DNA from: an uncultured bacterium
GTDB taxonomy: Bacteria; Sysuimicrobiota; Sysuimicrobiia; Sysuimicrobiales; Sysuimicrobiaceae
Assembly: GCA_938028835.1 (NCBI GenBank)
Contig: CALIMJ010000008.1
Span: forward strand, 62,001-126,000
Length of the DNA stretch: 64,000 nucleotides
Direction: 5' to 3'
The position numbers were made by a program, and so were the translations under genes. Below are positions 1 through 64,000 of the stretch, one piece after another. A model generated the notes under the pieces. The model ran no database searches. It saw only the letters and a program-made list of their open reading frames with translations, and was not told the origin of the DNA. The first letter of the stretch is position 1; each line of letters starts with the position of its first letter.

Positions 1-492
1 GAACCTGAAGACCCGGAGCTCGCGTCTCAGTTGGGCGGGCTGGCCGTGCGGGTGGACATGCCGGACGAGGACATCGCGCGCACCGTAAGAGCCGCCCTGC
101 GGGCCGTACCCGGGGCGGTAGGGGCGAACAACCACATGGGCTCCAAGGCCACCGCCAACCCGAGGGTGATGAGGGCGGTGCTGCGGGCCCTCCGCGAAGA
201 GGGAATGTTCTTCGTGGACTCGCGCACCACGCCGAAAAGTGCCGCGGAGGTGGTGGCGAAGGAACTGGGGGTACGCGTGGCGCGGCGTGTGGTGTTCCTG
301 GACAACGACCCCTCGCCCGAGGCGGTGCGGACCCAGATCCGCGAGCTGGTGGACTACGCGCGGCGCCACGGCAGCGCGGTGGGAATCGGGCACGCGAACC
401 GGCCCCACACCGCGGAAGTGCTGGCGGAGATGGTGCCGGAGATGGAACGGTCGGGCGTGCGGCTGGTCCGGGTGAGCGAGCTGGCCCGCTAA
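1..492 (+). CDS. Divergent polysaccharide deacetylase family protein (3' part)
   Basis: The reading frame is open from the first base and enters from the left edge, so only the C-terminal 163 residues are present and the true start is outside the window. The visible part matches the divergent polysaccharide deacetylase (YibQ/DUF610-type) family: the NNHMGS segment, the FVDSRT strand and the late GIGHANRPHT segment with its histidines are the family's conserved loops. Members have a NodB-like beta-barrel and are thought to act on envelope polysaccharide, but the substrate is unknown. There is no close partner downstream; the next gene starts about 195 bases later. Confidence 0.8.
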   Translation, partial: EPEDPELASQLGGLAVRVDMPDEDIARTVRAALRAVPGAVGANNHMGSKATANPRVMRAVLRALREEGMFFVDSRTTPKSAAEVVAKELGVRVARRVVFLDNDPSPEAVRTQIRELVDYARRHGSAVGIGHANRPHTAEVLAEMVPEMERSGVRLVRVSELAR

Positions 493-687
493 ACCTCCGG
501 GGTGCGCCGGGCCCCGGCCCGGCCGCGGCACCGGCAGGAGTGGGGCCAAGGTTAGCGAACCCTAGGGTGCTGGGTTGGGGCCTACCAGAATGCAAACATG
601 GGTTCGAAAGGGGGTGAGGTCTGAGGGGAACGATTCTTGACGGTACGCGTGCCTGCACAAAAACTGCCAGCAAGGGGGGCTGATGCG

Positions 688-1950
688 ATGAGGAAGGCCA
701 GAGCCACTTGGGCCGTCCTGGTGGCGGCGCTGGTCGCCGTCACGTCCTGGGCGGTGACCTATGCGGCGCCGGTCCGGATGGGGCCGGTGACGGACGACTG
801 GGGCGTGGTCCGCGTGGCCCGCGGGCAGCCCATCGTGATCGCGTACTGGCTGGTGGTGGCCGGGCCCGACGCCAGCCTGGGGGTGGACAGCCGACGCGGG
901 ATCGAGATCGCCATCGACGACAAGAAGACGGTAGCCGGCCACCCGGTACGGCTCATCGGTGAGGACAGCGGGTGCAACGCGGAGGGCGGCACCACTGCGG
1001 CCACCAAGCTGGCGGCCAACCGACAGATCGTGGCCGCCATCGGCAGCAGCTGCTCCAGCGAGGCGGTCCCCGGGGCACCCATCCTGTGCAAGGCGGGCAT
1101 CGTGACAGTCTCACCGTCCAACACCGCGCCGAAGCTGACGGATCCCAAGCGGGGCCCGGAGTACGCCTGCTACCTGCGCACCGCCCACAACGACCTGGTG
1201 CAGGGGCGGGCCGCCGCGCAGTTCGCCTACCACGTGCTGGGCGTGCGGCGTGCGGCCACCATCCACGACGGCAGCCCGTACGCGGAGGGGCTGGCGAACG
1301 TGTTTGCGGACGTGTTCAAACGGCTGGGCGGCACCATCACCTCGCAGGAGGCGGTGTCCCCCACGGACACGGACATGCGTCCCGTGCTGACGCGGATCGC
1401 CGCGGGCAAGCCGCAGCTCATCTACTACCCCATCTTCATCGCCGCGGGCGGCCACATCACCCGCCAGGCGAAGGAGGTGGCAGGGCTGGAGAACGTCAAG
1501 CTGATGAGCGCGGACGGCACCTTCTCCCCGGACTTCTGGAAGGCCGCAGGGGAGGCGGCCCGGGGGGTGTACAACTCCAGCCCGGACCTGTCCGTGGAGG
1601 CCCTGGGGTCCAAGTACCAGCAGTTCCTGGACAAGCACCAGAAGAAGTACGGCGAAAAGCCCCTGTCAGCCTTCCACGCCCACGCCTACGACGCGGCCAT
1701 GATGATCTTCGCGGCCATCGAGAAGGTGGCGAAGAAGGACGCGCAGGGCAACACCTACATCGGCCGCAAGGCCCTGCGGGACGCGCTGTTCGCCACCCGG
1801 AACTTCCCGGGGATCACCGGCAACCTCACCTGCAACCCCTACGGCGACTGCGCGGACCCCAAGATCGCCGTGTACCAGACCCTCTCGGCGGACCCCGCGA
1901 AGTGGAACCCGGGGGTGGATCCCAAGAAGGTCTGGGCCATGAAGAGGTAG
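688..1950 (+). CDS. livK: Branched-chain amino-acid-type ABC transporter substrate-binding protein
   Basis: A 420-residue periplasmic-binding-protein type 1 (Peripla_BP_6) protein that would capture an amino acid or similar small solute for the downstream permease. An N-terminal hydrophobic stretch (about residues 7-25) followed by an Ala-rich cleavage region acts as a signal peptide; no lipobox is seen. ATG at 688 is chosen because a strong AAGGGGGG ribosome site lies 7 bases upstream; a TTG at 637 would give 17 extra residues before the signal peptide. It is first of the five-gene livKHMGF cluster. A TTGACG hexamer at 637-642 could be a -35 box, but no good -10 follows. The ligand cannot be told from sequence. 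Confidence 0.9.
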   Translation: MRKARATWAVLVAALVAVTSWAVTYAAPVRMGPVTDDWGVVRVARGQPIVIAYWLVVAGPDASLGVDSRRGIEIAIDDKKTVAGHPVRLIGEDSGCNAEGGTTAATKLAANRQIVAAIGSSCSSEAVPGAPILCKAGIVTVSPSNTAPKLTDPKRGPEYACYLRTAHNDLVQGRAAAQFAYHVLGVRRAATIHDGSPYAEGLANVFADVFKRLGGTITSQEAVSPTDTDMRPVLTRIAAGKPQLIYYPIFIAAGGHITRQAKEVAGLENVKLMSADGTFSPDFWKAAGEAARGVYNSSPDLSVEALGSKYQQFLDKHQKKYGEKPLSAFHAHAYDAAMMIFAAIEKVAKKDAQGNTYIGRKALRDALFATRNFPGITGNLTCNPYGDCADPKIAVYQTLSADPAKWNPGVDPKKVWAMKR

Positions 1951-2032
1951 GTGGCAGGGTTGAGAGGGCGGGGTGGAGCCCGCGAGGGCTCGCTCCCCGC
2001 CCCTCGTCTGCTCGGGAGGGAGGTCGAAAAAC

Positions 2033-3109
2033 TTGGCGGCGGGCGTGTTGCGCCGGCCCGTGGCGAGGCGGCTGAGCTTCGTGGACGCCTTCCTGTGGGC
2101 CTTCCGCTTGGCGGTGGTCCTGGTGGTGGTGTGGGGGACGGTGGGAACCCTGCGCCTGGGCCGGTACACGGGCGAGCAGTGGGTGGACTTCGTGGTCTTC
2201 GGCCTCGCGCAGGGAGGGATCTACGCCCTCATCGCGCTGGGCTACACCATGGTGTACGGCATCCTGCGGATGATCAACTTCGCCCACGGGGAGGTGTTCA
2301 TGAGCGGGGCCTACACCGCGTACTTCGTGGCGGCCCCGCTGGCGGCCTCGGGCTTCCTCGACCGGCACCCGATCCTGAGCCTCCTGCTGCTGGTGGGGGT
2401 GGCCGCGGCGGTGTCCACGGGAGTCGCGGTGCTGGTGGAGCGGGTGGCGTACCGACCCCTGCGCCGGGCTCCGCGCCTCGTGCCCCTCATCACCGCCATC
2501 GGCGCGTCCTTCTTCCTCCAGTACGCCTTCCGGGGCCTGTACGGCTCGGGGTTCAAGGCGTACCCGGAGTTCCAGCTGTTCAAGGGCGAGTGGCAGATCC
2601 TGGGGATCGGGGTGCTTCGCACGCAGGCGGTGGTGCTGGCCAGCGCGGCGGTTTTGATGTTTGCCCTCTACCAGTTCGTGATGCGGACCAAGCTGGGCAA
2701 GGCGATGCGGGCGGTGTCGGAGGACAAGGACGCCGCGGCCCTCATGGGGATCGACGTGGACCGCATCATCGTGCTCACCTTCGCCATCGGGGGCGCCGCC
2801 GCGGGGGCCGCGGGGATCCTGTACGCCCTCGTCTTTAAGCAGGTGCACTTCTTCATGGGGTTCGTGCCGGGGATCAAAGCCTTCACCGCCGCGGTGCTGG
2901 GTGGTATCGGGAACATCCCGGGCGCCATGCTGGGCGGCCTGTTCTTGGGGGTGGTGGAATCCGTGGGCCCGGCCCTGTTCCTGGACGGGCTGGGAATCCC
3001 CGCGCCCTACCAGCTCAAGGACGTGATCGCCTTCACCATGCTGGTCATGGTGCTTATCTTCCGGCCGCAGGGGATCCTGGGTGAGCGGCTGGCGGCCAAG
3101 AGGGCGTAG
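2033..3109 (+). CDS. livH: Branched-chain amino-acid ABC transporter permease LivH
   Basis: Inner-membrane permease, about 358 residues, of the LivH family. Hydrophobic helices run through most of the protein; the GYTMVYGILRMINFAHGE segment is the family's signature, and the later EDKDAAALMGI loop contacts the ATPases. A TTG at 2033 is chosen because GGGAGGGAGG (2014-2023) sits at good spacing; a GTG at 2045 is the main alternative. The protein has about 40 residues before the signature region that are longer than usual. It would pair with the LivM-like product downstream to form the pore. Confidence 0.9.
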   Translation: MAAGVLRRPVARRLSFVDAFLWAFRLAVVLVVVWGTVGTLRLGRYTGEQWVDFVVFGLAQGGIYALIALGYTMVYGILRMINFAHGEVFMSGAYTAYFVAAPLAASGFLDRHPILSLLLLVGVAAAVSTGVAVLVERVAYRPLRRAPRLVPLITAIGASFFLQYAFRGLYGSGFKAYPEFQLFKGEWQILGIGVLRTQAVVLASAAVLMFALYQFVMRTKLGKAMRAVSEDKDAAALMGIDVDRIIVLTFAIGGAAAGAAGILYALVFKQVHFFMGFVPGIKAFTAAVLGGIGNIPGAMLGGLFLGVVESVGPALFLDGLGIPAPYQLKDVIAFTMLVMVLIFRPQGILGERLAAKRA

Positions 3110-3111
3110 CC

Positions 3112-4773
3112 GTGTGGCGTGTGGGGCTGGTGTTCGGTGCGGTGGCGTCGTTCGTGAGCCTGGCGGGGTTGGTGGAGGCGCTGCACGGCCGTTGGGTAGT
3201 GGACGGGGTTCTGTCCACAGGCCAGGTGCTCCTGCTGGCGATCCCGATGGCCAGTGGCTGGACGGCGGCCCGGCGTTCTTCGGGGAGCCTTGCGGCCCGG
3301 GTGGGGGCCGGGCTGGTAGCGGGAGCGACGGTCGGGTTGTGCGTGGGCCTGCTGGTGTGGCTGCGATCGCAGGTGGACCTGCGCGGCATGTTCGTGAACG
3401 CCTCGCCGGCCCTGTTCCAATTGCTGTCCGGGGGTAGACCACCCCAAGCGGCCTGGCCGGCTGCCGTGGCCGCGGGCGGAGTGATGGGCTTGGTGGGGGC
3501 GGCGGGCGCGTGCGCACCCGCCCGGGTAACCCGGCCCCTTCTGGTGGGGGCTTCGGCCGCCCTGAGCCTCGCGTTGTTCCAGGAGCTGGTCCTCCTGGTC
3601 CTGCAGCCAGAATCCCTCGCGCCGGTTCGGGACTGGCTGTTCGTGGCAGGCGGGGGCCCCACCGCCCAGGGAATGGCGGCCGTGCTCACGCTTTCTGCGG
3701 CCTTGGCGGCCCTGCGGCACGCGTCCCGGGGTCGGGCGGGGAGGCTCGCCCTTCCCCCGAGGGCCCAGCGGATGGCGTGGAGCGTGGTGGGCGTTCTGCT
3801 GCTGGCGGCCCTCCCGGTAGCCGGAGGCCCGTTCTTGGCGCAGGTGCTGGTGATCGTGGGCCTGTACACCCTCATGGGACTGGGGCTCAACCTGGAAGTA
3901 GGCCTGGCAGGTCTGCTGGACCTGGGGTTCGTGGCGTTTTTCGCCATCGGAGCGTACACCGTGGGGCTCCTGACCTCGGTGGGCGAGCACGGGATCGCCC
4001 ACTGGTCCTTCTGGGCGGCAGTACCTGTGGCGGTGCTGGTCTCCCTGATCGCGGGGGTAATCCTGGGGATCCCGGTCCTGGGGATCCGCGGGGACTACCT
4101 GGCCATCGCTACCCTGGGCTTCGGGGAGATCGTGCGGCTGCTGGTCCTATCGGACGCCCTGAGGCCCTGGTTGGGCGGGTCTCAGGGGGTCCTGGCGATC
4201 CCGAAACCGGTGCTGGCGGGCTTCGAATTTTCCGGGCCGCAGCACCTGTACTACCTGACGGTGGTGGCCTCGGCGGTGGTGGCGTACGTGGCGTGGCGAC
4301 TGCAGGACTCGCGGCTGGGCCGGGCGTGGATGGCCATCCGGGAGGACGAGGACGTGGCGGAGGCGCTCGGGATCAACCTGGTGAGCGTGAAACTCCTGGC
4401 GTACGGCCTGGGCGCGGCCTTTGCGGGCGTGGGAGGGGCCATCTTCGCGGTCATGGTGGGCTCGGTATTCCCCCACAGCTTCCAGCTACTCATCTCCATC
4501 CAGGTCCTGGCCCTGATCATCGTGGGCGGGATGGGCAGCATCCCCGGGGTGATGGTGGGCTCCGCGGTGCTCATCGGGCTGCCGGAGCTCCTGCGGGAGT
4601 TCGGCGAGTTCCGGTTCCTGGTCTACGGGGCTGTCCTGGTGGCCATGATGCTGCTGCGGCCCGAGGGGCTATTGCCCGCGGCCGCTCAGCGGCGGGAGCT
4701 GCGCGCGGTGGAGGAGGAGCCCGTGGAGCTGGCCCGGGCCGCCGTGGGCGCCGCCACGGAGGGGGGCGGCTAG
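3112..4773 (+). CDS. livM: Branched-chain amino-acid ABC transporter permease LivM with long N-terminal membrane extension
   Basis: The C-terminal half, from about residue 240, is a normal LivM permease: GLGLNLEVGLAGLLDLGFVA, the GDYLAIATLGFGEIVRLL helix and the REDEDVAEALGIN coupling loop are typical. Before this lie about 240 residues with some six predicted hydrophobic segments that standard LivM proteins (roughly 300-430 residues) lack, giving 553 residues. The GTG start at 3112 follows the livH stop by two bases, so the two genes are translationally linked. The extension reads as one continuous frame without a stop, so it is part of the gene, but its role is unknown. Confidence 0.85.
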   Translation: MWRVGLVFGAVASFVSLAGLVEALHGRWVVDGVLSTGQVLLLAIPMASGWTAARRSSGSLAARVGAGLVAGATVGLCVGLLVWLRSQVDLRGMFVNASPALFQLLSGGRPPQAAWPAAVAAGGVMGLVGAAGACAPARVTRPLLVGASAALSLALFQELVLLVLQPESLAPVRDWLFVAGGGPTAQGMAAVLTLSAALAALRHASRGRAGRLALPPRAQRMAWSVVGVLLLAALPVAGGPFLAQVLVIVGLYTLMGLGLNLEVGLAGLLDLGFVAFFAIGAYTVGLLTSVGEHGIAHWSFWAAVPVAVLVSLIAGVILGIPVLGIRGDYLAIATLGFGEIVRLLVLSDALRPWLGGSQGVLAIPKPVLAGFEFSGPQHLYYLTVVASAVVAYVAWRLQDSRLGRAWMAIREDEDVAEALGINLVSVKLLAYGLGAAFAGVGGAIFAVMVGSVFPHSFQLLISIQVLALIIVGGMGSIPGVMVGSAVLIGLPELLREFGEFRFLVYGAVLVAMMLLRPEGLLPAAAQRRELRAVEEEPVELARAAVGAATEGGG

Positions 4774-4774
4774 C

Positions 4775-5560
4775 GTGGCCATCCTGGTCACCCGGCGGAT
4801 GACCAAGCGGTTCGGCGGGCTGGTGGCCATCCGGGCCCTGGACCTGGAGGTGGAGGAGCGCGCGATCCACAGCGTCATCGGGCCCAACGGGGCGGGCAAG
4901 ACGACCCTGTTCAACTGCGTCACGGGGTTCTACCGGCCCGACGAGGGGGAGATCTGGTTTGCCGGCCAGCGGGTGGACGGCCTGCGGCCGGACGAGATCG
5001 CGCACCTCGGGATCGCCCGCACCTACCAGAACATCCGCCTGTTCGCCAACATGACGGCTCTGGAAAACGTGCTGGTGGGACTGCACATGCACCTGCGGTC
5101 CACCTGGGTGGGAGCGGTGCTGGCGAGCCCCGCGGTGCGTCGGGAGGAGCGGTGGGCCCACGCGGAGGCCCGACGGCTGCTGGAGTTCGTGGGGCTCGCC
5201 GGCCGCGGGGACCTGCTGGCCCGCAATCTGCCGTACGGGGAGCAGCGGAAGCTGGAGCTGGCGCGGGCGTTGGCCACCCGGCCCAAGCTCCTGCTGCTGG
5301 ACGAGCCCACCGCGGGCATGAACCCCGCGGAGACCGCGGAGATGATCCAGTTCATCCGGCGGTTGCGGGACGAGCTGGGGATCACCATCCTGCTCATCGA
5401 GCACCACATGCGGGTGGTCATGACCATCTCGGACCGGGTGACGGTGCTGGACTACGGGGAGAAGATCTCCGAGGGCACACCCGAGCAGGTCCAGAACGAC
5501 CCGCGGGTCATCGAGGCGTATCTGGGTACCCGGAAGGTCAAGGCGGAGGCCCTGGGGTAG
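4775..5560 (+). CDS. livG: Branched-chain amino-acid ABC transporter ATP-binding protein LivG
   Basis: Cytoplasmic ATPase of 261 residues. Walker A GPNGAGKTT is near residue 40, the LivG-type TYQNIRLF loop follows, then the signature region LPYGEQRKLELARALA, Walker B LLLDEPTAG, and the switch histidine in IEHHMRVV. The long insert between Walker A and the signature, together with the C-terminal EGTPEQVQNDPRVIEAYLG tail, distinguishes LivG from LivF. GTG at 4775 lies one base past the livM stop with GGAGGGGG upstream. It would energise the LivHM pore together with the next gene product. Confidence 0.93.
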   Translation: MAILVTRRMTKRFGGLVAIRALDLEVEERAIHSVIGPNGAGKTTLFNCVTGFYRPDEGEIWFAGQRVDGLRPDEIAHLGIARTYQNIRLFANMTALENVLVGLHMHLRSTWVGAVLASPAVRREERWAHAEARRLLEFVGLAGRGDLLARNLPYGEQRKLELARALATRPKLLLLDEPTAGMNPAETAEMIQFIRRLRDELGITILLIEHHMRVVMTISDRVTVLDYGEKISEGTPEQVQNDPRVIEAYLGTRKVKAEALG

Positions 5561-5566
5561 AAGACC

Positions 5567-6277
<711 letters not shown>

Positions 6278-6380
6278 AGACCGGTCCGTGCGTTCCCCGT
6301 CGTGAAGCGGACGTTACAGGTTTCCGGTTCCATGGGTCCGGCACCGTGTCGATGCACGCCAGGGAAAGGGGGACGGCGCC

Positions 6381-6836
6381 GTGATCCGGAGGATGTTGTT
6401 GGCCCTCTGGGTGTCCGGGTGGGTGATCGCAGGAGTCGCCGCGGGACCCGCGCCGCGGGTGATCCGCGTTTCCCTGACCTCGTTCAAGTTCGAGCCCAGC
6501 GTCATCCAGCTCCGGCAGGGGGAGCGGGTGGTGCTGGAGCTGGTGAACGAGGACGCCCAGCGCCCTCACAACATCGCCTCGGAGCTGTTCAACCAGACGG
6601 AGCTGGTGGTGCGCGGTGAGTTCCGGCAGGGTACCACCGCGGACGGCCGCCGGTTCGTGTTCGTGGACGTGGGGAAGCGGGCGGAGGTAGAGTTCACCGT
6701 TCCCCAGGTCGCCGCGGGGCAGGTCAGCTTCATCTGCAGCGTAGGCCAGCACGCGGCCCAGGGCATGACCGGCGCGTTTGTGGTCCGTCCGGCCCCGGCC
6801 TCCAGGAAGTTCCGGTGGGCAGGTGAGGGGGAGTAA
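6381..6836 (+). CDS. Secreted cupredoxin-domain protein (type-1 copper)
   Basis: A 151-residue exported protein with a hydrophobic signal segment (about residues 4-21). The body is a cupredoxin fold with candidate type-1 copper ligands H63 (RPHN), C119 (SFICS), H124 (GQHA) and M129 (QGMTG), in the classical Cys-x4-His-x4-Met spacing. It is therefore expected to carry electrons or bind copper outside the membrane. GTG at 6381 with GGGGGA upstream is preferred over the ATG at 6393. A soluble electron carrier would fit the respiratory genes at 29-37 kb, but no direct neighbour shows its partner. Confidence 0.8.
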   Translation: MIRRMLLALWVSGWVIAGVAAGPAPRVIRVSLTSFKFEPSVIQLRQGERVVLELVNEDAQRPHNIASELFNQTELVVRGEFRQGTTADGRRFVFVDVGKRAEVEFTVPQVAAGQVSFICSVGQHAAQGMTGAFVVRPAPASRKFRWAGEGE

Positions 6837-6841
6837 GGAAA

Positions 6842-6947
6842 GGGATCCTGCCGCAGGAGGGCGTGGCAACGCCAGCCACAGCTTCGAGCGGACCCTCCCG
6901 GCCACCTTCGTGGGGGCCGTGGTCCGGGTGGTTCTCGGCAGGATCCC
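6842..6947 (+). ncRNA. Candidate structured RNA / leader element
   Basis: The gap between the cupredoxin gene and the next small gene holds a perfect 12-base inverted repeat (6842-6853 with 6936-6947). It encloses further pairings: GTGGC/GCCAC at 6863-6867 with 6875-6879, CGGACC/GGTCCG at 6889-6894 with 6921-6926, and an inner CCAC-CTTC-GTGG hairpin at 6902-6913. This nested arrangement resembles a three-way-junction RNA. It does not match a riboswitch class I can recognise. It could instead be a DNA-level element; strand and function are inference. Confidence 0.35.
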
Positions 6948-6993
6948 CACAACCCCCTCCGTTGGATGTCCACCAGGGGCTGAAGGGCGCGAA

Positions 6994-7069
6994 CCTGTCA
7001 AACACGGGCTAGGGGGGGCCGTGCGGAGCCTGTGACAGGGCTGTGAAGCATCCCCTCCAGGATGGAGGG
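6994..7069 (+). repeat. Additional inverted repeats in the leader of the 7094 gene
   Basis: CCTGTCA at 6994-7000 is complementary to TGACAGG at 7033-7039, and CCCTCC at 7053-7058 pairs with GGAGGG at 7064-7069 around a five-base loop. The last hairpin lies 12 bases before the ribosome site at 7081, so it could affect initiation of the following gene. Confidence 0.4.
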
Positions 7070-7093
7070 CGAGCGCCAACGGGAGGTGTGGAG

Positions 7094-7531
7094 ATGCGCT
7101 GGATCGCGGTCGTCGTCCTCGTGGTGGGCCTGGTGACCGCGGGGTATGCGTACTACCACGAGCAGCAGCCCGCAGGTGGCGGCGAGCCGGCCTGGAAGGT
7201 TCAGGCGCGGACGGCAGCCACGCACGCGGGGTTTGCCGCCGGCGGGGACACCATGAGCTCCGTGGAGCAACACCTCGGGCACGCCCTGAACTGTATCGAG
7301 GGCCCTCGGGGAGCCAACTTCAACCGGGCTTGGGGTCACGTGTGCGAAGGCCAGGGACAGGGCCTCCTCACGGACCTGCGAAACGACCGGTCGGGCATGA
7401 GCTGGTTGTTGGTGGCGGAAGCCGCGGGCGAGCTCGCGGTGAAGGGCATCCGGAGCCGGGATCTCGCCCAGCGGAAGAACGCGGCACGGGGCGTGGCGGA
7501 GCTGATGCGCCTGGTCGCGGAAGGCCGGTAG
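7094..7531 (+). CDS. Small membrane-anchored or secreted protein of unknown function
   Basis: A 145-residue protein starting at ATG 7094, seven bases after GGGAGG. Residues 2-20 form a hydrophobic signal anchor; the rest is hydrophilic and predicted extracytoplasmic. It contains two cysteines about 18 residues apart (ALNC and GHVC), which could form a disulfide, several histidines (ATHAG, EQHLGHA) and a helical C-terminus. I do not recognise the family. It follows the structured leader described above and sits after the cupredoxin, but no functional link is shown. Confidence 0.65.
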   Translation: MRWIAVVVLVVGLVTAGYAYYHEQQPAGGGEPAWKVQARTAATHAGFAAGGDTMSSVEQHLGHALNCIEGPRGANFNRAWGHVCEGQGQGLLTDLRNDRSGMSWLLVAEAAGELAVKGIRSRDLAQRKNAARGVAELMRLVAEGR

Positions 7532-7853
7532 CCCCGCTCTCGCGCATGGAACGGAGTGGCGGCGACACCGGCACCCGGGTGCGTGGGGTGGGCTAGATCC
7601 CCAAAGGTTTGCGGCTCGGGCGCAGCTTGATCAGGAGCGCGCGGACCCGTCTTGCCCTGCGTGGTGGCCCGGCTCCTGGCCCCTGCTGACGTTCTGGCGC
7701 TGGCCGCCCTCATGGGACACTGGCGCTGCGGGGCAGGGCGCTGGAGGTAGGACACGCGGCGGAGGGCACCCCGCGTCTGCGGCGCGCTCGGCACATTCCG
7801 CACCTCGGGTCGAGGCCCTGGAGCGGGTCGTGGCTTCGGAGAACCTTGGGCGC

Positions 7854-7877
7854 AGACGAGCGGATTCGAACCGCCGA
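7854..7877 (-). repeat. Partial direct copy of the tRNA-Ala 3' end
   Basis: Twenty-four bases identical to 8023-8046 (T-arm plus the start of the acceptor 3' strand of tRNA-Ala) recur here, 169 bases away. Nearby a shared TGGCTTCGG also occurs at 7831 and 8002. No matching 5' acceptor strand or anticodon arm accompanies this copy, so it is not a tRNA. Such 3'-end duplications are typical of attachment sites or of tRNA-targeted insertion. Confidence 0.6.
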
Positions 7878-7882
7878 GGCCA

Positions 7883-7941
7883 CCCCGGCAAGTCGGAGGG
7901 ACGTGGTTGTCCGGGGGGGGTTTGGGAGCGACTTGCCGGGG
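7883..7941. repeat. 13-base inverted repeat between the two tRNA-end copies
   Basis: CCCCGGCAAGTCG at 7883-7895 is the exact reverse complement of 7929-7941, with 33 bases between the arms. There is no following T-run, so a terminator role is not supported. Confidence 0.5.
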
Positions 7942-8016
7942 ACCCCGGCCGGAGGTCGGCGGTTTCCTCGTTCAGGGACGCAGACGGGCCTGGGTAGGCG
8001 GTGGCTTCGGGAGAGT

Positions 8017-8092
<76 letters not shown>

Positions 8093-8103
8093 ACGCGTCC
8101 AGG

Positions 8104-8109
8104 ATTGTA
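8104..8109 (-). promoter_or_regulatory. -10 box of the tRNA-Ala promoter
   Basis: On the minus strand, TACAAT lies 12 bases before the tRNA 5' end, a normal -10 position for a tRNA promoter. A convincing -35 hexamer is not seen. Confidence 0.5.
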
Positions 8110-8177
8110 CCACAAGCCGCGCCCGGTGCGGTCCCTCCACGGCGTATCATGGAAGCCGGAAGCGGAGGTGGCTGCAG

Positions 8178-8654
8178 GTGGTGGAACCGGGCGCGCCGGC
8201 GCCGGATTTTGAGCTGGTAGACCACCAGGGCCAGCGGGTGCGGCTGCGGGACTTCCGGGGCCAGCGGGTGGTCCTGTACTTCTACCCCAGGGACGGCACC
8301 CCGGGCTGCACGCGCGAGGCGTGCTCCTTCCGGGACGTGCACGCCAGACTCCAGCGGGCGGGGGCGGTGGTGCTGGGCGTAAGCCCCGACAGCCCCCAGT
8401 CCCACGCGCGGTTCCGCCAGCGCCACAGCCTGCCCTTCCCGTTGCTGTCGGACCCTGAGGGGAGGGTAGCGCAGGCCTACGGGGCATGGGCGGAGAAGAC
8501 CCTGTACGGCCGGAAGCGGTGGGGCGTGGCCCGGACCACTTTCCTGATCGGTCCGGACGGAAGGGTGGAACGTGTGTGGCGGCGCGTGAAGCCGGACGGC
8601 CACGGGGAGGAGGTTCTGGCCGCCCTCGGGCCGGGAACGAGGGGGAAGGCGTGA
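8178..8654 (+). CDS. bcp: Thioredoxin-dependent peroxiredoxin (BCP/PrxQ family)
   Basis: A 158-residue cytoplasmic peroxiredoxin that reduces hydrogen peroxide and organic peroxides. The TPGCTREAC motif gives the peroxidatic C44 and the typical PrxQ resolving C49 five residues later; the upstream FYPRDGTPG loop completes the active site. GTG 8178 has GGAGGT eight bases before it. The stop overlaps the next start (GTGA), so it is co-translated with the PBP1A gene, an unusual pairing. A TATCAT box at 8145-8150 could be its -10. Confidence 0.93.
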   Translation: MVEPGAPAPDFELVDHQGQRVRLRDFRGQRVVLYFYPRDGTPGCTREACSFRDVHARLQRAGAVVLGVSPDSPQSHARFRQRHSLPFPLLSDPEGRVAQAYGAWAEKTLYGRKRWGVARTTFLIGPDGRVERVWRRVKPDGHGEEVLAALGPGTRGKA

Positions 8655-10966
8655 GGCACGGGCGGGGTTCCCGGGGCTTCAGGGGACGGTCGGCATGGGC
8701 CGGCTGGATGGTCCGCGGGCTCGTGGTTCTCGCCGCGCTGGCGTCCCTGGGGGCGGTGACGTTGGCGGTCCTGCTGACCTCCCTGCGTGCCAACCTCCCG
8801 GACCTGGTGGCCCTGTACCGACCCCCCAGCCAGGCCACCCGCATCTACGCGGCCAACGGGGAGCTCGTGGCCAGCCTGTACCGGGAGAACCGGGCCTACG
8901 TGAGGCTTGCGGAGATCCCGGTGGTGCTCCAGCAGGCGGTCATTGCCATCGAGGACGAGCGATTCTACCAGCATCGCGGGGTGGACGTGCGCGGCATCCT
9001 CCGCGCCACCTGGCGCAACCTCACCCGGCAGTCCGTGGTGGAGGGCGGGAGCACCATCACCCAGCAGCTGGCCCGAAACCTCTTCCTGACGCCCCGGAGG
9101 ACGTTGGACCGCAAGCTGCAGGAGATCCTTCTGGCGGTGGAGATCGAGCGCCGGTTGACCAAGGAGGAGATCCTCGAGCGGTACCTCAACCAGGTGTACT
9201 TCGGGAACGGCGCCTACGGCGTGGAGATGGCCTCCCGACTGTTTTTCGGTAAGAGCGCACGGGAGCTTACCCTGCCGGAAGCGGCCCTTCTCGCGGGAGT
9301 CATCCAGGCTCCCTCGCGGTATTCCCCCTTCGACAACTTCCCGGCCGCCAAGCGGCGCGAGGAGGTGGTGCTGGACCGCATGGTGGAACTGGGGTTCCTG
9401 CGCCCGGACCAGGCGGAGGCTGCCAAGAAAGCCCGGCTGCAGGTAAGCCCGGGTCCGCGGAACCTGGGCCTGGTGGGAGTGCGGGCGCCGTACTTCGTTT
9501 CGTACCTACTCCCGTACCTGGTGGAGCGCTACGGCGAGGACGCGGTGTACAACGGCGGGTTGCGGGTGTACACCACCCTCGATCCACGACTGCAGGCGAT
9601 CGCGCAGCAGGTGGTCACCCGTAGCGTTGAGGAGGCGCGCCGGGCTGGGCTGCGGGTCACCCAGGGAGCCCTGGTGGCGGTGGAGCCCCGGACCGGTCGG
9701 ATCCTGGCCATGGTGGGCGGGGTGGACTTCCAGCGGTCCCAGTTCAACCGCGCGTGGCAGGCGCGGCGTCAGCCGGGGTCCGCCTTCAAACCCTTCATCT
9801 ACGCGGCGGCGCTGGAGCGCGGGGTCTTGCCCGACCGGGTCCTCCTGGACGCGCCGGTGGAGTACCGGATCGCGGGGTGGGGCTACTGGCGACCGAAGAA
9901 CTACGACGGCACGTACTGGGGCCCGATCCCGCTGCGGGTGGCCCTGGAGCACTCCCGGAACATCCCGGCGGTGCGGATGCTGGTGGAGCTGGGGCCGCCG
10001 GCGGTCATCGACACCGCGCGACGGATGGGGATCCGCAGTCCCCTGCAGCCGAACCTATCCCTGGCGCTGGGCACCTCTGAGGTGACGCCCCTGGAGATGG
10101 CTGCGGCCTTCGCCACCCTGGCAGCGGGGGGCGTGTACGCGGAGCCCGTGGCCATCACCCGCGTCCTGGACTCCAAAGGGCGGCTCCTGGAGGAGGTACA
10201 GCCGCGACGGCACCTGGCCCTGCGGCCGGAGGTGGCGTACCTGATGACCGACCTCCTGCGCGGGGTGATCCTGCGCGGCACCGGGCGGGCCGCGGACGTG
10301 GGAAGGCCTGCGGCCGGCAAGACGGGTACCACCGACGACTACCGCAACGCGTGGTTCGTGGGCTACACGCCGGAGCTGGCCGTGGCGGTGTGGGTGGGCA
10401 ACGACGACAACAGCCCTACCAACCGGGTGGTGGGCGGCTCAGTCCCCGCCCGCCTGTGGGCGCGGTTCGTCAAGCGCGCCCTCGCCGATCGGCCGCCCGC
10501 GGACTTCCCGGTCCCGGACGGCGTGGTGCGCGTGCCCGTGTGCGTGCAGTACGCGACAGACGGAACCTGCGAGCGGCAGGGCTGGAGGGCGGTGCTCCGG
10601 GGCAGCGAGCCCGCTTCCTCCCCCACACCGGAAGCGCGTTCCACGAGCCCGCCGGAGGACGCAACGCTCCAGCCGCAGTCCGTGGTCCTCCTTCGGCCGC
10701 AGGACGGGTCCGAGGTGACCTCCCCGTTCGTGGTGGAAGGGCGCGCGGTCCCCGGAGGCCAGGTGAGGCTGGTGGTGGTGCTGGAGGGCGGGCCCGCTCC
10801 CGTGAAGGTGGTGGACACGAAACTTCCCGTGGGCCCAGACGGGTCCTTCGGGTACACCGTAGAGTCGGCCCTGCGGTTCTCCGGGGCCCGGTACCGCGTC
10901 ACGGTAGAGGCCACCGACCCGAGCGGAGGCGCCTCCGCGGCCACGGTGACGGTGCAGGAGAGGTGA
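8651..10966 (+). CDS. Penicillin-binding protein 1A (bifunctional transglycosylase/transpeptidase)
   Basis: A 771-residue class A PBP that polymerises and crosslinks peptidoglycan. A single membrane anchor (about residues 21-45) precedes the GT51 domain with catalytic E101 in EDERFYQH and the GGSTITQQLARN motif. The transpeptidase domain follows, with SAFK (S377/K380), HSRN and KTG near 557. A C-terminal domain of about 80 residues after an Ala/Ser/Pro-rich linker looks like an Ig-type wall or ligand domain (VVEGRAVPGGQVRLVV). GTG 8651 overlaps the bcp stop by four bases; longer upstream versions would include coding shadow of bcp. Confidence 0.93.
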   Translation: MRHGRGSRGFRGRSAWAGWMVRGLVVLAALASLGAVTLAVLLTSLRANLPDLVALYRPPSQATRIYAANGELVASLYRENRAYVRLAEIPVVLQQAVIAIEDERFYQHRGVDVRGILRATWRNLTRQSVVEGGSTITQQLARNLFLTPRRTLDRKLQEILLAVEIERRLTKEEILERYLNQVYFGNGAYGVEMASRLFFGKSARELTLPEAALLAGVIQAPSRYSPFDNFPAAKRREEVVLDRMVELGFLRPDQAEAAKKARLQVSPGPRNLGLVGVRAPYFVSYLLPYLVERYGEDAVYNGGLRVYTTLDPRLQAIAQQVVTRSVEEARRAGLRVTQGALVAVEPRTGRILAMVGGVDFQRSQFNRAWQARRQPGSAFKPFIYAAALERGVLPDRVLLDAPVEYRIAGWGYWRPKNYDGTYWGPIPLRVALEHSRNIPAVRMLVELGPPAVIDTARRMGIRSPLQPNLSLALGTSEVTPLEMAAAFATLAAGGVYAEPVAITRVLDSKGRLLEEVQPRRHLALRPEVAYLMTDLLRGVILRGTGRAADVGRPAAGKTGTTDDYRNAWFVGYTPELAVAVWVGNDDNSPTNRVVGGSVPARLWARFVKRALADRPPADFPVPDGVVRVPVCVQYATDGTCERQGWRAVLRGSEPASSPTPEARSTSPPEDATLQPQSVVLLRPQDGSEVTSPFVVEGRAVPGGQVRLVVVLEGGPAPVKVVDTKLPVGPDGSFGYTVESALRFSGARYRVTVEATDPSGGASAATVTVQER

Positions 10967-10972
10967 GAGGCC

Positions 10973-11719
10973 ATGGCGGGACACTCCAAGTGGCACAACA
11001 TCCGCATCAAGAAGGAGAAGATGGACAGGGTCCGGGGTCGACTGTTCAGCAAGCTGACCCGGGAGATCATCGTGGCCGCGCGGGAGGGCGGCGGGAACCC
11101 CGAGACCAACGTGCGGCTGCGCAGCGCCATCGACCGGGCGCGGGACGCAGGGATGCCCAACGAGAACATCCAGCGGGCCATCGCGCGCGGGACCGGTGCG
11201 GTGACCGGCGAGCACTACGAGGAGGTCACCTACGAGGGCTACGGGCCGGGCGGCGTGGCCATCCTGGTCCGGGCCACTACCGACAACCGGAACCGCACGG
11301 CCGCGGAGGTGCGGGCGGTGTTCCACCGGCACGAGGGCAGCCTGGCGGAAGCCGGGGCGGTGGCCTGGATGTTCAACCTGAAGGGCGTGATCCAGGTGGA
11401 CCGGGCGAAGGTGGCGGAGGACGAGCTGATCCTCCAGGCCCTGGAGGCGGGCGCGGAGGACGTGCGCACCGAGGGGGACACCTACGAGATCCTCACGGCC
11501 CCGGAGGAGCTGGGCCGGGTGCGGGACGCTCTTGTGAAGGCCGGGATCCCGGTGGCCAGCGCGGAGCTGCAGCAGGTGCCGAAGACCACCGTGCCGCTGA
11601 CGGGACCCACCGCGGAGCGGGTCCTGCGCCTGCTGGAGGCCCTGGAGGAGCTGGACGACGTCCAGCAGGTGTACGCCAACTTCGACATCCCCGAGGAGAT
11701 CTTGCAGCGGGTCGGGTAG
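10973..11719 (+). CDS. yebC: YebC/PmpR (TACO1-like) family protein
   Basis: A 248-residue member of the widespread YebC family, starting with the family's conserved AGHSKWHNIRIKK. Members are described as transcription regulators or as factors that relieve ribosome stalling. The three-domain architecture is complete, ending in the VYANFDIPEE segment. It lies directly upstream of ruvCAB, a conserved order in many bacteria. A possible -10 (TAGAAT at 11783) suggests ruvC also has its own promoter. Confidence 0.95.
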   Translation: MAGHSKWHNIRIKKEKMDRVRGRLFSKLTREIIVAAREGGGNPETNVRLRSAIDRARDAGMPNENIQRAIARGTGAVTGEHYEEVTYEGYGPGGVAILVRATTDNRNRTAAEVRAVFHRHEGSLAEAGAVAWMFNLKGVIQVDRAKVAEDELILQALEAGAEDVRTEGDTYEILTAPEELGRVRDALVKAGIPVASAELQQVPKTTVPLTGPTAERVLRLLEALEELDDVQQVYANFDIPEEILQRVG

Positions 11720-11800
11720 GTACGGTCCTTTTCCGGTTTCTGGCCCCCCTCGCGGGGGCGGAAGGCGTCCGCACTCGGGATGTAGAATCCTCGTTCGACG

Positions 11801-12298
11801 ATGGTGGTAGTCGGGCTAGACCCTGGGTTGCGCAGCACGGGCTACGCGGTGGTGGCCGGGAGCCCCCCAGGGCTTGTGGTGCGGGAAGTAGGAGTCCTGC
11901 GGCCGGGTGCCCCCGACCTCGCGGGCCAGCTGCGCGACCTGTACCGGGAGGCCACCGCCCTGATGCGCGAGGCCCGGCCGCGGTGGGTCGTTCTGGAGGA
12001 CGTGTTCAGCCACCCCCAGCACCCCAGGACGGCGATCCTCATGGGGCACGTGCGGGGGGTCCTGTACCTGGCGGCCGCAGAGCTTGAAGCGCCCGTACGT
12101 GCCCTGGCGCCCGCGGAGGTGAAGCAGGCGGTCTGTGGGAACGGACGCGCCAGCAAGGCCCAGGTGCAGGCTGCCCTACGGGCCTGCCTGGGGCTGCAGG
12201 GCGACCTGGACGCGCACGCCGCGGACGCCCTGGCCCTGGCTGCCACCGTGCTGGTCCGGTCGGGGTTCCCGCTGAGAGCGCCGGTGGTGGCGCGGTGA
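11801..12298 (+). CDS. ruvC: Holliday junction endonuclease RuvC
   Basis: A 165-residue nuclease that cuts Holliday junctions in the RuvABC resolvasome. Acidic residues D7 (GLDPG), E66 (VVLED) and D142, with H139 in DAHAADALA, match the D-E-H-D active site of Thermus-type RuvC rather than the all-acidic E. coli set. The stop overlaps the ruvA GTG by four bases. Confidence 0.95.
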   Translation: MVVVGLDPGLRSTGYAVVAGSPPGLVVREVGVLRPGAPDLAGQLRDLYREATALMREARPRWVVLEDVFSHPQHPRTAILMGHVRGVLYLAAAELEAPVRALAPAEVKQAVCGNGRASKAQVQAALRACLGLQGDLDAHAADALALAATVLVRSGFPLRAPVVAR

Positions 12299-12930
12299 TC
12301 GCCTACCTGAAGGGACGCGTGGTGCAGCGTGGAGAGGCCACCCTCGTGGTGGAGTGTGGTGGCGTGGGCTACGAGGTCGCCCTCCCGGCCTACCTCGCGG
12401 ACCAGTGGAACCCGCAGGAGGGCGACACCGTGGAGCTGCACGTTTCGTACCAGGTGAGCGCCAACCACCCGAAGCCCTTGCTAGTGGGGTTCTTGCGCCG
12501 GGTGGAACAGGAGTTCTTCGAGCGGTTCATCACCGTAGACGGGATGGGGCCCACGCGGGCGGTCCGCGCGATGGCCCGCCCGGTGTACGAGATCGCGGAT
12601 GCCATCGAGCGCCGCGACGTGAACTTCCTCAAACGCCTGCCGGGTCTGGGAGAGCGGACCGCCCAGAAGGTGGTGGCGGCCCTCCACGGCAAAGTAGCCA
12701 AGTACGCCCTGCTGCGGGAGGGCCCGACCCCGACGCCCGCTCCGGTGGGCGACTTCCGGGAAGAGGTCCTGGAGGTGCTAACCCGGCAGCTGGGACACCG
12801 GCCCACGGAGGCACGCCGGATGGTGGAGGAGGCGCTGCGCCGCAACCCCCAGGTGGGCAGCGCGGAGGAGCTGTTCCAGGAAGTGTACCGGGCGCAGCGC
12901 CGCAGCCCGGGCGGTGAGGAGGACGCATGA
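12295..12930 (+). CDS. ruvA: Holliday junction branch migration protein RuvA
   Basis: A 211-residue DNA-binding subunit that forms the tetramer on four-way junctions. The N-terminal OB-fold (residues 1-65, MIAYLKGRV start), the helix-hairpin-helix segments (ITVDGMGP and [14 protein letters not shown]) and the C-terminal UBA-like RuvB-binding domain are all present. It is coupled to both neighbours by four-base overlaps. Confidence 0.95.
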
Positions 12931-13955
12931 GCCGGGAACGGTTTTCCAGCACCCAGGTCCCCCCGGAGGAGGCAGGATTCCTGCGGCACCTCCGGCCCCG
13001 CACCCTGGAGGAGTGCATCGGGCAGGGTAAAGTCCGCGAGGGGCTGCGCATCGCCATCCAGGCTGCGCGGGCCCGGGGCGAGCCTTTGGACCACATCCTC
13101 CTGCACGGGCCGCCGGGACTGGGGAAGACCACCCTGGCCAACGTGGTGGCCGCGGAGATGGGCGCGAACCTGGTGCAGACCTCGGGGCCGGCCCTGGAGC
13201 GGGGCGGTGACCTCATGGGCATCCTGACCAACCTGGAGTACGGGGACGTACTGTTCGTGGACGAGATCCACCGTCTCCCGCGGTCGGTGGAGGAGTTCCT
13301 GTATCCGGCCATGGAGGACTTCTGCGTGCACTTCGTCCTGGATCGCGGCGTGCACGCCCGCACCCTCCGGTACACCCTGAAGCCCTTCACCCTCATCGGG
13401 GCCACCACCCGTGCGGGCTTGCTCACCTCCCCGCTGCGGGAGCGCTTCGGGATCTTCTACCACCTGGACTTCTACTCCGAGGACGAGCTCACGCAGCTGG
13501 TGCACCGGTCGGCGAGGATCCTGGGCGTGCCGATCACCGACGGCGGGGCGCGCGAGATCGCCCGGCGATCCAGGGGGACGCCCCGCGTGGCGAACCGGCT
13601 GCTGCGGCGGGTGCGGGACTACGCCCAGGTGCGGTCCGACGGCCGCGTCACCGAGGAGGTCGCCCGGGAAGCGTTGGAGTTCGAAGGGGTGGACGAGGCC
13701 GGGCTGGACGCGTTCGACCGCGAGCTGCTGCGGGTCATCGCGGAGGTGTACGGGGGAGGACCCGTGGGCGTGGAGGCGCTGGCCGCCACGCTGCACGAGG
13801 AGGTCGACACCCTCGTGGAGGTGGTGGAGCCCTACCTCCTCAAGATCGGCTTCCTGACCCGCACGCCCGCGGGCCGCCGGATCACGCCCGCGGCCTACGC
13901 GCACCTGGGCCTTGCGCTCCCCCGCGACGCCCGCTCCCAGGGTACGCTATTTTAG
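12927..13955 (+). CDS. ruvB: Holliday junction branch migration helicase RuvB
   Basis: A 342-residue AAA+ motor. Walker [10 protein letters not shown] (K67), Walker B FVDEIHRL, the sensor GATTRAG segment and the C-terminal winged helix ([20 protein letters not shown]) are intact. The ATG overlaps the ruvA stop. Together with RuvC and RuvA it makes a complete junction-processing operon. Confidence 0.96.
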
Positions 13956-13996
13956 GCCGAGCGGCTGCACAGTCCGGAAGGGAGAGGGAGGGAGCC

Positions 13997-14215
13997 ATGA
14001 CCGAGCTGGGTCGGCTGCTGGTCGTGTTCGGCGTGGTCCTGGTCCTGGTGGGCCTGTTTTTCCTGCTGGTCCCCCGCGTGAGCCTGCCACGCTTGCCCGG
14101 TGACATCCTGATCCAGCGGGACGGGTTCACCTTCTACTTCCCGGTGGTGACCAGTATCGTCATCAGCGTGGTCCTGACCTTGCTCCTGAACGCCCTGTGG
14201 TGGGCGAGGCGTTGA
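13997..14215 (+). CDS. DUF2905 family small membrane protein
   Basis: A 72-residue protein with two hydrophobic helices (about 6-27 and 48-68) joined by the LPRLPGDILIQRDGFTFYFP loop that marks DUF2905. Its function is unknown; family members often sit beside ruvB in Firmicutes-like genomes, as here. GAGGGAGGGAG lies before the ATG. Confidence 0.88.
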   Translation: MTELGRLLVVFGVVLVLVGLFFLLVPRVSLPRLPGDILIQRDGFTFYFPVVTSIVISVVLTLLLNALWWARR

Positions 14216-15342
14216 GGCTGTTCCTGGCCGGGCTGGCCGCGGCGGCGGTCCTGGGGATCCCTGCGGGGCCGGTGGCCGCCCAGCGGATCCAGCTGGTGCG
14301 GGTGGGCCTGCTGGTGGGCCGTCCGGAGGTGGTGCTGAGCGCGGACGCGCCCCTGCGGGTGCTGGACGTCCAGAGTGACCGGCAGGAGCAGCTGTCCGTG
14401 GGCGCGTGGGTGTTCCGCGCCTCGCCGGGCGGGATTGAGATTCCCGGGACGGCTCGCTACGGACCCTTGGTACGGGTGTCCGCAGAGGGGGACCGGCCCG
14501 TGCGGGTGGAGGACAAGCTGCGGGCCTACCGGGGCGTGGTGGAGCTGCGGCGGGATGCCGCCGGGATGACGGTGGTGAACGAGCTGGACCTGGAATCGTA
14601 CCTGTACGGCGTCCTGAAGATGGAGATCAACCCCGCGTGGCCCCCGGAGGCGGTGAAGGCGCAGGCGGTGGCGGCCAGGACCCTGGCCCTGGCGAGCCTG
14701 GGCCGGTTCGCGCGGGAGGGCTACGACGTGCGGGACACCACCGACTCCCAGGTGTACGGGGGCGTGACCTTCGAGGACCCGCGGGCCACCGCCGCGGTAG
14801 ACGCCACCCGCGGCCTCGTCCTGGTCTACGACGGCCAGCCCATCCTGGCCGTCTACCACGCGGACTCCGGGGGCAGGACGGAGTCCAGCGAGAACGTGTG
14901 GGGGAGGGCGTACCCGTACCTGCGGGGCGTGGAGGATCCATTTACCGCAGGTTCGCCGTACGAGCGTTGGACGCTGTCGGTGCCGCTGCCTCGCCTGGAG
15001 GAAGTCGTGCGGACGGCGGGGCTTCCGGCCCGCGGGGTGAGCTGGGTGGAGGTGGCGGAGGTCAGCGAGTCGGGACGGGCCCTGCGGGTACGCTTTGGGG
15101 GCCCGGAGGGGACGTGGGAGCTTTCCGGTCACCGGCTGCGGGCGCTGCTGGGGCCGGACGTGCTCCGCAGCACCCTGTTCACCGTAAGGGTCGAGGGCAG
15201 GCTAGCCACCTTCGAAGGCCGTGGGTGGGGCCACGGTGTGGGGCTGTCGCAGTGGGGCGCCCGTGGCATGGCCCTCCGGGGCTGGGACTTCACCCGCATC
15301 CTGCAGCACTACTACACGGGCGTCCAGGTGACCGCACGGTAG
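14197..15342 (+). CDS. SpoIID/LytB domain protein
   Basis: A 381-residue exported protein; residues 6-28 are a signal peptide. The SpoIID domain is recognised from ELDLESYLYGVLKMEI, AVKAQAVAARTLAL, TDSQVYGG, the HADSGGRTESSENVWG segment and the C-terminal GRGWGHGVGLSQWGA. SpoIID proteins are lytic transglycosylases acting on denuded glycan; relatives in non-sporulating bacteria act in wall turnover. The GTG at 14197 overlaps the DUF2905 gene; a TTG at 14212 with a TTGA overlap is also possible. Confidence 0.9.
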   Translation: MVGEALRLFLAGLAAAAVLGIPAGPVAAQRIQLVRVGLLVGRPEVVLSADAPLRVLDVQSDRQEQLSVGAWVFRASPGGIEIPGTARYGPLVRVSAEGDRPVRVEDKLRAYRGVVELRRDAAGMTVVNELDLESYLYGVLKMEINPAWPPEAVKAQAVAARTLALASLGRFAREGYDVRDTTDSQVYGGVTFEDPRATAAVDATRGLVLVYDGQPILAVYHADSGGRTESSENVWGRAYPYLRGVEDPFTAGSPYERWTLSVPLPRLEEVVRTAGLPARGVSWVEVAEVSESGRALRVRFGGPEGTWELSGHRLRALLGPDVLRSTLFTVRVEGRLATFEGRGWGHGVGLSQWGARGMALRGWDFTRILQHYYTGVQVTAR

Positions 15343-15363
15343 CCGGCTTCCGGAAACCCGCGT

Positions 15364-15876
15364 CTACAGCTCCGCCCGGACCCAGCCCCGGGTGAGTGGC
15401 TCCCACTCGTCCAGCGGCCGGCCCATGTAGTCGCGGCCCTCCACCTTGTAGCCTGCCGCTTCCAGGCGCCGCTTGGCCTCCTTCCAGTACCGGTAGTCGA
15501 CCTGCCAGGCGCCGCGCCTCAGGGGGTTAGGGTACGCCCCCAGCCCTCCCAGGAGCTTGCGCAGGTTCGCTTCCTCCGAAGGATCCGCCTGGATCTCCAC
15601 CGCCTGGTTGAGGGTCCCCACGGCCACTAGGCTGGGGTTGGCGGGCGGGCTGATGGGACTGCCGCCGGGGTTGTGGCTCGCCACGGGCACCGGGACGGTG
15701 GGAGCCTGCGGGGCTTGGCGGGCCTCCTGAGGCTGGGCGGCCGCAGGCCCCGGTGCTGCGCCGCCCTCCGCCTTTCTGGCGGCCCAGCGCGCCTTGGCTT
15801 CTTCGATGAGGCGCTGGCGCTCGGCTTCCTTCTGGGGGTCGTGCGCGACTGCCCTGCGGGGCCGTTCCTCCGCCAC
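15364..15876 (-). CDS. Hypothetical protein with Pro/Ala-rich linker
   Basis: One of very few minus-strand genes, encoding 170 residues from a GTG at 15876 with GGGAGG five bases upstream. The N-terminal part is highly charged and helical (QKEAERQRLIEEAKARW), followed by a Pro/Ala/Gln-rich linker and a compact C-terminal domain of about 75 residues rich in Tyr and Trp (WQVDYRYWKEAKRRLEAAGY). I do not recognise the family. A longer upstream frame exists but runs through the divergent promoter region and the yajC shadow, so it was rejected. Confidence 0.6.
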   Translation of the reverse strand: MAEERPRRAVAHDPQKEAERQRLIEEAKARWAARKAEGGAAPGPAAAQPQEARQAPQAPTVPVPVASHNPGGSPISPPANPSLVAVGTLNQAVEIQADPSEEANLRKLLGGLGAYPNPLRRGAWQVDYRYWKEAKRRLEAAGYKVEGRDYMGRPLDEWEPLTRGWVRAEL

Positions 15877-15909
15877 CTCGTCCTCCCGCGTACGGAGTGT
15901 CCTGAACGC

Positions 15910-15915
15910 ATTATA
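15910..15915 (-). promoter_or_regulatory. -10 box for the minus-strand hypothetical gene
   Basis: TATAAT on the minus strand, about 34 bases before the GTG at 15876; no clear -35. It lies back to back with the yajC -10 box, giving a divergent promoter region. Confidence 0.45.
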
Positions 15916-15954
15916 GGCCCGCGCCACGCGGACCGGGACCACCACGGCCCGTGC

Positions 15955-15960
15955 TATACT
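15955..15960 (+). promoter_or_regulatory. -10 box upstream of yajC
   Basis: TATACT on the plus strand in the 195-base divergent gap. The start codon of yajC is about 110 bases downstream, leaving a leader in which I see no known riboswitch. Confidence 0.4.
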
Positions 15961-16071
15961 GCAGCCGGCCTCCGGGGCCGGGGCGCGGCGCCGAGCAGCC
16001 CTCGAGGAGAACAGCCCCCGGGGGTGGAAGAAAGAGGGCGAAAGGCCGATGACACAGTCCGGGGAGGCGCG

Positions 16072-16416
16072 ATGATCTTCCTGCAGGCCCAGGGGGCGCA
16101 AGGGCAGACCAGTCTCCTGCCCACCCTGATCGTGTGGGCGCTGTTGCTGGTCATGTTCTACGTCCTGCTGATCCGACCCCAGCAGCAGCAGCAGAAGCGG
16201 CGGAGGGAGATGCTGAGCAAGCTGCGCAAGGGCGACCGGGTGGTGACCGTGGGTGGGCTGCACGCCACCATCACGGACGTGCAGGACGACGTCCTGACCC
16301 TGGAGCTGGCCCCCAACGTCCGCGTGCGGGCGGACCGCACCGCCGTGGCGTCCGTGCGGAGCCGGCGGCCGGAGGCGGAGGGCAAGGAACGCGAGGCGAA
16401 GGCGAGGTCCGGCTAG
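16072..16416 (+). CDS. yajC: Preprotein translocase subunit YajC
   Basis: A 114-residue accessory subunit of the Sec translocon. One membrane helix (about residues 14-32, ending in LLIRPQQQQQKRR) is followed by the cytoplasmic beta-rich domain with the conserved LRKGDRVVTVGGLHATI. The ATG has GGGGAGG immediately upstream. secD and secF, common neighbours, are not present here. Confidence 0.95.
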   Translation: MIFLQAQGAQGQTSLLPTLIVWALLLVMFYVLLIRPQQQQQKRRREMLSKLRKGDRVVTVGGLHATITDVQDDVLTLELAPNVRVRADRTAVASVRSRRPEAEGKEREAKARSG

Positions 16417-16439
16417 GCGTTGGCTTCGGGGGTGGCGGG

Positions 16440-17705
16440 ATGTCGGTGGTGGTGGAGGCGGAGCAGGAGAACCCGTTCGAGGCCGTTTGCCGGTGGATCG
16501 ACCGGGCCTCGGCCATCCTGGGCTACGACGAGTCCACCAGCAAGCCCTTGAAGCACCCGCGGCGGTGCATCATCGTCTCCCTTCCGGTGGAGATGGACGA
16601 CGGGCGGGTGGAGGTGTTCACGGGCTACCGGGTCCAGTACGACACCGCCCGGGGGCCGTGCAAGGGCGGGCTGCGGTACCACCCCAACGTGAACCTGGAC
16701 GAGATTAAGGCCCTGGCCGCGTACATGTCCATCAAGTGCGCGGTGGTGGACATCCCCTTCGGGGGAGGCAAGGGCGGGGTTGCCTGCGATCCCACGCGGC
16801 TGTCCCACCGGGAGCTGGAGCGCATCACGCGACGGTACACCGCGGAGATCTTCGACATCATCGGGCCCGACAAGGACATCCCCGCACCGGACGTGGGCAC
16901 CAACGCCCAGGTGATGGCGTGGGTGATGGACACCATTTCCATGAAGCGGGGCTACCTGGAACCGGGCACGGTGACGGGCAAGCCGGTGCCCCTCGGCGGG
17001 TCCCGGGGCCGGGAGGAGGCCACGGGACGGGGGATCCTGGTGGTGACGCGGGAAGCGTTGGCGCACCTGGGGATGCCCCTGGAGGGCGCTCGGGTGGTGG
17101 TGCAGGGGTTCGGCAACGTGGGCTGGAACACCGCACGTCTGCTGCACGAGGCCGGGGCCAGGGTGGTGGCGGTCAGCGATGTACACGGAGGGATCTACCA
17201 CCCGGAGGGGTTGGTCCCGCAGCTGGTCCGCGAGCACCGGGATCGTACGGGCAGCGTGGTGGGCTACCCGGGAGCCCGGACCATCACCAACGCCGAGCTG
17301 CTGGAGCTGGAGTGCGAGTTGCTGGTGCCCGCGGCCATCGAGAACCAGATCACGCGGAGCAACGCCCACGCCATCCGCGCCCGGCTGGTGGTGGAGGGTG
17401 CCAACGCCCCTACGACGCCGCAGGCCGACGAGATCCTCCGGCGGCGGGGAGTGTTCGTGGTGCCCGACATTCTGGCCAACGCGGGGGGGGTGGTGGTCAG
17501 CTACTTCGAGTGGGTGCAGGATCGGTACGGCTACTTCTGGCGGGAGGACCAGGTGCGCACCCGCCTGGAGGACAAGATGCGGCAGGCCTTCCGGGACGTC
17601 ATGGAGCTGTCCACCCAGCTGGGCGTGGACCTGCGCACGGGCGCGTACTGCCTGGGCGTCCAGCGTATCGTGGAGGCGCGCCGCCTGCGGGGGCTGTATG
17701 CCTGA
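16440..17705 (+). CDS. gdhA: Glutamate dehydrogenase
   Basis: A 421-residue Glu/Leu/Phe/Val dehydrogenase interconverting glutamate with 2-oxoglutarate and ammonia. The glutamate-binding K in GPCKGGLRYHP, the catalytic lysine and glycine-rich strand in PFGGGKGGV, the invariant DVGTNAQVMAW and the nucleotide-binding GFGNVGW are all present; length is standard for hexameric enzymes. NAD or NADP preference is not resolved. It supplies glutamate, the precursor used by hemA downstream, though this link is only suggestive. Its stop overlaps the next gene by eight bases. Confidence 0.95.
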   Translation: MSVVVEAEQENPFEAVCRWIDRASAILGYDESTSKPLKHPRRCIIVSLPVEMDDGRVEVFTGYRVQYDTARGPCKGGLRYHPNVNLDEIKALAAYMSIKCAVVDIPFGGGKGGVACDPTRLSHRELERITRRYTAEIFDIIGPDKDIPAPDVGTNAQVMAWVMDTISMKRGYLEPGTVTGKPVPLGGSRGREEATGRGILVVTREALAHLGMPLEGARVVVQGFGNVGWNTARLLHEAGARVVAVSDVHGGIYHPEGLVPQLVREHRDRTGSVVGYPGARTITNAELLELECELLVPAAIENQITRSNAHAIRARLVVEGANAPTTPQADEILRRRGVFVVPDILANAGGVVVSYFEWVQDRYGYFWREDQVRTRLEDKMRQAFRDVMELSTQLGVDLRTGAYCLGVQRIVEARRLRGLYA

Positions 17706-18390
17706 ACCTAGCCCGGCCCTCGTCCCCCCCCGGGTCACGGTGGAGGTGGTCCGGCACGACCCGGAGGTGGCCGCGTACGTGGAGCGGGCTAACGAGTCCC
17801 TGGGGGTGCTGGGCTACACGGAGCACGGGGTGCGGCACGCGTCCCTCACCAGCCGCATCGCCTACAACATCCTGCGCCGCCTGGGCCACCCCGAACGGGA
17901 GTGCGAGCTGGCCGCCATCGCCGGGTATCTGCACGACATCGGCAACCTCGTCAGCCGGCTGAACCACGAGCACACGGGGGCCCTGCTGGCGGGCGCCATC
18001 CTGCAGCGCCTCGGGATGGATCCCCCGGAGCGGGCGGTGGTGATGAGCGCCATCGGCAACCACGAGGAGTCCCACGGACAGCCCGTGAGCCCGGTGGGGG
18101 CCGCGGTGATCCTGGCAGACAAGTCGGACGTGCACCGCAGCCGGGTCCGCAACCCCGACCCTGCTACGTTCGACATCCACGACCGGGTGAACTATGCGGT
18201 GGAGCACTCCTTCCTGCGGGTGGACGAGCGGGCCAGGGAGATCACCCTGGAACTGACCATCAACACGGAGAAGGCGCCCGTGATGGAGTACTTCGAGATC
18301 TTCCTGTCCCGCATGGTCATGTGCCGTCGGGCGGCGGAGCACCTGGGCTGCGCCTTCAAGCTGCAGATCAACGGGGTCCGGTTCCTGTAG
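17698..18390 (+). CDS. HD-domain metal-dependent phosphohydrolase
   Basis: A 230-residue HD-superfamily protein. The HGVRH start of the domain and GYLHDIGN provide the metal-binding His and His-Asp pair; later ILADKSDVHRSR gives the last conserved Asp. Such proteins hydrolyse nucleotides or phosphodiesters; the substrate is not predictable. The ATG lies inside the gdhA end, so translation is coupled. Confidence 0.8.
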   Translation: MPEPSPALVPPRVTVEVVRHDPEVAAYVERANESLGVLGYTEHGVRHASLTSRIAYNILRRLGHPERECELAAIAGYLHDIGNLVSRLNHEHTGALLAGAILQRLGMDPPERAVVMSAIGNHEESHGQPVSPVGAAVILADKSDVHRSRVRNPDPATFDIHDRVNYAVEHSFLRVDERAREITLELTINTEKAPVMEYFEIFLSRMVMCRRAAEHLGCAFKLQINGVRFL

Positions 18391-18403
18391 GCCGCCCAGC
18401 CGT

Positions 18404-18432
18404 TTGACGCGTCCGGGCCCGGAGGCTATCCT
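18404..18432 (+). promoter_or_regulatory. Sigma-70-type promoter of the hem operon
   Basis: TTGACG (18404-18409), 17-base spacer, TATCCT (18427-18432), placed 17 bases before the hemA ATG at 18449. This is the best-matching vegetative promoter seen in the window. Confidence 0.7.
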
Positions 18433-18448
18433 CGACCCAGAAATTGCC

Positions 18449-19747
18449 ATGAACATCCTCTGCGTGGGCACCAGCCACCGCACCGCGCCCGTGGAGATCC
18501 GGGAACGGGTCGCGTTCCTGGAGAGTCGCTTGGGCACGGCCTCTGCGCTGCTTCGGGCGCGGGAGGGCCTCCACGAGGCGGTCATCCTGTCCACCTGCAA
18601 CCGCACCGAGGCGTACGTGGTGGCCGAGGACCCCTCTGCGGGAACCCGCGCGGTTTTGGAGTTCTGGTGCGACTACCACGGCCTTGCACCCCGGGAGATG
18701 GAGCCCTACGTGTACGCCCTGTGGGGCCTCGAGGCGGTCCGGCACCTGTTCCGGGTGGCCGCGGGGTTGGACTCCATGATGGTGGGCGAGGCCCAGATCC
18801 TCGGGCAGGTGCGGGAGGCGTTCGGCGCAGCCCGCGGTAGCCACGCCACCGGCCCGCTGCTGGACGCCCTGTTCCGCCACGCCATCGCCGCGGGCCGCAG
18901 GGTCCGGCAGCGCACGGGGATCGAGCGTGGCTCGCTGTCGATCCCGGAGGCCGCGGTGGAGCTGGCCCGCCAGCTGTTGGGCGGGCTCGCGGGTCGGCGG
19001 GTCTTGGTCCTGGGCGCCGGAGAGATGGCGGAGCTCACGGTCCGCCACCTCGTGGAGGCAGGCTGCGGGGCCGTGGTGGTGTGCAACCGGACCCTGGAAC
19101 ACGCTCGCCCGCTGGCGGAGCGGCTGGGCGGGGTGGCGGTGCGGTTCGACGAGCTGGGCGCTCACCTGGCGCGGGCGGACATCCTGGTGACCTCCACCGC
19201 GGCCCCGCACCCGGTGGTGGAGCCCGAGCTGGTGGCACAGGCCGTGCAGGGCCGGCAGGAACCGCTGCTCATCGTAGACATCGCGGTACCCCGGGACGTG
19301 CACCCCGCGGTGGGCCGGCTCCCGGGGGTGCGGCTGTTGAATGTGGACGACCTCCAGGCGATCAGCGAGGCCGGGCGGCGGGCACGGCAGGCGGAGATCG
19401 CACAGGCGGAGGGGATCGTGGCGGAGGAGACGGAGCGGTTCTCCGCCTGGCTGCACTCCCTGAAGGTGGTCCCCCTCATCACCGCCTTGCGCGCCCGCGC
19501 GGAGGCGGTGGCGGAGGAAGAGTGGCGCAGGGCCCTGCCCCGCCTCCGCGGGCTGACGGAAGAGGAGCAGGAGGCGGTGCGGGCGCTGGTGCAGTCGGTG
19601 GTGAACCGGCTGCTGCACGCTCCCATCGTCCGTCTCAAGGAGATCGCGCGGCGTGAGGACTCGGTGTACGTAGAAGCCGCCCGCACCCTGCTGGGCTTCG
19701 AGGTGGACGGGCCTCGGGCTGCGGGAAAGTCCGAAGCCGGCCGTTGA
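18449..19747 (+). CDS. hemA: Glutamyl-tRNA reductase
   Basis: A 432-residue enzyme converting glutamyl-tRNA to glutamate-1-semialdehyde, the first committed step of C5 tetrapyrrole synthesis. The nucleophile is C50 in STCNRTE; GTSHRTAPVE at the N-terminus, GEAQILGQVREA and the NADPH-binding LVLGAGEMAE region are intact, and the helical dimerisation domain closes the protein. ATG 18449 is 17 bases past the -10 box. Its TGA overlaps the hemC TTG (TTGA). Confidence 0.96.
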   Translation: MNILCVGTSHRTAPVEIRERVAFLESRLGTASALLRAREGLHEAVILSTCNRTEAYVVAEDPSAGTRAVLEFWCDYHGLAPREMEPYVYALWGLEAVRHLFRVAAGLDSMMVGEAQILGQVREAFGAARGSHATGPLLDALFRHAIAAGRRVRQRTGIERGSLSIPEAAVELARQLLGGLAGRRVLVLGAGEMAELTVRHLVEAGCGAVVVCNRTLEHARPLAERLGGVAVRFDELGAHLARADILVTSTAAPHPVVEPELVAQAVQGRQEPLLIVDIAVPRDVHPAVGRLPGVRLLNVDDLQAISEAGRRARQAEIAQAEGIVAEETERFSAWLHSLKVVPLITALRARAEAVAEEEWRRALPRLRGLTEEEQEAVRALVQSVVNRLLHAPIVRLKEIARREDSVYVEAARTLLGFEVDGPRAAGKSEAGR

Positions 19748-20670
19748 CCCTGCGAGTCGGCACCCGGGCCAGCTCCCTCAGCCGGCGTCAGACCGACTGG
19801 GTGTTGCAGCTCCTGCGGCAGCGAGACCCCCGGCTGCAGTTCCGCGTCGTGCCCGTGCGTACCGCGGGCGATCGCTTTTCCCGGCCTATCCCCGAGCTGG
19901 GCGGCGCCGGATGGTTCACCCGCGAACTGGAGCGGGCCCTGCTGGAGGGCGTAGTGGACATGGTGGTGCACAGCCTGAAGGACCTCCCCACGGAGACCCC
20001 AAGCGGCCTGGTGCTGGCCGCGATCCCGCCGAGGGAGGATGCCAGGGACGCCCTGGTGGGCCGGTGGCCGAGTCTGGACGCCCTGCCCCACGGGTCTCGG
20101 GTGGGCACCAGCAGCCCGCGTCGGAAGGCGCAGCTCCTCGCGTACCGCCGGGATTTGGAGGTGGTGCCGCTGCGCGGGAATGTGGACACCCGCTTGCGGA
20201 AGGTGGATGCGGGAGAAGTGGAGGCCGCGGTGCTGGCGGTGGCGGGACTGGTACGCGGCGGGTGGCAGGAGCGGATCCGGCAGTACCTGGACCCCGAGGT
20301 CATGCTCCCGGCTCCCGCCCAGGGAGCGCTGGCCGTACAGGTCCGGGAGTCCGACGGCCCGCTGGCGGAACTGGTACGCCAGATCCACCACCCGCCCACC
20401 CACGCCGCGGTCCGCGCGGAGCGGGCCTTCCTGAGGGCCCTGGGAGGCGGCTGTACGCTGCCCGTGGGGGCTCTGGCTACCGTGGAGGGCGACCGGCTGT
20501 GTCTGCGGGTGCGGCTGCTCTCAGAGGACGGGAGCCGCCAGGTGTCCGCGTACCGCGAGGGGCGGCCCGACGATCCGGACCGTCTGGGAGGCGAGGCGGC
20601 GGAGGAGGTCCGGCCGTTTTTGTCCCTGGTGGGAGGCAGGCCGTGGGTCGGCAGCCCGCCGGGCCTCTAG
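19744..20670 (+). CDS. hemC: Porphobilinogen deaminase (hydroxymethylbilane synthase)
   Basis: A 308-residue enzyme joining four porphobilinogens into hydroxymethylbilane. The dipyrromethane cofactor is carried on C237 (GGGCTLPVGA); VGTRASSLSRRQ, the VHSLKDLPTE loop and the GTSSPRRKAQ Arg segment are conserved. It starts with TTG in a four-base overlap with hemA. Confidence 0.96.
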   Translation: MTLRVGTRASSLSRRQTDWVLQLLRQRDPRLQFRVVPVRTAGDRFSRPIPELGGAGWFTRELERALLEGVVDMVVHSLKDLPTETPSGLVLAAIPPREDARDALVGRWPSLDALPHGSRVGTSSPRRKAQLLAYRRDLEVVPLRGNVDTRLRKVDAGEVEAAVLAVAGLVRGGWQERIRQYLDPEVMLPAPAQGALAVQVRESDGPLAELVRQIHHPPTHAAVRAERAFLRALGGGCTLPVGALATVEGDRLCLRVRLLSEDGSRQVSAYREGRPDDPDRLGGEAAEEVRPFLSLVGGRPWVGSPPGL

Positions 20671-21434
20671 AGGGCCGCACGGTACTCGTCACGCGGCCCG
20701 CGGAGCAGGGCGAAGGGCTCAGGGCGGCGCTGCGGGCACTGGGGGCCACGGTGCACGTGGTACCCGTGATCCGCGTGCTTCCGCCCGAGGACCCCCAGCC
20801 GCTCCGGCAGGCCGCCGCCAGTCTGGGCCGCTACGACTGGGTGGTGTTCACCAGCCGCAACGGGGTGCGGGCGCTGGCGCAGTGGGCAGCCAGAGGTGAC
20901 GCCGGTTGGCCTGCGGGTTTGCGCGTGGCGTGCATCGGGCCGGCCACCGCGCAGGCCACACAGGAACTGGGCTGGCCCGTGCACCTGCAGCCGGCCCGGT
21001 ATGTGGCGGAGTCCCTGGTGGACTCCTTCCGCCAGCAGGGAGTACGCGGAGCCCGGGTGCTGGTGGTCCGAGCCCAGCAAGCCCGGGACGTCCTCCCCGA
21101 AGGGCTCCGCAGTCTGGGAGCGCAGGTGGAGGTGGTGGCCGCCTACCGCACGGAGCCCGCGTACAATGAAGCCGAGCGGCTGCAAGGGGTGCTCCGGCAG
21201 GGTGTGGACCTGGCCACCTTCGCCAGCCCCTCGGCGATCGACGCGGCGCTGCGGCTGTGTGGGGATGCAGGCCTGCTGCGATCGGTGCCGGTGGCGTGCA
21301 TCGGGCCGGTGACCGCGTCCGCCGCGGCCCGTGCGGGGTTGCAGGTCGTGGCGGTCGCGCACACGTACACCCAGGAAGGGCTGGTGCAGGCGGTGGTTCG
21401 GGCCCTCGCGGGAGGAGGGGAGGGAGCCCGATGA
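20643..21434 (+). CDS. hemD: Uroporphyrinogen-III synthase
   Basis: A 263-residue enzyme that closes and inverts ring D of hydroxymethylbilane. It has the typical low-conservation two-lobed pattern: VLVTRPAEQGEGLRAAL at the start, WVVFTSRNGVRAL, ACIGPATAQATQELG, and the second-lobe FASPSAIDAAL followed by CIGPVTASAAARAG. A GTG at 20643 with GGGAGG upstream is chosen, giving a 28-base overlap with hemC. It is coupled to hemB by an ATGA overlap. Confidence 0.93.
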   Translation: MGRQPAGPLEGRTVLVTRPAEQGEGLRAALRALGATVHVVPVIRVLPPEDPQPLRQAAASLGRYDWVVFTSRNGVRALAQWAARGDAGWPAGLRVACIGPATAQATQELGWPVHLQPARYVAESLVDSFRQQGVRGARVLVVRAQQARDVLPEGLRSLGAQVEVVAAYRTEPAYNEAERLQGVLRQGVDLATFASPSAIDAALRLCGDAGLLRSVPVACIGPVTASAAARAGLQVVAVAHTYTQEGLVQAVVRALAGGGEGAR

Positions 21435-22411
21435 GCTTTCCCGCGTTCCGCAGTAGACGCCTGCGGCGTACAGAGGCGCTGCGGCGGCTTTCCCAGGAGG
21501 TAGAGCTTTCGCCCCGTCACCTGATCGCGCCCCTGTTCGTGAAGGAGGGGATTCCGGAACCGGTGCCCATCCCCTCGCTCCCGGGCCAGGTCCAGCACAC
21601 ACGCTCCAGCCTGGTGGAGGAGGTCGGGGAACTCGTGGAGCTGGGCGTAGGTGGGGTGATCCTGTTCGGGATTCCCGCGCGCAAGGACGCGGTGGGCAGC
21701 GGGGCGTGGGACGACGAGGGTGTCGTGCAGCGGGCCCTGCGCGCCCTCCGGTCGGAGTTCGGAGACCGCGCGGTGCTGATGGCCGACCTGTGCCTGTGTG
21801 AGTACACCGACCACGGCCACTGCGGGGTGCTAGCTGAGGGGCCGGACACGGTGGACAACGACCGTACGCTGGAACTCTACGGCCGCATCGCGGCCAGCCA
21901 GGCGCGGGCGGGGGCGGATGTGATCGCGCCCAGCGGGGTCATGGACGGCCAGGTAGCCGCTATCCGGCGCGCCCTGGACGGGGCAGGCTTCTCCCAGGTG
22001 GTGATCCTGAGCTACGCGGCCAAGTTCGCCTCGACCTTCTACGGGCCGTTCCGGGACGCGGCGGAGTCTGCCCCGCGGTTCGGCCACCGGCGGGCTTACC
22101 AGCTGGCGCCCGCGAACCTGCGGGCCGCCCTGCGCCGGGTGGAGGAGGAGCTGGCCGAGGGTGCGGACGCGGTGATGGTCAAGCCCGCCCTGCCGTACCT
22201 GGACGTGGTGCGGGCGGTGCGGGAGCGCTGGCAGGTCCCCGTGGCCGCGTACTGTGTCAGCGGGGAGTACGCCATGCTGCACGCGGCGGCGCAGCGGGGC
22301 TGGCTGGACTTGGAGTCGGCCATGATGGAGGTCCTGCTGGCCATCCGGCGCGCGGGCGCGGACTGGATCCTCACGTACTTCGCGAAGGACGCCGCGTGGC
22401 TTCTGCGGTGA
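21431..22411 (+). CDS. hemB: Delta-aminolevulinic acid dehydratase (porphobilinogen synthase)
   Basis: A 326-residue enzyme condensing two 5-aminolevulinates to porphobilinogen. Schiff-base lysines are K198 (SYAAKFAS) and K251 (MVKPALPYLD). Cysteines 121, 123 and 131 (DLCLCEYTDHGHCG) identify the zinc-dependent type. The order hemA-C-D-B-L is that of many Gram-positive-type bacteria. Confidence 0.96.
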   Translation: MSFPAFRSRRLRRTEALRRLSQEVELSPRHLIAPLFVKEGIPEPVPIPSLPGQVQHTRSSLVEEVGELVELGVGGVILFGIPARKDAVGSGAWDDEGVVQRALRALRSEFGDRAVLMADLCLCEYTDHGHCGVLAEGPDTVDNDRTLELYGRIAASQARAGADVIAPSGVMDGQVAAIRRALDGAGFSQVVILSYAAKFASTFYGPFRDAAESAPRFGHRRAYQLAPANLRAALRRVEEELAEGADAVMVKPALPYLDVVRAVRERWQVPVAAYCVSGEYAMLHAAAQRGWLDLESAMMEVLLAIRRAGADWILTYFAKDAAWLLR

Positions 22412-23688
22412 CGACCTCGGAGGAACTGTTCCGGCGGGCCCGGCGCGTGATGCCCGGGGGGGTCAGCAGCCCGGTGCGGGCGTTCCGCGCCGTGGGAGGG
22501 ACTCCGCCCTTCCTCGTGCGGGGGGACGGCGCGTACGTGGAGGACGCGGACGGGCGGCGCTACGTGGACTGCGTCAACTCCTGGGGGGCGCTGATCCTGG
22601 GCCACGCGCACCCCGCGGTGGTGCGGGCGGCCCAGCAGGCGGTGGCTGAGGGGAGCAGCTTCGGGGCGCCGACGCCGTGGGAGGTGGAGTTCTGCGAGCG
22701 GCTGTGTGCGGCGGTGCCCTCCGTGGAGGTGGTGCGGCTGGTGAACTCGGGCACCGAGGCGGTGATGAGCGCCCTGCGGGTGGCGCGGGCCGCCACGGGT
22801 CGCGACGGGGTGGTGAAGTTCGACGGCGGTTACCACGGCCACGCGGACGCTCTCCTGGTGCGCGCGGGTTCGGGCGTGGCCACGTTGGACCTGCCGGACA
22901 GCGCGGGCGTGCCACCGTCCGCGGTGCGGGCCACCGTCTCCCTGCCGTACAACGACCTGGACGCGGCGCGGGCGTTTTTCGAGCGGCGCGGGCACGAGAT
23001 CGCGGCGGTGCTGGTGGAGCCCGTGGCGGGCAACATGGGCACCGTCCCTCCCGAGCCGGGCTTCCTGCAGGGGCTGCGGGAGCTCACGGCCCGTTACGGG
23101 GCGCTGCTGGTGTTCGACGAGGTGATCACGGGATTCCGGCTGCGCTACGGCGCGGCCCAGGAGGCGTTCGGGGTGCGGGCGGACCTCACGTGCCTGGGGA
23201 AGATCATCGGCGGCGGCTTCCCCCTGGCTGCCTACGGCGGCCGGGCCGACCTCATGCGGCTGGTGGCGCCCGAGGGCCCCGTCTACCAGGCCGGCACCCT
23301 CTCCGGGAACCCCGTGGCGGTGCGGGCAGGGCTCGCCACGCTGGGGGTGCTGGAAGACGGGGCGGTGTACGCGCGGTTGGAGCGGTGGGGACGGGTCCTG
23401 GAGGACGGCCTGCGGGAGGCGGCCCGACAGGCAGGCGTGGAGGTGTGGGTGAACCGAGTGGGCTCCATGCTGACGGTGTTCTTTACGCGGCAGCGGGTCG
23501 TAGACTACGGCACGGCCCGCAGCTCTGACGGGGCGCGGTTCGCCCGGTTCTTCCACGGGATGCTGTCCCGCGGAGTGTACCTGCCGCCCTCGCCCTTCGA
23601 GGCCTGGTTTCTGTCCGCCGCCCTCGGCGAGCAGGAGGTGGATCGGATCCTGCAGGCGGCCCGGGAGGCGTTCCGGGAGGCGGCATGA
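22396..23688 (+). CDS. hemL: Glutamate-1-semialdehyde 2,1-aminomutase
   Basis: A 430-residue PLP enzyme making 5-aminolevulinate. The PLP lysine is K269 (GKIIGGGFPL), and MPGGVSSPVRAF, NSGTEAVMSALR and DEVITGFR are the family's hallmarks. The GTG at 22396 has GAAGGA six bases upstream; a GTG at 22408 overlapping the hemB stop is an alternative. It completes the C5 route to 5-aminolevulinate; no hemE or later haem genes are in the window. Confidence 0.96.
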   Translation: MASAVTTSEELFRRARRVMPGGVSSPVRAFRAVGGTPPFLVRGDGAYVEDADGRRYVDCVNSWGALILGHAHPAVVRAAQQAVAEGSSFGAPTPWEVEFCERLCAAVPSVEVVRLVNSGTEAVMSALRVARAATGRDGVVKFDGGYHGHADALLVRAGSGVATLDLPDSAGVPPSAVRATVSLPYNDLDAARAFFERRGHEIAAVLVEPVAGNMGTVPPEPGFLQGLRELTARYGALLVFDEVITGFRLRYGAAQEAFGVRADLTCLGKIIGGGFPLAAYGGRADLMRLVAPEGPVYQAGTLSGNPVAVRAGLATLGVLEDGAVYARLERWGRVLEDGLREAARQAGVEVWVNRVGSMLTVFFTRQRVVDYGTARSSDGARFARFFHGMLSRGVYLPPSPFEAWFLSAALGEQEVDRILQAAREAFREAA

Positions 23689-24425
23689 GCGGGCGCGTCC
23701 TGGTGGTGATGCCCCTGTACAACGAGGAGGCGACCCTCCAGGAGGTCCTGGAGGCGGTGCTGCACTACGCGCCTCCCGGGACGGAGGTCCTGGTAGTGGA
23801 CGACGGCTCCACCGATCGCTCCGCGGAGATCCTGGCCCGCTTCCCTCAGGTGCGGGTAATCCGCCACCCGGAAAACCGCGGCTACGGCGCCTCCCTCATC
23901 GACGGCTTCCGCTACGCCCTCGACCACGGCTACGACGTGGTGGTCACCATGGACTGCGACGCCCAGCACGAGCCGTACCTGATCCCGGACCTGCTGACCG
24001 CCCTGGAGGACGCGGACATCGCCTCCGGCAGCCGCTACCTGCCCGGTTCGTCCCGCGGCCAGGAGCCGCCCCCGGACCGGCTGCGCATCAACCGGGAGGT
24101 CACCGAGCGGGTGAACGCCCTCACGGGCTACCGGCTCACCGACGCCTTCTGCGGGTTCAAAGCGTACCGGGCCGACGCCCTGCGCCGCATGCAGCTGGAC
24201 GAGCCGTCCTACGGCCTGCCCCTGCAGGTGTGGGTGCAGGCCGCCCGGTGGGGGCTGCGGATCCGGGAGATCCCCATCGGCCGCATCTACAAGAACCCCC
24301 ACCGGCGGTTCTGGGGCGGTCTGGACGACCCGGAGGTCCGGCTGCGGTACTACCTACAGGTGCTGGAACGGGAGGCGGCGCGGTGGCTGCAGCAGCCGGC
24401 CTCCAGCGGGGAGGCGAACGCGTGA
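23685..24425 (+). CDS. Family 2 glycosyltransferase (DPM1-like)
   Basis: A 246-residue GT-A fold enzyme without membrane segments. VVMPLYNEEATL, VVDDGSTD and the metal-binding region TMDCDAQHE are typical of family 2; LTGYRLTDAFCGFKAYR resembles the dolichol/polyprenyl-phosphate mannosyltransferase group. It would transfer a nucleotide-activated sugar to a lipid carrier or other acceptor. ATGA overlap with hemL and GTGA overlap with the next gene place it in one transcript. Confidence 0.85.
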   Translation: MSGRVLVVMPLYNEEATLQEVLEAVLHYAPPGTEVLVVDDGSTDRSAEILARFPQVRVIRHPENRGYGASLIDGFRYALDHGYDVVVTMDCDAQHEPYLIPDLLTALEDADIASGSRYLPGSSRGQEPPPDRLRINREVTERVNALTGYRLTDAFCGFKAYRADALRRMQLDEPSYGLPLQVWVQAARWGLRIREIPIGRIYKNPHRRFWGGLDDPEVRLRYYLQVLEREAARWLQQPASSGEANA

Positions 24426-25102
24426 GGACGGTCCTGGTCCTGGCCCCGCACCCCGACGACGCGGAGATCGCCATGGGCGGCACCATGGCCGCTCTGGTGG
24501 CGCAGGGCTGGCGGGTGATAGTGTGCGACCTCACCGACGGCGAGCCCACCCCGGTGGGCACACCGGAGCGCCGGCGGCAGGAGGCGGAGCGGGCGGCCCG
24601 GATCCTGGGCGTGGAGCGCCACATCCTGGACCTGCCGAACCGGTTCCTGCTGGACGGGGTGGAGGCGCGCAAGAAGGTGGCCGCGGTGATCCGGGCGGTA
24701 CGGCCCCAGTGGCTGTTCGTGCCCTACTGGGAGGACGCCCACCCCGACCACGTCCAGGCTGCCTCCCTGTGTGAGGCGGCGCGGTTCTACGCCAAGCTGA
24801 GCCACACGGACATCCCCGGGGAGCCCCACTACCCGCGCCGGGTGGTGCACTTCTTCTCCACCCATTACCGCATGGTGCGCCGGCCGTCCTTCGTGTTCGA
24901 CGTGAGCGAGACGCTGGAGCGCAAGATGGAGAGCCTGCGCGCGTACGAGAGCCAGTTCGGACCCGAGCGGGGCAACTCCTGGATTCTGGAGGCGGTGCGC
25001 GACGCGGCCCGCTACTTCGGTTCCCTCATCGGGGTGTCGTACGGCGAGCCCTTCCTTTTGCGGGAGGAGCTCGGGGTGCGGAACCTGGAGGCCCTGCTGT
25101 GA
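24422..25102 (+). CDS. PIG-L family N-acetylglucosamine deacetylase-like protein (BshB1-like)
   Basis: A 226-residue LmbE/PIG-L zinc hydrolase. The metal site is APHPDDAE at the N-terminus with the later HPDHVQAA histidines. TDGEPTPVGTPERRRQEAERAARILG is close to bacillithiol-type (BshB1) enzymes, which remove acetyl from GlcNAc-malate. The neighbours, a glycosyltransferase and a BshC-like protein, make a thiol- or glycoside-synthesis role plausible, but the GlcNAc-malate synthase BshA is not seen. Confidence 0.82.
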   Translation: MRTVLVLAPHPDDAEIAMGGTMAALVAQGWRVIVCDLTDGEPTPVGTPERRRQEAERAARILGVERHILDLPNRFLLDGVEARKKVAAVIRAVRPQWLFVPYWEDAHPDHVQAASLCEAARFYAKLSHTDIPGEPHYPRRVVHFFSTHYRMVRRPSFVFDVSETLERKMESLRAYESQFGPERGNSWILEAVRDAARYFGSLIGVSYGEPFLLREELGVRNLEALL

Positions 25103-26643
25103 CGGAACTGACCGAGGTGTCCGTCCCCACGCGCCACGGCGAGATCCTCTGCACACCGGAGTTCGGCCGCTGGCTGGAGCTGGCGGAAGCCACCGCCCGG
25201 CGGCTGGACGCAGTGCGCGTCTTCGGCGAGCCCCTGGGCGTCCTGCGGGCGCAAGCCCGGTGCGAGCTCGTCGGACAGGCGCGGGCCCTGCTGGGCCGCT
25301 GGGGCTTCGCGCCCCCTGAGGGCTGCAACGGTCCGTGGGTGGTCACCGCCCACCAGCCCACCCTGTATCACCCCGGGATCTGGATTAAGACGTGGGCGGT
25401 GGACCTCAGTGCGGGCCGGGGGGCCACCGGGCTGCACGTGGTGGTGGACTCTGATGAGTGCCAGGCCTGGGGCGTCCGAATCCCGCGGCGGGACGGTGCG
25501 CTGCGGGCGGTGCAGCGGACCCTCGCGGAGTGCGGTGAGGGCGTTCCCTTCGAGGCGGCTCCAGTACCCGAGGAGGCCCGCTGGCGGGCCTTCTGCGCAC
25601 AGCTGCGGGACGACCTGAAGACCCTCGGTCTGCCGGAGCTGGTGGAGCGGGTCTTTTGGGCGGAACGCGCGGGTCTGGAAAGCCTCTCCCCGGCGCGGCA
25701 CCTGGGCGAGTTCGGGGCTGCCCTGCGCAGGCGGTTGGAGGCGAAGCACCGGCCGGTCCGCTACTGGGAGGTGACCGTATCCGAGCTGTCGCAGACGCGG
25801 GCGTTTCGCCAGTTCGCCGGCTGGATCGCCCGCGACGCGGAGCGCTTTCGCACCTGCCACAACGCGGCCCTGGAGGAGTACCGGCGCCAGCAGGGCGTGC
25901 GGTCCGCGGCGCAGCCGTTCCCCGACCTCCGGCAGGAAGGCGACTGGGTGGAGCTACCCTTCTGGCTGGTTCGGGAGGGGGTACGGCGGCCGGTGTTCGT
26001 GCGGCCCGGAACTCGCCCCGTGGTGTCCTGCGAGGGCAAGCCTCTGGGCGAGCTCACGGACGGCGGACTGGAGGGCCTGCGGCCCAGGGCCATCACCCTC
26101 ACCCTGTTCCTGCGGCTGCTGGTCGCGGACCTGTTCGTGCACGGCGTGGGAGGCGCGCGTTACGACCGCGTCACGGACCGGGTCCTGCAGGAGTTCTTCC
26201 GAGTACCACCGCCACCCTTCGCGGTCCTCACGGCCACCTTCCACCTCCCGCTGGCGCGGCACGCAGACCCGAAGGCGGCGTACGCGGCCGCGCAGCGCCT
26301 GTGGCTGGACCTGCAGCACAACCCGGACCGGCACCTGCCGGACCCCGCGCCGGCACGCCCCCTGGTGGAGGAGAAGTGGCGCTGCATCCGGGCTCTGGAG
26401 GCCCCGGACCTACCCCGGTCCGGCCGGCGCGAGCTCACCCGGCGCATCCGGGCCATCAACGAGGCCCTGCGGGTCCACCTGCACCGCCGGATCGCGGAAG
26501 TGGAGGCGGAGCTGGAGGCGTTGCGGCGCGAGGTGGAGGAGCACGAAGTCGCCGCGGATCGAGGCTACCCGTTCTTCCTGTTCGACCCCGAGGAGGTCTG
26601 TGCGCCGTTACGGGCGCAGGAGGGGGTAGGGTGCGGCCGCTAG
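25099..26643 (+). CDS. BshC-like protein
   Basis: A 514-residue protein that I do not recognise with certainty. Two regions parallel BshC, the enzyme that adds cysteine in bacillithiol synthesis: the N-terminal VVTAHQPTLYHPG followed by VVVDSDE, and the later FVHGVGGARYDRVTDRVL segment. The C-terminal 80 residues form a predicted coiled coil (VEAELEALRREVEEHE) as in BshC. Identity to true BshC is clearly low. It overlaps the PIG-L gene by four bases, which supports a shared pathway. Confidence 0.55.
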   Translation: MTELTEVSVPTRHGEILCTPEFGRWLELAEATARRLDAVRVFGEPLGVLRAQARCELVGQARALLGRWGFAPPEGCNGPWVVTAHQPTLYHPGIWIKTWAVDLSAGRGATGLHVVVDSDECQAWGVRIPRRDGALRAVQRTLAECGEGVPFEAAPVPEEARWRAFCAQLRDDLKTLGLPELVERVFWAERAGLESLSPARHLGEFGAALRRRLEAKHRPVRYWEVTVSELSQTRAFRQFAGWIARDAERFRTCHNAALEEYRRQQGVRSAAQPFPDLRQEGDWVELPFWLVREGVRRPVFVRPGTRPVVSCEGKPLGELTDGGLEGLRPRAITLTLFLRLLVADLFVHGVGGARYDRVTDRVLQEFFRVPPPPFAVLTATFHLPLARHADPKAAYAAAQRLWLDLQHNPDRHLPDPAPARPLVEEKWRCIRALEAPDLPRSGRRELTRRIRAINEALRVHLHRRIAEVEAELEALRREVEEHEVAADRGYPFFLFDPEEVCAPLRAQEGVGCGR

Positions 26644-27311
26644 ACCCCGTGGTGACGGAAGCCCTGAGCCGGCGGTTCGGCGCGGTGGTGGCCCTGCGGG
26701 GGGTAGGGCTCCGGGTCCGGGAGGGCACGTGTCTGTTGCTGGTGGGCCCCAACGGGTCCGGCAAGACGACCCTGCTCCGGGTGCTGGCCACCGCCCTGCG
26801 CCCCACGGAGGGCCGGGCGTGGGTGGGGGGCTACGACGTGGTCTCGGAGGGCCACCGGGTACGGGAGGTGTGCGTGTACCTGGGGACGTCACCGGGCGTG
26901 TACGCAGGCCTCACCGGGTTCGAGAACTTATGCCTGGCCGCGGACCTGTGTGGTCGGCCGCGGCGGCAAGTTCCGGAGCTGCTGGCGTGGGCGGGGCTGG
27001 AACCGGTGGCCTACACGCTGACAGGTACCTACAGCCTCGGCATGCGCCGGCGGCTGGCCCTGGCACGGGTGCGCTTGCAGGAGCCCCGGGTGCTGCTTTT
27101 GGACGAGCCCTTCGTCGGCCTGGACGAGGACGGGGCCCGGCTGGTGAGCGAGCTGGTGGCGGGAGTCAAAGACCGGGGAGGCGCGGTGGTACTGGCTACC
27201 CACGACCACCACCGCGCGCGGGCCCTGTGCGACGCGGTAGCAGAGCTGGACTCCGGCAGGCTGCTGAGCTACGGCCCCGCGGGGCTTGCCGGGGCGGTGA
27301 ACCGGGGATGA
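26631..27311 (+). CDS. ccmA: Haem exporter ATP-binding protein CcmA
   Basis: A 226-residue ABC ATPase with Walker A GPNGSGKTT, a slightly degenerate signature TYSLGMRRRLALARV, Walker B LLLDEPFVGLD and the ATHD switch. With CcmB and CcmC it releases haem-loaded CcmE outside the membrane. GTG 26631 follows GGAGGGGGTAGG and overlaps the previous gene. The ccmB ATG overlaps its stop. Confidence 0.85.
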   Translation: MRPLDPVVTEALSRRFGAVVALRGVGLRVREGTCLLLVGPNGSGKTTLLRVLATALRPTEGRAWVGGYDVVSEGHRVREVCVYLGTSPGVYAGLTGFENLCLAADLCGRPRRQVPELLAWAGLEPVAYTLTGTYSLGMRRRLALARVRLQEPRVLLLDEPFVGLDEDGARLVSELVAGVKDRGGAVVLATHDHHRARALCDAVAELDSGRLLSYGPAGLAGAVNRG

Positions 27312-27961
27312 GGGCGTGGCGGCGGGTGGTAGCCGTGGCCCGCAAGGACCTGCTCCTGGAGTGGCGCGGCCGCGACGCCCTAATCCCCGCGGGCAGCTTC
27401 GGCCTGGCGGTCCTGCTGGTGCTGGGGTTGGTATCGGGGGGCGGGTGGGAAGCTGCACCCCCCGCGCTGTGGGTGTCGCTTCTCCTGGCGGCCGTGGTGG
27501 CCGCAGGACGGGGTGCGGATCGGGAAGGGGAGGAGGGAACCCTGGAGGCACTGCTCCTGTACCCCGGGAGCCGCGAGGATCTGTTCTGGGGAAGGTGGTT
27601 GGCCGTCTGCGTGCTGCTGCTGCTCCTGGGCGCGGGGCTGTGGGGCGTGCAGGTCCTGCTGTTCAACGCGCCGACGCGCGGGGTGGGTGTGCTGGTGCTG
27701 GCGGGCTTGCTGTCCGCGTTCGGGCTCGCCGCGGTGGGCACGTTGTTGGCCGCGCTGCTGACCCACGTGCGGGCCGGGCCGCTGCTGATGCCCCTTTTGT
27801 TCCTGCCCGCCACGGTCCCCGTGTTGCTGGCGGGGGTGCGGCTTTCGGAGGCGGCGGCCTCCGGCGCGCCCGCGGGCCCGTGGTGGGGAGTCCTGGCGGT
27901 GTTCGACCTCCTGTTCCTCCTGGTGGGCCCGGCGTTGTTCGAGGTGGTGGTGGAGGCGTAG
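27308..27961 (+). CDS. ccmB: Haem exporter permease CcmB
   Basis: A 217-residue six-helix membrane protein. The N-terminal VARKDLLLEWRGRDAL and the DREGEEGTLEALLLYPGSRE loop are CcmB hallmarks. It forms the membrane part of the CcmA-dependent release step for holo-CcmE. Confidence 0.9.
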   Translation: MRAWRRVVAVARKDLLLEWRGRDALIPAGSFGLAVLLVLGLVSGGGWEAAPPALWVSLLLAAVVAAGRGADREGEEGTLEALLLYPGSREDLFWGRWLAVCVLLLLLGAGLWGVQVLLFNAPTRGVGVLVLAGLLSAFGLAAVGTLLAALLTHVRAGPLLMPLLFLPATVPVLLAGVRLSEAAASGAPAGPWWGVLAVFDLLFLLVGPALFEVVVEA

Positions 27962-27964
27962 GTT

Positions 27965-28603
27965 TTGCGGCCGTTTGCGGTGGGAGCGACTGCGGCGCTG
28001 CTGAGCGTGGGCCTGTTCCTGGCCCTTTGGGTGTCGCCCCCTGACAGCTACCAGGGGGAGTACGTGCGGATCCTGTACGTACACGTGCCGGCCGCCCTGG
28101 CGGCCTACGGGGCAGCCGCGGTGGCCTGCGGGGCCAGTGCCCTGTACCTGTGGCGGCGGGATTTGCGGTGGGACTTCGTCGGGCGCGCGGGCGCGGAGCT
28201 GGCCGCCCTGTTCTCCGGGCTGACCCTCCTCACCGGGATGCTCTGGGGAAAGCCGGTGTGGGGTGTGTGGTGGGCGTGGGACGCCCGGCTGGTCACCACC
28301 GCGGTGCTGTTCTTGCTGTACGTGGGCTGCCTGCTGGTGCGAGATCTGGCGGACGACCCCGAGCGGGGCCGGAGGCTGTCGGCGGCGGTGGCGGTGCTGG
28401 CCTTCCTGGACGTGCCCGTGGTTCACTACTCGGTGGTGTGGTTTCGCACCTTGCACCAGGGCCCGTCCATCAGCCTCCAGGGTGTGAAGCTGGCGCCGGA
28501 GTTCCTCCTGCCGCTGGCGGTGAACACCCTGGCCTACCTGGCCCTGCTGGGTGTGCTGCTGGCCGAGCGCGCGCGCCTGGCGAGTCTGGAGGTGGAACGT
28601 TGA
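27965..28603 (+). CDS. ccmC: Cytochrome c maturation protein CcmC
   Basis: A 212-residue haem-handling protein with six predicted helices. The tryptophan-rich KPVWGVWWAWDARL motif and the flanking histidines in YVHVPAA and LHQGPS, which hold haem for transfer to CcmE, are present. The TTG start at 27965 follows the ccmB stop by three bases. Confidence 0.93.
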   Translation: MRPFAVGATAALLSVGLFLALWVSPPDSYQGEYVRILYVHVPAALAAYGAAAVACGASALYLWRRDLRWDFVGRAGAELAALFSGLTLLTGMLWGKPVWGVWWAWDARLVTTAVLFLLYVGCLLVRDLADDPERGRRLSAAVAVLAFLDVPVVHYSVVWFRTLHQGPSISLQGVKLAPEFLLPLAVNTLAYLALLGVLLAERARLASLEVER

Positions 28604-28728
28604 GCCCCTGGGCGTGGGTGCTGGCCGCATACGGCTGCGCCGCCCTGCTGGTGGGCGGCTACGTGTGGCGTCTGTGGTGCCGCTACCGGCACGTATCCCG
28701 GGTCAGGCTGGGAGAGGCAGACGGGTGA
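28600..28728 (+). CDS. ccmD: CcmD-like small membrane protein
   Basis: A 42-residue peptide with one membrane helix (about residues 4-26) and a basic cytoplasmic tail, starting with TTG in a TTGA overlap with ccmC and ending in a GTGA overlap with ccmE. Position, size and topology match CcmD, which helps release haem-loaded CcmE. Sequence alone would not identify it. Confidence 0.75.
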   Translation: MSPWAWVLAAYGCAALLVGGYVWRLWCRYRHVSRVRLGEADG

Positions 28729-29135
28729 AGCGGGTACGCTTGGCGGCTGCGGTGCTGGTGGTGGTAGGTTCCCTGGGCTACGTGGTGGCCGGCGGGCTCC
28801 GGGAAGCGGTGGTGTACTACGTGACGCCCACGGAGCTGCAGTCCAGGCCCCTGGACCCCCGCAGGCCGGTGCGGGTCGGCGGACAGGTGGTCCCGGGCTC
28901 GCTGCGCCGGGAGGGCGGCGTGCTGCGCTTCGTGCTGTCCGACGGGCAGGCCCAGGTGGCGGTGCGGTTCGCGGGCAGCGTGGAGGGGCTGCTGGTGGAG
29001 GGTCAGGGCGCGGTAGTGGAAGGCCGGCTGGGGCCGGACGGAGCCCTGGACGCCCGCAGCGTAGTGGTCAAGCACTCGGAGGAGTACACGCCGCCCCGGT
29101 CTCCGTTGCCGCCCGCGGAGCGGAGCGCGCCCTGA
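28725..29135 (+). CDS. ccmE: Haem chaperone CcmE
   Basis: A 136-residue periplasm-facing haem carrier with an N-terminal anchor (about residues 5-24) and the OB-fold body (PVRVGGQVVPGSLRREG). The covalent haem histidine is in KHSEEY, the HxxxY form of the family. It would deliver haem to a CcmF-type synthetase; ccmF, ccmG and ccmH are not in the window. Confidence 0.94.
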   Translation: MKRVRLAAAVLVVVGSLGYVVAGGLREAVVYYVTPTELQSRPLDPRRPVRVGGQVVPGSLRREGGVLRFVLSDGQAQVAVRFAGSVEGLLVEGQGAVVEGRLGPDGALDARSVVVKHSEEYTPPRSPLPPAERSAP

Positions 29136-29169
29136 AGCAGCGGGGCTGCGTGACCGGACGCGCTTGACG

Positions 29170-29200
29170 GGCCACGATGGGGGCACGGAAAATCGTGGCC
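29170..29200. repeat. 9-base perfect inverted repeat upstream of the respiratory cluster
   Basis: GGCCACGAT (29170-29178) and ATCGTGGCC (29192-29200) flank a 13-base loop. It lies between ccmE and the dihaem cytochrome gene and may be an operator, an attenuator or part of a terminator; there is no T-run directly after it. Confidence 0.5.
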
Positions 29201-29211
29201 GGACCTTCACG

Positions 29212-29236
29212 GAGGGGGCCGACAGGCCCTCTTTGT
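29212..29236 (+). terminator. Weak terminator-like hairpin
   Basis: GAGGG and GGCCCTC segments form a G/C-rich stem (29212-29220 with 29225-29231, two-base bulge) with a four-base GACA loop, followed by TTTGT. The U-tract is short, so termination or attenuation between ccm and the respiratory genes is only possible, not shown. Confidence 0.35.
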
Positions 29237-29308
29237 GTGCGGGCTCGAAGAGGAGTCCGGGCACCGGAAGTCAAAAAGACACGCCAGCTCCTTCGGTTGG
29301 GAGGCAGG

Positions 29309-30211
29309 TTGCGCCGACGTGAAGCCGGGCTTCTGTGCGGTCGACGGCCCCATGTGGGGGGCTCCGGCGGGTGGCTGTTGCTGCTGGCGGTCCTCAGCCT
29401 TGCGGGCTGCCAGCCCTACGTCCAGGTGAGCACCGCCGCCCGGGAGGCCTACGAGCCCCTCGAAGGGTTCGTGGTGCGCATGAACTTCATGCCCCGCAAG
29501 CCCAGTGCGGATGAGGGACGCAAGATCTACGAGGCCCGCTGCGCGGTCTGCCACGGGCCCGAGGGCCGTGGGGACGGTCCCATGGCGGAGCAGCTGACGG
29601 CTCCAGAGAAGAACCCATACACGGACTTTTTGAGCGTGTTCCGCATCCACCCCAAGACCGAGCCGCTGCCGAGTCGGCCCGCCCGGTTCGACAACCTGGA
29701 CCAGATGCGGCTGAACGCACCCTTCGCGATGTTCGAGACCATCGCCCGGGGCCGTCCCCACACCGCCATGCCCGGCTTCCAGCATCCCGCGTACGGTGCG
29801 GTGGACGGGGGGAAGCCGTATCTGTCGGACCAGGAGATCTGGGACGTACTGTTCTGGGAGTGGAGCCGGACCACGAGCCGCGACCGGCTGGCCCAGGGAA
29901 GGCGGATCTACAACCAGCTGTGCGCCAGCTGTCACGGGGTGGCGGGGGACGGGAACGGTCCCGAGGCCGCCCGGATCCGCGAGCAGGTGTGGACGTGGGC
30001 GCGGGGCGTGGGGCCGGGGATCTTCACGGATCGCGACTGGATGGCCTACCGAAACCCCACGGAGCTGTACCAGAGGATCGCGGAGGGAGTGCACCGGCGC
30101 GGGCTGGAGCTCATGCCCGCCTACGCGGGCAAGCTCTCTGCGGACCAGATCTGGACCGTGGTAGAGTACCTGTGGACGTTCGTGTACACGCCGCCGCAGG
30201 ACCTGCGCTAG
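29309..30211 (+). CDS. Dihaem cytochrome c lipoprotein
   Basis: An exported protein of about 300 residues with lipobox LSLAGC (C34) after a hydrophobic segment. It has two class I cytochrome c domains: CAVCHGPEGRGDGP in the first and CASCHGVAGDGNGP in the second, each with a later Met-containing segment (TAMPGFQ, ELMPAYAG) as likely axial ligand. TTG 29309 with GGGAGG is preferred; starts further upstream add an unlikely basic leader. It lies 28 bases before the Rieske gene and is the likely electron acceptor of that complex. Confidence 0.85.
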   Translation: MRRREAGLLCGRRPHVGGSGGWLLLLAVLSLAGCQPYVQVSTAAREAYEPLEGFVVRMNFMPRKPSADEGRKIYEARCAVCHGPEGRGDGPMAEQLTAPEKNPYTDFLSVFRIHPKTEPLPSRPARFDNLDQMRLNAPFAMFETIARGRPHTAMPGFQHPAYGAVDGGKPYLSDQEIWDVLFWEWSRTTSRDRLAQGRRIYNQLCASCHGVAGDGNGPEAARIREQVWTWARGVGPGIFTDRDWMAYRNPTELYQRIAEGVHRRGLELMPAYAGKLSADQIWTVVEYLWTFVYTPPQDLR

Positions 30212-30239
30212 CTGTAGGTGCGGCAACGGAGGCGGGGCA

Positions 30240-30884
30240 GTGAACCGTCGGACGTTCCTCAAGGCGCTGAGTGCGGTGCCGGTGCTGGGAGCTCTGGGCG
30301 CGTTCCTGGCGCCGGTGTTGCGGTACCTGAAACCGAACCTGGAGCCGGGGTTGGGCGTTCCCCAGGGGAAGATACCCCCGGACCTCGCGGAGGGAGACCT
30401 CCCCAAGGGGGAGCCGCTCGCGATCGCCACCCTGGAGGAGTTGCGGGAGCCCTGGTCCAGCAAGTTCTTCGTGTTCACCCAGAAGTACCCACAGTACACG
30501 CCGGAGCTGGCCAAGGCGGCCACGGTGCCAGGAGTGGCCATCAAGCTCCCGTGGAAGCTGGCGTTTCCGGGCTACAAGTCGGGGAAGGAGCCCACGGACA
30601 TCGTGATCTTCTCCCGCATCTGCCCGCACCTGGGCTGCATCTTCAACTACGTGCCGAACTGGCGGGAGGTGACGGCAGGCTACGGCGGGTACATGCCGCC
30701 CGAGGAGCGCCGCCACGGTCTCATGGCCTGCCCCTGCCACCTGTCCATCTACGACCCTGCAGACCGCGAGCAACCCGGCCGAGTGCTCTCGGGACCCGCG
30801 CCCCGGCCGCCCCGCTACTTCAGCTACGAGATTCGCGACGGGGTCATCGTGGTGACCGGCGCTGAGCCCGGCGGGATTGCCTAG
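30240..30884 (+). CDS. Rieske iron-sulfur protein with Tat-type signal
   Basis: A 214-residue [2Fe-2S] subunit of a quinol:cytochrome c oxidoreductase. NRRTFLKAL followed by a hydrophobic helix is a Tat signal anchor. Cluster box I is C128-P-H130-L-G-C133 and box II C164-P-C166-H167; C133 and C166 should form the family's disulfide. In box II the usual glycine after the histidine is leucine (CPCHLS). An insertion of about 20 residues lies between the boxes. GTG 30240 starts the gene; cytochrome b follows after 12 bases. Confidence 0.93.
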   Translation: MNRRTFLKALSAVPVLGALGAFLAPVLRYLKPNLEPGLGVPQGKIPPDLAEGDLPKGEPLAIATLEELREPWSSKFFVFTQKYPQYTPELAKAATVPGVAIKLPWKLAFPGYKSGKEPTDIVIFSRICPHLGCIFNYVPNWREVTAGYGGYMPPEERRHGLMACPCHLSIYDPADREQPGRVLSGPAPRPPRYFSYEIRDGVIVVTGAEPGGIA

Positions 30885-30896
30885 GGAGCCGGAGCG

Positions 30897-32045
30897 ATGT
30901 GGGACCGGCTGCGGGAGTGGTTCCGGGAGCGCAAGGAGAAGCTGGACCTGTTCGACGAGACCCAGGTCGACCGCCAGGACAATCCCCTCTACCTCCTCGG
31001 CCAGATCGTGTACTTCTCGTGGATCGCGGTGGTGGTGAGCGGGATCCTCCTCATGATCTGGTACGAGCCCACCACCCACGGCGCCTACAACTCCATCCTC
31101 CGCATCCAGCACGAGGTCCCCTTGGGCTGGCTCATCCGCGGGGTGCACAAGTACGGCGCGGACATGCTGATCCTCGCCATCACCCTACGCATCTACCGGA
31201 TGTACTTCCTGGGCGAGTACAAGCGGCCCAACGAGCTGTCGTGGATGATCCTGTTCGGTTCCCTGGTGCTGGCCATGATCTCCGGCCTCACGGGGTACCT
31301 GCTGATCTGGAACCAGCGGGCCTTCTGGGCGGCCAAGGTGGTCCTCACGGTGGCCGTGTACCTGGACGAGCTGCCCCTCATCGGACAGACGCGGTTCGGC
31401 AGTGCCATCGCCTTCGCCTTCCTGGGAGGGCCCGCGGAAGGGCAGGGCACCCTCACGCGCTTCTACGCCATCCACTTCGGCATCTCGGCCCTGCTGCTCG
31501 TGGCCGCGGAGATCTACTTCTACTTCACCCGGCGACGCCGGTTCGTGCTATCCCCCACAGCCCTGGTGATCCTCACCCTGATGCTGGTGGTGACCAGCTA
31601 CGTGTTCCCCGCGGAGATGGGACGCCGGGCGGACCCGAACCGGACGCCGCTGCCCATCCTGTCCGACTGGTACTTCCTGGCCCTGTACCAGTACGTGAAG
31701 TACACCCCGCCCCTGTGGGCTGGACTGGGCCCGGGTCTGCTGATCGCGTACGGGATGTTGGTGCCCTTCCTGGACCGCAGCAAGGGTCGCAGGCCCTCGG
31801 AGCGCCCCTTCTTCACCGTGGTGGGGGTCATGGCCCTCGTCTACTTCCTGGTGTTCACCGCCCTGATCATGTTCAACATCGCGGTGATCGGCCGGGACCC
31901 GCACGTGGTCCTGCTGGTCACCGCCGCCACCCTGAGCGTGGGCCTGGGGTTGGAGTTCCGGTACCGGCGGCGGAAGAAGCTAGAAGAGGCTGCCGCGCCG
32001 TCCCCGGCGCCGCGGGCGGCGCCGGCCCGCGCGACGGCGGGGTGA
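30897..32045 (+). CDS. Cytochrome b (b6/subunit-IV fused type) lacking haem bH histidines
   Basis: A 382-residue membrane protein combining the b6-like N-terminal four helices and subunit-IV-like C-terminal helices. In helix B H84 is present but the position 14 residues later is R98; in helix D H193 is present but the equivalent positions are Y207 and F208. The pair retained (84/193) corresponds to haem bL on the positive side; both bH ligands are missing. The Qo motif is S256-D-W-Y rather than PEWY. GLTGYLLIWNQ is the usual helix C motif. The last 40 residues are a basic then Ala/Pro-rich tail. It would partner the Rieske protein upstream. Confidence 0.88.
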   Translation: MWDRLREWFRERKEKLDLFDETQVDRQDNPLYLLGQIVYFSWIAVVVSGILLMIWYEPTTHGAYNSILRIQHEVPLGWLIRGVHKYGADMLILAITLRIYRMYFLGEYKRPNELSWMILFGSLVLAMISGLTGYLLIWNQRAFWAAKVVLTVAVYLDELPLIGQTRFGSAIAFAFLGGPAEGQGTLTRFYAIHFGISALLLVAAEIYFYFTRRRRFVLSPTALVILTLMLVVTSYVFPAEMGRRADPNRTPLPILSDWYFLALYQYVKYTPPLWAGLGPGLLIAYGMLVPFLDRSKGRRPSERPFFTVVGVMALVYFLVFTALIMFNIAVIGRDPHVVLLVTAATLSVGLGLEFRYRRRKKLEEAAAPSPAPRAAPARATAG

Positions 32046-32049
32046 GGCG

Positions 32050-32313
32050 GTGGAGGCGGTCCGGTTCGGGGTAGCTTTCGGCCTGGCGGTGGCAGGCCTG
32101 CACGGGACCTGGCAGGCGGCGCGCCTGGCCTGGGGGCAACCCCAGCCGGAGCGGTGGCTTGTGGCGGCCGGGTGGCTGGCGGTGCTGGTGGCCTCGGCCG
32201 CGTGGGCGGGTTACGTGCTGTACGCCGCGGACCGACGGGCGGGCCGGGTCCGCCGGCGGGTAGGGGTGTACGAGCGCTGGCTGGCTTTCCAGAGAGGCGG
32301 GAGGTGGCCGTGA
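32050..32313 (+). CDS. Small two-helix membrane protein of the cytochrome b cluster
   Basis: An 87-residue protein starting with GTG four bases after the cytochrome b stop. Two hydrophobic helices (about 6-25 and 38-58) are followed by a basic tail (DRRAGRVRRRVGVYERW). No family recognised. Its position between the two cytochrome b genes suggests an accessory subunit. Confidence 0.65.
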   Translation: MEAVRFGVAFGLAVAGLHGTWQAARLAWGQPQPERWLVAAGWLAVLVASAAWAGYVLYAADRRAGRVRRRVGVYERWLAFQRGGRWP

Positions 32314-32513
32314 GGGAGGGAGACCGAGGCGGCTGGTACCTGGCCCTGGCGGGGTTCCTGGCAGCGCTGGCCCTGGTCTGCGTGGGTCTGATGGTGTACG
32401 GGGAGTGGTTCGACCGACACCTGGTGGCCTCCGGGGCCATGGGCGTGCTGCTGGTGCTGTACGCGGCCATCGTGGTGCTGTTCCGCAAGGCGCACCTGAC
32501 CGCGGAGGACTAG
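32310..32513 (+). CDS. Second small two-helix membrane protein of the cytochrome b cluster
   Basis: A 67-residue protein with GTG at 32310 overlapping the previous stop and GGGAGG five bases before. Helices at about 9-29 and 39-59 flank the EWFDRHL loop. No family recognised; it is one base from the next gene and almost certainly part of the same complex or operon. Confidence 0.65.
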   Translation: MREGDRGGWYLALAGFLAALALVCVGLMVYGEWFDRHLVASGAMGVLLVLYAAIVVLFRKAHLTAED

Positions 32514-32514
32514 G

Positions 32515-33690
32515 GTGTACCGGCGGTCGTTGCTGAGCCTGCAGAGTGCCACCCTGCGGCTGGACACGTGGATCAACCGCGTCCTTCCGCAGGACTTCAA
32601 CCCCCTCTACTACACGGGCGGGCTCGCGAACCTGTTCCTCACCCTCCTGGTGGTGTCGGGGATCCTCATCTTCCTGTACTACGAGCCGAGCCTGGAAGGC
32701 GCCTACGCCTCCGTGGAGTTCCTCACCCGGGACGTGCCGTACGGGGTCGTGTTCCGCGGGATCCACCGCTACGCCGCGGACGCGTACCTGGTGGCCATCC
32801 TCCTGCACCTGTTCCGGAACTGGTTCACCGACCGGTACCGGGAGGCCCGGGACAGCCAGTGGCTTTCGGGGATGTTCCTGCTGGTGGTCTCGGGCTTTGC
32901 GGGCTTCACCGGCTACCTGCTGGTCTGGGACGAACGGTCGCAGTTGCTGGCGAGCCTGACGGTCCAGGCCCTGCGGTCCGTTCCCCTGGTGGGAGACTGG
33001 CTCGCCCGGGTGTTCCTGGGCGGCCCGGGTGTGAACGACACCACCCTGCCGCGGTTCCTCTTCCTCCACGTGGGGCCCGCCATGACCCTGTACGTGCTCC
33101 TCTGGTGGCACTACGTGCGCCTCCGCCACCCCAAGATCTGGCCCCCCTCGGTGTGGGTGCTCTTCAGCCTGGGCCTTCTGTTTATCCTCGCCTCCGCCCT
33201 GCCCGCCACCAGCGGGCGCCCCGCACAGCCGGGCGCTTCCCCGGAGGGGTTTGCGGTGGACTGGTTCTTCCTGTGGCCGTACGTGCTGGCCCGCTGGATG
33301 GCGCCCGGTTGGGCCCTGGCCCTGGTGGTGGCCCTGGTGGCGTCCGGCATGGTGGTCCCCTACACCCTGCGGGAGACCCCGGAACAGCGGGGCGTGCGGG
33401 CGCTGGGCCAGGCGGTGGTGGTGGAGGAGAACTGCACGGGCTGCGAGCTGTGCTACTACGACTGCCCGTACAACGCGATCTATATGGTGCCGAGCCCGTA
33501 CCCCGGCAAGAGCCGGGCCGCGGCCAACCGCAAGCTGCTGGCGGTGGTGGTGGACTCCCGGTGCGTGGAGTGCGGGATCTGTATCGGCGCCTGCCCCTTC
33601 GAGGCCCTGGAGTTGCCGAGGATGCTGGACAAGGACGTGCAGCAGCGTATCCAGCGGGGCGCGCGGGCCACAGCCCCGGTGAGTTCCTGA
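32515..33690 (+). CDS. Cytochrome b fused to a 2x[4Fe-4S] ferredoxin domain
   Basis: A 391-residue fusion. The membrane part has a complete haem set: H84 and H98 in helix B, H185 and H199 in helix D; FTGYLLVWDE is helix C. The subunit-IV-like part is short, with V248-D-W-F instead of PEWY. After the last helix, residues 301-365 form a bacterial ferredoxin domain with C307, C310, C313, C317 and C350, C353, C356, C360, each last Cys followed by Pro. This should place two low-potential clusters on the cytoplasmic side next to haem bH. An MvhD-like gene follows directly. Confidence 0.9.
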   Translation: MYRRSLLSLQSATLRLDTWINRVLPQDFNPLYYTGGLANLFLTLLVVSGILIFLYYEPSLEGAYASVEFLTRDVPYGVVFRGIHRYAADAYLVAILLHLFRNWFTDRYREARDSQWLSGMFLLVVSGFAGFTGYLLVWDERSQLLASLTVQALRSVPLVGDWLARVFLGGPGVNDTTLPRFLFLHVGPAMTLYVLLWWHYVRLRHPKIWPPSVWVLFSLGLLFILASALPATSGRPAQPGASPEGFAVDWFFLWPYVLARWMAPGWALALVVALVASGMVVPYTLRETPEQRGVRALGQAVVVEENCTGCELCYYDCPYNAIYMVPSPYPGKSRAAANRKLLAVVVDSRCVECGICIGACPFEALELPRMLDKDVQQRIQRGARATAPVSS

Positions 33691-33700
33691 GGCGAGAGCC

Positions 33701-34132
33701 ATGGCGACGGTACCGGATCGGACCCCGCAGGCGCAGGAGGGAGCCCCCCGGGTGGTAGGGTTCCTGTGCGACTGGGCGGTACGCAGCGAGGGACTTCTAA
33801 ACGCCGACGACACCCTGGTGGGTATGCCGCACGTCACGGTGATCCGGGTCCCCTGCTCAGGGTTCGTCAAGCCCGGGTGGCTGGAGCTGGCCCTGCGCAG
33901 CGGCGCCGCGGGCGCCTTCGTGTGCGGTTGTCCCATGGGGGACTGCCTGAACCGGGAGGGCAACTGGATCATGGAGGATCGCATCGACCAGCTGCGGAAG
34001 CGGTTGAGCCGGCAGAAAGTGGACCCTGAGCGGGTGGCGTTCTTCGCGTTCGGCCTGCACGAGCGGGAGGCCTTCCTTCGCGCGGTGGCGGAGTTCGTGG
34101 ACCGGGTGCGCGGATCCGGGGGGAAGCGGTGA
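33701..34132 (+). CDS. MvhD-like (hydrogenase delta-subunit-type) iron-sulfur protein
   Basis: A 143-residue cytoplasmic protein of the MvhD family, which in methanogens passes electrons between a hydrogenase and heterodisulfide reductase through a [2Fe-2S] cluster. VGFLCDW (C23), RVPCSG (C52) and CGCPMGDC (C75, C77, C82) reproduce the family's cysteine pattern, except that the second Cys of CNWC is Ala. It lies 10 bases after the cytochrome b-ferredoxin gene and is its likely electron partner. No hydrogenase or HdrA gene is in the window. Confidence 0.85.
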   Translation: MATVPDRTPQAQEGAPRVVGFLCDWAVRSEGLLNADDTLVGMPHVTVIRVPCSGFVKPGWLELALRSGAAGAFVCGCPMGDCLNREGNWIMEDRIDQLRKRLSRQKVDPERVAFFAFGLHEREAFLRAVAEFVDRVRGSGGKR

Positions 34133-34245
34133 CGCGGTTGGGCCCGAAGCGGTGGAAGACGTACCTGTGGTACGCCCTGTTCTACCTGCTGTTCTTCGCT
34201 CTGTTGCTGTTCGTGGCGGCCTTCGGTCTGGTGGCGGAGGCGTAG
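34129..34245 (+). CDS. 38-residue single-helix membrane peptide
   Basis: A tiny gene with a GTGA overlap to the MvhD-like gene: a basic N-terminus (RLGPKRWKTYLWYA) and one hydrophobic helix (about 13-33) with an acidic end. Size and place just before a CcoN-like gene recall small oxidase subunits such as CcoQ, but the sequence does not confirm this. Confidence 0.55.
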   Translation: MTRLGPKRWKTYLWYALFYLLFFALLLFVAAFGLVAEA

Positions 34246-34260
34246 CGGAAGGGACGCGGT

Positions 34261-35655
34261 ATGCTGGCGTGGATGTTCACCGACGAGCGGTGGAGCTCCG
34301 TCCGGCGGTTCCTGTACGCGGGCGCGCTGTGGGGGATTCTGGCGCTGGCGTACGAGGTGCTGGCTGCGGCGCAGCGGGCTTGGCCTCAGGTCCTGGCGGA
34401 CGTCCCATGGGTGTCCCACGGCCGGGTGGTGGCCATCGGACAGGACCTGTGGGTGTTCGGTTTCCTGTCCCACCTCCTGGTGGGCGCCGCACTCCGCGTG
34501 GTGGGGCAGGGCGACCGGGAGGGGCTGTGGAGCGAGCCCCTGGCCAACCTGAGCCTGTGGCTGTGGGGTGCGGCGCAGGTCCTGAGTGGGTGGTGGATCT
34601 CCACGGGCTGGACCCGAGGCCGACCGCTCGGGGAGGCTCCCTGGCCGGTGGACCTCATGCGGCTGGCGGGCGCGCTGCTGCTGCTGTGGGTGGTTCGCAA
34701 CACCCTCGCCCGATCGCCCCGGCGAGATCCCGCGCTGGCCCTGGTGTTCGCAGGCTTCGCTGGGCTGCCTGTGGTCCTGCTACTGGGCAAGGGCCTGTTC
34801 TGGCCCTTCCACAACCCCTACCACGGGATCCTGGACGCGCTGAGCCAGGCCTTCCTGCGGGCAGGCCTGGTCTGGTTGTGGGCGGTCCCCCTGGCCGGCG
34901 GGGTCTCCCTCTACGTCCTGTCGGCCCTCACCGGCCGGCCGGGGCTTTCGGAGGGTCTGGGCTTTGCGGCCCTGTTCGGCCTGGTGAGTTTCGGGGCTCT
35001 GACCGGGCCCGCGGAGTTCGTGTGGGGTCCGGTGCCCTTCTGGGCGCAGACCGTGGGCACTGTGGCGCAGGGCCTGCTGGTGTTGCCGGTGGCGACGCTG
35101 CTGGCGGGCGCCGCGCGGTCGCTGGAAGGGCACTGGCAGTCCCTCGGGGACCACCCCGGTGTGGCCTTCGTGCTGGCAGGCTGGCTGGCGCTGTCCTCCG
35201 GTGTCTCCTTGAGCGCCCTCGCGTCCCTCGTGGGCCCCAGCCGCGTAGTGCACCTCTCCCTGTGGGGAGAGGGGGTGCGGGTTCTGGTGCTCGGCGGCTG
35301 CGCGGCGGTGGCCGTGGGGTGTGCCTACCTGCTGACGCCACACGTGCTGGGACGGTCGCTGGCGAGCCGGGCCCTAGCCTGGCGGCATCTGTGGCTGGTG
35401 GGGGTGGCGTGGGCGCTTTCGGCGCCCGCGCTGCTGCTGGCGGGCCTGACCCAGGGCGCGGTGTGGGCCACGGGCACGGTGCCCTTCGCGCACGCGGTAC
35501 AGGCCATCCGGCCCCTGCTGGCCGCGGCGTGGGCCGCGGCCTTCCTGGTGTGGGTGGGCCAGGGGGTGTTCGCCTGGAACCTGTTCCTGACCGCGGACTC
35601 CGGCGAACCGGTTCCCGCCGCGGAGCAGGAGCTCCTGCCGGTGGCGGGGTCTTAG
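34261..35655 (+). CDS. CcoN-like haem-copper oxidase subunit I homologue with degenerate active site
   Basis: A 464-residue protein with about 12 hydrophobic helices, related to cbb3 oxidase subunit I. H53 (WVSHGRVVAIG) fits the helix II low-spin haem ligand. In helix VII the GPHHLHY CuB motif reads GPAEFVW (about 249-255), so both CuB histidines are lost, while the following FWAQTVG keeps the family pattern. Around helix X a single H331 replaces the HxH pair. H184 and H188 (FHNPYH) lie near the helix VI CuB position. It probably cannot reduce oxygen normally and may carry only a low-spin haem. The alignment is by eye. Confidence 0.7.
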   Translation: MLAWMFTDERWSSVRRFLYAGALWGILALAYEVLAAAQRAWPQVLADVPWVSHGRVVAIGQDLWVFGFLSHLLVGAALRVVGQGDREGLWSEPLANLSLWLWGAAQVLSGWWISTGWTRGRPLGEAPWPVDLMRLAGALLLLWVVRNTLARSPRRDPALALVFAGFAGLPVVLLLGKGLFWPFHNPYHGILDALSQAFLRAGLVWLWAVPLAGGVSLYVLSALTGRPGLSEGLGFAALFGLVSFGALTGPAEFVWGPVPFWAQTVGTVAQGLLVLPVATLLAGAARSLEGHWQSLGDHPGVAFVLAGWLALSSGVSLSALASLVGPSRVVHLSLWGEGVRVLVLGGCAAVAVGCAYLLTPHVLGRSLASRALAWRHLWLVGVAWALSAPALLLAGLTQGAVWATGTVPFAHAVQAIRPLLAAAWAAAFLVWVGQGVFAWNLFLTADSGEPVPAAEQELLPVAGS

Positions 35656-35690
35656 GGGCGCGCTAGGCGGTCAGTCCTGGAGGTGGTGCG

Positions 35691-36149
35691 GTGAGGGACT
35701 CCGTGGGAGCCACGGGACGGTTGGTGGTGGCCGCGGTGGTGTGTGGATTCGTGGTGACCGCCCTCCTGCCCGCCCTAGATCCTGCGGTCCGGAGCGCGCG
35801 TGCGGCGCCCCTGTCGGCCCAGGCGGCGCGGGGGCGGTGGGTGTACGTGAGGGAGGGATGTGTAGCCTGCCACACCCAGCAGGTGCGGGGGGTGGAGGCC
35901 CGGTTCAGCGTGGTGCGGGCGCAGGGCGACGTGGGGGAGGTGTCAACTGCGGGGCAGTACGCGGGGCAGGACCCCGCGCTGCCGGGCCGGCTGCGCCTGG
36001 GGCCGGACCTGGCGCGTGTAGGGGCGCGGAGCTCGGGGCAGGAACTGCGGTCGGCCCTGCTGTCGGGCGCGGGCGGCATGCCCTCTTACCGGTACCTGGC
36101 GGACGCGGAGCTGGCTGACCTGGTGGCGTACCTACTGGCCCTGCGGTAG
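35691..36149 (+). CDS. CcoO-like membrane-anchored monohaem cytochrome c
   Basis: A 152-residue protein with one N-terminal anchor (about 10-30) and the CcoO signature: GRWVYVREGCVACH (C57, C60, H61), then LRLGPDLARVG and the Met in GGMPSY as likely sixth ligand. It is shorter than standard CcoO (about 200 residues). GTG 35691 has GGAGGTGG upstream. It follows the CcoN-like gene, as CcoO follows CcoN, which supports the pairing. Confidence 0.85.
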   Translation: MRDSVGATGRLVVAAVVCGFVVTALLPALDPAVRSARAAPLSAQAARGRWVYVREGCVACHTQQVRGVEARFSVVRAQGDVGEVSTAGQYAGQDPALPGRLRLGPDLARVGARSSGQELRSALLSGAGGMPSYRYLADAELADLVAYLLALR

Positions 36150-36157
36150 GAGGCGAG

Positions 36158-36703
36158 ATGGCAAACGAAAGGATCCCCGCGAGGCCTTCCCGCTGGCTGC
36201 TGGCGCTGTACGTGCTGGTACCCCTGTGGGCCCTGGCATACCTGTTCGTGGCGGGCGGATTGGTACAGCCCGAAGTCAGGCCGGTGGCGCGGAACGTGGA
36301 GGGGGTTTCGGTGGGCGCCGCGGCGGCGCCGGACGGCTCCGAGCAGGTCCTGGCGATCCTCGCGGTGGTACCGGCGGCGGCCAGGGACGCCCGGCCCCCG
36401 CGTCCGGTGGCAGACGCCATGCTGTCCCAGGCCAAGGCCCAGTACGACACCCTGTGCGCGGTGTGCCACGGCCCCGAGGGACGGGGGGACGGCCCGGCGG
36501 GCGCGGCCCTGAACCCCAAGCCCCTCAACTTCCACTTCCGCGCGTTTCAGGAGCGGATGCCGGTCGGCGCCACCCACTGGGTGATCAAGAATGGCCTGGG
36601 CAACACTCCCCGCCGCAGCGGGATGCCGGCCTTCGGCCAGCTCCCGGACGACCAGATCTGGGCCCTGGTGGAGTACGTCCGGCGGCTGGGCCGCCAGCCA
36701 TGA
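36158..36703 (+). CDS. Membrane-anchored cytochrome c (CcoP-like role)
   Basis: A 181-residue protein with an N-terminal anchor (about 13-35), a variable spacer and a class I cytochrome domain with CAVCHGPEGRGDGP and the later Met in GMPAFGQLPDDQ. Only one haem site is present, unlike dihaem CcoP. The haem segment closely resembles that of the dihaem lipoprotein at the start of the cluster, suggesting an internal duplication. Its stop overlaps the next gene (ATGA). Confidence 0.85.
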   Translation: MANERIPARPSRWLLALYVLVPLWALAYLFVAGGLVQPEVRPVARNVEGVSVGAAAAPDGSEQVLAILAVVPAAARDARPPRPVADAMLSQAKAQYDTLCAVCHGPEGRGDGPAGAALNPKPLNFHFRAFQERMPVGATHWVIKNGLGNTPRRSGMPAFGQLPDDQIWALVEYVRRLGRQP

Positions 36704-37677
36704 CGCAGGCCGCGGCAGACGCCCTGGCTTCCGCCTACGCGCCGGTGCGGGAGGACCTGGAGCGGTTGCAGGACCTGCTGCACCGGGAACTGGCTGCCCA
36801 CGACCCCTTCCTCATGGAGCTGGTGTCCCACGTGCTGCAGACCCGGGGCAAGATGGTGCGACCGGCGCTAGCCTTCTTGTGCGCGCGCCTGGCAGGAGGG
36901 GGAGGGGCGGACCGCGACCTGGTCGCCGCCGCCGTGGAGCTCATCCACGTGGCCAGCCTCATCCACGACGACGTGATCGACGAGGCGGACCGCCGGCGCG
37001 GGCAGGCCACGCCCAACGCCCGGTGGGGCAACCACGTGGCCGTGTTGCTGGGCGACTACCTGTTCAGCAAGGCCTTCCACCTGCTGTCCCGGGTGGGTCG
37101 GGACGACGTGGCGGGCCGGGTGGCCTTCGCCACCGTGCGGATGAGCCAGGCGGAGCTCCTTCAGGTGAAGTACGGCAACGCCCCGCACACGGACGAGTCG
37201 GTGTACTTCGCCATCGTGGAGGGCAAGACCGCCCAGCTGGTTTCGTCCGCGTGCGCGGGGGGGGCCCTAGTGGGAGGAGGGGACGGGGAGCTGGCCGAGC
37301 GGCTGGGCACCTTCGGGCTGCACTGGGGCGTGGCGTTCCAGATCACCGACGACACCCTGGACCTCACCAGTGACCCGGAAGTGCTGGGCAAGCCCATCGG
37401 AAGCGACGTGCGGGGAGGAAAGGTCACCCTGCCCTTGATCCACGCCCTCCGCCACGCGGACGAGCAGGGCCGCCGGCGGCTGGAGAAGTGGATCCGGGCT
37501 GGCGAGCTGGAGCCGCTCCGGGAGGCCCTGGATCGGTCCGGGTCGCTGGCCTACGCCTTGGAGGTAGCCCGGCAGCACGCCCAACGGGCACTCCGTGTCC
37601 TCGAGACCCTTCCTCAGGGGCCGGAGCGCGACAGCCTGGCGGCCCTCACGGAGTTCGTGGTCTCCCGCCGCCACTAG
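36700..37677 (+). CDS. Polyprenyl diphosphate synthase
   Basis: A 325-residue trans-prenyltransferase of the HepT/IspB group. The first Asp-rich motif is D90-D-V-I-D94 (HDDVIDEADRRRG) and the second D217-D-T-L-D221. It elongates isoprenoid chains, probably the side chain of menaquinone used by the complex upstream; chain length cannot be told. The four-base overlap with the cytochrome gene places it in the respiratory operon. Confidence 0.9.
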   Translation: MTQAAADALASAYAPVREDLERLQDLLHRELAAHDPFLMELVSHVLQTRGKMVRPALAFLCARLAGGGGADRDLVAAAVELIHVASLIHDDVIDEADRRRGQATPNARWGNHVAVLLGDYLFSKAFHLLSRVGRDDVAGRVAFATVRMSQAELLQVKYGNAPHTDESVYFAIVEGKTAQLVSSACAGGALVGGGDGELAERLGTFGLHWGVAFQITDDTLDLTSDPEVLGKPIGSDVRGGKVTLPLIHALRHADEQGRRRLEKWIRAGELEPLREALDRSGSLAYALEVARQHAQRALRVLETLPQGPERDSLAALTEFVVSRRH

Positions 37678-37702
37678 GCCCCGTCGGAACGTGACCCACG
37701 CA

Positions 37703-37726
37703 CGCGGCCGCCTGGTGGCGGCCGCG
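37703..37726. terminator. Strong GC hairpin after the polyprenyl synthase gene
   Basis: A perfect 10-base stem (CGCGGCCGCC with GGCGGCCGCG) around a TGGT loop, 26 bases after the stop. It has no U-tract. It may end the respiratory transcript or act as a regulatory hairpin ahead of the kinase gene. A possible -10 (TACACT, 37736-37741) for the kinase follows. Confidence 0.45.
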
Positions 37727-37749
37727 CGCCTCGGGTACACTGCCTCTCG

Positions 37750-38952
37750 GTGGAGGCGGTGCGGCACTGGCTGGACAGCCTGCAGACCCTCCTGGCGAAG
37801 GTGCGGGAGGCCATGGTGTCGTTCGCGGTGGCCACCACCTCCCGTCACCTGGAGGCGCACCGGGACGTGGTGGTCAGGCGGTGGCGGGCGTCCCTGCAGC
37901 GCCGCGTGGCCCGGTACGCCGAGCACCCGGATCTGTCCGATCGCTGGGGTAAGCAGACGGTCGACTTGCTGGTACGGGTGATGCGGGCCCGGGGCGAGGT
38001 GGAGCGGCTGGAGGCCCGCGATCGGGTCTTCGAGCACGCGCACCGGGTGGCCTCCGAGCAGCTGGAACTGGGGTTCAGCCTGGAGGAGATCCTGCAGGCT
38101 TTGAGCCTGCTCCGGGCCAGCCTGTCCGCCCAGGTGCAGGTGATGCTGAGCCGGCGGCTGTGGGTGGCGTTCCCACCCGACGTGATGCTGGCCACGGAGC
38201 GGGTGCATGAGGCCATCGACCTGCAGATGCTGGCCATCGGCCAGGCGTACCTGGAGGCCCGGGACCGGGTGATCCGAGAGAAGCAGCGGGACCTGGAGGA
38301 GAGCAACGAGAAGCTGCGGACCCTGCTTCGGGAGATGCACCACCGGATCAAGAACAACTTGCAGACCCTGGCCGACCTCCTGTACCTAGAGACCCTGGAC
38401 GCGGGGGGAGCTGCCCGGAAGAGCTTGCTGGACAGTATCGGCCGGGTGAAGAGCATCGCCGCGGTGCACCAGATGCTGTCCGCGGACCGCATCGAGGCGG
38501 TGGAGGTGCGCCGGCTGGCGGAGCGCATCGGGGAGATCATCGGGCGGGATCTGGCCCGGGCAGGCCGCGCGGTGCGCGTGGAGATCCAGGGCCCGGAGGT
38601 GTGGCTACCGAGCAAACAGGCCACGGCCCTGGCCCTCGTGCTGAGCGAGCTGATCCACAACGCGCTGGAGCACGCCTTCCCGGACGGGCGCGGGCGCGTG
38701 GTGGTGGACCTCGGGCAGCGGGGCGAGGAGGTGTGGGTGAGGGTGCGGGACGACGGGGTGGGCCTGCCGCCGGATTTCTCCGTGGAGCGGCACGGGCACC
38801 TGGGCCTGCGCATCGTCCGGGACCTGGTGAGCCGCGACCTGCGGGGCACCTTCGCCCTACGCTCGGAGGGCGGGGCGGTGGCGGAGGTGCGGTTCGCCCT
38901 GCCCGAGGCCGGTGAGGAAAGGGGGCCGGCGGTGGGGGAGGTGTCGGCGTGA
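37750..38952 (+). CDS. Soluble sensor histidine kinase (HisKA_2, PdtaS-like)
   Basis: A 400-residue cytoplasmic kinase without membrane segments. The N-terminal 170 residues are an all-helical RsbR-type or globin-like sensory domain. The HisKA_2 phosphoacceptor box EMHHRIKNNLQTL holds H197/H198. The ATPase domain has N-box ELIHNALEHAFPDG, G1 DDGVGLP and GLRIVRDLV. This class pairs with ANTAR-domain regulators, and such a gene overlaps its stop. The GTG at 37750 is the first start in frame after the preceding gene; later GTG or ATG starts are possible. Confidence 0.88.
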   Translation: MEAVRHWLDSLQTLLAKVREAMVSFAVATTSRHLEAHRDVVVRRWRASLQRRVARYAEHPDLSDRWGKQTVDLLVRVMRARGEVERLEARDRVFEHAHRVASEQLELGFSLEEILQALSLLRASLSAQVQVMLSRRLWVAFPPDVMLATERVHEAIDLQMLAIGQAYLEARDRVIREKQRDLEESNEKLRTLLREMHHRIKNNLQTLADLLYLETLDAGGAARKSLLDSIGRVKSIAAVHQMLSADRIEAVEVRRLAERIGEIIGRDLARAGRAVRVEIQGPEVWLPSKQATALALVLSELIHNALEHAFPDGRGRVVVDLGQRGEEVWVRVRDDGVGLPPDFSVERHGHLGLRIVRDLVSRDLRGTFALRSEGGAVAEVRFALPEAGEERGPAVGEVSA

Positions 38953-39530
38953 AGGACCGTCTGCGCATCCTCATCGCGGACGACGAGGCCATCCGGGTCA
39001 TGACCCTCAGGACCCAGCTGCGGGCCCTGGGCTTCGAGGTGGTGGCGGAGGCCACCAACGGCCGCCAGGCGGTGGAGCTGGCGGAGCGCCACCACCCCGA
39101 CTTGGCCATCCTCGACATCAAGATGCCGGAGCTGGACGGGATCGCTGCGGCGCGGGAGATCACCGCCCGTCGGCCCATCCCGGTGATCCTGCTCACCGCG
39201 TACAGCGAGCCGGAGCTCGTGGAGCGGGCCACGGAGGCCGGGGTGTTCGCCTACCTGGTCAAGCCCGTGAGCGAGGAGGACCTGCTGCCCACCATCCTCC
39301 TGGCGCGGGCGCGGTTCGAGGAGTTCCGGGTCCTGCAGAAGGAGGTGGCGGACCTGCGGGAGGCCCTGGAGGCGCGGAAGGTCATCGAGCGGGCCAAGGG
39401 CATCCTCATGAAGCGGCTAGGGATCAGCGAGGCCGAGGCTTTCCGCCGCATGCAGGTGCAGAGCCAGAAGGAGAACAAGAAACTGGTGGAGATCGCCCGG
39501 GCCATCGTGACCGCCCACGGGGTGCTGTAG
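38949..39530 (+). CDS. Response regulator with ANTAR RNA-binding domain (PdtaR-like)
   Basis: A 193-residue two-domain regulator. The receiver has D11/D12, the phospho-acceptor D56 (LDIKMP) and K107 region (VKPVS). The C-terminal ANTAR domain (about 130-190) shows ARKVIERAKGILMKRLGISEAEAFRRMQ. ANTAR proteins bind paired hairpins and prevent transcription termination. It is coupled to the kinase gene by a GTGA overlap; its RNA target is not identified. Confidence 0.94.
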   Translation: MKDRLRILIADDEAIRVMTLRTQLRALGFEVVAEATNGRQAVELAERHHPDLAILDIKMPELDGIAAAREITARRPIPVILLTAYSEPELVERATEAGVFAYLVKPVSEEDLLPTILLARARFEEFRVLQKEVADLREALEARKVIERAKGILMKRLGISEAEAFRRMQVQSQKENKKLVEIARAIVTAHGVL

Positions 39531-39940
39531 TGGAGCCCTCCACTCGGGACGGTTGGGAAGCCCTGGCGGAGGACCTGGCCCGGCTGGTGCGGGCCCACGC
39601 GGAGCTCGTGCAGCTGGAGGGCAGGGAGGCCTTGCAGGACTTGGTGCGGGGCGGCGTGGGACTGCTCGCGGGAGCTGTCGCCGCCACAGGTGCCCTGCTG
39701 TTCCTGCCGACCCTGCTGGCCCTGGTGCTGGCACAGTGGCTGGCGCCCTGGCTGGCGGGGCTGGTGAGCTGGTGCGCAGTGGCGGGGCTGGGTGTGGGCT
39801 TGGCCCTGTGGGGTTGGCGGAGGCTCCGCAGGCCGAAGCTGCCTAGAGTGCGGGAGGCGCTCCAGGAGGATGCCCGATGGATCCGCGAGCTGACCGCGTC
39901 CATGCGGAGCTCCGGGCGGCCCGGCTCCGGGTCGGCCTGA
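39530..39940 (+). CDS. Phage-holin-like (DUF1469 / holin superfamily III) membrane protein
   Basis: A 136-residue protein with an amphipathic N-terminal helix (ARLVRAHAELVQLEGREALQD) and two long hydrophobic helices (about 46-68 and 75-95), the layout of the Phage_holin_3_6 family. Chromosomal members often sit with a DUF3618-type protein and have unknown function, so a lysis role is not implied. It starts one base into the previous stop codon. Confidence 0.72.
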   Translation: MEPSTRDGWEALAEDLARLVRAHAELVQLEGREALQDLVRGGVGLLAGAVAATGALLFLPTLLALVLAQWLAPWLAGLVSWCAVAGLGVGLALWGWRRLRRPKLPRVREALQEDARWIRELTASMRSSGRPGSGSA

Positions 39941-40164
39941 GGCTCGCGCACCTGGCAGAGCAGCACGCGCGGGGCCGGCCGCCGCGCCTGGGCCCAGCCC
40001 TGCTGGCTACGGCCGTGCTGCTGGTGGTGGCGCTGCTGTACGTCGTCTGGGAACGCCGGGCGGACAGCCGGCCGCCGGGTTGGTACAATGCCACCGGAGG
40101 TGGCGGATGCCCTTCGGGATCGGAACCACCGAGCTCGTCATCATCCTCGTCATCGCGCTCCTGA
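39877..40164 (+). CDS. Possible small single-helix membrane protein overlapping tatA
   Basis: The first 68 residues look real: a charged amphipathic helix (DRVHAELRAARLRVGLRLAH) and one membrane helix (about 41-60), like DUF3618-type partners of holin-like proteins. The last part, a Gly then Ser-rich tail, is the out-of-frame reading of tatA. Start overlaps the holin-like gene. Either the protein truly ends inside tatA, or a frameshift has removed its stop. Confidence 0.4.
   Translation: MDPRADRVHAELRAARLRVGLRLAHLAEQHARGRPPRLGPALLATAVLLVVALLYVVWERRADSRPPGWYNATGGGGCPSGSEPPSSSSSSSSRS
40061..40089 (+). promoter_or_regulatory. Possible promoter of tatA
   Basis: CGGACA (40061-40066), 17 bases, TACAAT (40084-40089), 18 bases before the tatA ATG at 40107. 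The -35 matches only partly. Confidence 0.45.
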
Positions 40165-40274
40165 TCTTCGGGCCGTCCCGCCTGGCCGGCATCGGGAGTT
40201 CCCTCGGGAAGGCGATCCGGGACTTCCGCAAGTCGGTCAAGGAAGAGGACTCGGACGAGGCGGCCAAGACCTAG
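40107..40274 (+). CDS. tatA: Twin-arginine translocase subunit TatA
   Basis: A 55-residue protein: MPFGIGTTELVIILVIALLI membrane helix, FGP hinge and the amphipathic helix LGKAIRDFRKSVKEE. It forms the Tat pore with TatC, which is not in the window. ATG 40107 follows GGAGGTGG. The Rieske protein at 30.2 kb has a Tat-type signal and is a likely substrate. Confidence 0.93.
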   Translation: MPFGIGTTELVIILVIALLIFGPSRLAGIGSSLGKAIRDFRKSVKEEDSDEAAKT

Positions 40275-40328
40275 CGCGCGCCGGCGGGTGAGGGCGTCGA
40301 GCTTCCCGGCCAGCGGGGAGGGCCACGG

Positions 40329-40589
40329 GTGACGCGGCGGGCCCGCCGCTCCTGGGTGCCGCTGGTGTTCGTGGTGCTGGCGGGCGGCGTGCTGGGGCAC
40401 GTGCTGGCGGAGGCGGCCTCCGCTTTCTCTCCGCTTTCTTTCCTCGCCCGCTCCGTGGAGCCAGGACTGGACCCCGCGTTGCACGTGGACCTGGGCCTCG
40501 TGACCTTCACCCTGGGCTTCACCGTACGGCTCAACCTTGCGGTGCTCCTGGGGGTGTTGTTCGCCGTATGGTTGTGGCGGTGGGTGTAA
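40329..40589 (+). CDS. DUF4321 family small membrane protein
   Basis: An 86-residue protein with two hydrophobic segments (about 10-30 and 62-84). The LSFLARSVEPG centre and LGFTVRLNLAVLLGVLFAV end match the DUF4321 pattern, a family found beside radC/mreB in Firmicutes-type genomes. Function unknown. Confidence 0.8.
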   Translation: MTRRARRSWVPLVFVVLAGGVLGHVLAEAASAFSPLSFLARSVEPGLDPALHVDLGLVTFTLGFTVRLNLAVLLGVLFAVWLWRWV

Positions 40590-40620
40590 AACTCGCCCCC
40601 CGGCGCGTTCACTCCATGGG

Positions 40621-41313
40621 ATGTACTCCACCGGCCCCACTATCCGGGAGCTGCCACCCGAGGCGCGGCCGCGGGAGCGTTTGCTGGCCGCCGGTCCGGA
40701 CGGCCTCCAGGATCGGGACCTGCTGGCGATCCTCCTGCGGGCGGGGACCCGGTCCCGGTCGGCCCTCCACCTAGCCGACGACCTGCTGCGGCAGTTCGGT
40801 AGCCTGCGGGCCCTCAGCCGGGCGCGGGTGGAGGAGCTGAGCGCCCTACCGGGTGTGGGCGAGGCGAAGGCGGCCACCCTGGTGGCCGCCTTCGAGCTGG
40901 GCCGGCGGGTGCAGGGCCCCGACCCCGTGAGCCGGCCGGTGGTGCGCAGCGCCCAGGATGCCGCAAGGCTCGTGGCTCCGCGTCTCGCCCACCGGGAGCA
41001 GGAGCACTTCTGCGTGCTGCTGTTGAACGCCCGGCACGAGGTCATCGGCTTGGTGGAGACGTCCCGGGGAGGCCTGAACGCGGCCTCCGTGGAGTCCCGG
41101 GAGGTGTTCCGGGAGGCCATCCGCCGCGGCGCCCACGCGGTGATCCTGGCCCACAACCACCCTTCCGGGAACCCGGAACCCAGCCCGGACGACGCGCGGC
41201 TCACCTCCCTGCTGCGGCAGGCGGGGGCGCTGCTGGGGGTGGCAGTCCTGGACCACGTGGTGGTCGGGGACGGGCGGTTTGTCAGCTTGCGGGAGCGGGG
41301 GTTAGGATTCTAG
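40621..41313 (+). CDS. radC: RadC family protein (JAMM/MPN domain)
   Basis: A 230-residue protein with an N-terminal helix-hairpin-helix region (LSALPGVGEAKAATL) and the MPN/JAB domain, whose metal motif is AHNHPSGNPEPSPDD. Once thought to act in DNA repair, the family's role is unsettled. ATG 40621 lacks an obvious ribosome site. It precedes mreB, a very common gene order. Confidence 0.93.
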   Translation: MYSTGPTIRELPPEARPRERLLAAGPDGLQDRDLLAILLRAGTRSRSALHLADDLLRQFGSLRALSRARVEELSALPGVGEAKAATLVAAFELGRRVQGPDPVSRPVVRSAQDAARLVAPRLAHREQEHFCVLLLNARHEVIGLVETSRGGLNAASVESREVFREAIRRGAHAVILAHNHPSGNPEPSPDDARLTSLLRQAGALLGVAVLDHVVVGDGRFVSLRERGLGF

Positions 41314-42390
<1,077 letters not shown>

Positions 42391-42403
42391 CGGCGCGTGC
42401 GGG

Positions 42404-43234
42404 ATGATCCTGGCGGGATCGGGACGGCGAGCGGGCCTGTTCGTGGCCCTGGTGGTGCTGGCCGGGGCGCTGCTCACGCTGCAGTTGCGATCCCCGGAGC
42501 GCCGGGCCGTGGGCCTGGTGGGCCGGGCGGTGCTGGGCTTGCTGCTGCCCGCCCAGGTTTCCCTGGGGCGGGCGGCGGACGCCGTGGTCCGGTCGTGGCG
42601 GGCCCTGAACGAGATCGGGCAGCTGCGCACGGAGAACGCCCGGCTTCGGGCGGAGGTCGAGGCCCTTCGACGGGAGGTGGCCCGGCTGCAGGAGGCTTCC
42701 TCGGAGGCGGAGCGCCTGCGACGGTTGGTGGGCTTCCGGGCTCCTGACCCCTACGCCACCGTGGCGGCCCGGGTGGTGGCCCGGGATCCGAGCCGGTGGT
42801 ACACCACCCTCACCGTGGACCGGGGTAGCCGGGACGGGGTTACCCGCAACGACCCTGTGGTGACGGCAGATGGGTTGGTCGGCCGGGTGTTCGAAGTCTA
42901 CCCCAGCACTGCCCGAGTGCTTCTGGTGACCGACCCTCGCAGCGCGGTGGGCGTGCTCGTGCAGAGCTCCCGGGACGCAGGGGTGGTGGAGGGAACGGCC
43001 ACCGAGAAGCTCCGGCTGCGCTACCTTTCGCGGTCCTCCCCCCTGCGGGAGGGGGACGTGCTGGTCACCTCGGGGCTGGGCGGGGTGTTCCCCCGCGGGA
43101 TCCGGGTGGGTGTGGTGCGCGCCGTGGTTCGCAGCGTGGGTGCTCTGTTCCAGGAGGCGGAGGTGGAACCCGCCACCGACCTTTCGCGCCTGGAAGAAGT
43201 CCTGGTGATGGTGAGGCCCACGGCCGCGAGATAG
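42404..43234 (+). CDS. mreC: Rod-shape determining protein MreC
   Basis: A 276-residue protein with one N-terminal anchor (about 11-29), a coiled coil (LRTENARLRAEVEALRREVARLQE, part of residues 69-100) and the two beta-domains ending in ATDLSRLEEVLVM. It links MreB to the periplasmic synthases PBP2 and RodA. Confidence 0.95.
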   Translation: MILAGSGRRAGLFVALVVLAGALLTLQLRSPERRAVGLVGRAVLGLLLPAQVSLGRAADAVVRSWRALNEIGQLRTENARLRAEVEALRREVARLQEASSEAERLRRLVGFRAPDPYATVAARVVARDPSRWYTTLTVDRGSRDGVTRNDPVVTADGLVGRVFEVYPSTARVLLVTDPRSAVGVLVQSSRDAGVVEGTATEKLRLRYLSRSSPLREGDVLVTSGLGGVFPRGIRVGVVRAVVRSVGALFQEAEVEPATDLSRLEEVLVMVRPTAAR

Positions 43235-43786
43235 GTGGCTGTCGTGCCCCGTTGGTGGCGTCTGGCAGCCAGAGGGACCGGCTGCGCCGCGCTCCTGCTG
43301 GGAGCGGCAGCGGTGGAGGGCGCCTGGGCGTGGAGGCTGGGCTGGATGGGGGGGGCGCCGGAGCCGGTGCTGGTGGTGCTGTTGGCCCTGGGCCTGCGCA
43401 TGGAGCCGGAGGGAGCAGCCCTGCTGGGCTTCCTGGCCGGTCTGCTGCAGGACCTGGCAGGCGGGGGTGCGCTCGGCCTGTTCACCATGTCCAAGCTGTG
43501 GGTGGGTTTCGCCGCCGGATCCCTGGCCCGCACGGTGGTGCTGGACAGCGCCTGGGCGCCCTCTGCCTTCGCCGTGGCGGGTACCGTGGCCGCCCGGCTG
43601 CTCGAGCTGGGGCTGTCGGCGCTCGCGGGCGAGCTTATCCCCCCTCTGCCGGCCTGGGCCCGGGGAACCGCGGTGGCCGCGTGCTACAATGGGTTGATTG
43701 CGCCCCTGGTGTTCGCCGGACTCCGAAGGGTTGTGAGGTGGCGCGGAAGCCTGCGGCTGGCGACGTCCCCTGAGCTGCGTCCGTAG
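43235..43786 (+). CDS. mreD: Rod-shape determining protein MreD
   Basis: A 183-residue membrane protein with about five helices; GLLQDLAGGGALGLFTMSKL is the conserved family segment. GTG 43235 directly follows the mreC stop. It completes the mreBCD set. Confidence 0.88.
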   Translation: MAVVPRWWRLAARGTGCAALLLGAAAVEGAWAWRLGWMGGAPEPVLVVLLALGLRMEPEGAALLGFLAGLLQDLAGGGALGLFTMSKLWVGFAAGSLARTVVLDSAWAPSAFAVAGTVAARLLELGLSALAGELIPPLPAWARGTAVAACYNGLIAPLVFAGLRRVVRWRGSLRLATSPELRP

Positions 43787-43811
43787 GTCCGGAAGCCGTG
43801 GCCGAGGTCCC

Positions 43812-45596
43812 ATGCAACCGGAAAAACCTGTCCACCTGCCCACCCGACTGACTTCCCTCGCCGTGGCGCTGACCGTGGCGCTGACCGTCCTGGGGTTACG
43901 CCTGTGGCAGCTGCAGGTCCTCCAGGGCGACTACTACGCGCAGCTGGCGGATACCAACCGGTTGCGGATTCACCATGTGGCGGCACCGAGGGGGCTGATC
44001 CTCGACCGCCGCGGCACCCCCCTCGTGCTCAACCGGCCCGCTTTCTCCGTGTCCATCCTCCCCATGGAGCTCCGGGAGCCCGCCCGGGTGCTGCCGGAGC
44101 TGGCGCGGGTGGTGGGGATCCCCCAGGAGGAGTTGTGGTCCCGCTGGGAGCGGGGGCGGAGCCGTCCCTTCGAGCCGGTGCGGGTCCGGCGCGACGTGGG
44201 CATCCGGGTGGTCACCCGACTAGAGGAGCGGCGGGAGGAGCTCCGAGGGGTACAGGTGGAGGCGGAGCCGGTACGGGTCTACCCGTTTGGGACCGCGGCG
44301 GCCCACGTCCTCGGGTACCTGGGCGAAGTGAGCGCGGATGAGCTGGAGGCGTTGCGGCCCCGTGGCTACCGGGCGGGCGACCTGATCGGCAAGGCGGGGG
44401 TGGAGCGGTCCTACGACACGGTACTCCGGGGCGACGATGGCGAGCACGTGGTGGAGGTGGACGCCGCGGGCCGGCCGCTGCGCGTGCTGCGGGAACAGCC
44501 GGGCCGTCCCGGCAACACCTTGGTGCTGTCGCTGGACTGGGAGCTGCAGCAGGAGGCCGAACGCCAGCTCCGGGGTTGGTCGGGGGCGGTGGTGGCTATG
44601 GACCCGCGCACGGGCGAGGTGCTGGCCATGGCCAGCAGCCCGTCCTTCGACCCCAACGCGTTCTCCGTGGGCATCTCCGAACGGGAGTGGAGGCGGCTGC
44701 TGCGGGACCGGCGCAATCCCCTCCTGAACCGTGCCACCGCCGCGGCGGTAGAGCCCGGGTCCGTGTTCAAGGTGGTCACGGGGCTGGCGGCCCTGCAGGA
44801 GGGCCGCGCCGGTCCTGCTTCGCAGTTCGTCTGCACGGGTTCCCTACGGCTGGGCCGATGGGTGTTCCGCGACCTGCAGGCGCACGGCGTGGTGGACTTC
44901 ACCACCGGGGTGGCCCAGTCGTGCAACGTGATGTTCTGGATGCTGGGTCGCATCCTCGGGCCGGACCGGCTGGCCACCTACGCGCGCCGGCTGGGATTCG
45001 GGCAGCCCACGGGTGTGGACCTGCCTCTGGAGGTTCCAGGGGTGATCCCCGACGCGCAGTACAAGCAGGGGACCTGGCGTGAGCCCTGGTATCCGGGGGA
45101 CACCCTCAACATGGCCATCGGGCAGGGCTTCGTCTTGGTGACCCCGATTCAGGTGGCGAGGGCCCTGAGCGCGGTGGCCAACGGCGGGACGCTGGTCCAG
45201 CCCCGCCTGGCACGGGCCGTGCTGTCGCCGGGGGGGCAGGTGGTACGGACCTTCTCGCCGGTCGTGCAGGGGCGCCTGGAGTTCTCGCCGTCGGCCCTGA
45301 GGGCCCTGCGCAGGGGGCTGGAGGCGGTGGTGGAGCGCGGCACCGGTCAGGCGGCCCGCGTGGAAGGGCTCCGGGTGGCGGGGAAGACGGGCAGCGCGGA
45401 AACACCCCGGGGCCGGCCGCACGCGTGGTTCGCGGGCTACGCTCCTGCGGAGGATCCCCGGATCGTGGTGGTGGTGCTGGTGGAGCACGGCTACCGCGGC
45501 GGCCTGAGCGCCGCTCCCATCGCGCGGGCTATCCTGTCGCGGTGGCGGGACGGGCAGCGCGCGGGCCAGAGGGAGGCGGGGTGGGCGTCGCGGTGA
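43812..45596 (+). CDS. mrdA: Penicillin-binding protein 2 (elongasome transpeptidase)
   Basis: A 594-residue class B PBP with a single anchor (about 17-36), a dimerisation/pedestal region (GLILDRRGTPLVLNRP) and the transpeptidase domain: S317-V-F-K320, SCN (AQSCNVMF) and K525-T-G. It crosslinks new side-wall peptidoglycan together with RodA, whose gene overlaps its end. Confidence 0.95.
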   Translation: MQPEKPVHLPTRLTSLAVALTVALTVLGLRLWQLQVLQGDYYAQLADTNRLRIHHVAAPRGLILDRRGTPLVLNRPAFSVSILPMELREPARVLPELARVVGIPQEELWSRWERGRSRPFEPVRVRRDVGIRVVTRLEERREELRGVQVEAEPVRVYPFGTAAAHVLGYLGEVSADELEALRPRGYRAGDLIGKAGVERSYDTVLRGDDGEHVVEVDAAGRPLRVLREQPGRPGNTLVLSLDWELQQEAERQLRGWSGAVVAMDPRTGEVLAMASSPSFDPNAFSVGISEREWRRLLRDRRNPLLNRATAAAVEPGSVFKVVTGLAALQEGRAGPASQFVCTGSLRLGRWVFRDLQAHGVVDFTTGVAQSCNVMFWMLGRILGPDRLATYARRLGFGQPTGVDLPLEVPGVIPDAQYKQGTWREPWYPGDTLNMAIGQGFVLVTPIQVARALSAVANGGTLVQPRLARAVLSPGGQVVRTFSPVVQGRLEFSPSALRALRRGLEAVVERGTGQAARVEGLRVAGKTGSAETPRGRPHAWFAGYAPAEDPRIVVVVLVEHGYRGGLSAAPIARAILSRWRDGQRAGQREAGWASR

Positions 45597-46705
45597 CCGC
45601 GGACCTGCGCGCGGTGCGGCGGCGCCTCCGCCACGTGGACTGGGTCCTGGTCGCCTGCACCCTGGCCCTCGTGGCGCTGGGTACCGCAGCGGTTGCCAGC
45701 GCCACGGCCACGCCCGAGCAGCCGCTGGGGCTGTTGCGACCCCGGCTGGCCCACGTGGCGGTGGGCCTTGTGGTACTGGCGGGCCTGGCCGCCGTGCCGT
45801 ACCAGAGCCTGGGCGAGGCGTGGAAGCTGCTGTACGGCCTGAGCCTGGCGCTGTTGGCGCTGACCGACTTGGTGGGCCGGACCGCCCTGGGGGCCCAGCG
45901 GTGGCTTGCCCTCGGTCCGGTCAGCCTTCAGCCCTCGGAGCTGGCCAAGCTGGGGTTGGTGGTTGCCCTCGCGTGGTTTCTCAGCCGGCGGAAGGATCCC
46001 CCCACGAGGTTCGCGGACCTCTTTCCCTACCTGGTGCTCGCCGGGCCTCCCGTGCTGCTGGTGTTCCTGCAGCCCGACCTGGGGAGCGCTCTGGCCTTCG
46101 TAGCGGTGTTGCTGGCGATGCTGTGGGCCGCGGGCCTGCCCCGCGGACCGCTGGCGGCTCTCGTGGCGGCGGGGCTGCTGGTGGCCCCGCTGGTGTGGCC
46201 TCTCCTGAAGCCGTACCAGCGGACGCGCCTGCTGGTGTTCCTGAACCCGAGCCTGGATCCCCTGGGAGCCGGCTACAACCTCATCCAGTCCAAGATCGCC
46301 ATCGGCTCGGGGGGCCTGTGGGGCAAGGGCCTGTTCGCGGGGACCCAGAACACGCTGCAGTTCCTGCCCATGCAGCATACGGACTTCGTGTTCTCCGTGA
46401 TCGGAGAGGAGCTGGGGTTCGTGGGCACCGTGGGGGTGCTGTTGCTGTTCTGGGTCTTCCTCCTGCGGGTGCTCCAGGTGGCCTCCTCCGCCCGGGACGC
46501 CTTCGGGAGCTACCTGTGCGTGGGGGTAGCCAGCCTGGTGGCGTTCCACGTCCTGGTGAACGTGGGGATGACCGTGGGCCTGGCACCGGCCACGGGGATC
46601 CCCCTGCCGTTTCTGTCCTACGGGGGGACGGCGCTGGTGACCCACCTGGCGGGGGTGGGGCTGGTGCTCAGCGTGGCGGTCCGGAGGCCCAAGATCCTGT
46701 TCTGA
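45581..46705 (+). CDS. rodA: Peptidoglycan polymerase RodA (SEDS family)
   Basis: A 374-residue protein with about ten helices. Family motifs include GAQRWLALGPVSLQPSELAK, FLQPDLGSAL with its catalytic Asp, the long loop with GAGYNLIQSKIAIGSGG, HTDFVFSVIGEELGF and GIPLPFLSYGGT. GTG 45581 is preferred because GGGAGG is just upstream; a GTG at 45593 would overlap the mrdA stop. It polymerises glycan strands with PBP2. Confidence 0.96.
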   Translation: MGVAVTADLRAVRRRLRHVDWVLVACTLALVALGTAAVASATATPEQPLGLLRPRLAHVAVGLVVLAGLAAVPYQSLGEAWKLLYGLSLALLALTDLVGRTALGAQRWLALGPVSLQPSELAKLGLVVALAWFLSRRKDPPTRFADLFPYLVLAGPPVLLVFLQPDLGSALAFVAVLLAMLWAAGLPRGPLAALVAAGLLVAPLVWPLLKPYQRTRLLVFLNPSLDPLGAGYNLIQSKIAIGSGGLWGKGLFAGTQNTLQFLPMQHTDFVFSVIGEELGFVGTVGVLLLFWVFLLRVLQVASSARDAFGSYLCVGVASLVAFHVLVNVGMTVGLAPATGIPLPFLSYGGTALVTHLAGVGLVLSVAVRRPKILF

Positions 46706-46720
46706 AAAAGTGGAGGGCGC

Positions 46721-48379
46721 ATGCGGCGGCAAATCGTGGCGAATGTGGAACCCTTCGAGACCCGGGTGGCGGTGTTCGAGGACGGGCAGGTGGTGAACCT
46801 GTTCATCGAGCGGGGGGAGCCACTGGCGGGCAACGTGTACAAGGCGCGCGTGGCCAACGTCCTGCGGGGCATGGACGCCGCCTTCGTGGACATCGGGCTG
46901 GAGCGCAACGCCTTCCTACAGGTGGGCGACGTGCGGAGCCAGCGGATCGGGGGCGAGGACCTGGAGGACGCCATCGGGCACGGGGGGATCCAGCAGCGAC
47001 TGCGGGTGGGTCAGGAGATCCTGGTGCAGGTCACCAAGGAACCCATGGGCACCAAGGGGGCGCGGGTGACCACCTACATCGCCCTGCCCGCCCACTACCT
47101 GGTCCTGATGCCCACGGTGCAGTACGTAGGGGTCTCCCGGAAGATCGAGAGCGAAACCGAGCGCCGCCGGCTCCGGGAGATCGCGCAGCGCCTGCGGCCT
47201 CAGGGCATGGGCCTCATCGTCCGCACCGCCGCGGAGGGCGCCGCGGAGAAGGACCTGCAGGACGACCTCCGTTACCTGCTGAGCGTGTGGAACCGGGTGC
47301 TGGAGCGGGCGCGGAACAGCCGGGCCCCCGCCCTCCTCTATCAGGACCTGCGCCTCTTGCGCCGCGTGGCCCGGGACCTGTTCACCGGAGAGGTGGAGCG
47401 GTTCGTGGTGGATTCCCCGCGGGAGTACGAACGGTTGGTGGACCTGGTGGGGTCGTACGCGCCCCAACTGCGGGACCGCCTGGAGCTGTACCGGGGCCGG
47501 GAGCCCATCTTCGAGCACTACGGGGTGGAGCGGGAGATCGAGACGGCGCTGCAGCGGAAGGTCTGGCTTCCCTCGGGGGGCACCCTGGTGGTGGACCGCA
47601 CGGAAGCCTTCACCGTGATCGATGTGAACACGGGCCGGTACGTGGGGGACCGGGACCTCGCCACCACCATCCTCCACACGAACCTGGAGGCGGCCCAGGA
47701 GGTGGTGCGCCAGATCCGACTCCGGGACATCGGCGGGATCATCCTGGTGGACTTCATCGACATGGACAACGAGAAGCATCGTCAGCGGGTGCTCCGGGCG
47801 CTGGAGGAGGCCGTCCGCCGTGACCGTTCCAAGACCCACGTGATCGATCTGACCCAGCTGGGGCTCGTGGAGATCACCCGCAAGCGGGTGCACCAGGACC
47901 TGGAGGCGGTATTGCGGATGCCCTGTCCGTACTGCAACGGGAAGGGTCGCGTGCTGTCCCCGGAGACGGTGGCGAACCGCATCCGGCGGGAGCTACCTCG
48001 GCGGTGCGCCAGCCGGGCGGAGCCGGTGGTGGTGGTGCGGGCGCACCCCCTGGTGCACGCGGAGCTGGTCCGCGACAGGGCCTGGCTGCGCCGCCTGGAA
48101 GAGCAGACGGGCAAAACCGTGCGCGTGGTCCCCAAGGATGGGCTGCACGTGGAGCAGTTCGAGACCGCGGGTGCCGCACGCCCTGAGGAGGCGGAGGAAG
48201 TCCCCGCGGCTGTGGTGGCCGCCTACCGTTGGGGTCCGGAGGAGGTGCTGGACGTGGGCGCCGAGCCCGACCGGGAGCGGGAGTGGGTGGAGGCTGCACA
48301 GGGGCAGGAGGGCTGGTGGGACCGCCTGCGCCGCTGGCTGGGCCGCCGCATGTCGAGCCAGGCCGGACCACGGCTATAA
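46721..48379 (+). CDS. rng: Ribonuclease G/E
   Basis: A 552-residue endoribonuclease. The S1 domain (GNVYKARVANVLRGMDAAFVDIGLERNAFLQ) is followed by the DNase-I-like catalytic region with VIDVNTGRYVGD and LVDFIDMDNEKH (catalytic Asp pair) and the zinc-link CPYCNGKG. It processes rRNA and decays mRNA. An RNase E scaffold tail is absent. rng commonly follows mre/rod genes. Confidence 0.95.
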   Translation: MRRQIVANVEPFETRVAVFEDGQVVNLFIERGEPLAGNVYKARVANVLRGMDAAFVDIGLERNAFLQVGDVRSQRIGGEDLEDAIGHGGIQQRLRVGQEILVQVTKEPMGTKGARVTTYIALPAHYLVLMPTVQYVGVSRKIESETERRRLREIAQRLRPQGMGLIVRTAAEGAAEKDLQDDLRYLLSVWNRVLERARNSRAPALLYQDLRLLRRVARDLFTGEVERFVVDSPREYERLVDLVGSYAPQLRDRLELYRGREPIFEHYGVEREIETALQRKVWLPSGGTLVVDRTEAFTVIDVNTGRYVGDRDLATTILHTNLEAAQEVVRQIRLRDIGGIILVDFIDMDNEKHRQRVLRALEEAVRRDRSKTHVIDLTQLGLVEITRKRVHQDLEAVLRMPCPYCNGKGRVLSPETVANRIRRELPRRCASRAEPVVVVRAHPLVHAELVRDRAWLRRLEEQTGKTVRVVPKDGLHVEQFETAGAARPEEAEEVPAAVVAAYRWGPEEVLDVGAEPDREREWVEAAQGQEGWWDRLRRWLGRRMSSQAGPRL

Positions 48380-48380
48380 T
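48375..48380 (+). promoter_or_regulatory. -10 box of the alaS promoter overlapping the rng stop codon
   Basis: A consensus TATAAT includes the rng TAA stop. An upstream TGTCGA (48351-48356) at 18-base spacing is a poor -35. alaS starts 66 bases downstream; no T-box-like leader fits in this gap. Confidence 0.5.
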
Positions 48381-48445
48381 CGTCTCGGCCACGGTCGCGG
48401 AAACCGGGGCGCGTCCGCGCGGCGGTGTGCCGGGGAGGTCGGAAC

Positions 48446-51127
48446 GTGCGGTCATCCAACCAGGTGCGGGAGACGTTCCTGCGGTTCTTCGAGGAGCGAG
48501 GGCACGTGCGGGTGCCCAGCATGTCCCTGGTCCCGCAGGATCCCACGTTGCTGTTCACCAACTCGGGGATGGTGCAGTTCAAGGACGTGTTCCTCGGGGT
48601 GGGCACCCGGCCCTACCGGCGGGCGGTGGATGTGCAGAAGTGCATGCGGGTGGCGGGCAAGCACAACGACCTGGAGGACGTGGGGCGGGACGGCTACCAC
48701 CACACCTTCTTCGAGATGCTGGGTAACTGGTCCTTCGGCGACTACTACAAGCGGGAGGCCATCGCCTGGGCGTGGGAGCTGCTGACGAAGGTGTGGGGGC
48801 TGCCGCCGGAGCGGCTGTGGGCCACCTGCTTCGAGGACGAGTACGGCGAGATCCCCCGGGACGACGAGGCGGCGGAGATCTGGCTGCAGCAGCCAGGGTT
48901 CGACCCCTCGCACCTACTGTTCTTCGGACGTAAGGAGAACTTCTGGGAGATGGCGGAGGTGGGCCCCTGCGGACCGGACAGCGAGATCCACATCGACCGG
49001 GGCCCGGAGTTCTGCGACCGGCAGCACAAGCCGGGACATGTCTGCCGGGTGAACGGGGGCTGCGCGCGCTTCCTGGAGCTGTGGAACCTGGTGTTCATCC
49101 AGTACAACCGCACCGGACCCACCACCCTGGAGCCCCTCCCTGCCAAGCACGTGGACACCGGGATGGGGTTCGAGCGCCTGCTGGCGATCCTGCAGGGCGC
49201 GAAGGACAACTACGGGACTGACCTGTTCGTCCCCCTCATGGATCGGGTCCAGGAGCTGTGCGGGCAGTCCGCGGCGGAGCGGGAGCGGGACGTGGTGGCG
49301 TACCGGGTCATCGCGGACCACGGCCGGGCAGCGGCATTCCTGGTGGCAGACGGGGTGGTGCCGGGCAACGAGGGGAGGGGCTACGTGCTGCGGATGATCG
49401 TGCGGCGCGCTGCCCGGTTCGGCCGGAAGCTGGGGCTGGTGCGTCCGTTCCTGGGGGACATCACGGACATGGTGGCCGACCGCATGGGGGAGGCGTACCC
49501 GGAGCTGGTCCAGCACCGGGGCTTCATCCGGCAGGTGGTGACCGCTGAGGAGGAGCGGTTCGCCCGGACCCTGGAGTCCGGGTTGAGCCGGCTGGAGGAG
49601 TTGGTAGCCGCCGCCAGGGCAGCGGGCCGGTCTACCCTGCGGGGCGAAGACGTGTTCCAGCTGTACGACACCTACGGGTTCCCCAAGGAGATGACTCTGG
49701 ACGTGGCACGGGAGGCGGGGCTGGAGGTGGACTGGGAGGGGTTCGAACGGGAGATGGAGCGGCAGCGGGAACGGGCCCGCGCCCGCTCGGCCTTCGCGGC
49801 GCTTCAGGTGCCAGGGTCTTTGCAGACCCTGGCTGAGCGCGGGGTGCGGACGGAGTTTGTGGGCTACCGCCGGCTGCGGGCTTCCGCCACCGTGTTGGCC
49901 ATCCTGCGGGACGGAGCTGGGGTGGAGTCGGCAGGGCCCGGCGAGGCGGTGGAGGTGGTGCTGGACAGGACGCCCTTCTACGCGGAAGCCGGGGGCCAAG
50001 TGGGGGATACGGGCTGGCTGGTGTCCCGGTCCGCCCGGTTCGAGGTGCAGGACACCCAGCGGCCCGCAGGGGAGGTGGTGGTGCACCGGGGGGTAGTCCG
50101 CAGCGGAACCCTCCGGGTGGGCGAGCGCCTCCGGGCGGAGGTGGACGCCCCCCGACGCTGGGAGATCATGCGTCACCACACCGCCACCCACCTGCTGCAC
50201 AGAGCCCTACGGGAGGTCCTGGGTGAGCACGCGCGCCAGGCGGGCTCCCTGGTCGCCCCGGATCGTTTGCGCTTCGACTTCCTGCACCTGCAGCCCTTGA
50301 GCCCGGAGGAGCTGGACCAGGTGGAGCGTCGCGTCAACGAGAAGGTGCTGGAGGCTGTACCCGTGCGGGTGGACTTCCTGCCCTACGAGGAAGCCCGCAG
50401 GCTCGGTGCCATGGCCCTGTTCGAGGAGAAGTACGGGGACGTGGTGCGGGTGGTGTCCATCGGAGAGTACAGTCGGGAGCTGTGCGGCGGCACCCACTTG
50501 CGCAACACCAGCGAGGTGGGCCTGTTCCGGATCGTCCAGGAGACCGGGGTGGCCGCGGGCGTCCGACGGATCGAGGCGGTGGCGGGATGGGCCGCGTACC
50601 GCTGGGCCCGCAGCCAAGCCGAACTCCTGCAGGCCGCCGCCTACAGGCTGCGGGCTTCGCCCGAGGAGGTGCCCTCCCGGGTGGAGCGCCTGCTGCAGCA
50701 GGTGCGGGATCTGGAACGGCAGGTGGAAGCCCTCCACAAGGGCGTGGGGGCCGCGGAGCTGGACCGAGTGCTGGAAAGGGCCCAGGAGGTGGAGGGCGTC
50801 CGTGTGGTCAGCGCGCGGTTCGACGGCCTTCGGGAGGAGGCCCTGAGGGCCATCGGAGACCGCCTCCGGGACCGCCTCCGCAGCGGCGCAGTGGTGCTCG
50901 GTAGCGCCCTGGACGGCCGGGTGACCCTGGTGGCCATGGTGACCAAGGACCTCACGAATCGCCTGCAGGCTCCGGACCTCATCCGGCCGGTGGCGGAGCT
51001 GGTGGGGGGCAGGGGCGGAGGGCGGCCGGAGCTGGCCCACGCGGGCGGTCGCGACCCGGAGCGGCTGGATGAGGCTCTGGAACGGGTCCCAGAGTTCGTG
51101 CGGAGGCTACTGGAGCGGAACCCGTGA
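48446..51127 (+). CDS. alaS: Alanyl-tRNA synthetase
   Basis: An 893-residue class II synthetase. Motif 1-3 region (NQVRETFLRFFEERGH, MVQFKDVFLG, RRAARFGRKLGL), the editing domain with HHTATHLLH and the zinc-binding CGGTHLRNT, and the C-terminal oligomerisation domain (LVGGRGGGRPELAHAGG) are complete. GTG 48446 has GGGGAGGTC seven bases upstream; a GTG at 48425 is less likely. Confidence 0.96.
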   Translation: MRSSNQVRETFLRFFEERGHVRVPSMSLVPQDPTLLFTNSGMVQFKDVFLGVGTRPYRRAVDVQKCMRVAGKHNDLEDVGRDGYHHTFFEMLGNWSFGDYYKREAIAWAWELLTKVWGLPPERLWATCFEDEYGEIPRDDEAAEIWLQQPGFDPSHLLFFGRKENFWEMAEVGPCGPDSEIHIDRGPEFCDRQHKPGHVCRVNGGCARFLELWNLVFIQYNRTGPTTLEPLPAKHVDTGMGFERLLAILQGAKDNYGTDLFVPLMDRVQELCGQSAAERERDVVAYRVIADHGRAAAFLVADGVVPGNEGRGYVLRMIVRRAARFGRKLGLVRPFLGDITDMVADRMGEAYPELVQHRGFIRQVVTAEEERFARTLESGLSRLEELVAAARAAGRSTLRGEDVFQLYDTYGFPKEMTLDVAREAGLEVDWEGFEREMERQRERARARSAFAALQVPGSLQTLAERGVRTEFVGYRRLRASATVLAILRDGAGVESAGPGEAVEVVLDRTPFYAEAGGQVGDTGWLVSRSARFEVQDTQRPAGEVVVHRGVVRSGTLRVGERLRAEVDAPRRWEIMRHHTATHLLHRALREVLGEHARQAGSLVAPDRLRFDFLHLQPLSPEELDQVERRVNEKVLEAVPVRVDFLPYEEARRLGAMALFEEKYGDVVRVVSIGEYSRELCGGTHLRNTSEVGLFRIVQETGVAAGVRRIEAVAGWAAYRWARSQAELLQAAAYRLRASPEEVPSRVERLLQQVRDLERQVEALHKGVGAAELDRVLERAQEVEGVRVVSARFDGLREEALRAIGDRLRDRLRSGAVVLGSALDGRVTLVAMVTKDLTNRLQAPDLIRPVAELVGGRGGGRPELAHAGGRDPERLDEALERVPEFVRRLLERNP

Positions 51128-51546
51128 GGGGTCGGGTCCTCGCGGTAGATTACGGAAGCCGCCGGATCGGCCTTGCCCTGAGCGATCCCACGGGGACCGC
51201 CACCGAGCCGCTGCCCACCGTACAGCGCCGCGGGGACGACCAGGCTGCCCGGGAGGTGGCGGAGGTGGCGCGGCGACACGGGGCCCGGACGGTGGTGGTG
51301 GGCCTGCCCCTGCGTCTGGACGGGACCGAGGGGCCGCAGGCGCAGGCCGCCCGGCGCTTCGCCCGGCGCCTGGAGCAGTACGCCGGGGTTCCCGTCCGGC
51401 TGTGGGATGAGCGCCTGACCTCCGTGCAGGCGGAACGCCTGCTGGTGGACGGAGGCCTCCGGAGGGCCCAGCGCAGGTTGCTGCGGGATCAGCTATCCGC
51501 AGCCCTCCTTCTGCGGAGCTTCCTCGAAGCCCAGCCGGACCCGTAG
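51124..51546 (+). CDS. ruvX: Putative pre-16S rRNA nuclease RuvX/YqgF
   Basis: A 140-residue RNase H-fold protein: RVLAVDYGSRRIGLALSDP holds the first catalytic Asp, VVVGLPLRLDG the next strand, and WDERLTSVQAERLL the C-terminal part. It is implicated in 16S rRNA 5'-end maturation. The four-base overlap with alaS is a common arrangement. Confidence 0.94.
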   Translation: MRGRVLAVDYGSRRIGLALSDPTGTATEPLPTVQRRGDDQAAREVAEVARRHGARTVVVGLPLRLDGTEGPQAQAARRFARRLEQYAGVPVRLWDERLTSVQAERLLVDGGLRRAQRRLLRDQLSAALLLRSFLEAQPDP

Positions 51547-51694
51547 CGCGCCGGGACAAGCGTCGGAGACAAGACGGATCCCCGGCTGGGGAGGTACCAT
51601 AGCGGTGAGCAACGGTCCGGGGTGCCGCGCGCCGTGCGCTGCGGCCGCGACGGGTGGCCCTTCCGGTGTTGCCAAACCCTGCGGAGGTGCGGAC

Positions 51695-51979
51695 GTGGGC
51701 CGGGCGGACGGCACGGAACTGGACGTGATCACGGTTAGCGACGAGGAGGGCCACCAGCACGAGTTCACGGTGCTGGAGTACGTGGAGGTGGACGACCACC
51801 GGTACGTGGTGGTAGTCCCCACGGATGCCCCCGAAGACGAGGCTGCGGTGATCCTGCGGGTGGAGGGCGACACCCTGGTTAGTGTGGACGATGAAGCGGA
51901 GTTTGACCGAGTGGTGGCCGCCCTGGAGAGCGAGCGCGAGGACCTCGAGGTCGAGGTCGAGGAGGAGGATTCCCGGTAG
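51695..51979 (+). CDS. DUF1292 family protein (YrzB-like)
   Basis: A 94-residue, strongly acidic protein. LDVITVSDEEGHQHEFTVLE and YVVVVPTD followed by EAAVILRVEGDTLVSVDDEAEFDRV match DUF1292, which in Firmicutes lies between ruvX and mltG exactly as here. GTG 51695 is chosen with GGAGGT six bases upstream; earlier starts add an odd Cys/Ala-rich leader. Function unknown. A TACCAT at 51595-51600 could be a -10. Confidence 0.85.
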   Translation: MGRADGTELDVITVSDEEGHQHEFTVLEYVEVDDHRYVVVVPTDAPEDEAAVILRVEGDTLVSVDDEAEFDRVVAALESEREDLEVEVEEEDSR

Positions 51980-52008
51980 GCCTTCGCATCCCGTGGAAGG
52001 CAGGCCTT

Positions 52009-52968
52009 TTGGTGGCCGCAGCGGCCACCGGGGCCGTGGGGCTGGTCGCTTGGTCCGGGGCGCCACCCGGGAGTGGCCAGCCGGTGGTGGTGGTCATCCC
52101 GGCCGGAGCCGACGCGGGCCGGGTGGCCGACCTCCTGCACCGACACGGGGTGGTGCGAAGCGCCCTGCTCTTCCGGCTCTGGGCCCGGTGGCGAGGGCTG
52201 GAAGGACGCATCCAGGCGGGTGAGTACCGGTTTTCGCCTGCCGAGGGAATCCACGAGATCCTGCGGCGCCTAGCCGCGGGTGACGTGGTTCGCTACCGCC
52301 TGGTGTTCCCCGAGGGGCTGACGGCAGAGGAAGTGGCGCGACGCCTGGAGGAGCAGGGGGTGGTGGACGCGGAGGCCTTCCTGGCGGAGGTAGGCCGGGC
52401 GGACCGGTACTGGATCCCCCAGATGCAGGGCAACACCACCGGCCGCCTCGAGGGCTACCTGTTCCCAGACACCTACGAGTTCTCGCGGGGACTGCCGGCG
52501 GACCGCGTGGTGGCGGCCATGGTGGCGCGCTTTCGGGAGGCTACGGCGGAGCTGTGGTCCTCCCCGAGGCCCCTCGGGCTATCGCCCTACGAGGTCGTGA
52601 CGGTGGCTTCCCTGGTGGAGCGGGAGGCGCGACAGGACGCCGAGCGTCCGCGGATCGCCGGCGTGCTGTACAACCGGCTGCGCCGGGGGATGCCGTTGCA
52701 GGTGGACGCTACGGTGCTGTACGCCCTCCGCCAGCACAAGGAGCGGGTCCTGTACCGGGACCTGGAGGTGGACTCCCCGTACAACACGTACCGCAGGACG
52801 GGACTTCCCCCGGGACCCATCGCCAACCCGGGCCTGGAAAGCCTGCGGGCCGCCCTGCGTCCGGAGACCCACGAGTACCTGTACTACGTGGCCCGTCCCG
52901 ACGGCACGCACGTGTTCAGCCGCACCCTGGCGGAGCACGAGCGCGCCCGACGGGCGGTGCAGCGCTAA
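52009..52968 (+). CDS. mltG: Endolytic transglycosylase MltG
   Basis: A 319-residue membrane-anchored lytic enzyme (YceG family). After an N-terminal helix come the LysM-like region (VVIPAGADAGRVADLLH) and the catalytic domain: EGYLFPDTYEF, catalytic Glu in ASLVEREAR, IAGVLYNRL and SPYNTYRRTGLPPGPIANPG. It cuts nascent glycan strands. The start is TTG 52009 or GTG 52012. Confidence 0.94.
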   Translation: MVAAAATGAVGLVAWSGAPPGSGQPVVVVIPAGADAGRVADLLHRHGVVRSALLFRLWARWRGLEGRIQAGEYRFSPAEGIHEILRRLAAGDVVRYRLVFPEGLTAEEVARRLEEQGVVDAEAFLAEVGRADRYWIPQMQGNTTGRLEGYLFPDTYEFSRGLPADRVVAAMVARFREATAELWSSPRPLGLSPYEVVTVASLVEREARQDAERPRIAGVLYNRLRRGMPLQVDATVLYALRQHKERVLYRDLEVDSPYNTYRRTGLPPGPIANPGLESLRAALRPETHEYLYYVARPDGTHVFSRTLAEHERARRAVQR

Positions 52969-52985
52969 GTGTGTGCACCGGGGGC

Positions 52986-53519
52986 GTGAGACTGGGCAGC
53001 GGCTGGGCTCCACGGTTGGCGGTGCGTCGGGTCAGCGACATCCCCCTGGACCTCCTCGTGGAGGCCGGAATCCGGGCGGTCCTGTTCGACCTGGACAACA
53101 CCCTGGTGCCCTACGGGTCCCAGGAGATCCCGCGGGACCTCTCCCGGTGGCTGGAGTCCTTCCGGGCCCGTGGTCTGAGGGCTGCTGTGGTGTCCAACGC
53201 GTGGCCGTGGAGGGCCCGGCGCGTGGCGGAGCGCCTGGGGTGGCCCGCAGTAGCCGGCTGGCCGAAGCCCAGCTTGGGCAGGCTCCGAAAGGCCATGGCG
53301 CTGCTGGGCTCCACGCCTGCCACCACGGCCCTGGTGGGGGACCAGCTGTTCACGGACATCTGGCCCGCCAACCGGCTGGGGCTGTTCACCGTGCTGGTGG
53401 AACCCCTGGTGCCGAGGGAGTTCGTGGCGACACGTCTGACACGCTGGCTGGAACGGCTGGCCGGGCGGCGGCAGCTGGAGGAGCGGGCGTCGGGCAGGAG
53501 TCCGGGCGACCGCGGTTGA
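52986..53519 (+). CDS. YqeG-family HAD phosphatase
   Basis: A HAD-superfamily protein of about 177 residues: nucleophile motif LFDLDNTLVPYG, second motif VVSNAWPW, conserved Lys in GWPKPS, and VGDQLFTDIWPANRLG. This set matches YqeG, a subgroup acting on phosphatidylglycerophosphate-like substrates in some bacteria. GTG 52986 gives the usual N-terminus; GTG 52971 is possible. The tail after residue 155 is basic and variable. Confidence 0.85.
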   Translation: MRLGSGWAPRLAVRRVSDIPLDLLVEAGIRAVLFDLDNTLVPYGSQEIPRDLSRWLESFRARGLRAAVVSNAWPWRARRVAERLGWPAVAGWPKPSLGRLRKAMALLGSTPATTALVGDQLFTDIWPANRLGLFTVLVEPLVPREFVATRLTRWLERLAGRRQLEERASGRSPGDRG

Positions 53520-53562
53520 ACCCAACCCCAAGGGTCCGCGGTGAGCGCGCGGGAGGGTGGAT

Positions 53563-53931
53563 GTGCTGCGGGACGTGCTGAAGGAAATCCTGTCCAGCGT
53601 GGAGGGCGCGCTCGGGGTGGCGGTGGTGCGCCTGGACGGCGAGGTGGTGGATTCCCACACCCTGGACGGAGGCCTTCGCATCGAGAAGGTGGCACCGGAC
53701 CTGGGAATCCTGGCGAAGGTGTCCGCGTACGCGGCGCGCAAGCTGAGCGCGGGGCCTGTGGACTACTCCGTGGTGTCCGCGGAGAAGTACGTGCTGCTCC
53801 TGTCCGCGGTGGAGGTGGACTACGCTCTGGTGATCGCCCTCCGACAGGGCGGAAACCTGGGTAAGGCCCGCCTCCAGATGAAGAAGAACCTGGACCGGGT
53901 GGCCGCCCAGCTGCGCAGTCTGGTCCCGTGA
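53563..53931 (+). CDS. Roadblock/LC7 domain protein
   Basis: A 122-residue protein with the roadblock fold (MglB-like): N-terminal helix LRDVLKEILSSVEGALGVAV, strand-turn LDGEVVDS, and the C-terminal helix ARLQMKKNLDRVAAQL. Such proteins dimerise and regulate small Ras-like GTPases (MglA) in polarity or motility. GTG 53563 has GGGAGG six bases upstream. No GTPase gene is adjacent. A different paralogue lies at 61.1 kb. Confidence 0.82.
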   Translation: MLRDVLKEILSSVEGALGVAVVRLDGEVVDSHTLDGGLRIEKVAPDLGILAKVSAYAARKLSAGPVDYSVVSAEKYVLLLSAVEVDYALVIALRQGGNLGKARLQMKKNLDRVAAQLRSLVP

Positions 53932-54845
53932 GGTTCGGCGCGATCCGCCTCCACCGCCGGGCGGTGGTTGCGATCCTGCACGCCGGCTTGCTGGCCCTGG
54001 CTTCCCCGAGTTCTGCCGCGCAGGGGCCGGCGGCCCGGGGACAGGCCCTGTACCGACAGGGGCGCTACCGGGAAGCCGCCGGGGTCCTGCGCGCCGCACT
54101 CCAGGCTCGACCCGGGGACCGGCCACTCTGGCTGTGGTACGGGGCCGCCCTGTTGCTGGCCGGCGAGCCCGGCCCGGCCCTGGAAGCCCTGCGGCTCGCC
54201 ACAGGGCCCCCCGTGGAGGGGTACGCGTGGCTGTGGAGGGGGGCGGCCTACGAGCAGCTGGGGATGGCCTCACAGGCCCGCGCCTCGTATCAGCTCGCAC
54301 TCGGGCACGGCGGGGAAGTGGGGTACTGGGCGGCCCGGCGCCTTCGGGCCCTGCAGGCGGAGCAGGAAACCGGGGGCTGGCTGGAGGCCCTGAACCCGGC
54401 CACCTACGCCCGGCTGGCCCTGCGCCACAACCCGCGTCTTGCGCCCTCTGAAGCCTGGCGCATCGCCCGGGCGCTTCTGGACTTCGGGCGGCGGTTCGAC
54501 GTGGACCCGCGGCTGGTCAGTGCCCTGGTGGTGGTGGAGTCAGGGTTCAACCCCCGGGCCGTTTCGCCTGCGGGCGCCCTCGGACTTGGACAGCTGATGC
54601 CCGAGGTGGCCCGCGCGGTGGGCGTGCGGCAGCCCTTCTCCATCGAGGAGAACCTGTACGGCACCGTCCGCGTGCTGCGCGGCCACCTGGAGAGGTTCGG
54701 CTACCACCGGGTGGACCTGGCCCTGGCCGCTTACAACGCGGGCTCGGGAGCCGTGCGCCGCCACGGCGGGGTTCCACCGTTTGCGGAGACCCGCTGGTAC
54801 GTGTTCCGCGTCAGCAGGCTGTATCTGCGCTACCTCGGCCAGTAG
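53928..54845 (+). CDS. Lytic transglycosylase with TPR-like region (SLT domain)
   Basis: A 305-residue exported protein with signal peptide (about 10-31), a TPR-like helical part (RGQALYRQGRYREAAGVL, LWLWYGAALLLAGEPGPALEAL) and a C-terminal SLT domain: catalytic Glu in VVVESGFNPRAVS, ALGLGQLMP and LALAAYNAGSGAV. It cleaves peptidoglycan glycosidic bonds. It starts in a GTGA overlap with the roadblock gene. Confidence 0.92.
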   Translation: MRFGAIRLHRRAVVAILHAGLLALASPSSAAQGPAARGQALYRQGRYREAAGVLRAALQARPGDRPLWLWYGAALLLAGEPGPALEALRLATGPPVEGYAWLWRGAAYEQLGMASQARASYQLALGHGGEVGYWAARRLRALQAEQETGGWLEALNPATYARLALRHNPRLAPSEAWRIARALLDFGRRFDVDPRLVSALVVVESGFNPRAVSPAGALGLGQLMPEVARAVGVRQPFSIEENLYGTVRVLRGHLERFGYHRVDLALAAYNAGSGAVRRHGGVPPFAETRWYVFRVSRLYLRYLGQ

Positions 54846-54970
54846 ACGCCTCTGCCGGCAATGGTCTGCCAGGCGACCGCGCGCCGGGGCACGCTGCCTT
54901 TCCGCGGGCTGGCCCGGAAGTTGCTCCGCGTGACCCCGCACGACGGCACAACCGAAGGGGGGATCCGAGG

Positions 54971-56098
54971 ATGGCGCGACGCGTGGTGCGGTGCACGGTC
55001 CTGGCGCTGGCAGTAGCCGCCCTGGCCGCATGCTCCCAGGGAGGCTCCTCCCCCGTCACGGTGCGGATCGGGGTGGTGCTGCCCTTGTCCAGCGGGGTGG
55101 CGGCTGCGGCCAGTAGCGCCCTCCGGGGTGCGCAGATGGCCGCGGAGGAGGTGAACGCTGAGCGGGCGGTTCGGTTGGTGTTGGTGAGCCACGACGACGG
55201 GGGCTCCCCGCAGAAGGCCATCCAGCTGTTCCAGCGGTTGAGCGCGGACTCCGGCGTGGCGGCGGTGGTGGGAGCGCTCACGGACATGGTGGCGGTGCAA
55301 CTGTCCAGCCTAGCCTCAGCCACGCAGACCCCTCTGCTGAGCCCGGGCGCCACGGGCCCCATCCCCTTCGCGGGGCAGTACTTCTTCCGTACCTCCCTGC
55401 CCTCGTCCGTCCAGGGGAAGGCGCTGGCGGCGTACGCCCTGGGCAAGGGACTGCAACAGGCCTCCGTGGTGCAGGACAGCAACGAGTACGGGGCCGCGGT
55501 GGCGGAGGGGTTCTCCCAGGCCATGCGCGCCGGGGGCGGCGCCGTCTTGAGCCAGCACCTCTTCACGGACGGGACCCGGGACTTCTCGGCTGTGGTTCGG
55601 GCGCTGCACAGGGAGCGGCCCCAGGTCGTCCTGTTCGCGGGCTACCCGGACGAGGGCGAGGTTTTCGTCAAGCAGCTGGCGCAGGCCGGCCTGAATCCAC
55701 CGCTGTTGGTCCCCGACTCCTTCGCCCAAGAGGAGGCGGCGGCGGTGTTGACCGGAAGGAACGCGGTGGTGGCGTCGGTGTTCTTCGCGGAGAGTCCCTT
55801 CCCGCGGGTGCGGGCCTTCGTGCGGGAGTTCCGCAGCCGCTACGGCCGGCCGCCGGACCCGTTCGCGGCCCAGGCGTACGACGCCGTGCGGGTGGTGGCC
55901 GTGGCCCTCAAGCGGCTCGGGGCCGGCGTGTACCGCGGACAGGACCAGGTGGACCGGGTGAAGGTCCGGGACGCTTTGGCCAGCATCCAGGACTACCCGG
56001 GGGTGACCGGCACCATCACCTTCGACCGCCTCGGCAACCCGGCCCGGGACGTGCAGCTCCTGCGGGTGGACGGGGGCAAGCTGGTGGTCCTGCCGTGA
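54971..56098 (+). CDS. ABC transporter substrate-binding lipoprotein (Peripla_BP_6)
   Basis: A 375-residue lipoprotein (ALAACS lipobox, C22) of the amino-acid/amide-binding type 1 fold. It is shorter than and clearly distinct from the LivK protein at 0.7 kb. IGVVLPLSSGVAAAASSALRG, GSPQKAIQLFQRL and SPGATGPIPF are typical. No permease or ATPase genes adjoin it, so it may share the importer at 2-6 kb or act as a sensor for the signalling genes downstream. Confidence 0.88.
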   Translation: MARRVVRCTVLALAVAALAACSQGGSSPVTVRIGVVLPLSSGVAAAASSALRGAQMAAEEVNAERAVRLVLVSHDDGGSPQKAIQLFQRLSADSGVAAVVGALTDMVAVQLSSLASATQTPLLSPGATGPIPFAGQYFFRTSLPSSVQGKALAAYALGKGLQQASVVQDSNEYGAAVAEGFSQAMRAGGGAVLSQHLFTDGTRDFSAVVRALHRERPQVVLFAGYPDEGEVFVKQLAQAGLNPPLLVPDSFAQEEAAAVLTGRNAVVASVFFAESPFPRVRAFVREFRSRYGRPPDPFAAQAYDAVRVVAVALKRLGAGVYRGQDQVDRVKVRDALASIQDYPGVTGTITFDRLGNPARDVQLLRVDGGKLVVLP

Positions 56099-56109
56099 CA
56101 GGCCCACGG

Positions 56110-56128
56110 CTCCGGGGTTCGTCCGGAG
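56110..56128. repeat. Small hairpin in the gap before the TAXI gene
   Basis: CTCCGG (56110-56115) and CCGGAG (56123-56128) flank a seven-base loop, just after the lipoprotein gene. It lacks a T-run. The rest of the 218-base gap shows no clear promoter or gene. Confidence 0.35.
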
Positions 56129-56316
56129 AAGGCCGGAGAAAGGGGGAAAGTGGCCTGAAAGTTGCTCGGAGTGCCTCTGGAAGTTTGCTGTACGTTGACC
56201 TGAGGTCCCTGTCGGCCCCGGCCCTTCGGGGAAGGAACCGGGCGGCGGCAGGAGGAAGGGTACCCTACCGCTGGACGGAAGCGGACGGCGGAATCCGCGT
56301 GCGGGGAGGGATCCAC

Positions 56317-57303
56317 GTGAGGAGCTGGACTCGCTGGCTGGCAGGACTGGCAGGCGTGGTGCTGTTGGCCGCGGGTGTGGCCACCGGCCAGCCGCGTCGG
56401 TTCGTGAACGTGGCCACGGGCGGCACCGCGGGCGTGTACTTCCCGCTGGGTAGTGCCCTGGCCAGGCTGTGGACGGAGCGAATCCCGGGGGTGCAGGCCA
56501 CGGCCCAGGCCACGGGGGCGTCAGTGGCCAACGTGCGGCTGCTGCAGAGGGGCGAGGTGGAGGTGGCTCTGGCCCAGAACGACATCGTGTACTACGCCTT
56601 TAACGGCGTGGAGATGTTCAGCCGTGACCCCCAGACCCGCCTGCGGGGGATGGCCATGCTTTACCCGGAGACCATCCAGATCGTCACCCTGCGCCAGAAG
56701 AACATCAACTCCGTGGCGGACCTGGCAGGGAAACGGGTCGCGGTGGGCGCCCCGGGCAGCGGCACCGAGGTGAACGCGCGGCAGATCCTGCGGCTGTACG
56801 ACATCGGATACGCGCAGACGCGGCAGACCCACGGGCTGCCGCGTACGGTGCAGGCAGATTTCCTCAGCTTCGCGGAGGCCGCGGACCAGTTGAAGGACGG
56901 GATCATCGACGCGGCGTTCCTCACGGCAGGCGTCCCCACCGCTGCGGTCCAGGACATCGCGGCCACCCGGGATCTCAAGATCGTCCCCATCCCGGAGGCG
57001 GTGGCCTCCCGCCTGCGGGAGCGCTACCCGTACTACACGCCCGTGGTGATCCCACCCAACAGCTACCGGGGACAGGGGGAGCCGGTACCCACGGTGGCCG
57101 TGATGGCCATGCTGGTCACTCGATCCGACCTGCCCGAGGACCTGGTGTACGAGCTCACCAAGACCATGTGGGAGAACCTGTCCGTCCTGCACCAGGCCCA
57201 CGCCCGAGGTCGGGACATCCGGCTCGAGACCGCCCGCGCGGGGATGCCCCTCCCGCTCCACGCGGGAGCCCTCCGGTACTACCGGGAGCGGGGGGTGCGC
57301 TGA
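56317..57303 (+). CDS. TAXI-family TRAP transporter solute-binding protein
   Basis: A 328-residue secreted protein with signal peptide (about 5-24). NVATGGTAGVYFPLGSALARL, AQATGASVANVRLL and GKRVAVGAPGSGTEVNARQIL define the TAXI (TRAP-associated extracytoplasmic immunogenic) family, which binds carboxylates such as glutamate or 2-oxoglutarate. GTG 56317 has GGGGAGGG six bases before it. No TRAP membrane subunit is in the window. Confidence 0.92.
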   Translation: MRSWTRWLAGLAGVVLLAAGVATGQPRRFVNVATGGTAGVYFPLGSALARLWTERIPGVQATAQATGASVANVRLLQRGEVEVALAQNDIVYYAFNGVEMFSRDPQTRLRGMAMLYPETIQIVTLRQKNINSVADLAGKRVAVGAPGSGTEVNARQILRLYDIGYAQTRQTHGLPRTVQADFLSFAEAADQLKDGIIDAAFLTAGVPTAAVQDIAATRDLKIVPIPEAVASRLRERYPYYTPVVIPPNSYRGQGEPVPTVAVMAMLVTRSDLPEDLVYELTKTMWENLSVLHQAHARGRDIRLETARAGMPLPLHAGALRYYRERGVR

Positions 57304-57332
57304 GGGGAGGAGGGAAGCGAGGCGGTACAGCG

Positions 57333-57626
57333 GTGAGGCGGAAGACGAACCGGTCGTCCCGGGGTGGCCGGGCGGATCGCACTGCGCCCATCTACCCGAT
57401 CCGTACGGTGGCCCAGATGACGGACCTGTCGCCGCAGCGCATCCGCGCGTGGGAGACGGACTACGGCCTGGTCCGTCCCCACCGGACGGAGGGGGGGCAC
57501 CGCCTGTTCAGCCAGGAGGACGTGGAGCGCCTGTTGTGGATCAAGCGGATGGTGCAGGAGCGCGGGGTGAGCCTCCAGGGGGTTAAGCGTCTGCTGGAGG
57601 AGCGTACGGACCGGCGGGGGCGGTGA
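57333..57626 (+). CDS. MerR-family transcriptional regulator
   Basis: A 97-residue protein: a basic N-terminal tail (VRRKTNRSSRGGRADR), then the winged HTH YPIRTVAQMTDLSPQRIRAWE and the MerR/GlnR-type wing GLVRPHRTEGGHRLFSQEDVERL. The usual effector domain is missing, as in HspR/GlnR-like short members. It overlaps the next gene by four bases and may control this signalling cluster. Confidence 0.85.
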   Translation: MRRKTNRSSRGGRADRTAPIYPIRTVAQMTDLSPQRIRAWETDYGLVRPHRTEGGHRLFSQEDVERLLWIKRMVQERGVSLQGVKRLLEERTDRRGR

Positions 57627-58507
57627 GGGCGGTGCCCGAGGCAGCAGGCGGTTGGGAAGCGGAGGCCCTGGTGGCCGAGGCCCTGGAGGCGCCTGCGATG
57701 TACCGGGGCCTCTCCACCGAGTACACGGACGTGGGGCGCCTGGTAGAGTACCTGGGCGATCGGCTGTTCTCCGGGGTGGTGCGCGTGAACCTACCTGGCC
57801 GAGAGGCGCACGTGGTGCTGTTCCGGGGTCGGCTCCAGGCGGCCCGGTACCGCGTGGAGGACCGCATCCTGGAGGCCGCGGAGGCCGTCCGGAGCCTGCT
57901 GGCGGACAGCCGGTGGATGGAAGGGGAGGTGTGGGTCCACCCGCTTCCGGAGGAGCTTTTCCCGGAGGAGTGGGACGAACGCGGCCCCATCCCGTGGGAC
58001 GCTACCGAGGTGTGGCACCCACATCCCGAGCCGTCGGATGCGGTGGGGGCGGAACTCGCTCCGGCCGAGGCGACGGCAGGGTCTTTAGCACCACGCCCAG
58101 GAACCGACAGCTTCCGGGAAACGGCGGAGCCTGCAGCTGAGCCAGGGCATGGGAAGCCCGAGCCAACGCGCCCCGCGCGGCCCGGGGAGGCATTGGACGT
58201 AGTCTCCTGGGTCCGCCTCCTGGAGAGCTTCGTGGCGCGGTTCAGGCGGTACAGGGGGCCCAGTGCGGCCAGCCGGCTGGAGGCGGAGGTGAACGCAGCG
58301 CTGGAGGGCAGTGGATTGCGGCTGGGCCGCGGAAGGGTGGAGGGCGAGGCTACGAACCCTGAAGCCCTTCGGCTGGCCGCGGTCCGGGCGGTGAGGTTCG
58401 TGAAGGGGACAGCTGGACAGGCGTTCGCGGAGCAGAGCTTGGCTGTAGCGATACGGGACGCGGGGATCCAGGACGGGGCGAAGGTCAGGGCCCTGTTGGA
58501 AACGTAG
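57623..58507 (+). CDS. DUF4388-like (PatA N-terminal-like) signalling protein
   Basis: A 294-residue cytoplasmic protein. Residues 30-115 resemble the DUF4388/PatA-N domain (DVGRLVEYLGDRLFSGVVRV, then VVLFRGRLQAARYR), which is often found with roadblock proteins and response regulators. A Pro/Glu/Ala-rich linker leads to an alpha-helical C-terminal domain of about 100 residues that I do not recognise. Coupled to the MerR gene. Confidence 0.6.
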   Translation: MRAVPEAAGGWEAEALVAEALEAPAMYRGLSTEYTDVGRLVEYLGDRLFSGVVRVNLPGREAHVVLFRGRLQAARYRVEDRILEAAEAVRSLLADSRWMEGEVWVHPLPEELFPEEWDERGPIPWDATEVWHPHPEPSDAVGAELAPAEATAGSLAPRPGTDSFRETAEPAAEPGHGKPEPTRPARPGEALDVVSWVRLLESFVARFRRYRGPSAASRLEAEVNAALEGSGLRLGRGRVEGEATNPEALRLAAVRAVRFVKGTAGQAFAEQSLAVAIRDAGIQDGAKVRALLET

Positions 58508-58530
58508 CGAGGCGGACGGGAGGTCGGCAG

Positions 58531-59304
58531 GTGCGGACGGTGGTGTGGGTCGCCCTGGCGGTGCTGATTCTGGTGGCGGGAGCCTCGGCGGTGGTGGTTC
58601 AGCGACCGGTACGCGCGGCCGAGGTTCAGCGGCAGCACAGCGTCGTGAGTGCGGCGCTGGTGCTGTTCCCCTTGTTGGCGGCGGCCACCAGCTTCGCGGC
58701 CGCGGCCAGCTACAGGTCCGGCGACCGGGGGCGGACCGTGTGGACCAGCCTCGGGGCTGCGTGCGCCCTCTGGGGCCTGGGCCGCGCGGTGTTCTGGTAC
58801 GGACAGGTGCTCGGCGAACCCCCCACGTTCCCCTCCGTAGCCGAGTTGCTGACCGCTGGCTTCTTCGTGCTCGGCCTGTGGGGCGTGTACCAGGAGTACC
58901 GGGCGGTGCGGGAGCTGGTAGGCCCGGCCCAGCGGGCCGGCATGGCCGCCGTGGCCCTGGCGACCCTGGTGGTCGGCTACCTGCTGTTCCTGCAGCCGGT
59001 GGTGGCGGGTGGGCTGCGCGGGCCCGCGGAGTCGGTGAGCCTGGCTTTTTCCCTCGCGGGCCTGGCTCTGATTCCCCTGGCCACCGCCCCCGCGGTGGCG
59101 TTCTTCGGGGGGCTGGAGGGGTACGTGTGGCTGGTGATCTCCGCCTCCCTGGTGTGCATCTCGGTGGCGGTCATGTGGTTCAGCAACGCCGTGTTCTTCG
59201 ACGTTTGGTTCGTCGGGCACCGCAGCAACGTGCTGCAGATGGTAGGGTTCGCCCTTCTGGCGGTGGGTGCGTTCTGGCACCGGGCGCTGATGCGGGAGGG
59301 TTAG
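58531..59304 (+). CDS. Multi-span membrane protein of unknown function
   Basis: A 257-residue protein with about seven hydrophobic helices and no attached catalytic domain. The loops are short, with the arrangement of 7TM-type sensory modules seen at the N-terminus of diguanylate cyclases or kinases. GLEGYVWLVISASL and the final GAFWHRALMREG are features. It is set between two DUF4388-like genes, which suggests a sensor role; this is inference. Confidence 0.6.
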   Translation: MRTVVWVALAVLILVAGASAVVVQRPVRAAEVQRQHSVVSAALVLFPLLAAATSFAAAASYRSGDRGRTVWTSLGAACALWGLGRAVFWYGQVLGEPPTFPSVAELLTAGFFVLGLWGVYQEYRAVRELVGPAQRAGMAAVALATLVVGYLLFLQPVVAGGLRGPAESVSLAFSLAGLALIPLATAPAVAFFGGLEGYVWLVISASLVCISVAVMWFSNAVFFDVWFVGHRSNVLQMVGFALLAVGAFWHRALMREG

Positions 59305-59307
59305 GGC

Positions 59308-60303
59308 GTGATCCACCGGTTGCCCACGGGCGACGTGAAGGAGGAGTGGAGCGGGATCTCCGCGGGTGAGCTGCGGGATCTCCTCGAAGGATTGCGCCGG
59401 AGCGAGTTCTGCGGGTACGTGGAGCTCCGCTGGCCGGACTGCGAGGGGGCTCTGATCCTGTCGGGCGAGGGCAAGGTGTTCGCGGTGTTCCAGGCGGACG
59501 CGGTAGACCTGAGGGGCCCGGAGGCGCTCCGGCACATCGTGGGCCGCGCGGGCCGCGTTCACCCTCGGGCACGGGTGGTGGCCCTCCCTCACACCCTCGG
59601 CCCGCTGCTCGGATCCCTCAGCGAGCTGCAGCCCCTGCACACGGGGCTGCACACCCGTTTCGTGGACCTGGAGCGGCTGACGGCCCGCTTGGTGCGGGAG
59701 CGCTTTTCCGGGATGGTGGTCCTGGAGGGCGAAGGGTGGTGGGCTTTCCTGCCCTTCGAGGAGGAGGGTAACGGGGCGGTGTACTACGACGGCGCCACCG
59801 TCATGGGGAGGGATCCCCGGGAGCTCGTGGAGAGCCTGGTGGGCGTGGGGGCGCAGATCGAGGTGTGGGTGAGCCCGCCGCCGGCGCCGCGGCCCGTGGA
59901 GTTCGAGGCACCGGCTGAGGCCCGGGAGGAAACCGTGGCCCCGGAAGAGGACTCCCACGCCGCTCCCAGGCCGCAAGAGGCCCAGGCAGCCGCCCCCGCC
60001 GCGCCTGAGCCCTTCTCTGGGGAGCCGGGGCCCGGGTGGCAGGCGTACCAGGGTTCGGAGACCTTCGTGGTCCTTCCCGCACTCGCTGCTGAGGCCGCGG
60101 AGGGCGCGCCGCTTTTGGAGCTGCGGGATCGCTTCGGGGAAGTCGCGGTGGAGCTGGCCCGTCGGCTGGACGGGACCCGCACGCTGGAGGAGGTCCGGGC
60201 AGAGCTCGGCCGGTCGTGTGCGGAGTTGGAACCGATCTTGCTCTACCTCCAGCAGCGGAAGTGGATGGCCCGTTACTTCCGCCGACGGGGGCCGCCGCGG
60301 TGA
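59308..60303 (+). CDS. Tandem DUF4388-like domain protein with C-terminal winged-helix-like region
   Basis: A 331-residue protein: two related domains (about 12-100: ISAGELRDLLEGLRRSEFCGYVEL; 112-190: LTARLVRERFSGMVVLEG), an acidic Pro/Ala linker, and a last domain (LDGTRTLEEVRAELGRSCAELEPILLYLQQRKWM) resembling the winged helix found at the end of DUF4388 or PqqD-like proteins. Its stop overlaps the sigma-factor start. Confidence 0.6.
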   Translation: MIHRLPTGDVKEEWSGISAGELRDLLEGLRRSEFCGYVELRWPDCEGALILSGEGKVFAVFQADAVDLRGPEALRHIVGRAGRVHPRARVVALPHTLGPLLGSLSELQPLHTGLHTRFVDLERLTARLVRERFSGMVVLEGEGWWAFLPFEEEGNGAVYYDGATVMGRDPRELVESLVGVGAQIEVWVSPPPAPRPVEFEAPAEAREETVAPEEDSHAAPRPQEAQAAAPAAPEPFSGEPGPGWQAYQGSETFVVLPALAAEAAEGAPLLELRDRFGEVAVELARRLDGTRTLEEVRAELGRSCAELEPILLYLQQRKWMARYFRRRGPPR

Positions 60304-61061
60304 GGGAGCGTGGAGCCAGAGACCTGCTGGACGACGCGGGAGGGGTGGCGCTGTTCCGCGAGTACCGCGCCACCGGGAACCCTGTGCTGCACGCCCGGAT
60401 CTGCGCCGCCTACGCCCCGCTGGTGGAGCGCATCGCGCGCATGTATCGCTCGAGCGGCGAGCCCCTGGAGGACCTGGTGCAGGTGGGGTACGTGGGACTC
60501 CTCCTGGCGGTGAACCGCTTTGATCCGGACCGCGGGGTGAAGTTCCAGACGTACGCGTCCCACCTCATCGCGGGTGAGATCCGCCACTACCTGCGGGACC
60601 AGGTGGGGGTCGTGCGACGACCCCGGTGGCTGGGCAAGCTCAGCCGGGAGCTGGACCGCACCGTGGAGCGGTTGCAGCGGGAGAAGGGAAAGCTACCCAC
60701 CGTGGAGGAGATCGCGCAGGCCATGAACATCGCGCCGGAGGGCGTGCGGGAGATCTTCCACGCACGGGCCGCCCAATCGCCCCTGTCCCTGGACGGCGCG
60801 CGGGAGGAACGGATCCGGAGGATCCGCCACCTGCGGTACGAGAGCTTCCAGCTCCCGGTGGAGGATCGCATCACGGTCCAGCAGGCCATGGAGCGGCTGA
60901 CAGAGCTGCAGCGGAAGGTCCTGTACCTGCTTTTCTACCAGGACCTGACGGAGACCGAGGCCGCACGGCGGCTGCGGATCTCCCAGCGGCACGTGTCCCG
61001 GGTGATGCACAAGGCGTTGCGGCAGATGGCACAGCTGCTGCGGGGCGCTGTGCGTCCGTAG
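60300..61061 (+). CDS. RNA polymerase sigma factor, SigB/SigF-like
   Basis: A 253-residue group 3 sigma factor. Region 2 (LVERIARMYRSSGEPLEDLVQVGYVGLL, FDPDRGVKFQTYASHLIAGEIRHYLRD), region 3 (LPTVEEIAQAMNIAPEGVREI) and region 4 (LTELQRKVLYLLFYQDLTETEAARRL with ISQRHVSRVMHKAL) are present. Related factors control stress responses through anti-sigma/anti-anti-sigma switches, but no such genes are adjacent. GTG 60300 overlaps the previous stop. Confidence 0.93.
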   Translation: MRERGARDLLDDAGGVALFREYRATGNPVLHARICAAYAPLVERIARMYRSSGEPLEDLVQVGYVGLLLAVNRFDPDRGVKFQTYASHLIAGEIRHYLRDQVGVVRRPRWLGKLSRELDRTVERLQREKGKLPTVEEIAQAMNIAPEGVREIFHARAAQSPLSLDGAREERIRRIRHLRYESFQLPVEDRITVQQAMERLTELQRKVLYLLFYQDLTETEAARRLRISQRHVSRVMHKALRQMAQLLRGAVRP

Positions 61062-61094
61062 CCGCACGGAAGACCAAGGGGGAGGAGGGTCGAC

Positions 61095-61448
61095 ATGTCG
61101 GACCTTCGCAGGATCCTGGGGGAGTTCACCCAGCTGGACGGGGTGAGCGCCGCCCTGGTGGTGGGCCGGGACGGCTTCGTCATCGAGGGCGCGGCCACCG
61201 AGGACATCGACCTGGAAGCCCTCGGGGCGGTCACCGCCAGCAGTCTGGCCGCGTCCGACGCCCTTTCCACGGACCTGGGCCGCGGCCGGCTGTTCGGTCT
61301 CATGCTGGAGTACGAGGGAGGCCCCCTCGTGGTGTCGCCCGTGGGCTCCGAGGCGATGCTGGTCATCGTCGGCAACGGGAGCGCAAACCTGGGCCGCATC
61401 CGGCTGGAGCTGAAGAAGCGGCAGCAGGCGGTGGCTGACGCTCTGTAA
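61095..61448 (+). CDS. Roadblock/LC7 domain protein (MglB-like)
   Basis: A 117-residue protein with the classic roadblock pattern: LRRILGEFTQLDGVSAALVVGRDGFVIEG, then ALGAVTASSLAASDAL and a C-terminal helix. It is closer to MglB than the 53.6 kb paralogue. It follows the sigma factor by 33 bases with GGGGGAGGAGG before the ATG. Confidence 0.9.
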   Translation: MSDLRRILGEFTQLDGVSAALVVGRDGFVIEGAATEDIDLEALGAVTASSLAASDALSTDLGRGRLFGLMLEYEGGPLVVSPVGSEAMLVIVGNGSANLGRIRLELKKRQQAVADAL

Positions 61449-61511
61449 CCTCGTCCGGAATCCGACCGGGCGATCCGCCCACGCCGGGCGTCGCCGGCGG
61501 CCAGCTCCCGG

Positions 61512-61517
61512 TACAAT
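61512..61517 (+). promoter_or_regulatory. -10 box upstream of lipB
   Basis: TACAAT in the 144-base gap after the roadblock gene; the -35 is not clear. It also lies 10 bases before an in-frame ATG at 61527, which argues that translation begins at the later GTG. Confidence 0.4.
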
Positions 61518-61592
61518 GAGGTCGGCATGCGCGGGGCGCTGCGGACCAGCGCCGCGGGACCTGTGGCGGATGGGAGAGGGAGACCTGCTGCC

Positions 61593-62303
61593 GTGAGCGC
61601 TCGGCTGGCCTGGCGCGTGGACCTCCCCGGGATCGCGGACTACCGGGCGACCTGGGAGCTCCAGCGCCGCCTGGTGGCACTGCGCCAACGCGGAGAGGTG
61701 CCGGACCTGCTCCTGCTGGTGGAGCACCCACCCGTCATCACCTGCGGTCGGGCCACCCGGCCCGAGCACCTGCCGGTGGGGCGGGAGACCCTGAAGCGCA
61801 TGGGGTTCGGCGTGTTCGACATCGAGCGGGGCGGCAGCGTCACCTACCACGGCCCCGGGCAGCTGGTGGGCTACCCCATCGTGGACCTGCGGGCCTACGG
61901 CGAGAACGTGGTGGGCTACGTGCGGATGCTGGAGGAGTGCGTGATCCGCACCGTGCGGGCGTACGGGATCGAGGCCGTCCGACGGCCGGGCTTCCCCGGG
62001 GTGTGGGTCGGCGAGGAGAAGATCGCGGCGGTGGGGGTCGCCGTGAAGCGACGGGTGACCCTGCACGGCTTCGCGCTGAACGTGAACCCGAACCTTGACC
62101 ACTTCCGGGTTATCAACCCGTGCGGCATCGGCTACGTCCCGACCTCCATGCAGAAGCTCCTGGGCCGGCCCGTGCCCGTGGAGGAGGTGCGGGAGGGCTG
62201 CGCGCGGGCCTTCGAGGAAGTCTTCGGGGTCCGGCTGGAACGCCTCCCTTCATACCGGCTGGCCCCCGAACCCGCGCCCGCAGAACCCCTCCGTACGTCG
62301 TGA
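61593..62303 (+). CDS. lipB: Octanoyltransferase LipB
   Basis: A 236-residue enzyme that moves octanoyl from acyl carrier protein to lipoyl-domain proteins. GGSVTYHGPGQLVGYPI, the conserved Lys in KIAAVGVAVKR and catalytic Cys in NPCGIGYVPTSM are intact. GTG 61593 after GGGAGAGGGAG gives the usual N-terminus (WRVDLPGIADYRATWELQ); an ATG at 61527 would add 22 residues. No lipA is seen here. Confidence 0.93.
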   Translation: MSARLAWRVDLPGIADYRATWELQRRLVALRQRGEVPDLLLLVEHPPVITCGRATRPEHLPVGRETLKRMGFGVFDIERGGSVTYHGPGQLVGYPIVDLRAYGENVVGYVRMLEECVIRTVRAYGIEAVRRPGFPGVWVGEEKIAAVGVAVKRRVTLHGFALNVNPNLDHFRVINPCGIGYVPTSMQKLLGRPVPVEEVREGCARAFEEVFGVRLERLPSYRLAPEPAPAEPLRTS

Positions 62304-62312
62304 GACCTCCCT

Positions 62313-63869
62313 TTACCCTCCGGCCTCACCCCAGGGGAGGCCCGACGATCTCGATGCCGTACCGCAGGGCGGTCTCCGCCAGCACGGCCGCGGCTTCTGG
62401 CGTGGGCGGACCGCCGGAAGGCGGCAGTTCCGGACGGAGGGCGGGCCGCGCCATGGCGCGGACGAAGTCCTCGAAGTCCCGCCCCGCGGTGACCGTGAGC
62501 CAGCGGGCTCGGTCGGAGACGACCCGGTAGGTGTGCGGCACACCTTTCGGAGCCAGCAGGGCTTCTCCGGAACCAATGGTCGGGCAGCGGCGGCGCGCGT
62601 CCACCGGTACCCTTCCACCCAGTAGCCCCGGACGTTCCAGAAGGGCCACAGGGAGGCCGCGAGCCGCCGCAGGGTGTTGTGGTCTCCCACCTGGGCCGAC
62701 CACTCCAGGACGTGGCGCAGGTTGTCATGCTCCTGTTCCAGCACCGCGAGCCACTGCCGCTGCTCGGGGCCTCGAAGGGCCCGTCCGGCCCGCTCCCCCA
62801 GGGCCAACAGGTGGTACGCGAGGCGGACCTCCACCGCCTTCCGCTCACCGGCCGCCTCCAGCCGTTCCAGGCCGAACTCCCGGATGGTGTCCAGCATGCG
62901 GAAACGCGGCCCCGCCTCCCGCAGCTGGCTGCGGACGAGGCTCTTGTCCACGAGGCCACGGATCACGTCCAACGCCTCGCCCCGCTCCAACCCGCAGACC
63001 GCTGCCGCGGCGTCCACGTTCCACCCGCTGGGGAACGCGCTCAGGGTGCGGAAGGCGCTCTGCTCCCGAGGAGTCAGCAGGGCGTAGCTCCACCCCACCG
63101 CGGCTCGCAGGGTGCGGTGCCGCTCCGGCACGTCCCGGGCAGAGCGGGTGAGCAGGGACAGCCGGTGGTCCAAGCGTTGTAGGATCGCCTGGGCCGGAAG
63201 GACCTTGAGCACCGGGGCTGCCAGTTCCAGCGCCAGCGGGAGCCCGTCGAGGCGGACGCAGATCTCTGCCACCGCGTGCGCGTTGGCGGGGTTGAGCCGG
63301 AACGTGGGGAGGACGGCGGTGGCCCGGGCAAGCAGCAGGGCGACGGAGGGTACCGCGGCGAGCTGGGCCAAGGAAGGGCGGTTGCGCAGCTCCGGCAGTT
63401 CCAGGGGCTCCAGCGCCACCAGGTGCTCCCCGCGCAGGCCGAGGGGCTCGCGGCTGGTGGCGAGCACTTTCAGGTCGGGGACGGCCTCCAGCAACTGACC
63501 CACGGCTTCCGCGGCTTGGAGCAGGTGCTCGAAGTTGTCCAGGGACAGAAGGACTGTCCGACCTCCCAGGGCCTCCGCGAGCCTCTCCAGGAGCACCCCC
63601 GGCCGTACGGTCCGGACCTGCAGAGCGTGCGCCACCTTGGCCAGCAGCAGGGAAGGATCGCGCAGGGGCACCAAGTCGACGAAAGCGGTCCGGTCGAAAC
63701 GCGAGCGGACGGTCCGCGTGACCTCCACCGCGAGGCGCGTCTTACCTACTCCCGGGGGGCCCGTGAGGGTGAGCAGCCGCACGTCCCGACGCGCGAGCCG
63801 ACCGGTGACCTCCGCGAGCTCCCGCTCCCGCCCCACCAGCGGGTCTTCCGGCGCCGGCAACCACCCCAC
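62313..63869 (-). CDS. AfsR/LuxR-type NB-ARC ATPase, truncated and joined to foreign sequence
   Basis: The first about 430 of 518 residues are a predicted STAND ATPase: PLVGRERELAEVTGRL, Walker A TGPPGVGKTRLAVEV, LLSLDNFEHLL (Walker B) and the ARC segment GLPLALELAA, then the winged helix and helical region. Normal members continue into TPR repeats and a LuxR HTH. Here, near 62580-62600, the frame runs into sequence whose other frame encodes a cupin end, so the last about 90 residues (basic, Pro/Arg/Ser-rich) look meaningless. It starts at GTG 63869 without any N-terminal effector domain. Probably a broken gene, though the frame stays open. Confidence 0.65.
   Translation of the reverse strand: MGWLPAPEDPLVGRERELAEVTGRLARRDVRLLTLTGPPGVGKTRLAVEVTRTVRSRFDRTAFVDLVPLRDPSLLLAKVAHALQVRTVRPGVLLERLAEALGGRTVLLSLDNFEHLLQAAEAVGQLLEAVPDLKVLATSREPLGLRGEHLVALEPLELPELRNRPSLAQLAAVPSVALLLARATAVLPTFRLNPANAHAVAEICVRLDGLPLALELAAPVLKVLPAQAILQRLDHRLSLLTRSARDVPERHRTLRAAVGWSYALLTPREQSAFRTLSAFPSGWNVDAAAAVCGLERGEALDVIRGLVDKSLVRSQLREAGPRFRMLDTIREFGLERLEAAGERKAVEVRLAYHLLALGERAGRALRGPEQRQWLAVLEQEHDNLRHVLEWSAQVGDHNTLRRLAASLWPFWNVRGYWVEGYRWTRAAAARPLVPEKPCWLRKVCRTPTGSSPTEPAGSRSPRGGTSRTSSAPWRGPPSVRNCRLPAVRPRQKPRPCWRRPPCGTASRSSGLPWGEAGG
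62326..62592 (-). pseudogene. C-terminal remnant of a cupin-domain protein
   Basis: In a different minus-strand frame from the ATPase, about 88 residues read as the end of a cupin protein: GSGEALLAPKGVPHTYRV (cupin motif 2), WLTVTAGRDFEDFVRAM and the ending TALRYGIEIVGPP. The N-terminal half is absent. A deletion appears to have joined this 3' end to the ATPase gene. Confidence 0.65.
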
Positions 63870-63980
63870 CCCACCAGCTTACACCCGAGGAGTAAGGACT
63901 TTCCTCGGTGCCGTGATAGACTGCTGCGTAGGCGGCGGGCCTGTCGGCCTGCCGATGGACTCGCGAGGAGGTGCTGAGGA

Positions 63981-64000
63981 ATGCCAACGGTTTACCTGCC
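63981..64000 (+). CDS. Start of a gene running off the right edge
   Basis: ATG at 63981 with GAGGAGG at 63965-63971 opens a frame beginning MPTVYLP, cut after six complete codons and part of a seventh. Too short to identify; the opening resembles the start of some cupin proteins, which would fit the cupin remnant nearby, but this is speculation. A TAGACT at 63917-63922 may be its -10. Confidence 0.4.

Follow-up and report, generated by a model that had tools for sequence, protein, structure and literature searches.

The analysed stretch of DNA (the window) covers 64,000 nucleotides of contig CALIMJ010000008.1 from an uncultured bacterium of the phylum CSP1-3/Sysuimicrobiota. A run of redox genes lies on its + strand, where every gene named in a first-pass annotation was found at the position reported. 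The description of the run as tightly spaced or overlapping also holds, as most neighbours are separated by 1–35 bp or overlap slightly. The run extends upstream into the cytochrome c maturation genes ccmABC(D)E (26631–29135), which are syntenic in many members. The core begins with a dihaem cytochrome c lipoprotein (29309–30211; lipobox LAGC), which is conserved in the order and is a likely substitute for cytochrome c1/f. It is followed by a Rieske [2Fe-2S] protein with the Tat signal RRTFLK (30240–30884), by a cytochrome b fused from cytochrome b6 and subunit IV (b1; 30897–32045), and by two conserved small membrane proteins, sm1 (32050–32313) and sm2 (32304–32513), which form one protein in genomes G004 and G006. 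The core ends with a second cytochrome b that carries a C-terminal ferredoxin with two [4Fe-4S] clusters (b2Fd; 32515–33690) and an FlpD/MvhD-like protein in which no signal peptide is seen (33701–34132). Behind it lie a 38-residue membrane peptide with a single helix and a homologue in L042 (34129–34245), a CcoN-like protein (34261–35655), a CcoO/FixO-like monohaem cytochrome c (35691–36149), a membrane-anchored monohaem cytochrome c (36158–36703) and a polyprenyl diphosphate synthase (36700–37677), which is syntenic in the order and probably makes the quinone side chain. Pfam and NCBIfam profiles matched cytochrome c, the Tat signal with weak Rieske models, and the N- and C-terminal parts of cytochrome b at the front of the run, and cytochrome b with Fer4, FlpD, COX1, FixO and cytochrome c at its rear.

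The core is inherited as one conserved unit. Within the order, the gene set is clearly absent from a single genus only (4 genomes), and FlpD stands directly after b2, within 180 bp, in 37 of the 37 genomes that carry b2. The distance correlations among core genes are r = 0.84–0.95, against 0.46–0.69 for the neighbouring ccm genes. Free separation of the components between genomes, which had been named beforehand as evidence against a common complex, was looked for, and the core stayed together. The same gene order recurs in a second phylum (genome G151), and a scan of genome contigs with order-specific peptides returned matches from Sysuimicrobiota only.

The CcoN-like protein and the two cytochromes c behind it are accessory and lie outside the core. 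This trio, which resembles parts of cbb3 oxidase, is limited to three families of the order (f1, which is the family of the window, f3 and f6). None of the six histidine metal ligands of cbb3 subunit I is conserved in the CcoN-like proteins of f1 and f3, and those of f6 have lost them in part. A working terminal oxidase was considered for the CcoN-like protein of the window and rejected, as every haem and CuB histidine is gone; a part for it in the redox path found no support. In G151, the genes upstream of the core include a CcoN that retains its histidines and a fused CcoO/P.

The first cytochrome b had been called bL-only, and this holds. Both haem bL histidines (H84 and H193) are kept in b1, and those of haem bH are replaced, the helix-B ligand by arginine (R98) and the helix-D ligand by Y, F, L or N. 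This loss is found in 13 of 13 sequences from two phyla, so that b1 falls outside the canonical bc1/b6f type, being a Qo-bearing cytochrome b without the bH pair. Its PEWY-type Qo motif is modified (PILSDWYF in the window; SDWYF in the order and in G151, ADWYF in G386), with DWYF invariant among b1 sequences and variable among b2 sequences. Because b1 forms one clade (98/93; 99% of bootstraps) that groups with canonical cytochromes b (95/98), the bH ligands were probably lost in a single ancestral event. With haem bH gone, b1 cannot run a low-potential chain of its own.

In b2, the losses are complementary. All four haem ligands (H84, H98, H185 and H199) are kept in 12 of 12 sequences, and the Qo motif is degenerate (VDWF). 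The bH ligands and the nearby R202 and R204 are invariant within the order. The tail of b2 is a ferredoxin of the HdrA2 type, and this tail together with FlpD is colinear with the C-terminus of HdrA2 (positions 571–773). FlpD matches PF02662 at 2.4e-25 and has four invariant cysteines (C23, C52, C77 and C82), and its fold model resembles the MvhD structures 5odh and 5odc; the CxxC pair of MvhD is incomplete, with another residue in place of one cysteine. The AlphaFold model of b2Fd is poor (pLDDT 50), and for this reason no distances were taken from it. An HdrA-like flavoprotein elsewhere in the genome, suggested earlier as a check, was sought in the genome of the window (94.7% complete) and not found; in G000 and several relatives, the HdrA2 matches correspond to the ferredoxin and FlpD tail only. 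As b2 seems to be connected to an iron-sulfur protein of the cytoplasm, of a kind that occurs in methanogen enzymes, the complex may exchange electrons with the cytoplasm rather than run a normal Q cycle.

The operon could also encode two independent complexes, one of Rieske protein, b1 and cytochrome c and the other of b2Fd and FlpD. About 14 of roughly 345 genomes sampled outside the order (a second wide sample mostly repeated the first) carry cytochrome b, ferredoxin and FlpD with neither Rieske nor b1, and in other phyla the three form a single fused protein. Where they stand beside haem-copper oxidases without a Rieske protein, they can work as a unit of their own, which also speaks against a joint complex. 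In addition, b1 and b2 lie on separate branches of a tree with an uncertain root, and relatives of G151 (G386 and G387) carry a reduced set of c, b1, b2 and FlpD with no adjacent Rieske gene, a further point against the joint complex. Two complexes are nevertheless improbable: the complementary losses of b1 and b2 are maintained in two phyla, the core distances are tightly correlated, and on b1 by itself the second electron would have nowhere to go.

From the parts, haem ligands, complementary losses, synteny and shared inheritance of the core, as read from the sequences, we infer that b1 and b2 pair physically, with electron transfer between their bL haems, and from them a direction of flow and an acceptor. 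The reading we propose, tentatively and at a little short of an even chance, is an asymmetric complex of Rieske protein and cytochromes b, encoded by the core, with the Qo site on b1 and b2 as a wire to FlpD, that would bifurcate the electrons of quinol. Menaquinol would be oxidised at the Qo site of b1, the only well-kept one. The first electron would pass through the Rieske protein to the dihaem cytochrome c. The second could move from bL of b1 to bL of b2, then to bH of b2, the two [4Fe-4S] clusters and FlpD, which would hand it to a cytoplasmic partner that has no gene nearby. Transfer between bL haems is reported for bc1 dimers (PMC4330944). The family of the window has two PF00033 proteins per genome, b1 and b2, as its only bc-type cytochromes b, so an electron that leaves the Qo site depends on b2. 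Gene fusions also favour the proposed complex, namely cytochrome b, ferredoxin and FlpD in one protein in other phyla and sm1 with sm2 in G004 and G006.

The ligand motifs of the Rieske protein (CPHLGC and CPCHLS, of the CxHxGC and CPCH types; CPCHLSIYD in the window) are kept in 14 sequences. It retains the serine and tyrosine that raise the potential of a Rieske cluster, and its own potential may be high. A PF00355 search of the genome did not match this protein, and counts of other Rieske proteins with that profile consequently tell little about it. As to the quinone, MenD is above the cut-off in 6 of 7 genomes of the family, and a search for the futalosine pathway found none. The first-pass annotation had suggested possible bifurcation to ferredoxin/MvhD. 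The path from bL of b1 through b2 and its ferredoxin tail to FlpD remains plausible; ferredoxin itself is an unlikely acceptor, and bifurcation to it with menaquinol is thermodynamically doubtful. An acceptor near −150 to −320 mV, such as the NAD(P) pool reached through the partner, would be more likely. Movement of an electron from bL to the cytoplasm opposes the membrane potential, which counts against the bifurcating complex.

Quinol bifurcation is the leading guess for the direction of flow, and the reverse direction would be thermodynamically easy. A cytoplasmic donor, either reduced ferredoxin or another carrier, could feed electrons into b2 by way of FlpD and the ferredoxin tail, and b2 could pass them to quinone or the high-potential chain. 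In known complexes, hydrogenase or formate dehydrogenase modules deliver electrons to MvhD, and the type II fusions of cytochrome b, ferredoxin and FlpD, which stand beside COX1, COX2 and SCO, can naturally be read as taking input from the cytoplasm. Such an input port is rather unlikely here, as the Qo motif of b1 is invariant and the low-potential electron has no route except b2. An asymmetric Q cycle, with Qo on b1, a quinone-reducing site near bH of b2, and the ferredoxin and FlpD as a side port or regulator, is unlikely too. It would fit the invariance of the bH ligands and R202/R204 in b2, and since this is the sole bc-type complex of the family, its members may depend on a full Q cycle for bulk respiration. 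However, helix A of b2 has no cysteine for haem ci, no clear pattern of bc1 Qi residues is seen, and such a cycle gives no reason why ferredoxin and FlpD are so strictly conserved.

The proposed complex shares features with several known systems. With bc1 and b6f, it has in common the Rieske motif, the fold of b6 and subunit IV, a Qo-type motif and a c-type cytochrome partner; in those homodimers each cytochrome b holds bL and bH, whereas here b1 lacks bH and the second cytochrome b is distinct. With HdrABC-MvhADG and HdrA2, it shares the C-terminal ferredoxin and MvhD part and the MvhD fold, but the flavoprotein body of HdrA is missing and it is a cytochrome b that bears the wire. The type II fusions have the same order of cytochrome b, two [4Fe-4S] clusters and FlpD and the same four haem ligands, in one protein; a literature search turned up no description of them. 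For the anammox complexes Kuste4569-4574 and Kustd1480-1485 of Kuenenia stuttgartiensis, it has already been proposed that quinol electrons are bifurcated to a cytoplasmic acceptor and do not enter a Q cycle (PMC12954380). These complexes also join a cytoplasmic redox module to a Rieske/cytochrome b core, and they pair a high-potential Rieske protein with menaquinone, as the complex of the window may do. Their b6 has four helices and their subunit IV five, and they contain a flavin NAD(P) oxidoreductase and hexa- and octahaem cytochromes c (PMC12954380). In contrast, b1 in the window is bL-only, ferredoxin is fused to a second cytochrome b, the cytochrome c is dihaem, and the cluster has no flavoprotein gene, with FlpD instead of a flavin NAD(P) oxidoreductase. 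The first-pass annotation knew of no described complex with exactly this gene set, and a literature search that combined Rieske/cytochrome b with MvhD or FlpD gave no description of it; the idea of bifurcation has its precedent in the Kuenenia complexes. It is conceivable, with the balance somewhat against it, that the complex is a heterodimer with its Qo half in one cytochrome b and its bH half in the other, and that the low-potential electron of bifurcation leaves for the cytoplasm through a recruited wire of the HdrA/MvhD type rather than being recycled to quinone.

The bc1 dimer contains two identical cytochromes b, and the extent to which its halves cooperate is debated. If the proposed reading is true, nature would have provided a test of electron transfer between bL haems, in the form of two cytochromes b that lack complementary parts. 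Quinone-based bifurcation would then be joined to the wiring of flavin-based bifurcation, and this could explain how members of the phylum that are fed by sulfide or nitrite are supplied with reductant without full reverse electron flow.

The genes that the first-pass annotation had read as a rewired quinol oxidoreductase (29309-37677) are all present at these positions on a single strand, and each assignment is backed by family searches. The core (29309-34132, + strand) encodes a dihaem cytochrome c, a Rieske protein, the cytochrome b called b1, two small membrane proteins (sm1 and sm2), a second cytochrome b with a C-terminal ferredoxin (b2Fd) and the MvhD-like FlpD. It is followed by a CcoN-like gene, two c-type cytochromes and a polyprenyl synthase, and most neighbours are separated by 1-35 bp or overlap slightly. 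An outward-facing position is expected for the dihaem cytochrome from its lipobox, and for the Rieske protein from its Tat signal; a signal peptide was not seen in FlpD, which should therefore be cytoplasmic. The ccmABC(D)E genes (26631-29135) lie directly upstream. In other families, a gene of ~660 aa (CcmF-like, e.g., L036:14707-16698) is placed between ccmE and the dihaem cytochrome; it is absent from this position in the window. Farther upstream, a haem biosynthesis run (18449-23688) was assigned from translations: glutamyl-tRNA reductase, hydroxymethylbilane synthase, uroporphyrinogen-III synthase, ALA dehydratase and GSA aminotransferase. A histidine kinase and an ANTAR-like response regulator (37750-39530), directly 3' of the polyprenyl synthase, are kept in the window's family (f1) and in family f3.

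The two cytochromes b were compared in a 46-sequence alignment with canonical controls and type II proteins, which are b-ferredoxin-FlpD fusions from outside the order. The description of b1 (30897..32045) as bL-only held: all 13 sequences have His at both bL positions, and at the bH positions all have Arg in helix B and Y, F, L or N in helix D. The four haem histidines are complete in b2 (32515..33690; 12/12), in all type II proteins and in all controls. The Qo motif P-I-L-[SA]-D-W-Y-F is kept in b1, and the corresponding position in b2 is variable (VDWF, VAWF, LDLF, IDWL, VDIF). Thus, b1 and b2 have lost complementary parts. In the tree, all b1 sequences fall into a single clade (98/93), which joins the canonical cytochromes b (95/98); outside this joint group lie b2 and type II, in a weakly supported mutual arrangement.

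Conserved co-occurrence was confirmed in the order. Present in 37 of 43 genomes, b2Fd has FlpD within ~180 bp in all 37, and the order c, Rieske, b1, sm1, sm2, b2Fd, FlpD, polyprenyl synthase recurs across families. Of the other six genomes, absence is clear only for the four of one genus (G010, G023, G029, G032); the remaining two are G037 and G038, the latter apparently cut by a contig end. Among cytochrome c, Rieske, b1, b2Fd and FlpD, pairwise distances show correlations of 0.84-0.95, against 0.46-0.69 with ccmC and ccmE; all these values include shared host ancestry, and it is the drop for the adjacent ccm genes that is informative. Another phylum, with four sampled genomes, holds homologous sets. 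Its genome G151 has CcoN and CcoO/P followed by the core in the window's order (b1 42% and b2Fd 37% identical to the window's proteins), sm1 and sm2 corresponding in position and size, without significant similarity. G386 and G387 show c, b1, b2Fd and FlpD, with no Rieske gene next to them; in the G386 locus (L111:796-4177), where b1 is also bL-only, adjacent sm1 and sm2 genes are likewise missing.

Positions 571-773 of the HdrA2 model match the ferredoxin tail of b2 followed, colinearly, by FlpD. Four Cys of FlpD are invariant in both phyla, the CxxC pair of MvhD is reduced to a single Cys, and the predicted fold (pLDDT 85.6) matches MvhD 5odh/5odc. In ~14 of ~345 sampled genomes outside the order, from several families (L094:7759-9801, L096:7819-9480, L045, L046, L047, L048, L049, L098-L101), one protein joins cytochrome b and a two-cluster ferredoxin and is long enough to include FlpD, a domain Pfam-confirmed in the two proteins scanned and judged by length in the others. 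These genes mostly lie beside COX1, COX2 and SCO genes, and no description of such fusions was found in the literature. Such fusions are good grounds for thinking that b2Fd and FlpD act together, and they also give the strongest hint that this half can function in the absence of Rieske.

The window's family has no other complex of this kind: each of its seven genomes encodes exactly two PF00033 proteins, b1 and b2. In the window's genome FlpD is the sole PF02662 protein and a search for an HdrA-like flavoprotein found no HdrA body. MenD is above cut-off in six of the seven (the exception being the window's genome) and MqnA-type proteins are absent, so the quinone is likely menaquinone. Other COX1 proteins also occur. 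The CcoN-like protein (34261-35655) aligns over its length to cbb3 subunit I structures. All six histidine ligands are missing from it; across families f1 and f3 not one is conserved, and the reading frame is kept open in both. The f6 protein (L068:2829-4280) is intermediate, with some ligands lost, and G151 CcoN retains them. The window's CcoN-like protein is most readily understood as a degenerate oxidase subunit retained for another role, perhaps holding the two c-type cytochromes.

The sequence supports placing Qo chemistry on b1. The simplest route for the second quinol electron would be to b2, because recycling within b1 is impossible; bL-to-bL transfer is known from bc1 dimers (PMC4330944). 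The ferredoxin tail and FlpD would then carry the electron on from bH to the cytoplasm. The direction of flow was considered from the Kuenenia argument that Rieske and bL potentials are roughly symmetric about the quinone (PMC12954380). If menaquinone lies near -70 mV and Rieske between +150 and +300 mV, bL is estimated at about -290 to -440 mV; acceptors usable after inward transfer against a ~150 mV membrane potential are estimated to lie at about -150 to -300 mV or higher. This makes ferredoxin an unlikely acceptor and NAD(P) a borderline one. Two rivals remain alongside the proposed bifurcation: electrons entering from the cytoplasm instead, and an asymmetric Q cycle. Bifurcation from Rieske/cytochrome b to a cytoplasmic module was already proposed for anammox bacteria (PMC12954380); here, in contrast, a bL-only cytochrome b is paired with a second, ferredoxin-bearing one and FlpD, a combination not found in open-access literature text.

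Among named records, the matches come from MAGs carrying names such as Armatimonadetes, Terrabacteria group ANGP1 and Bacterium HR32, which we take to belong to CSP1-3, now Sysuimicrobiota. According to the Sysuimicrobiota paper (PMC11604079), whose main text gives no matches for bc1, Rieske or Hdr, most genomes encode sulfide:quinone oxidoreductase, and several families also carry genes for hydrogenases and nitrite oxidoreductase/nitrate reductase. The window's Rieske protein (30240-30884) has intact ligand motifs and yet PF00355 gives no match to it in its own genome. With its Rieske subunit invisible to this model, the complex may escape automatic annotation.
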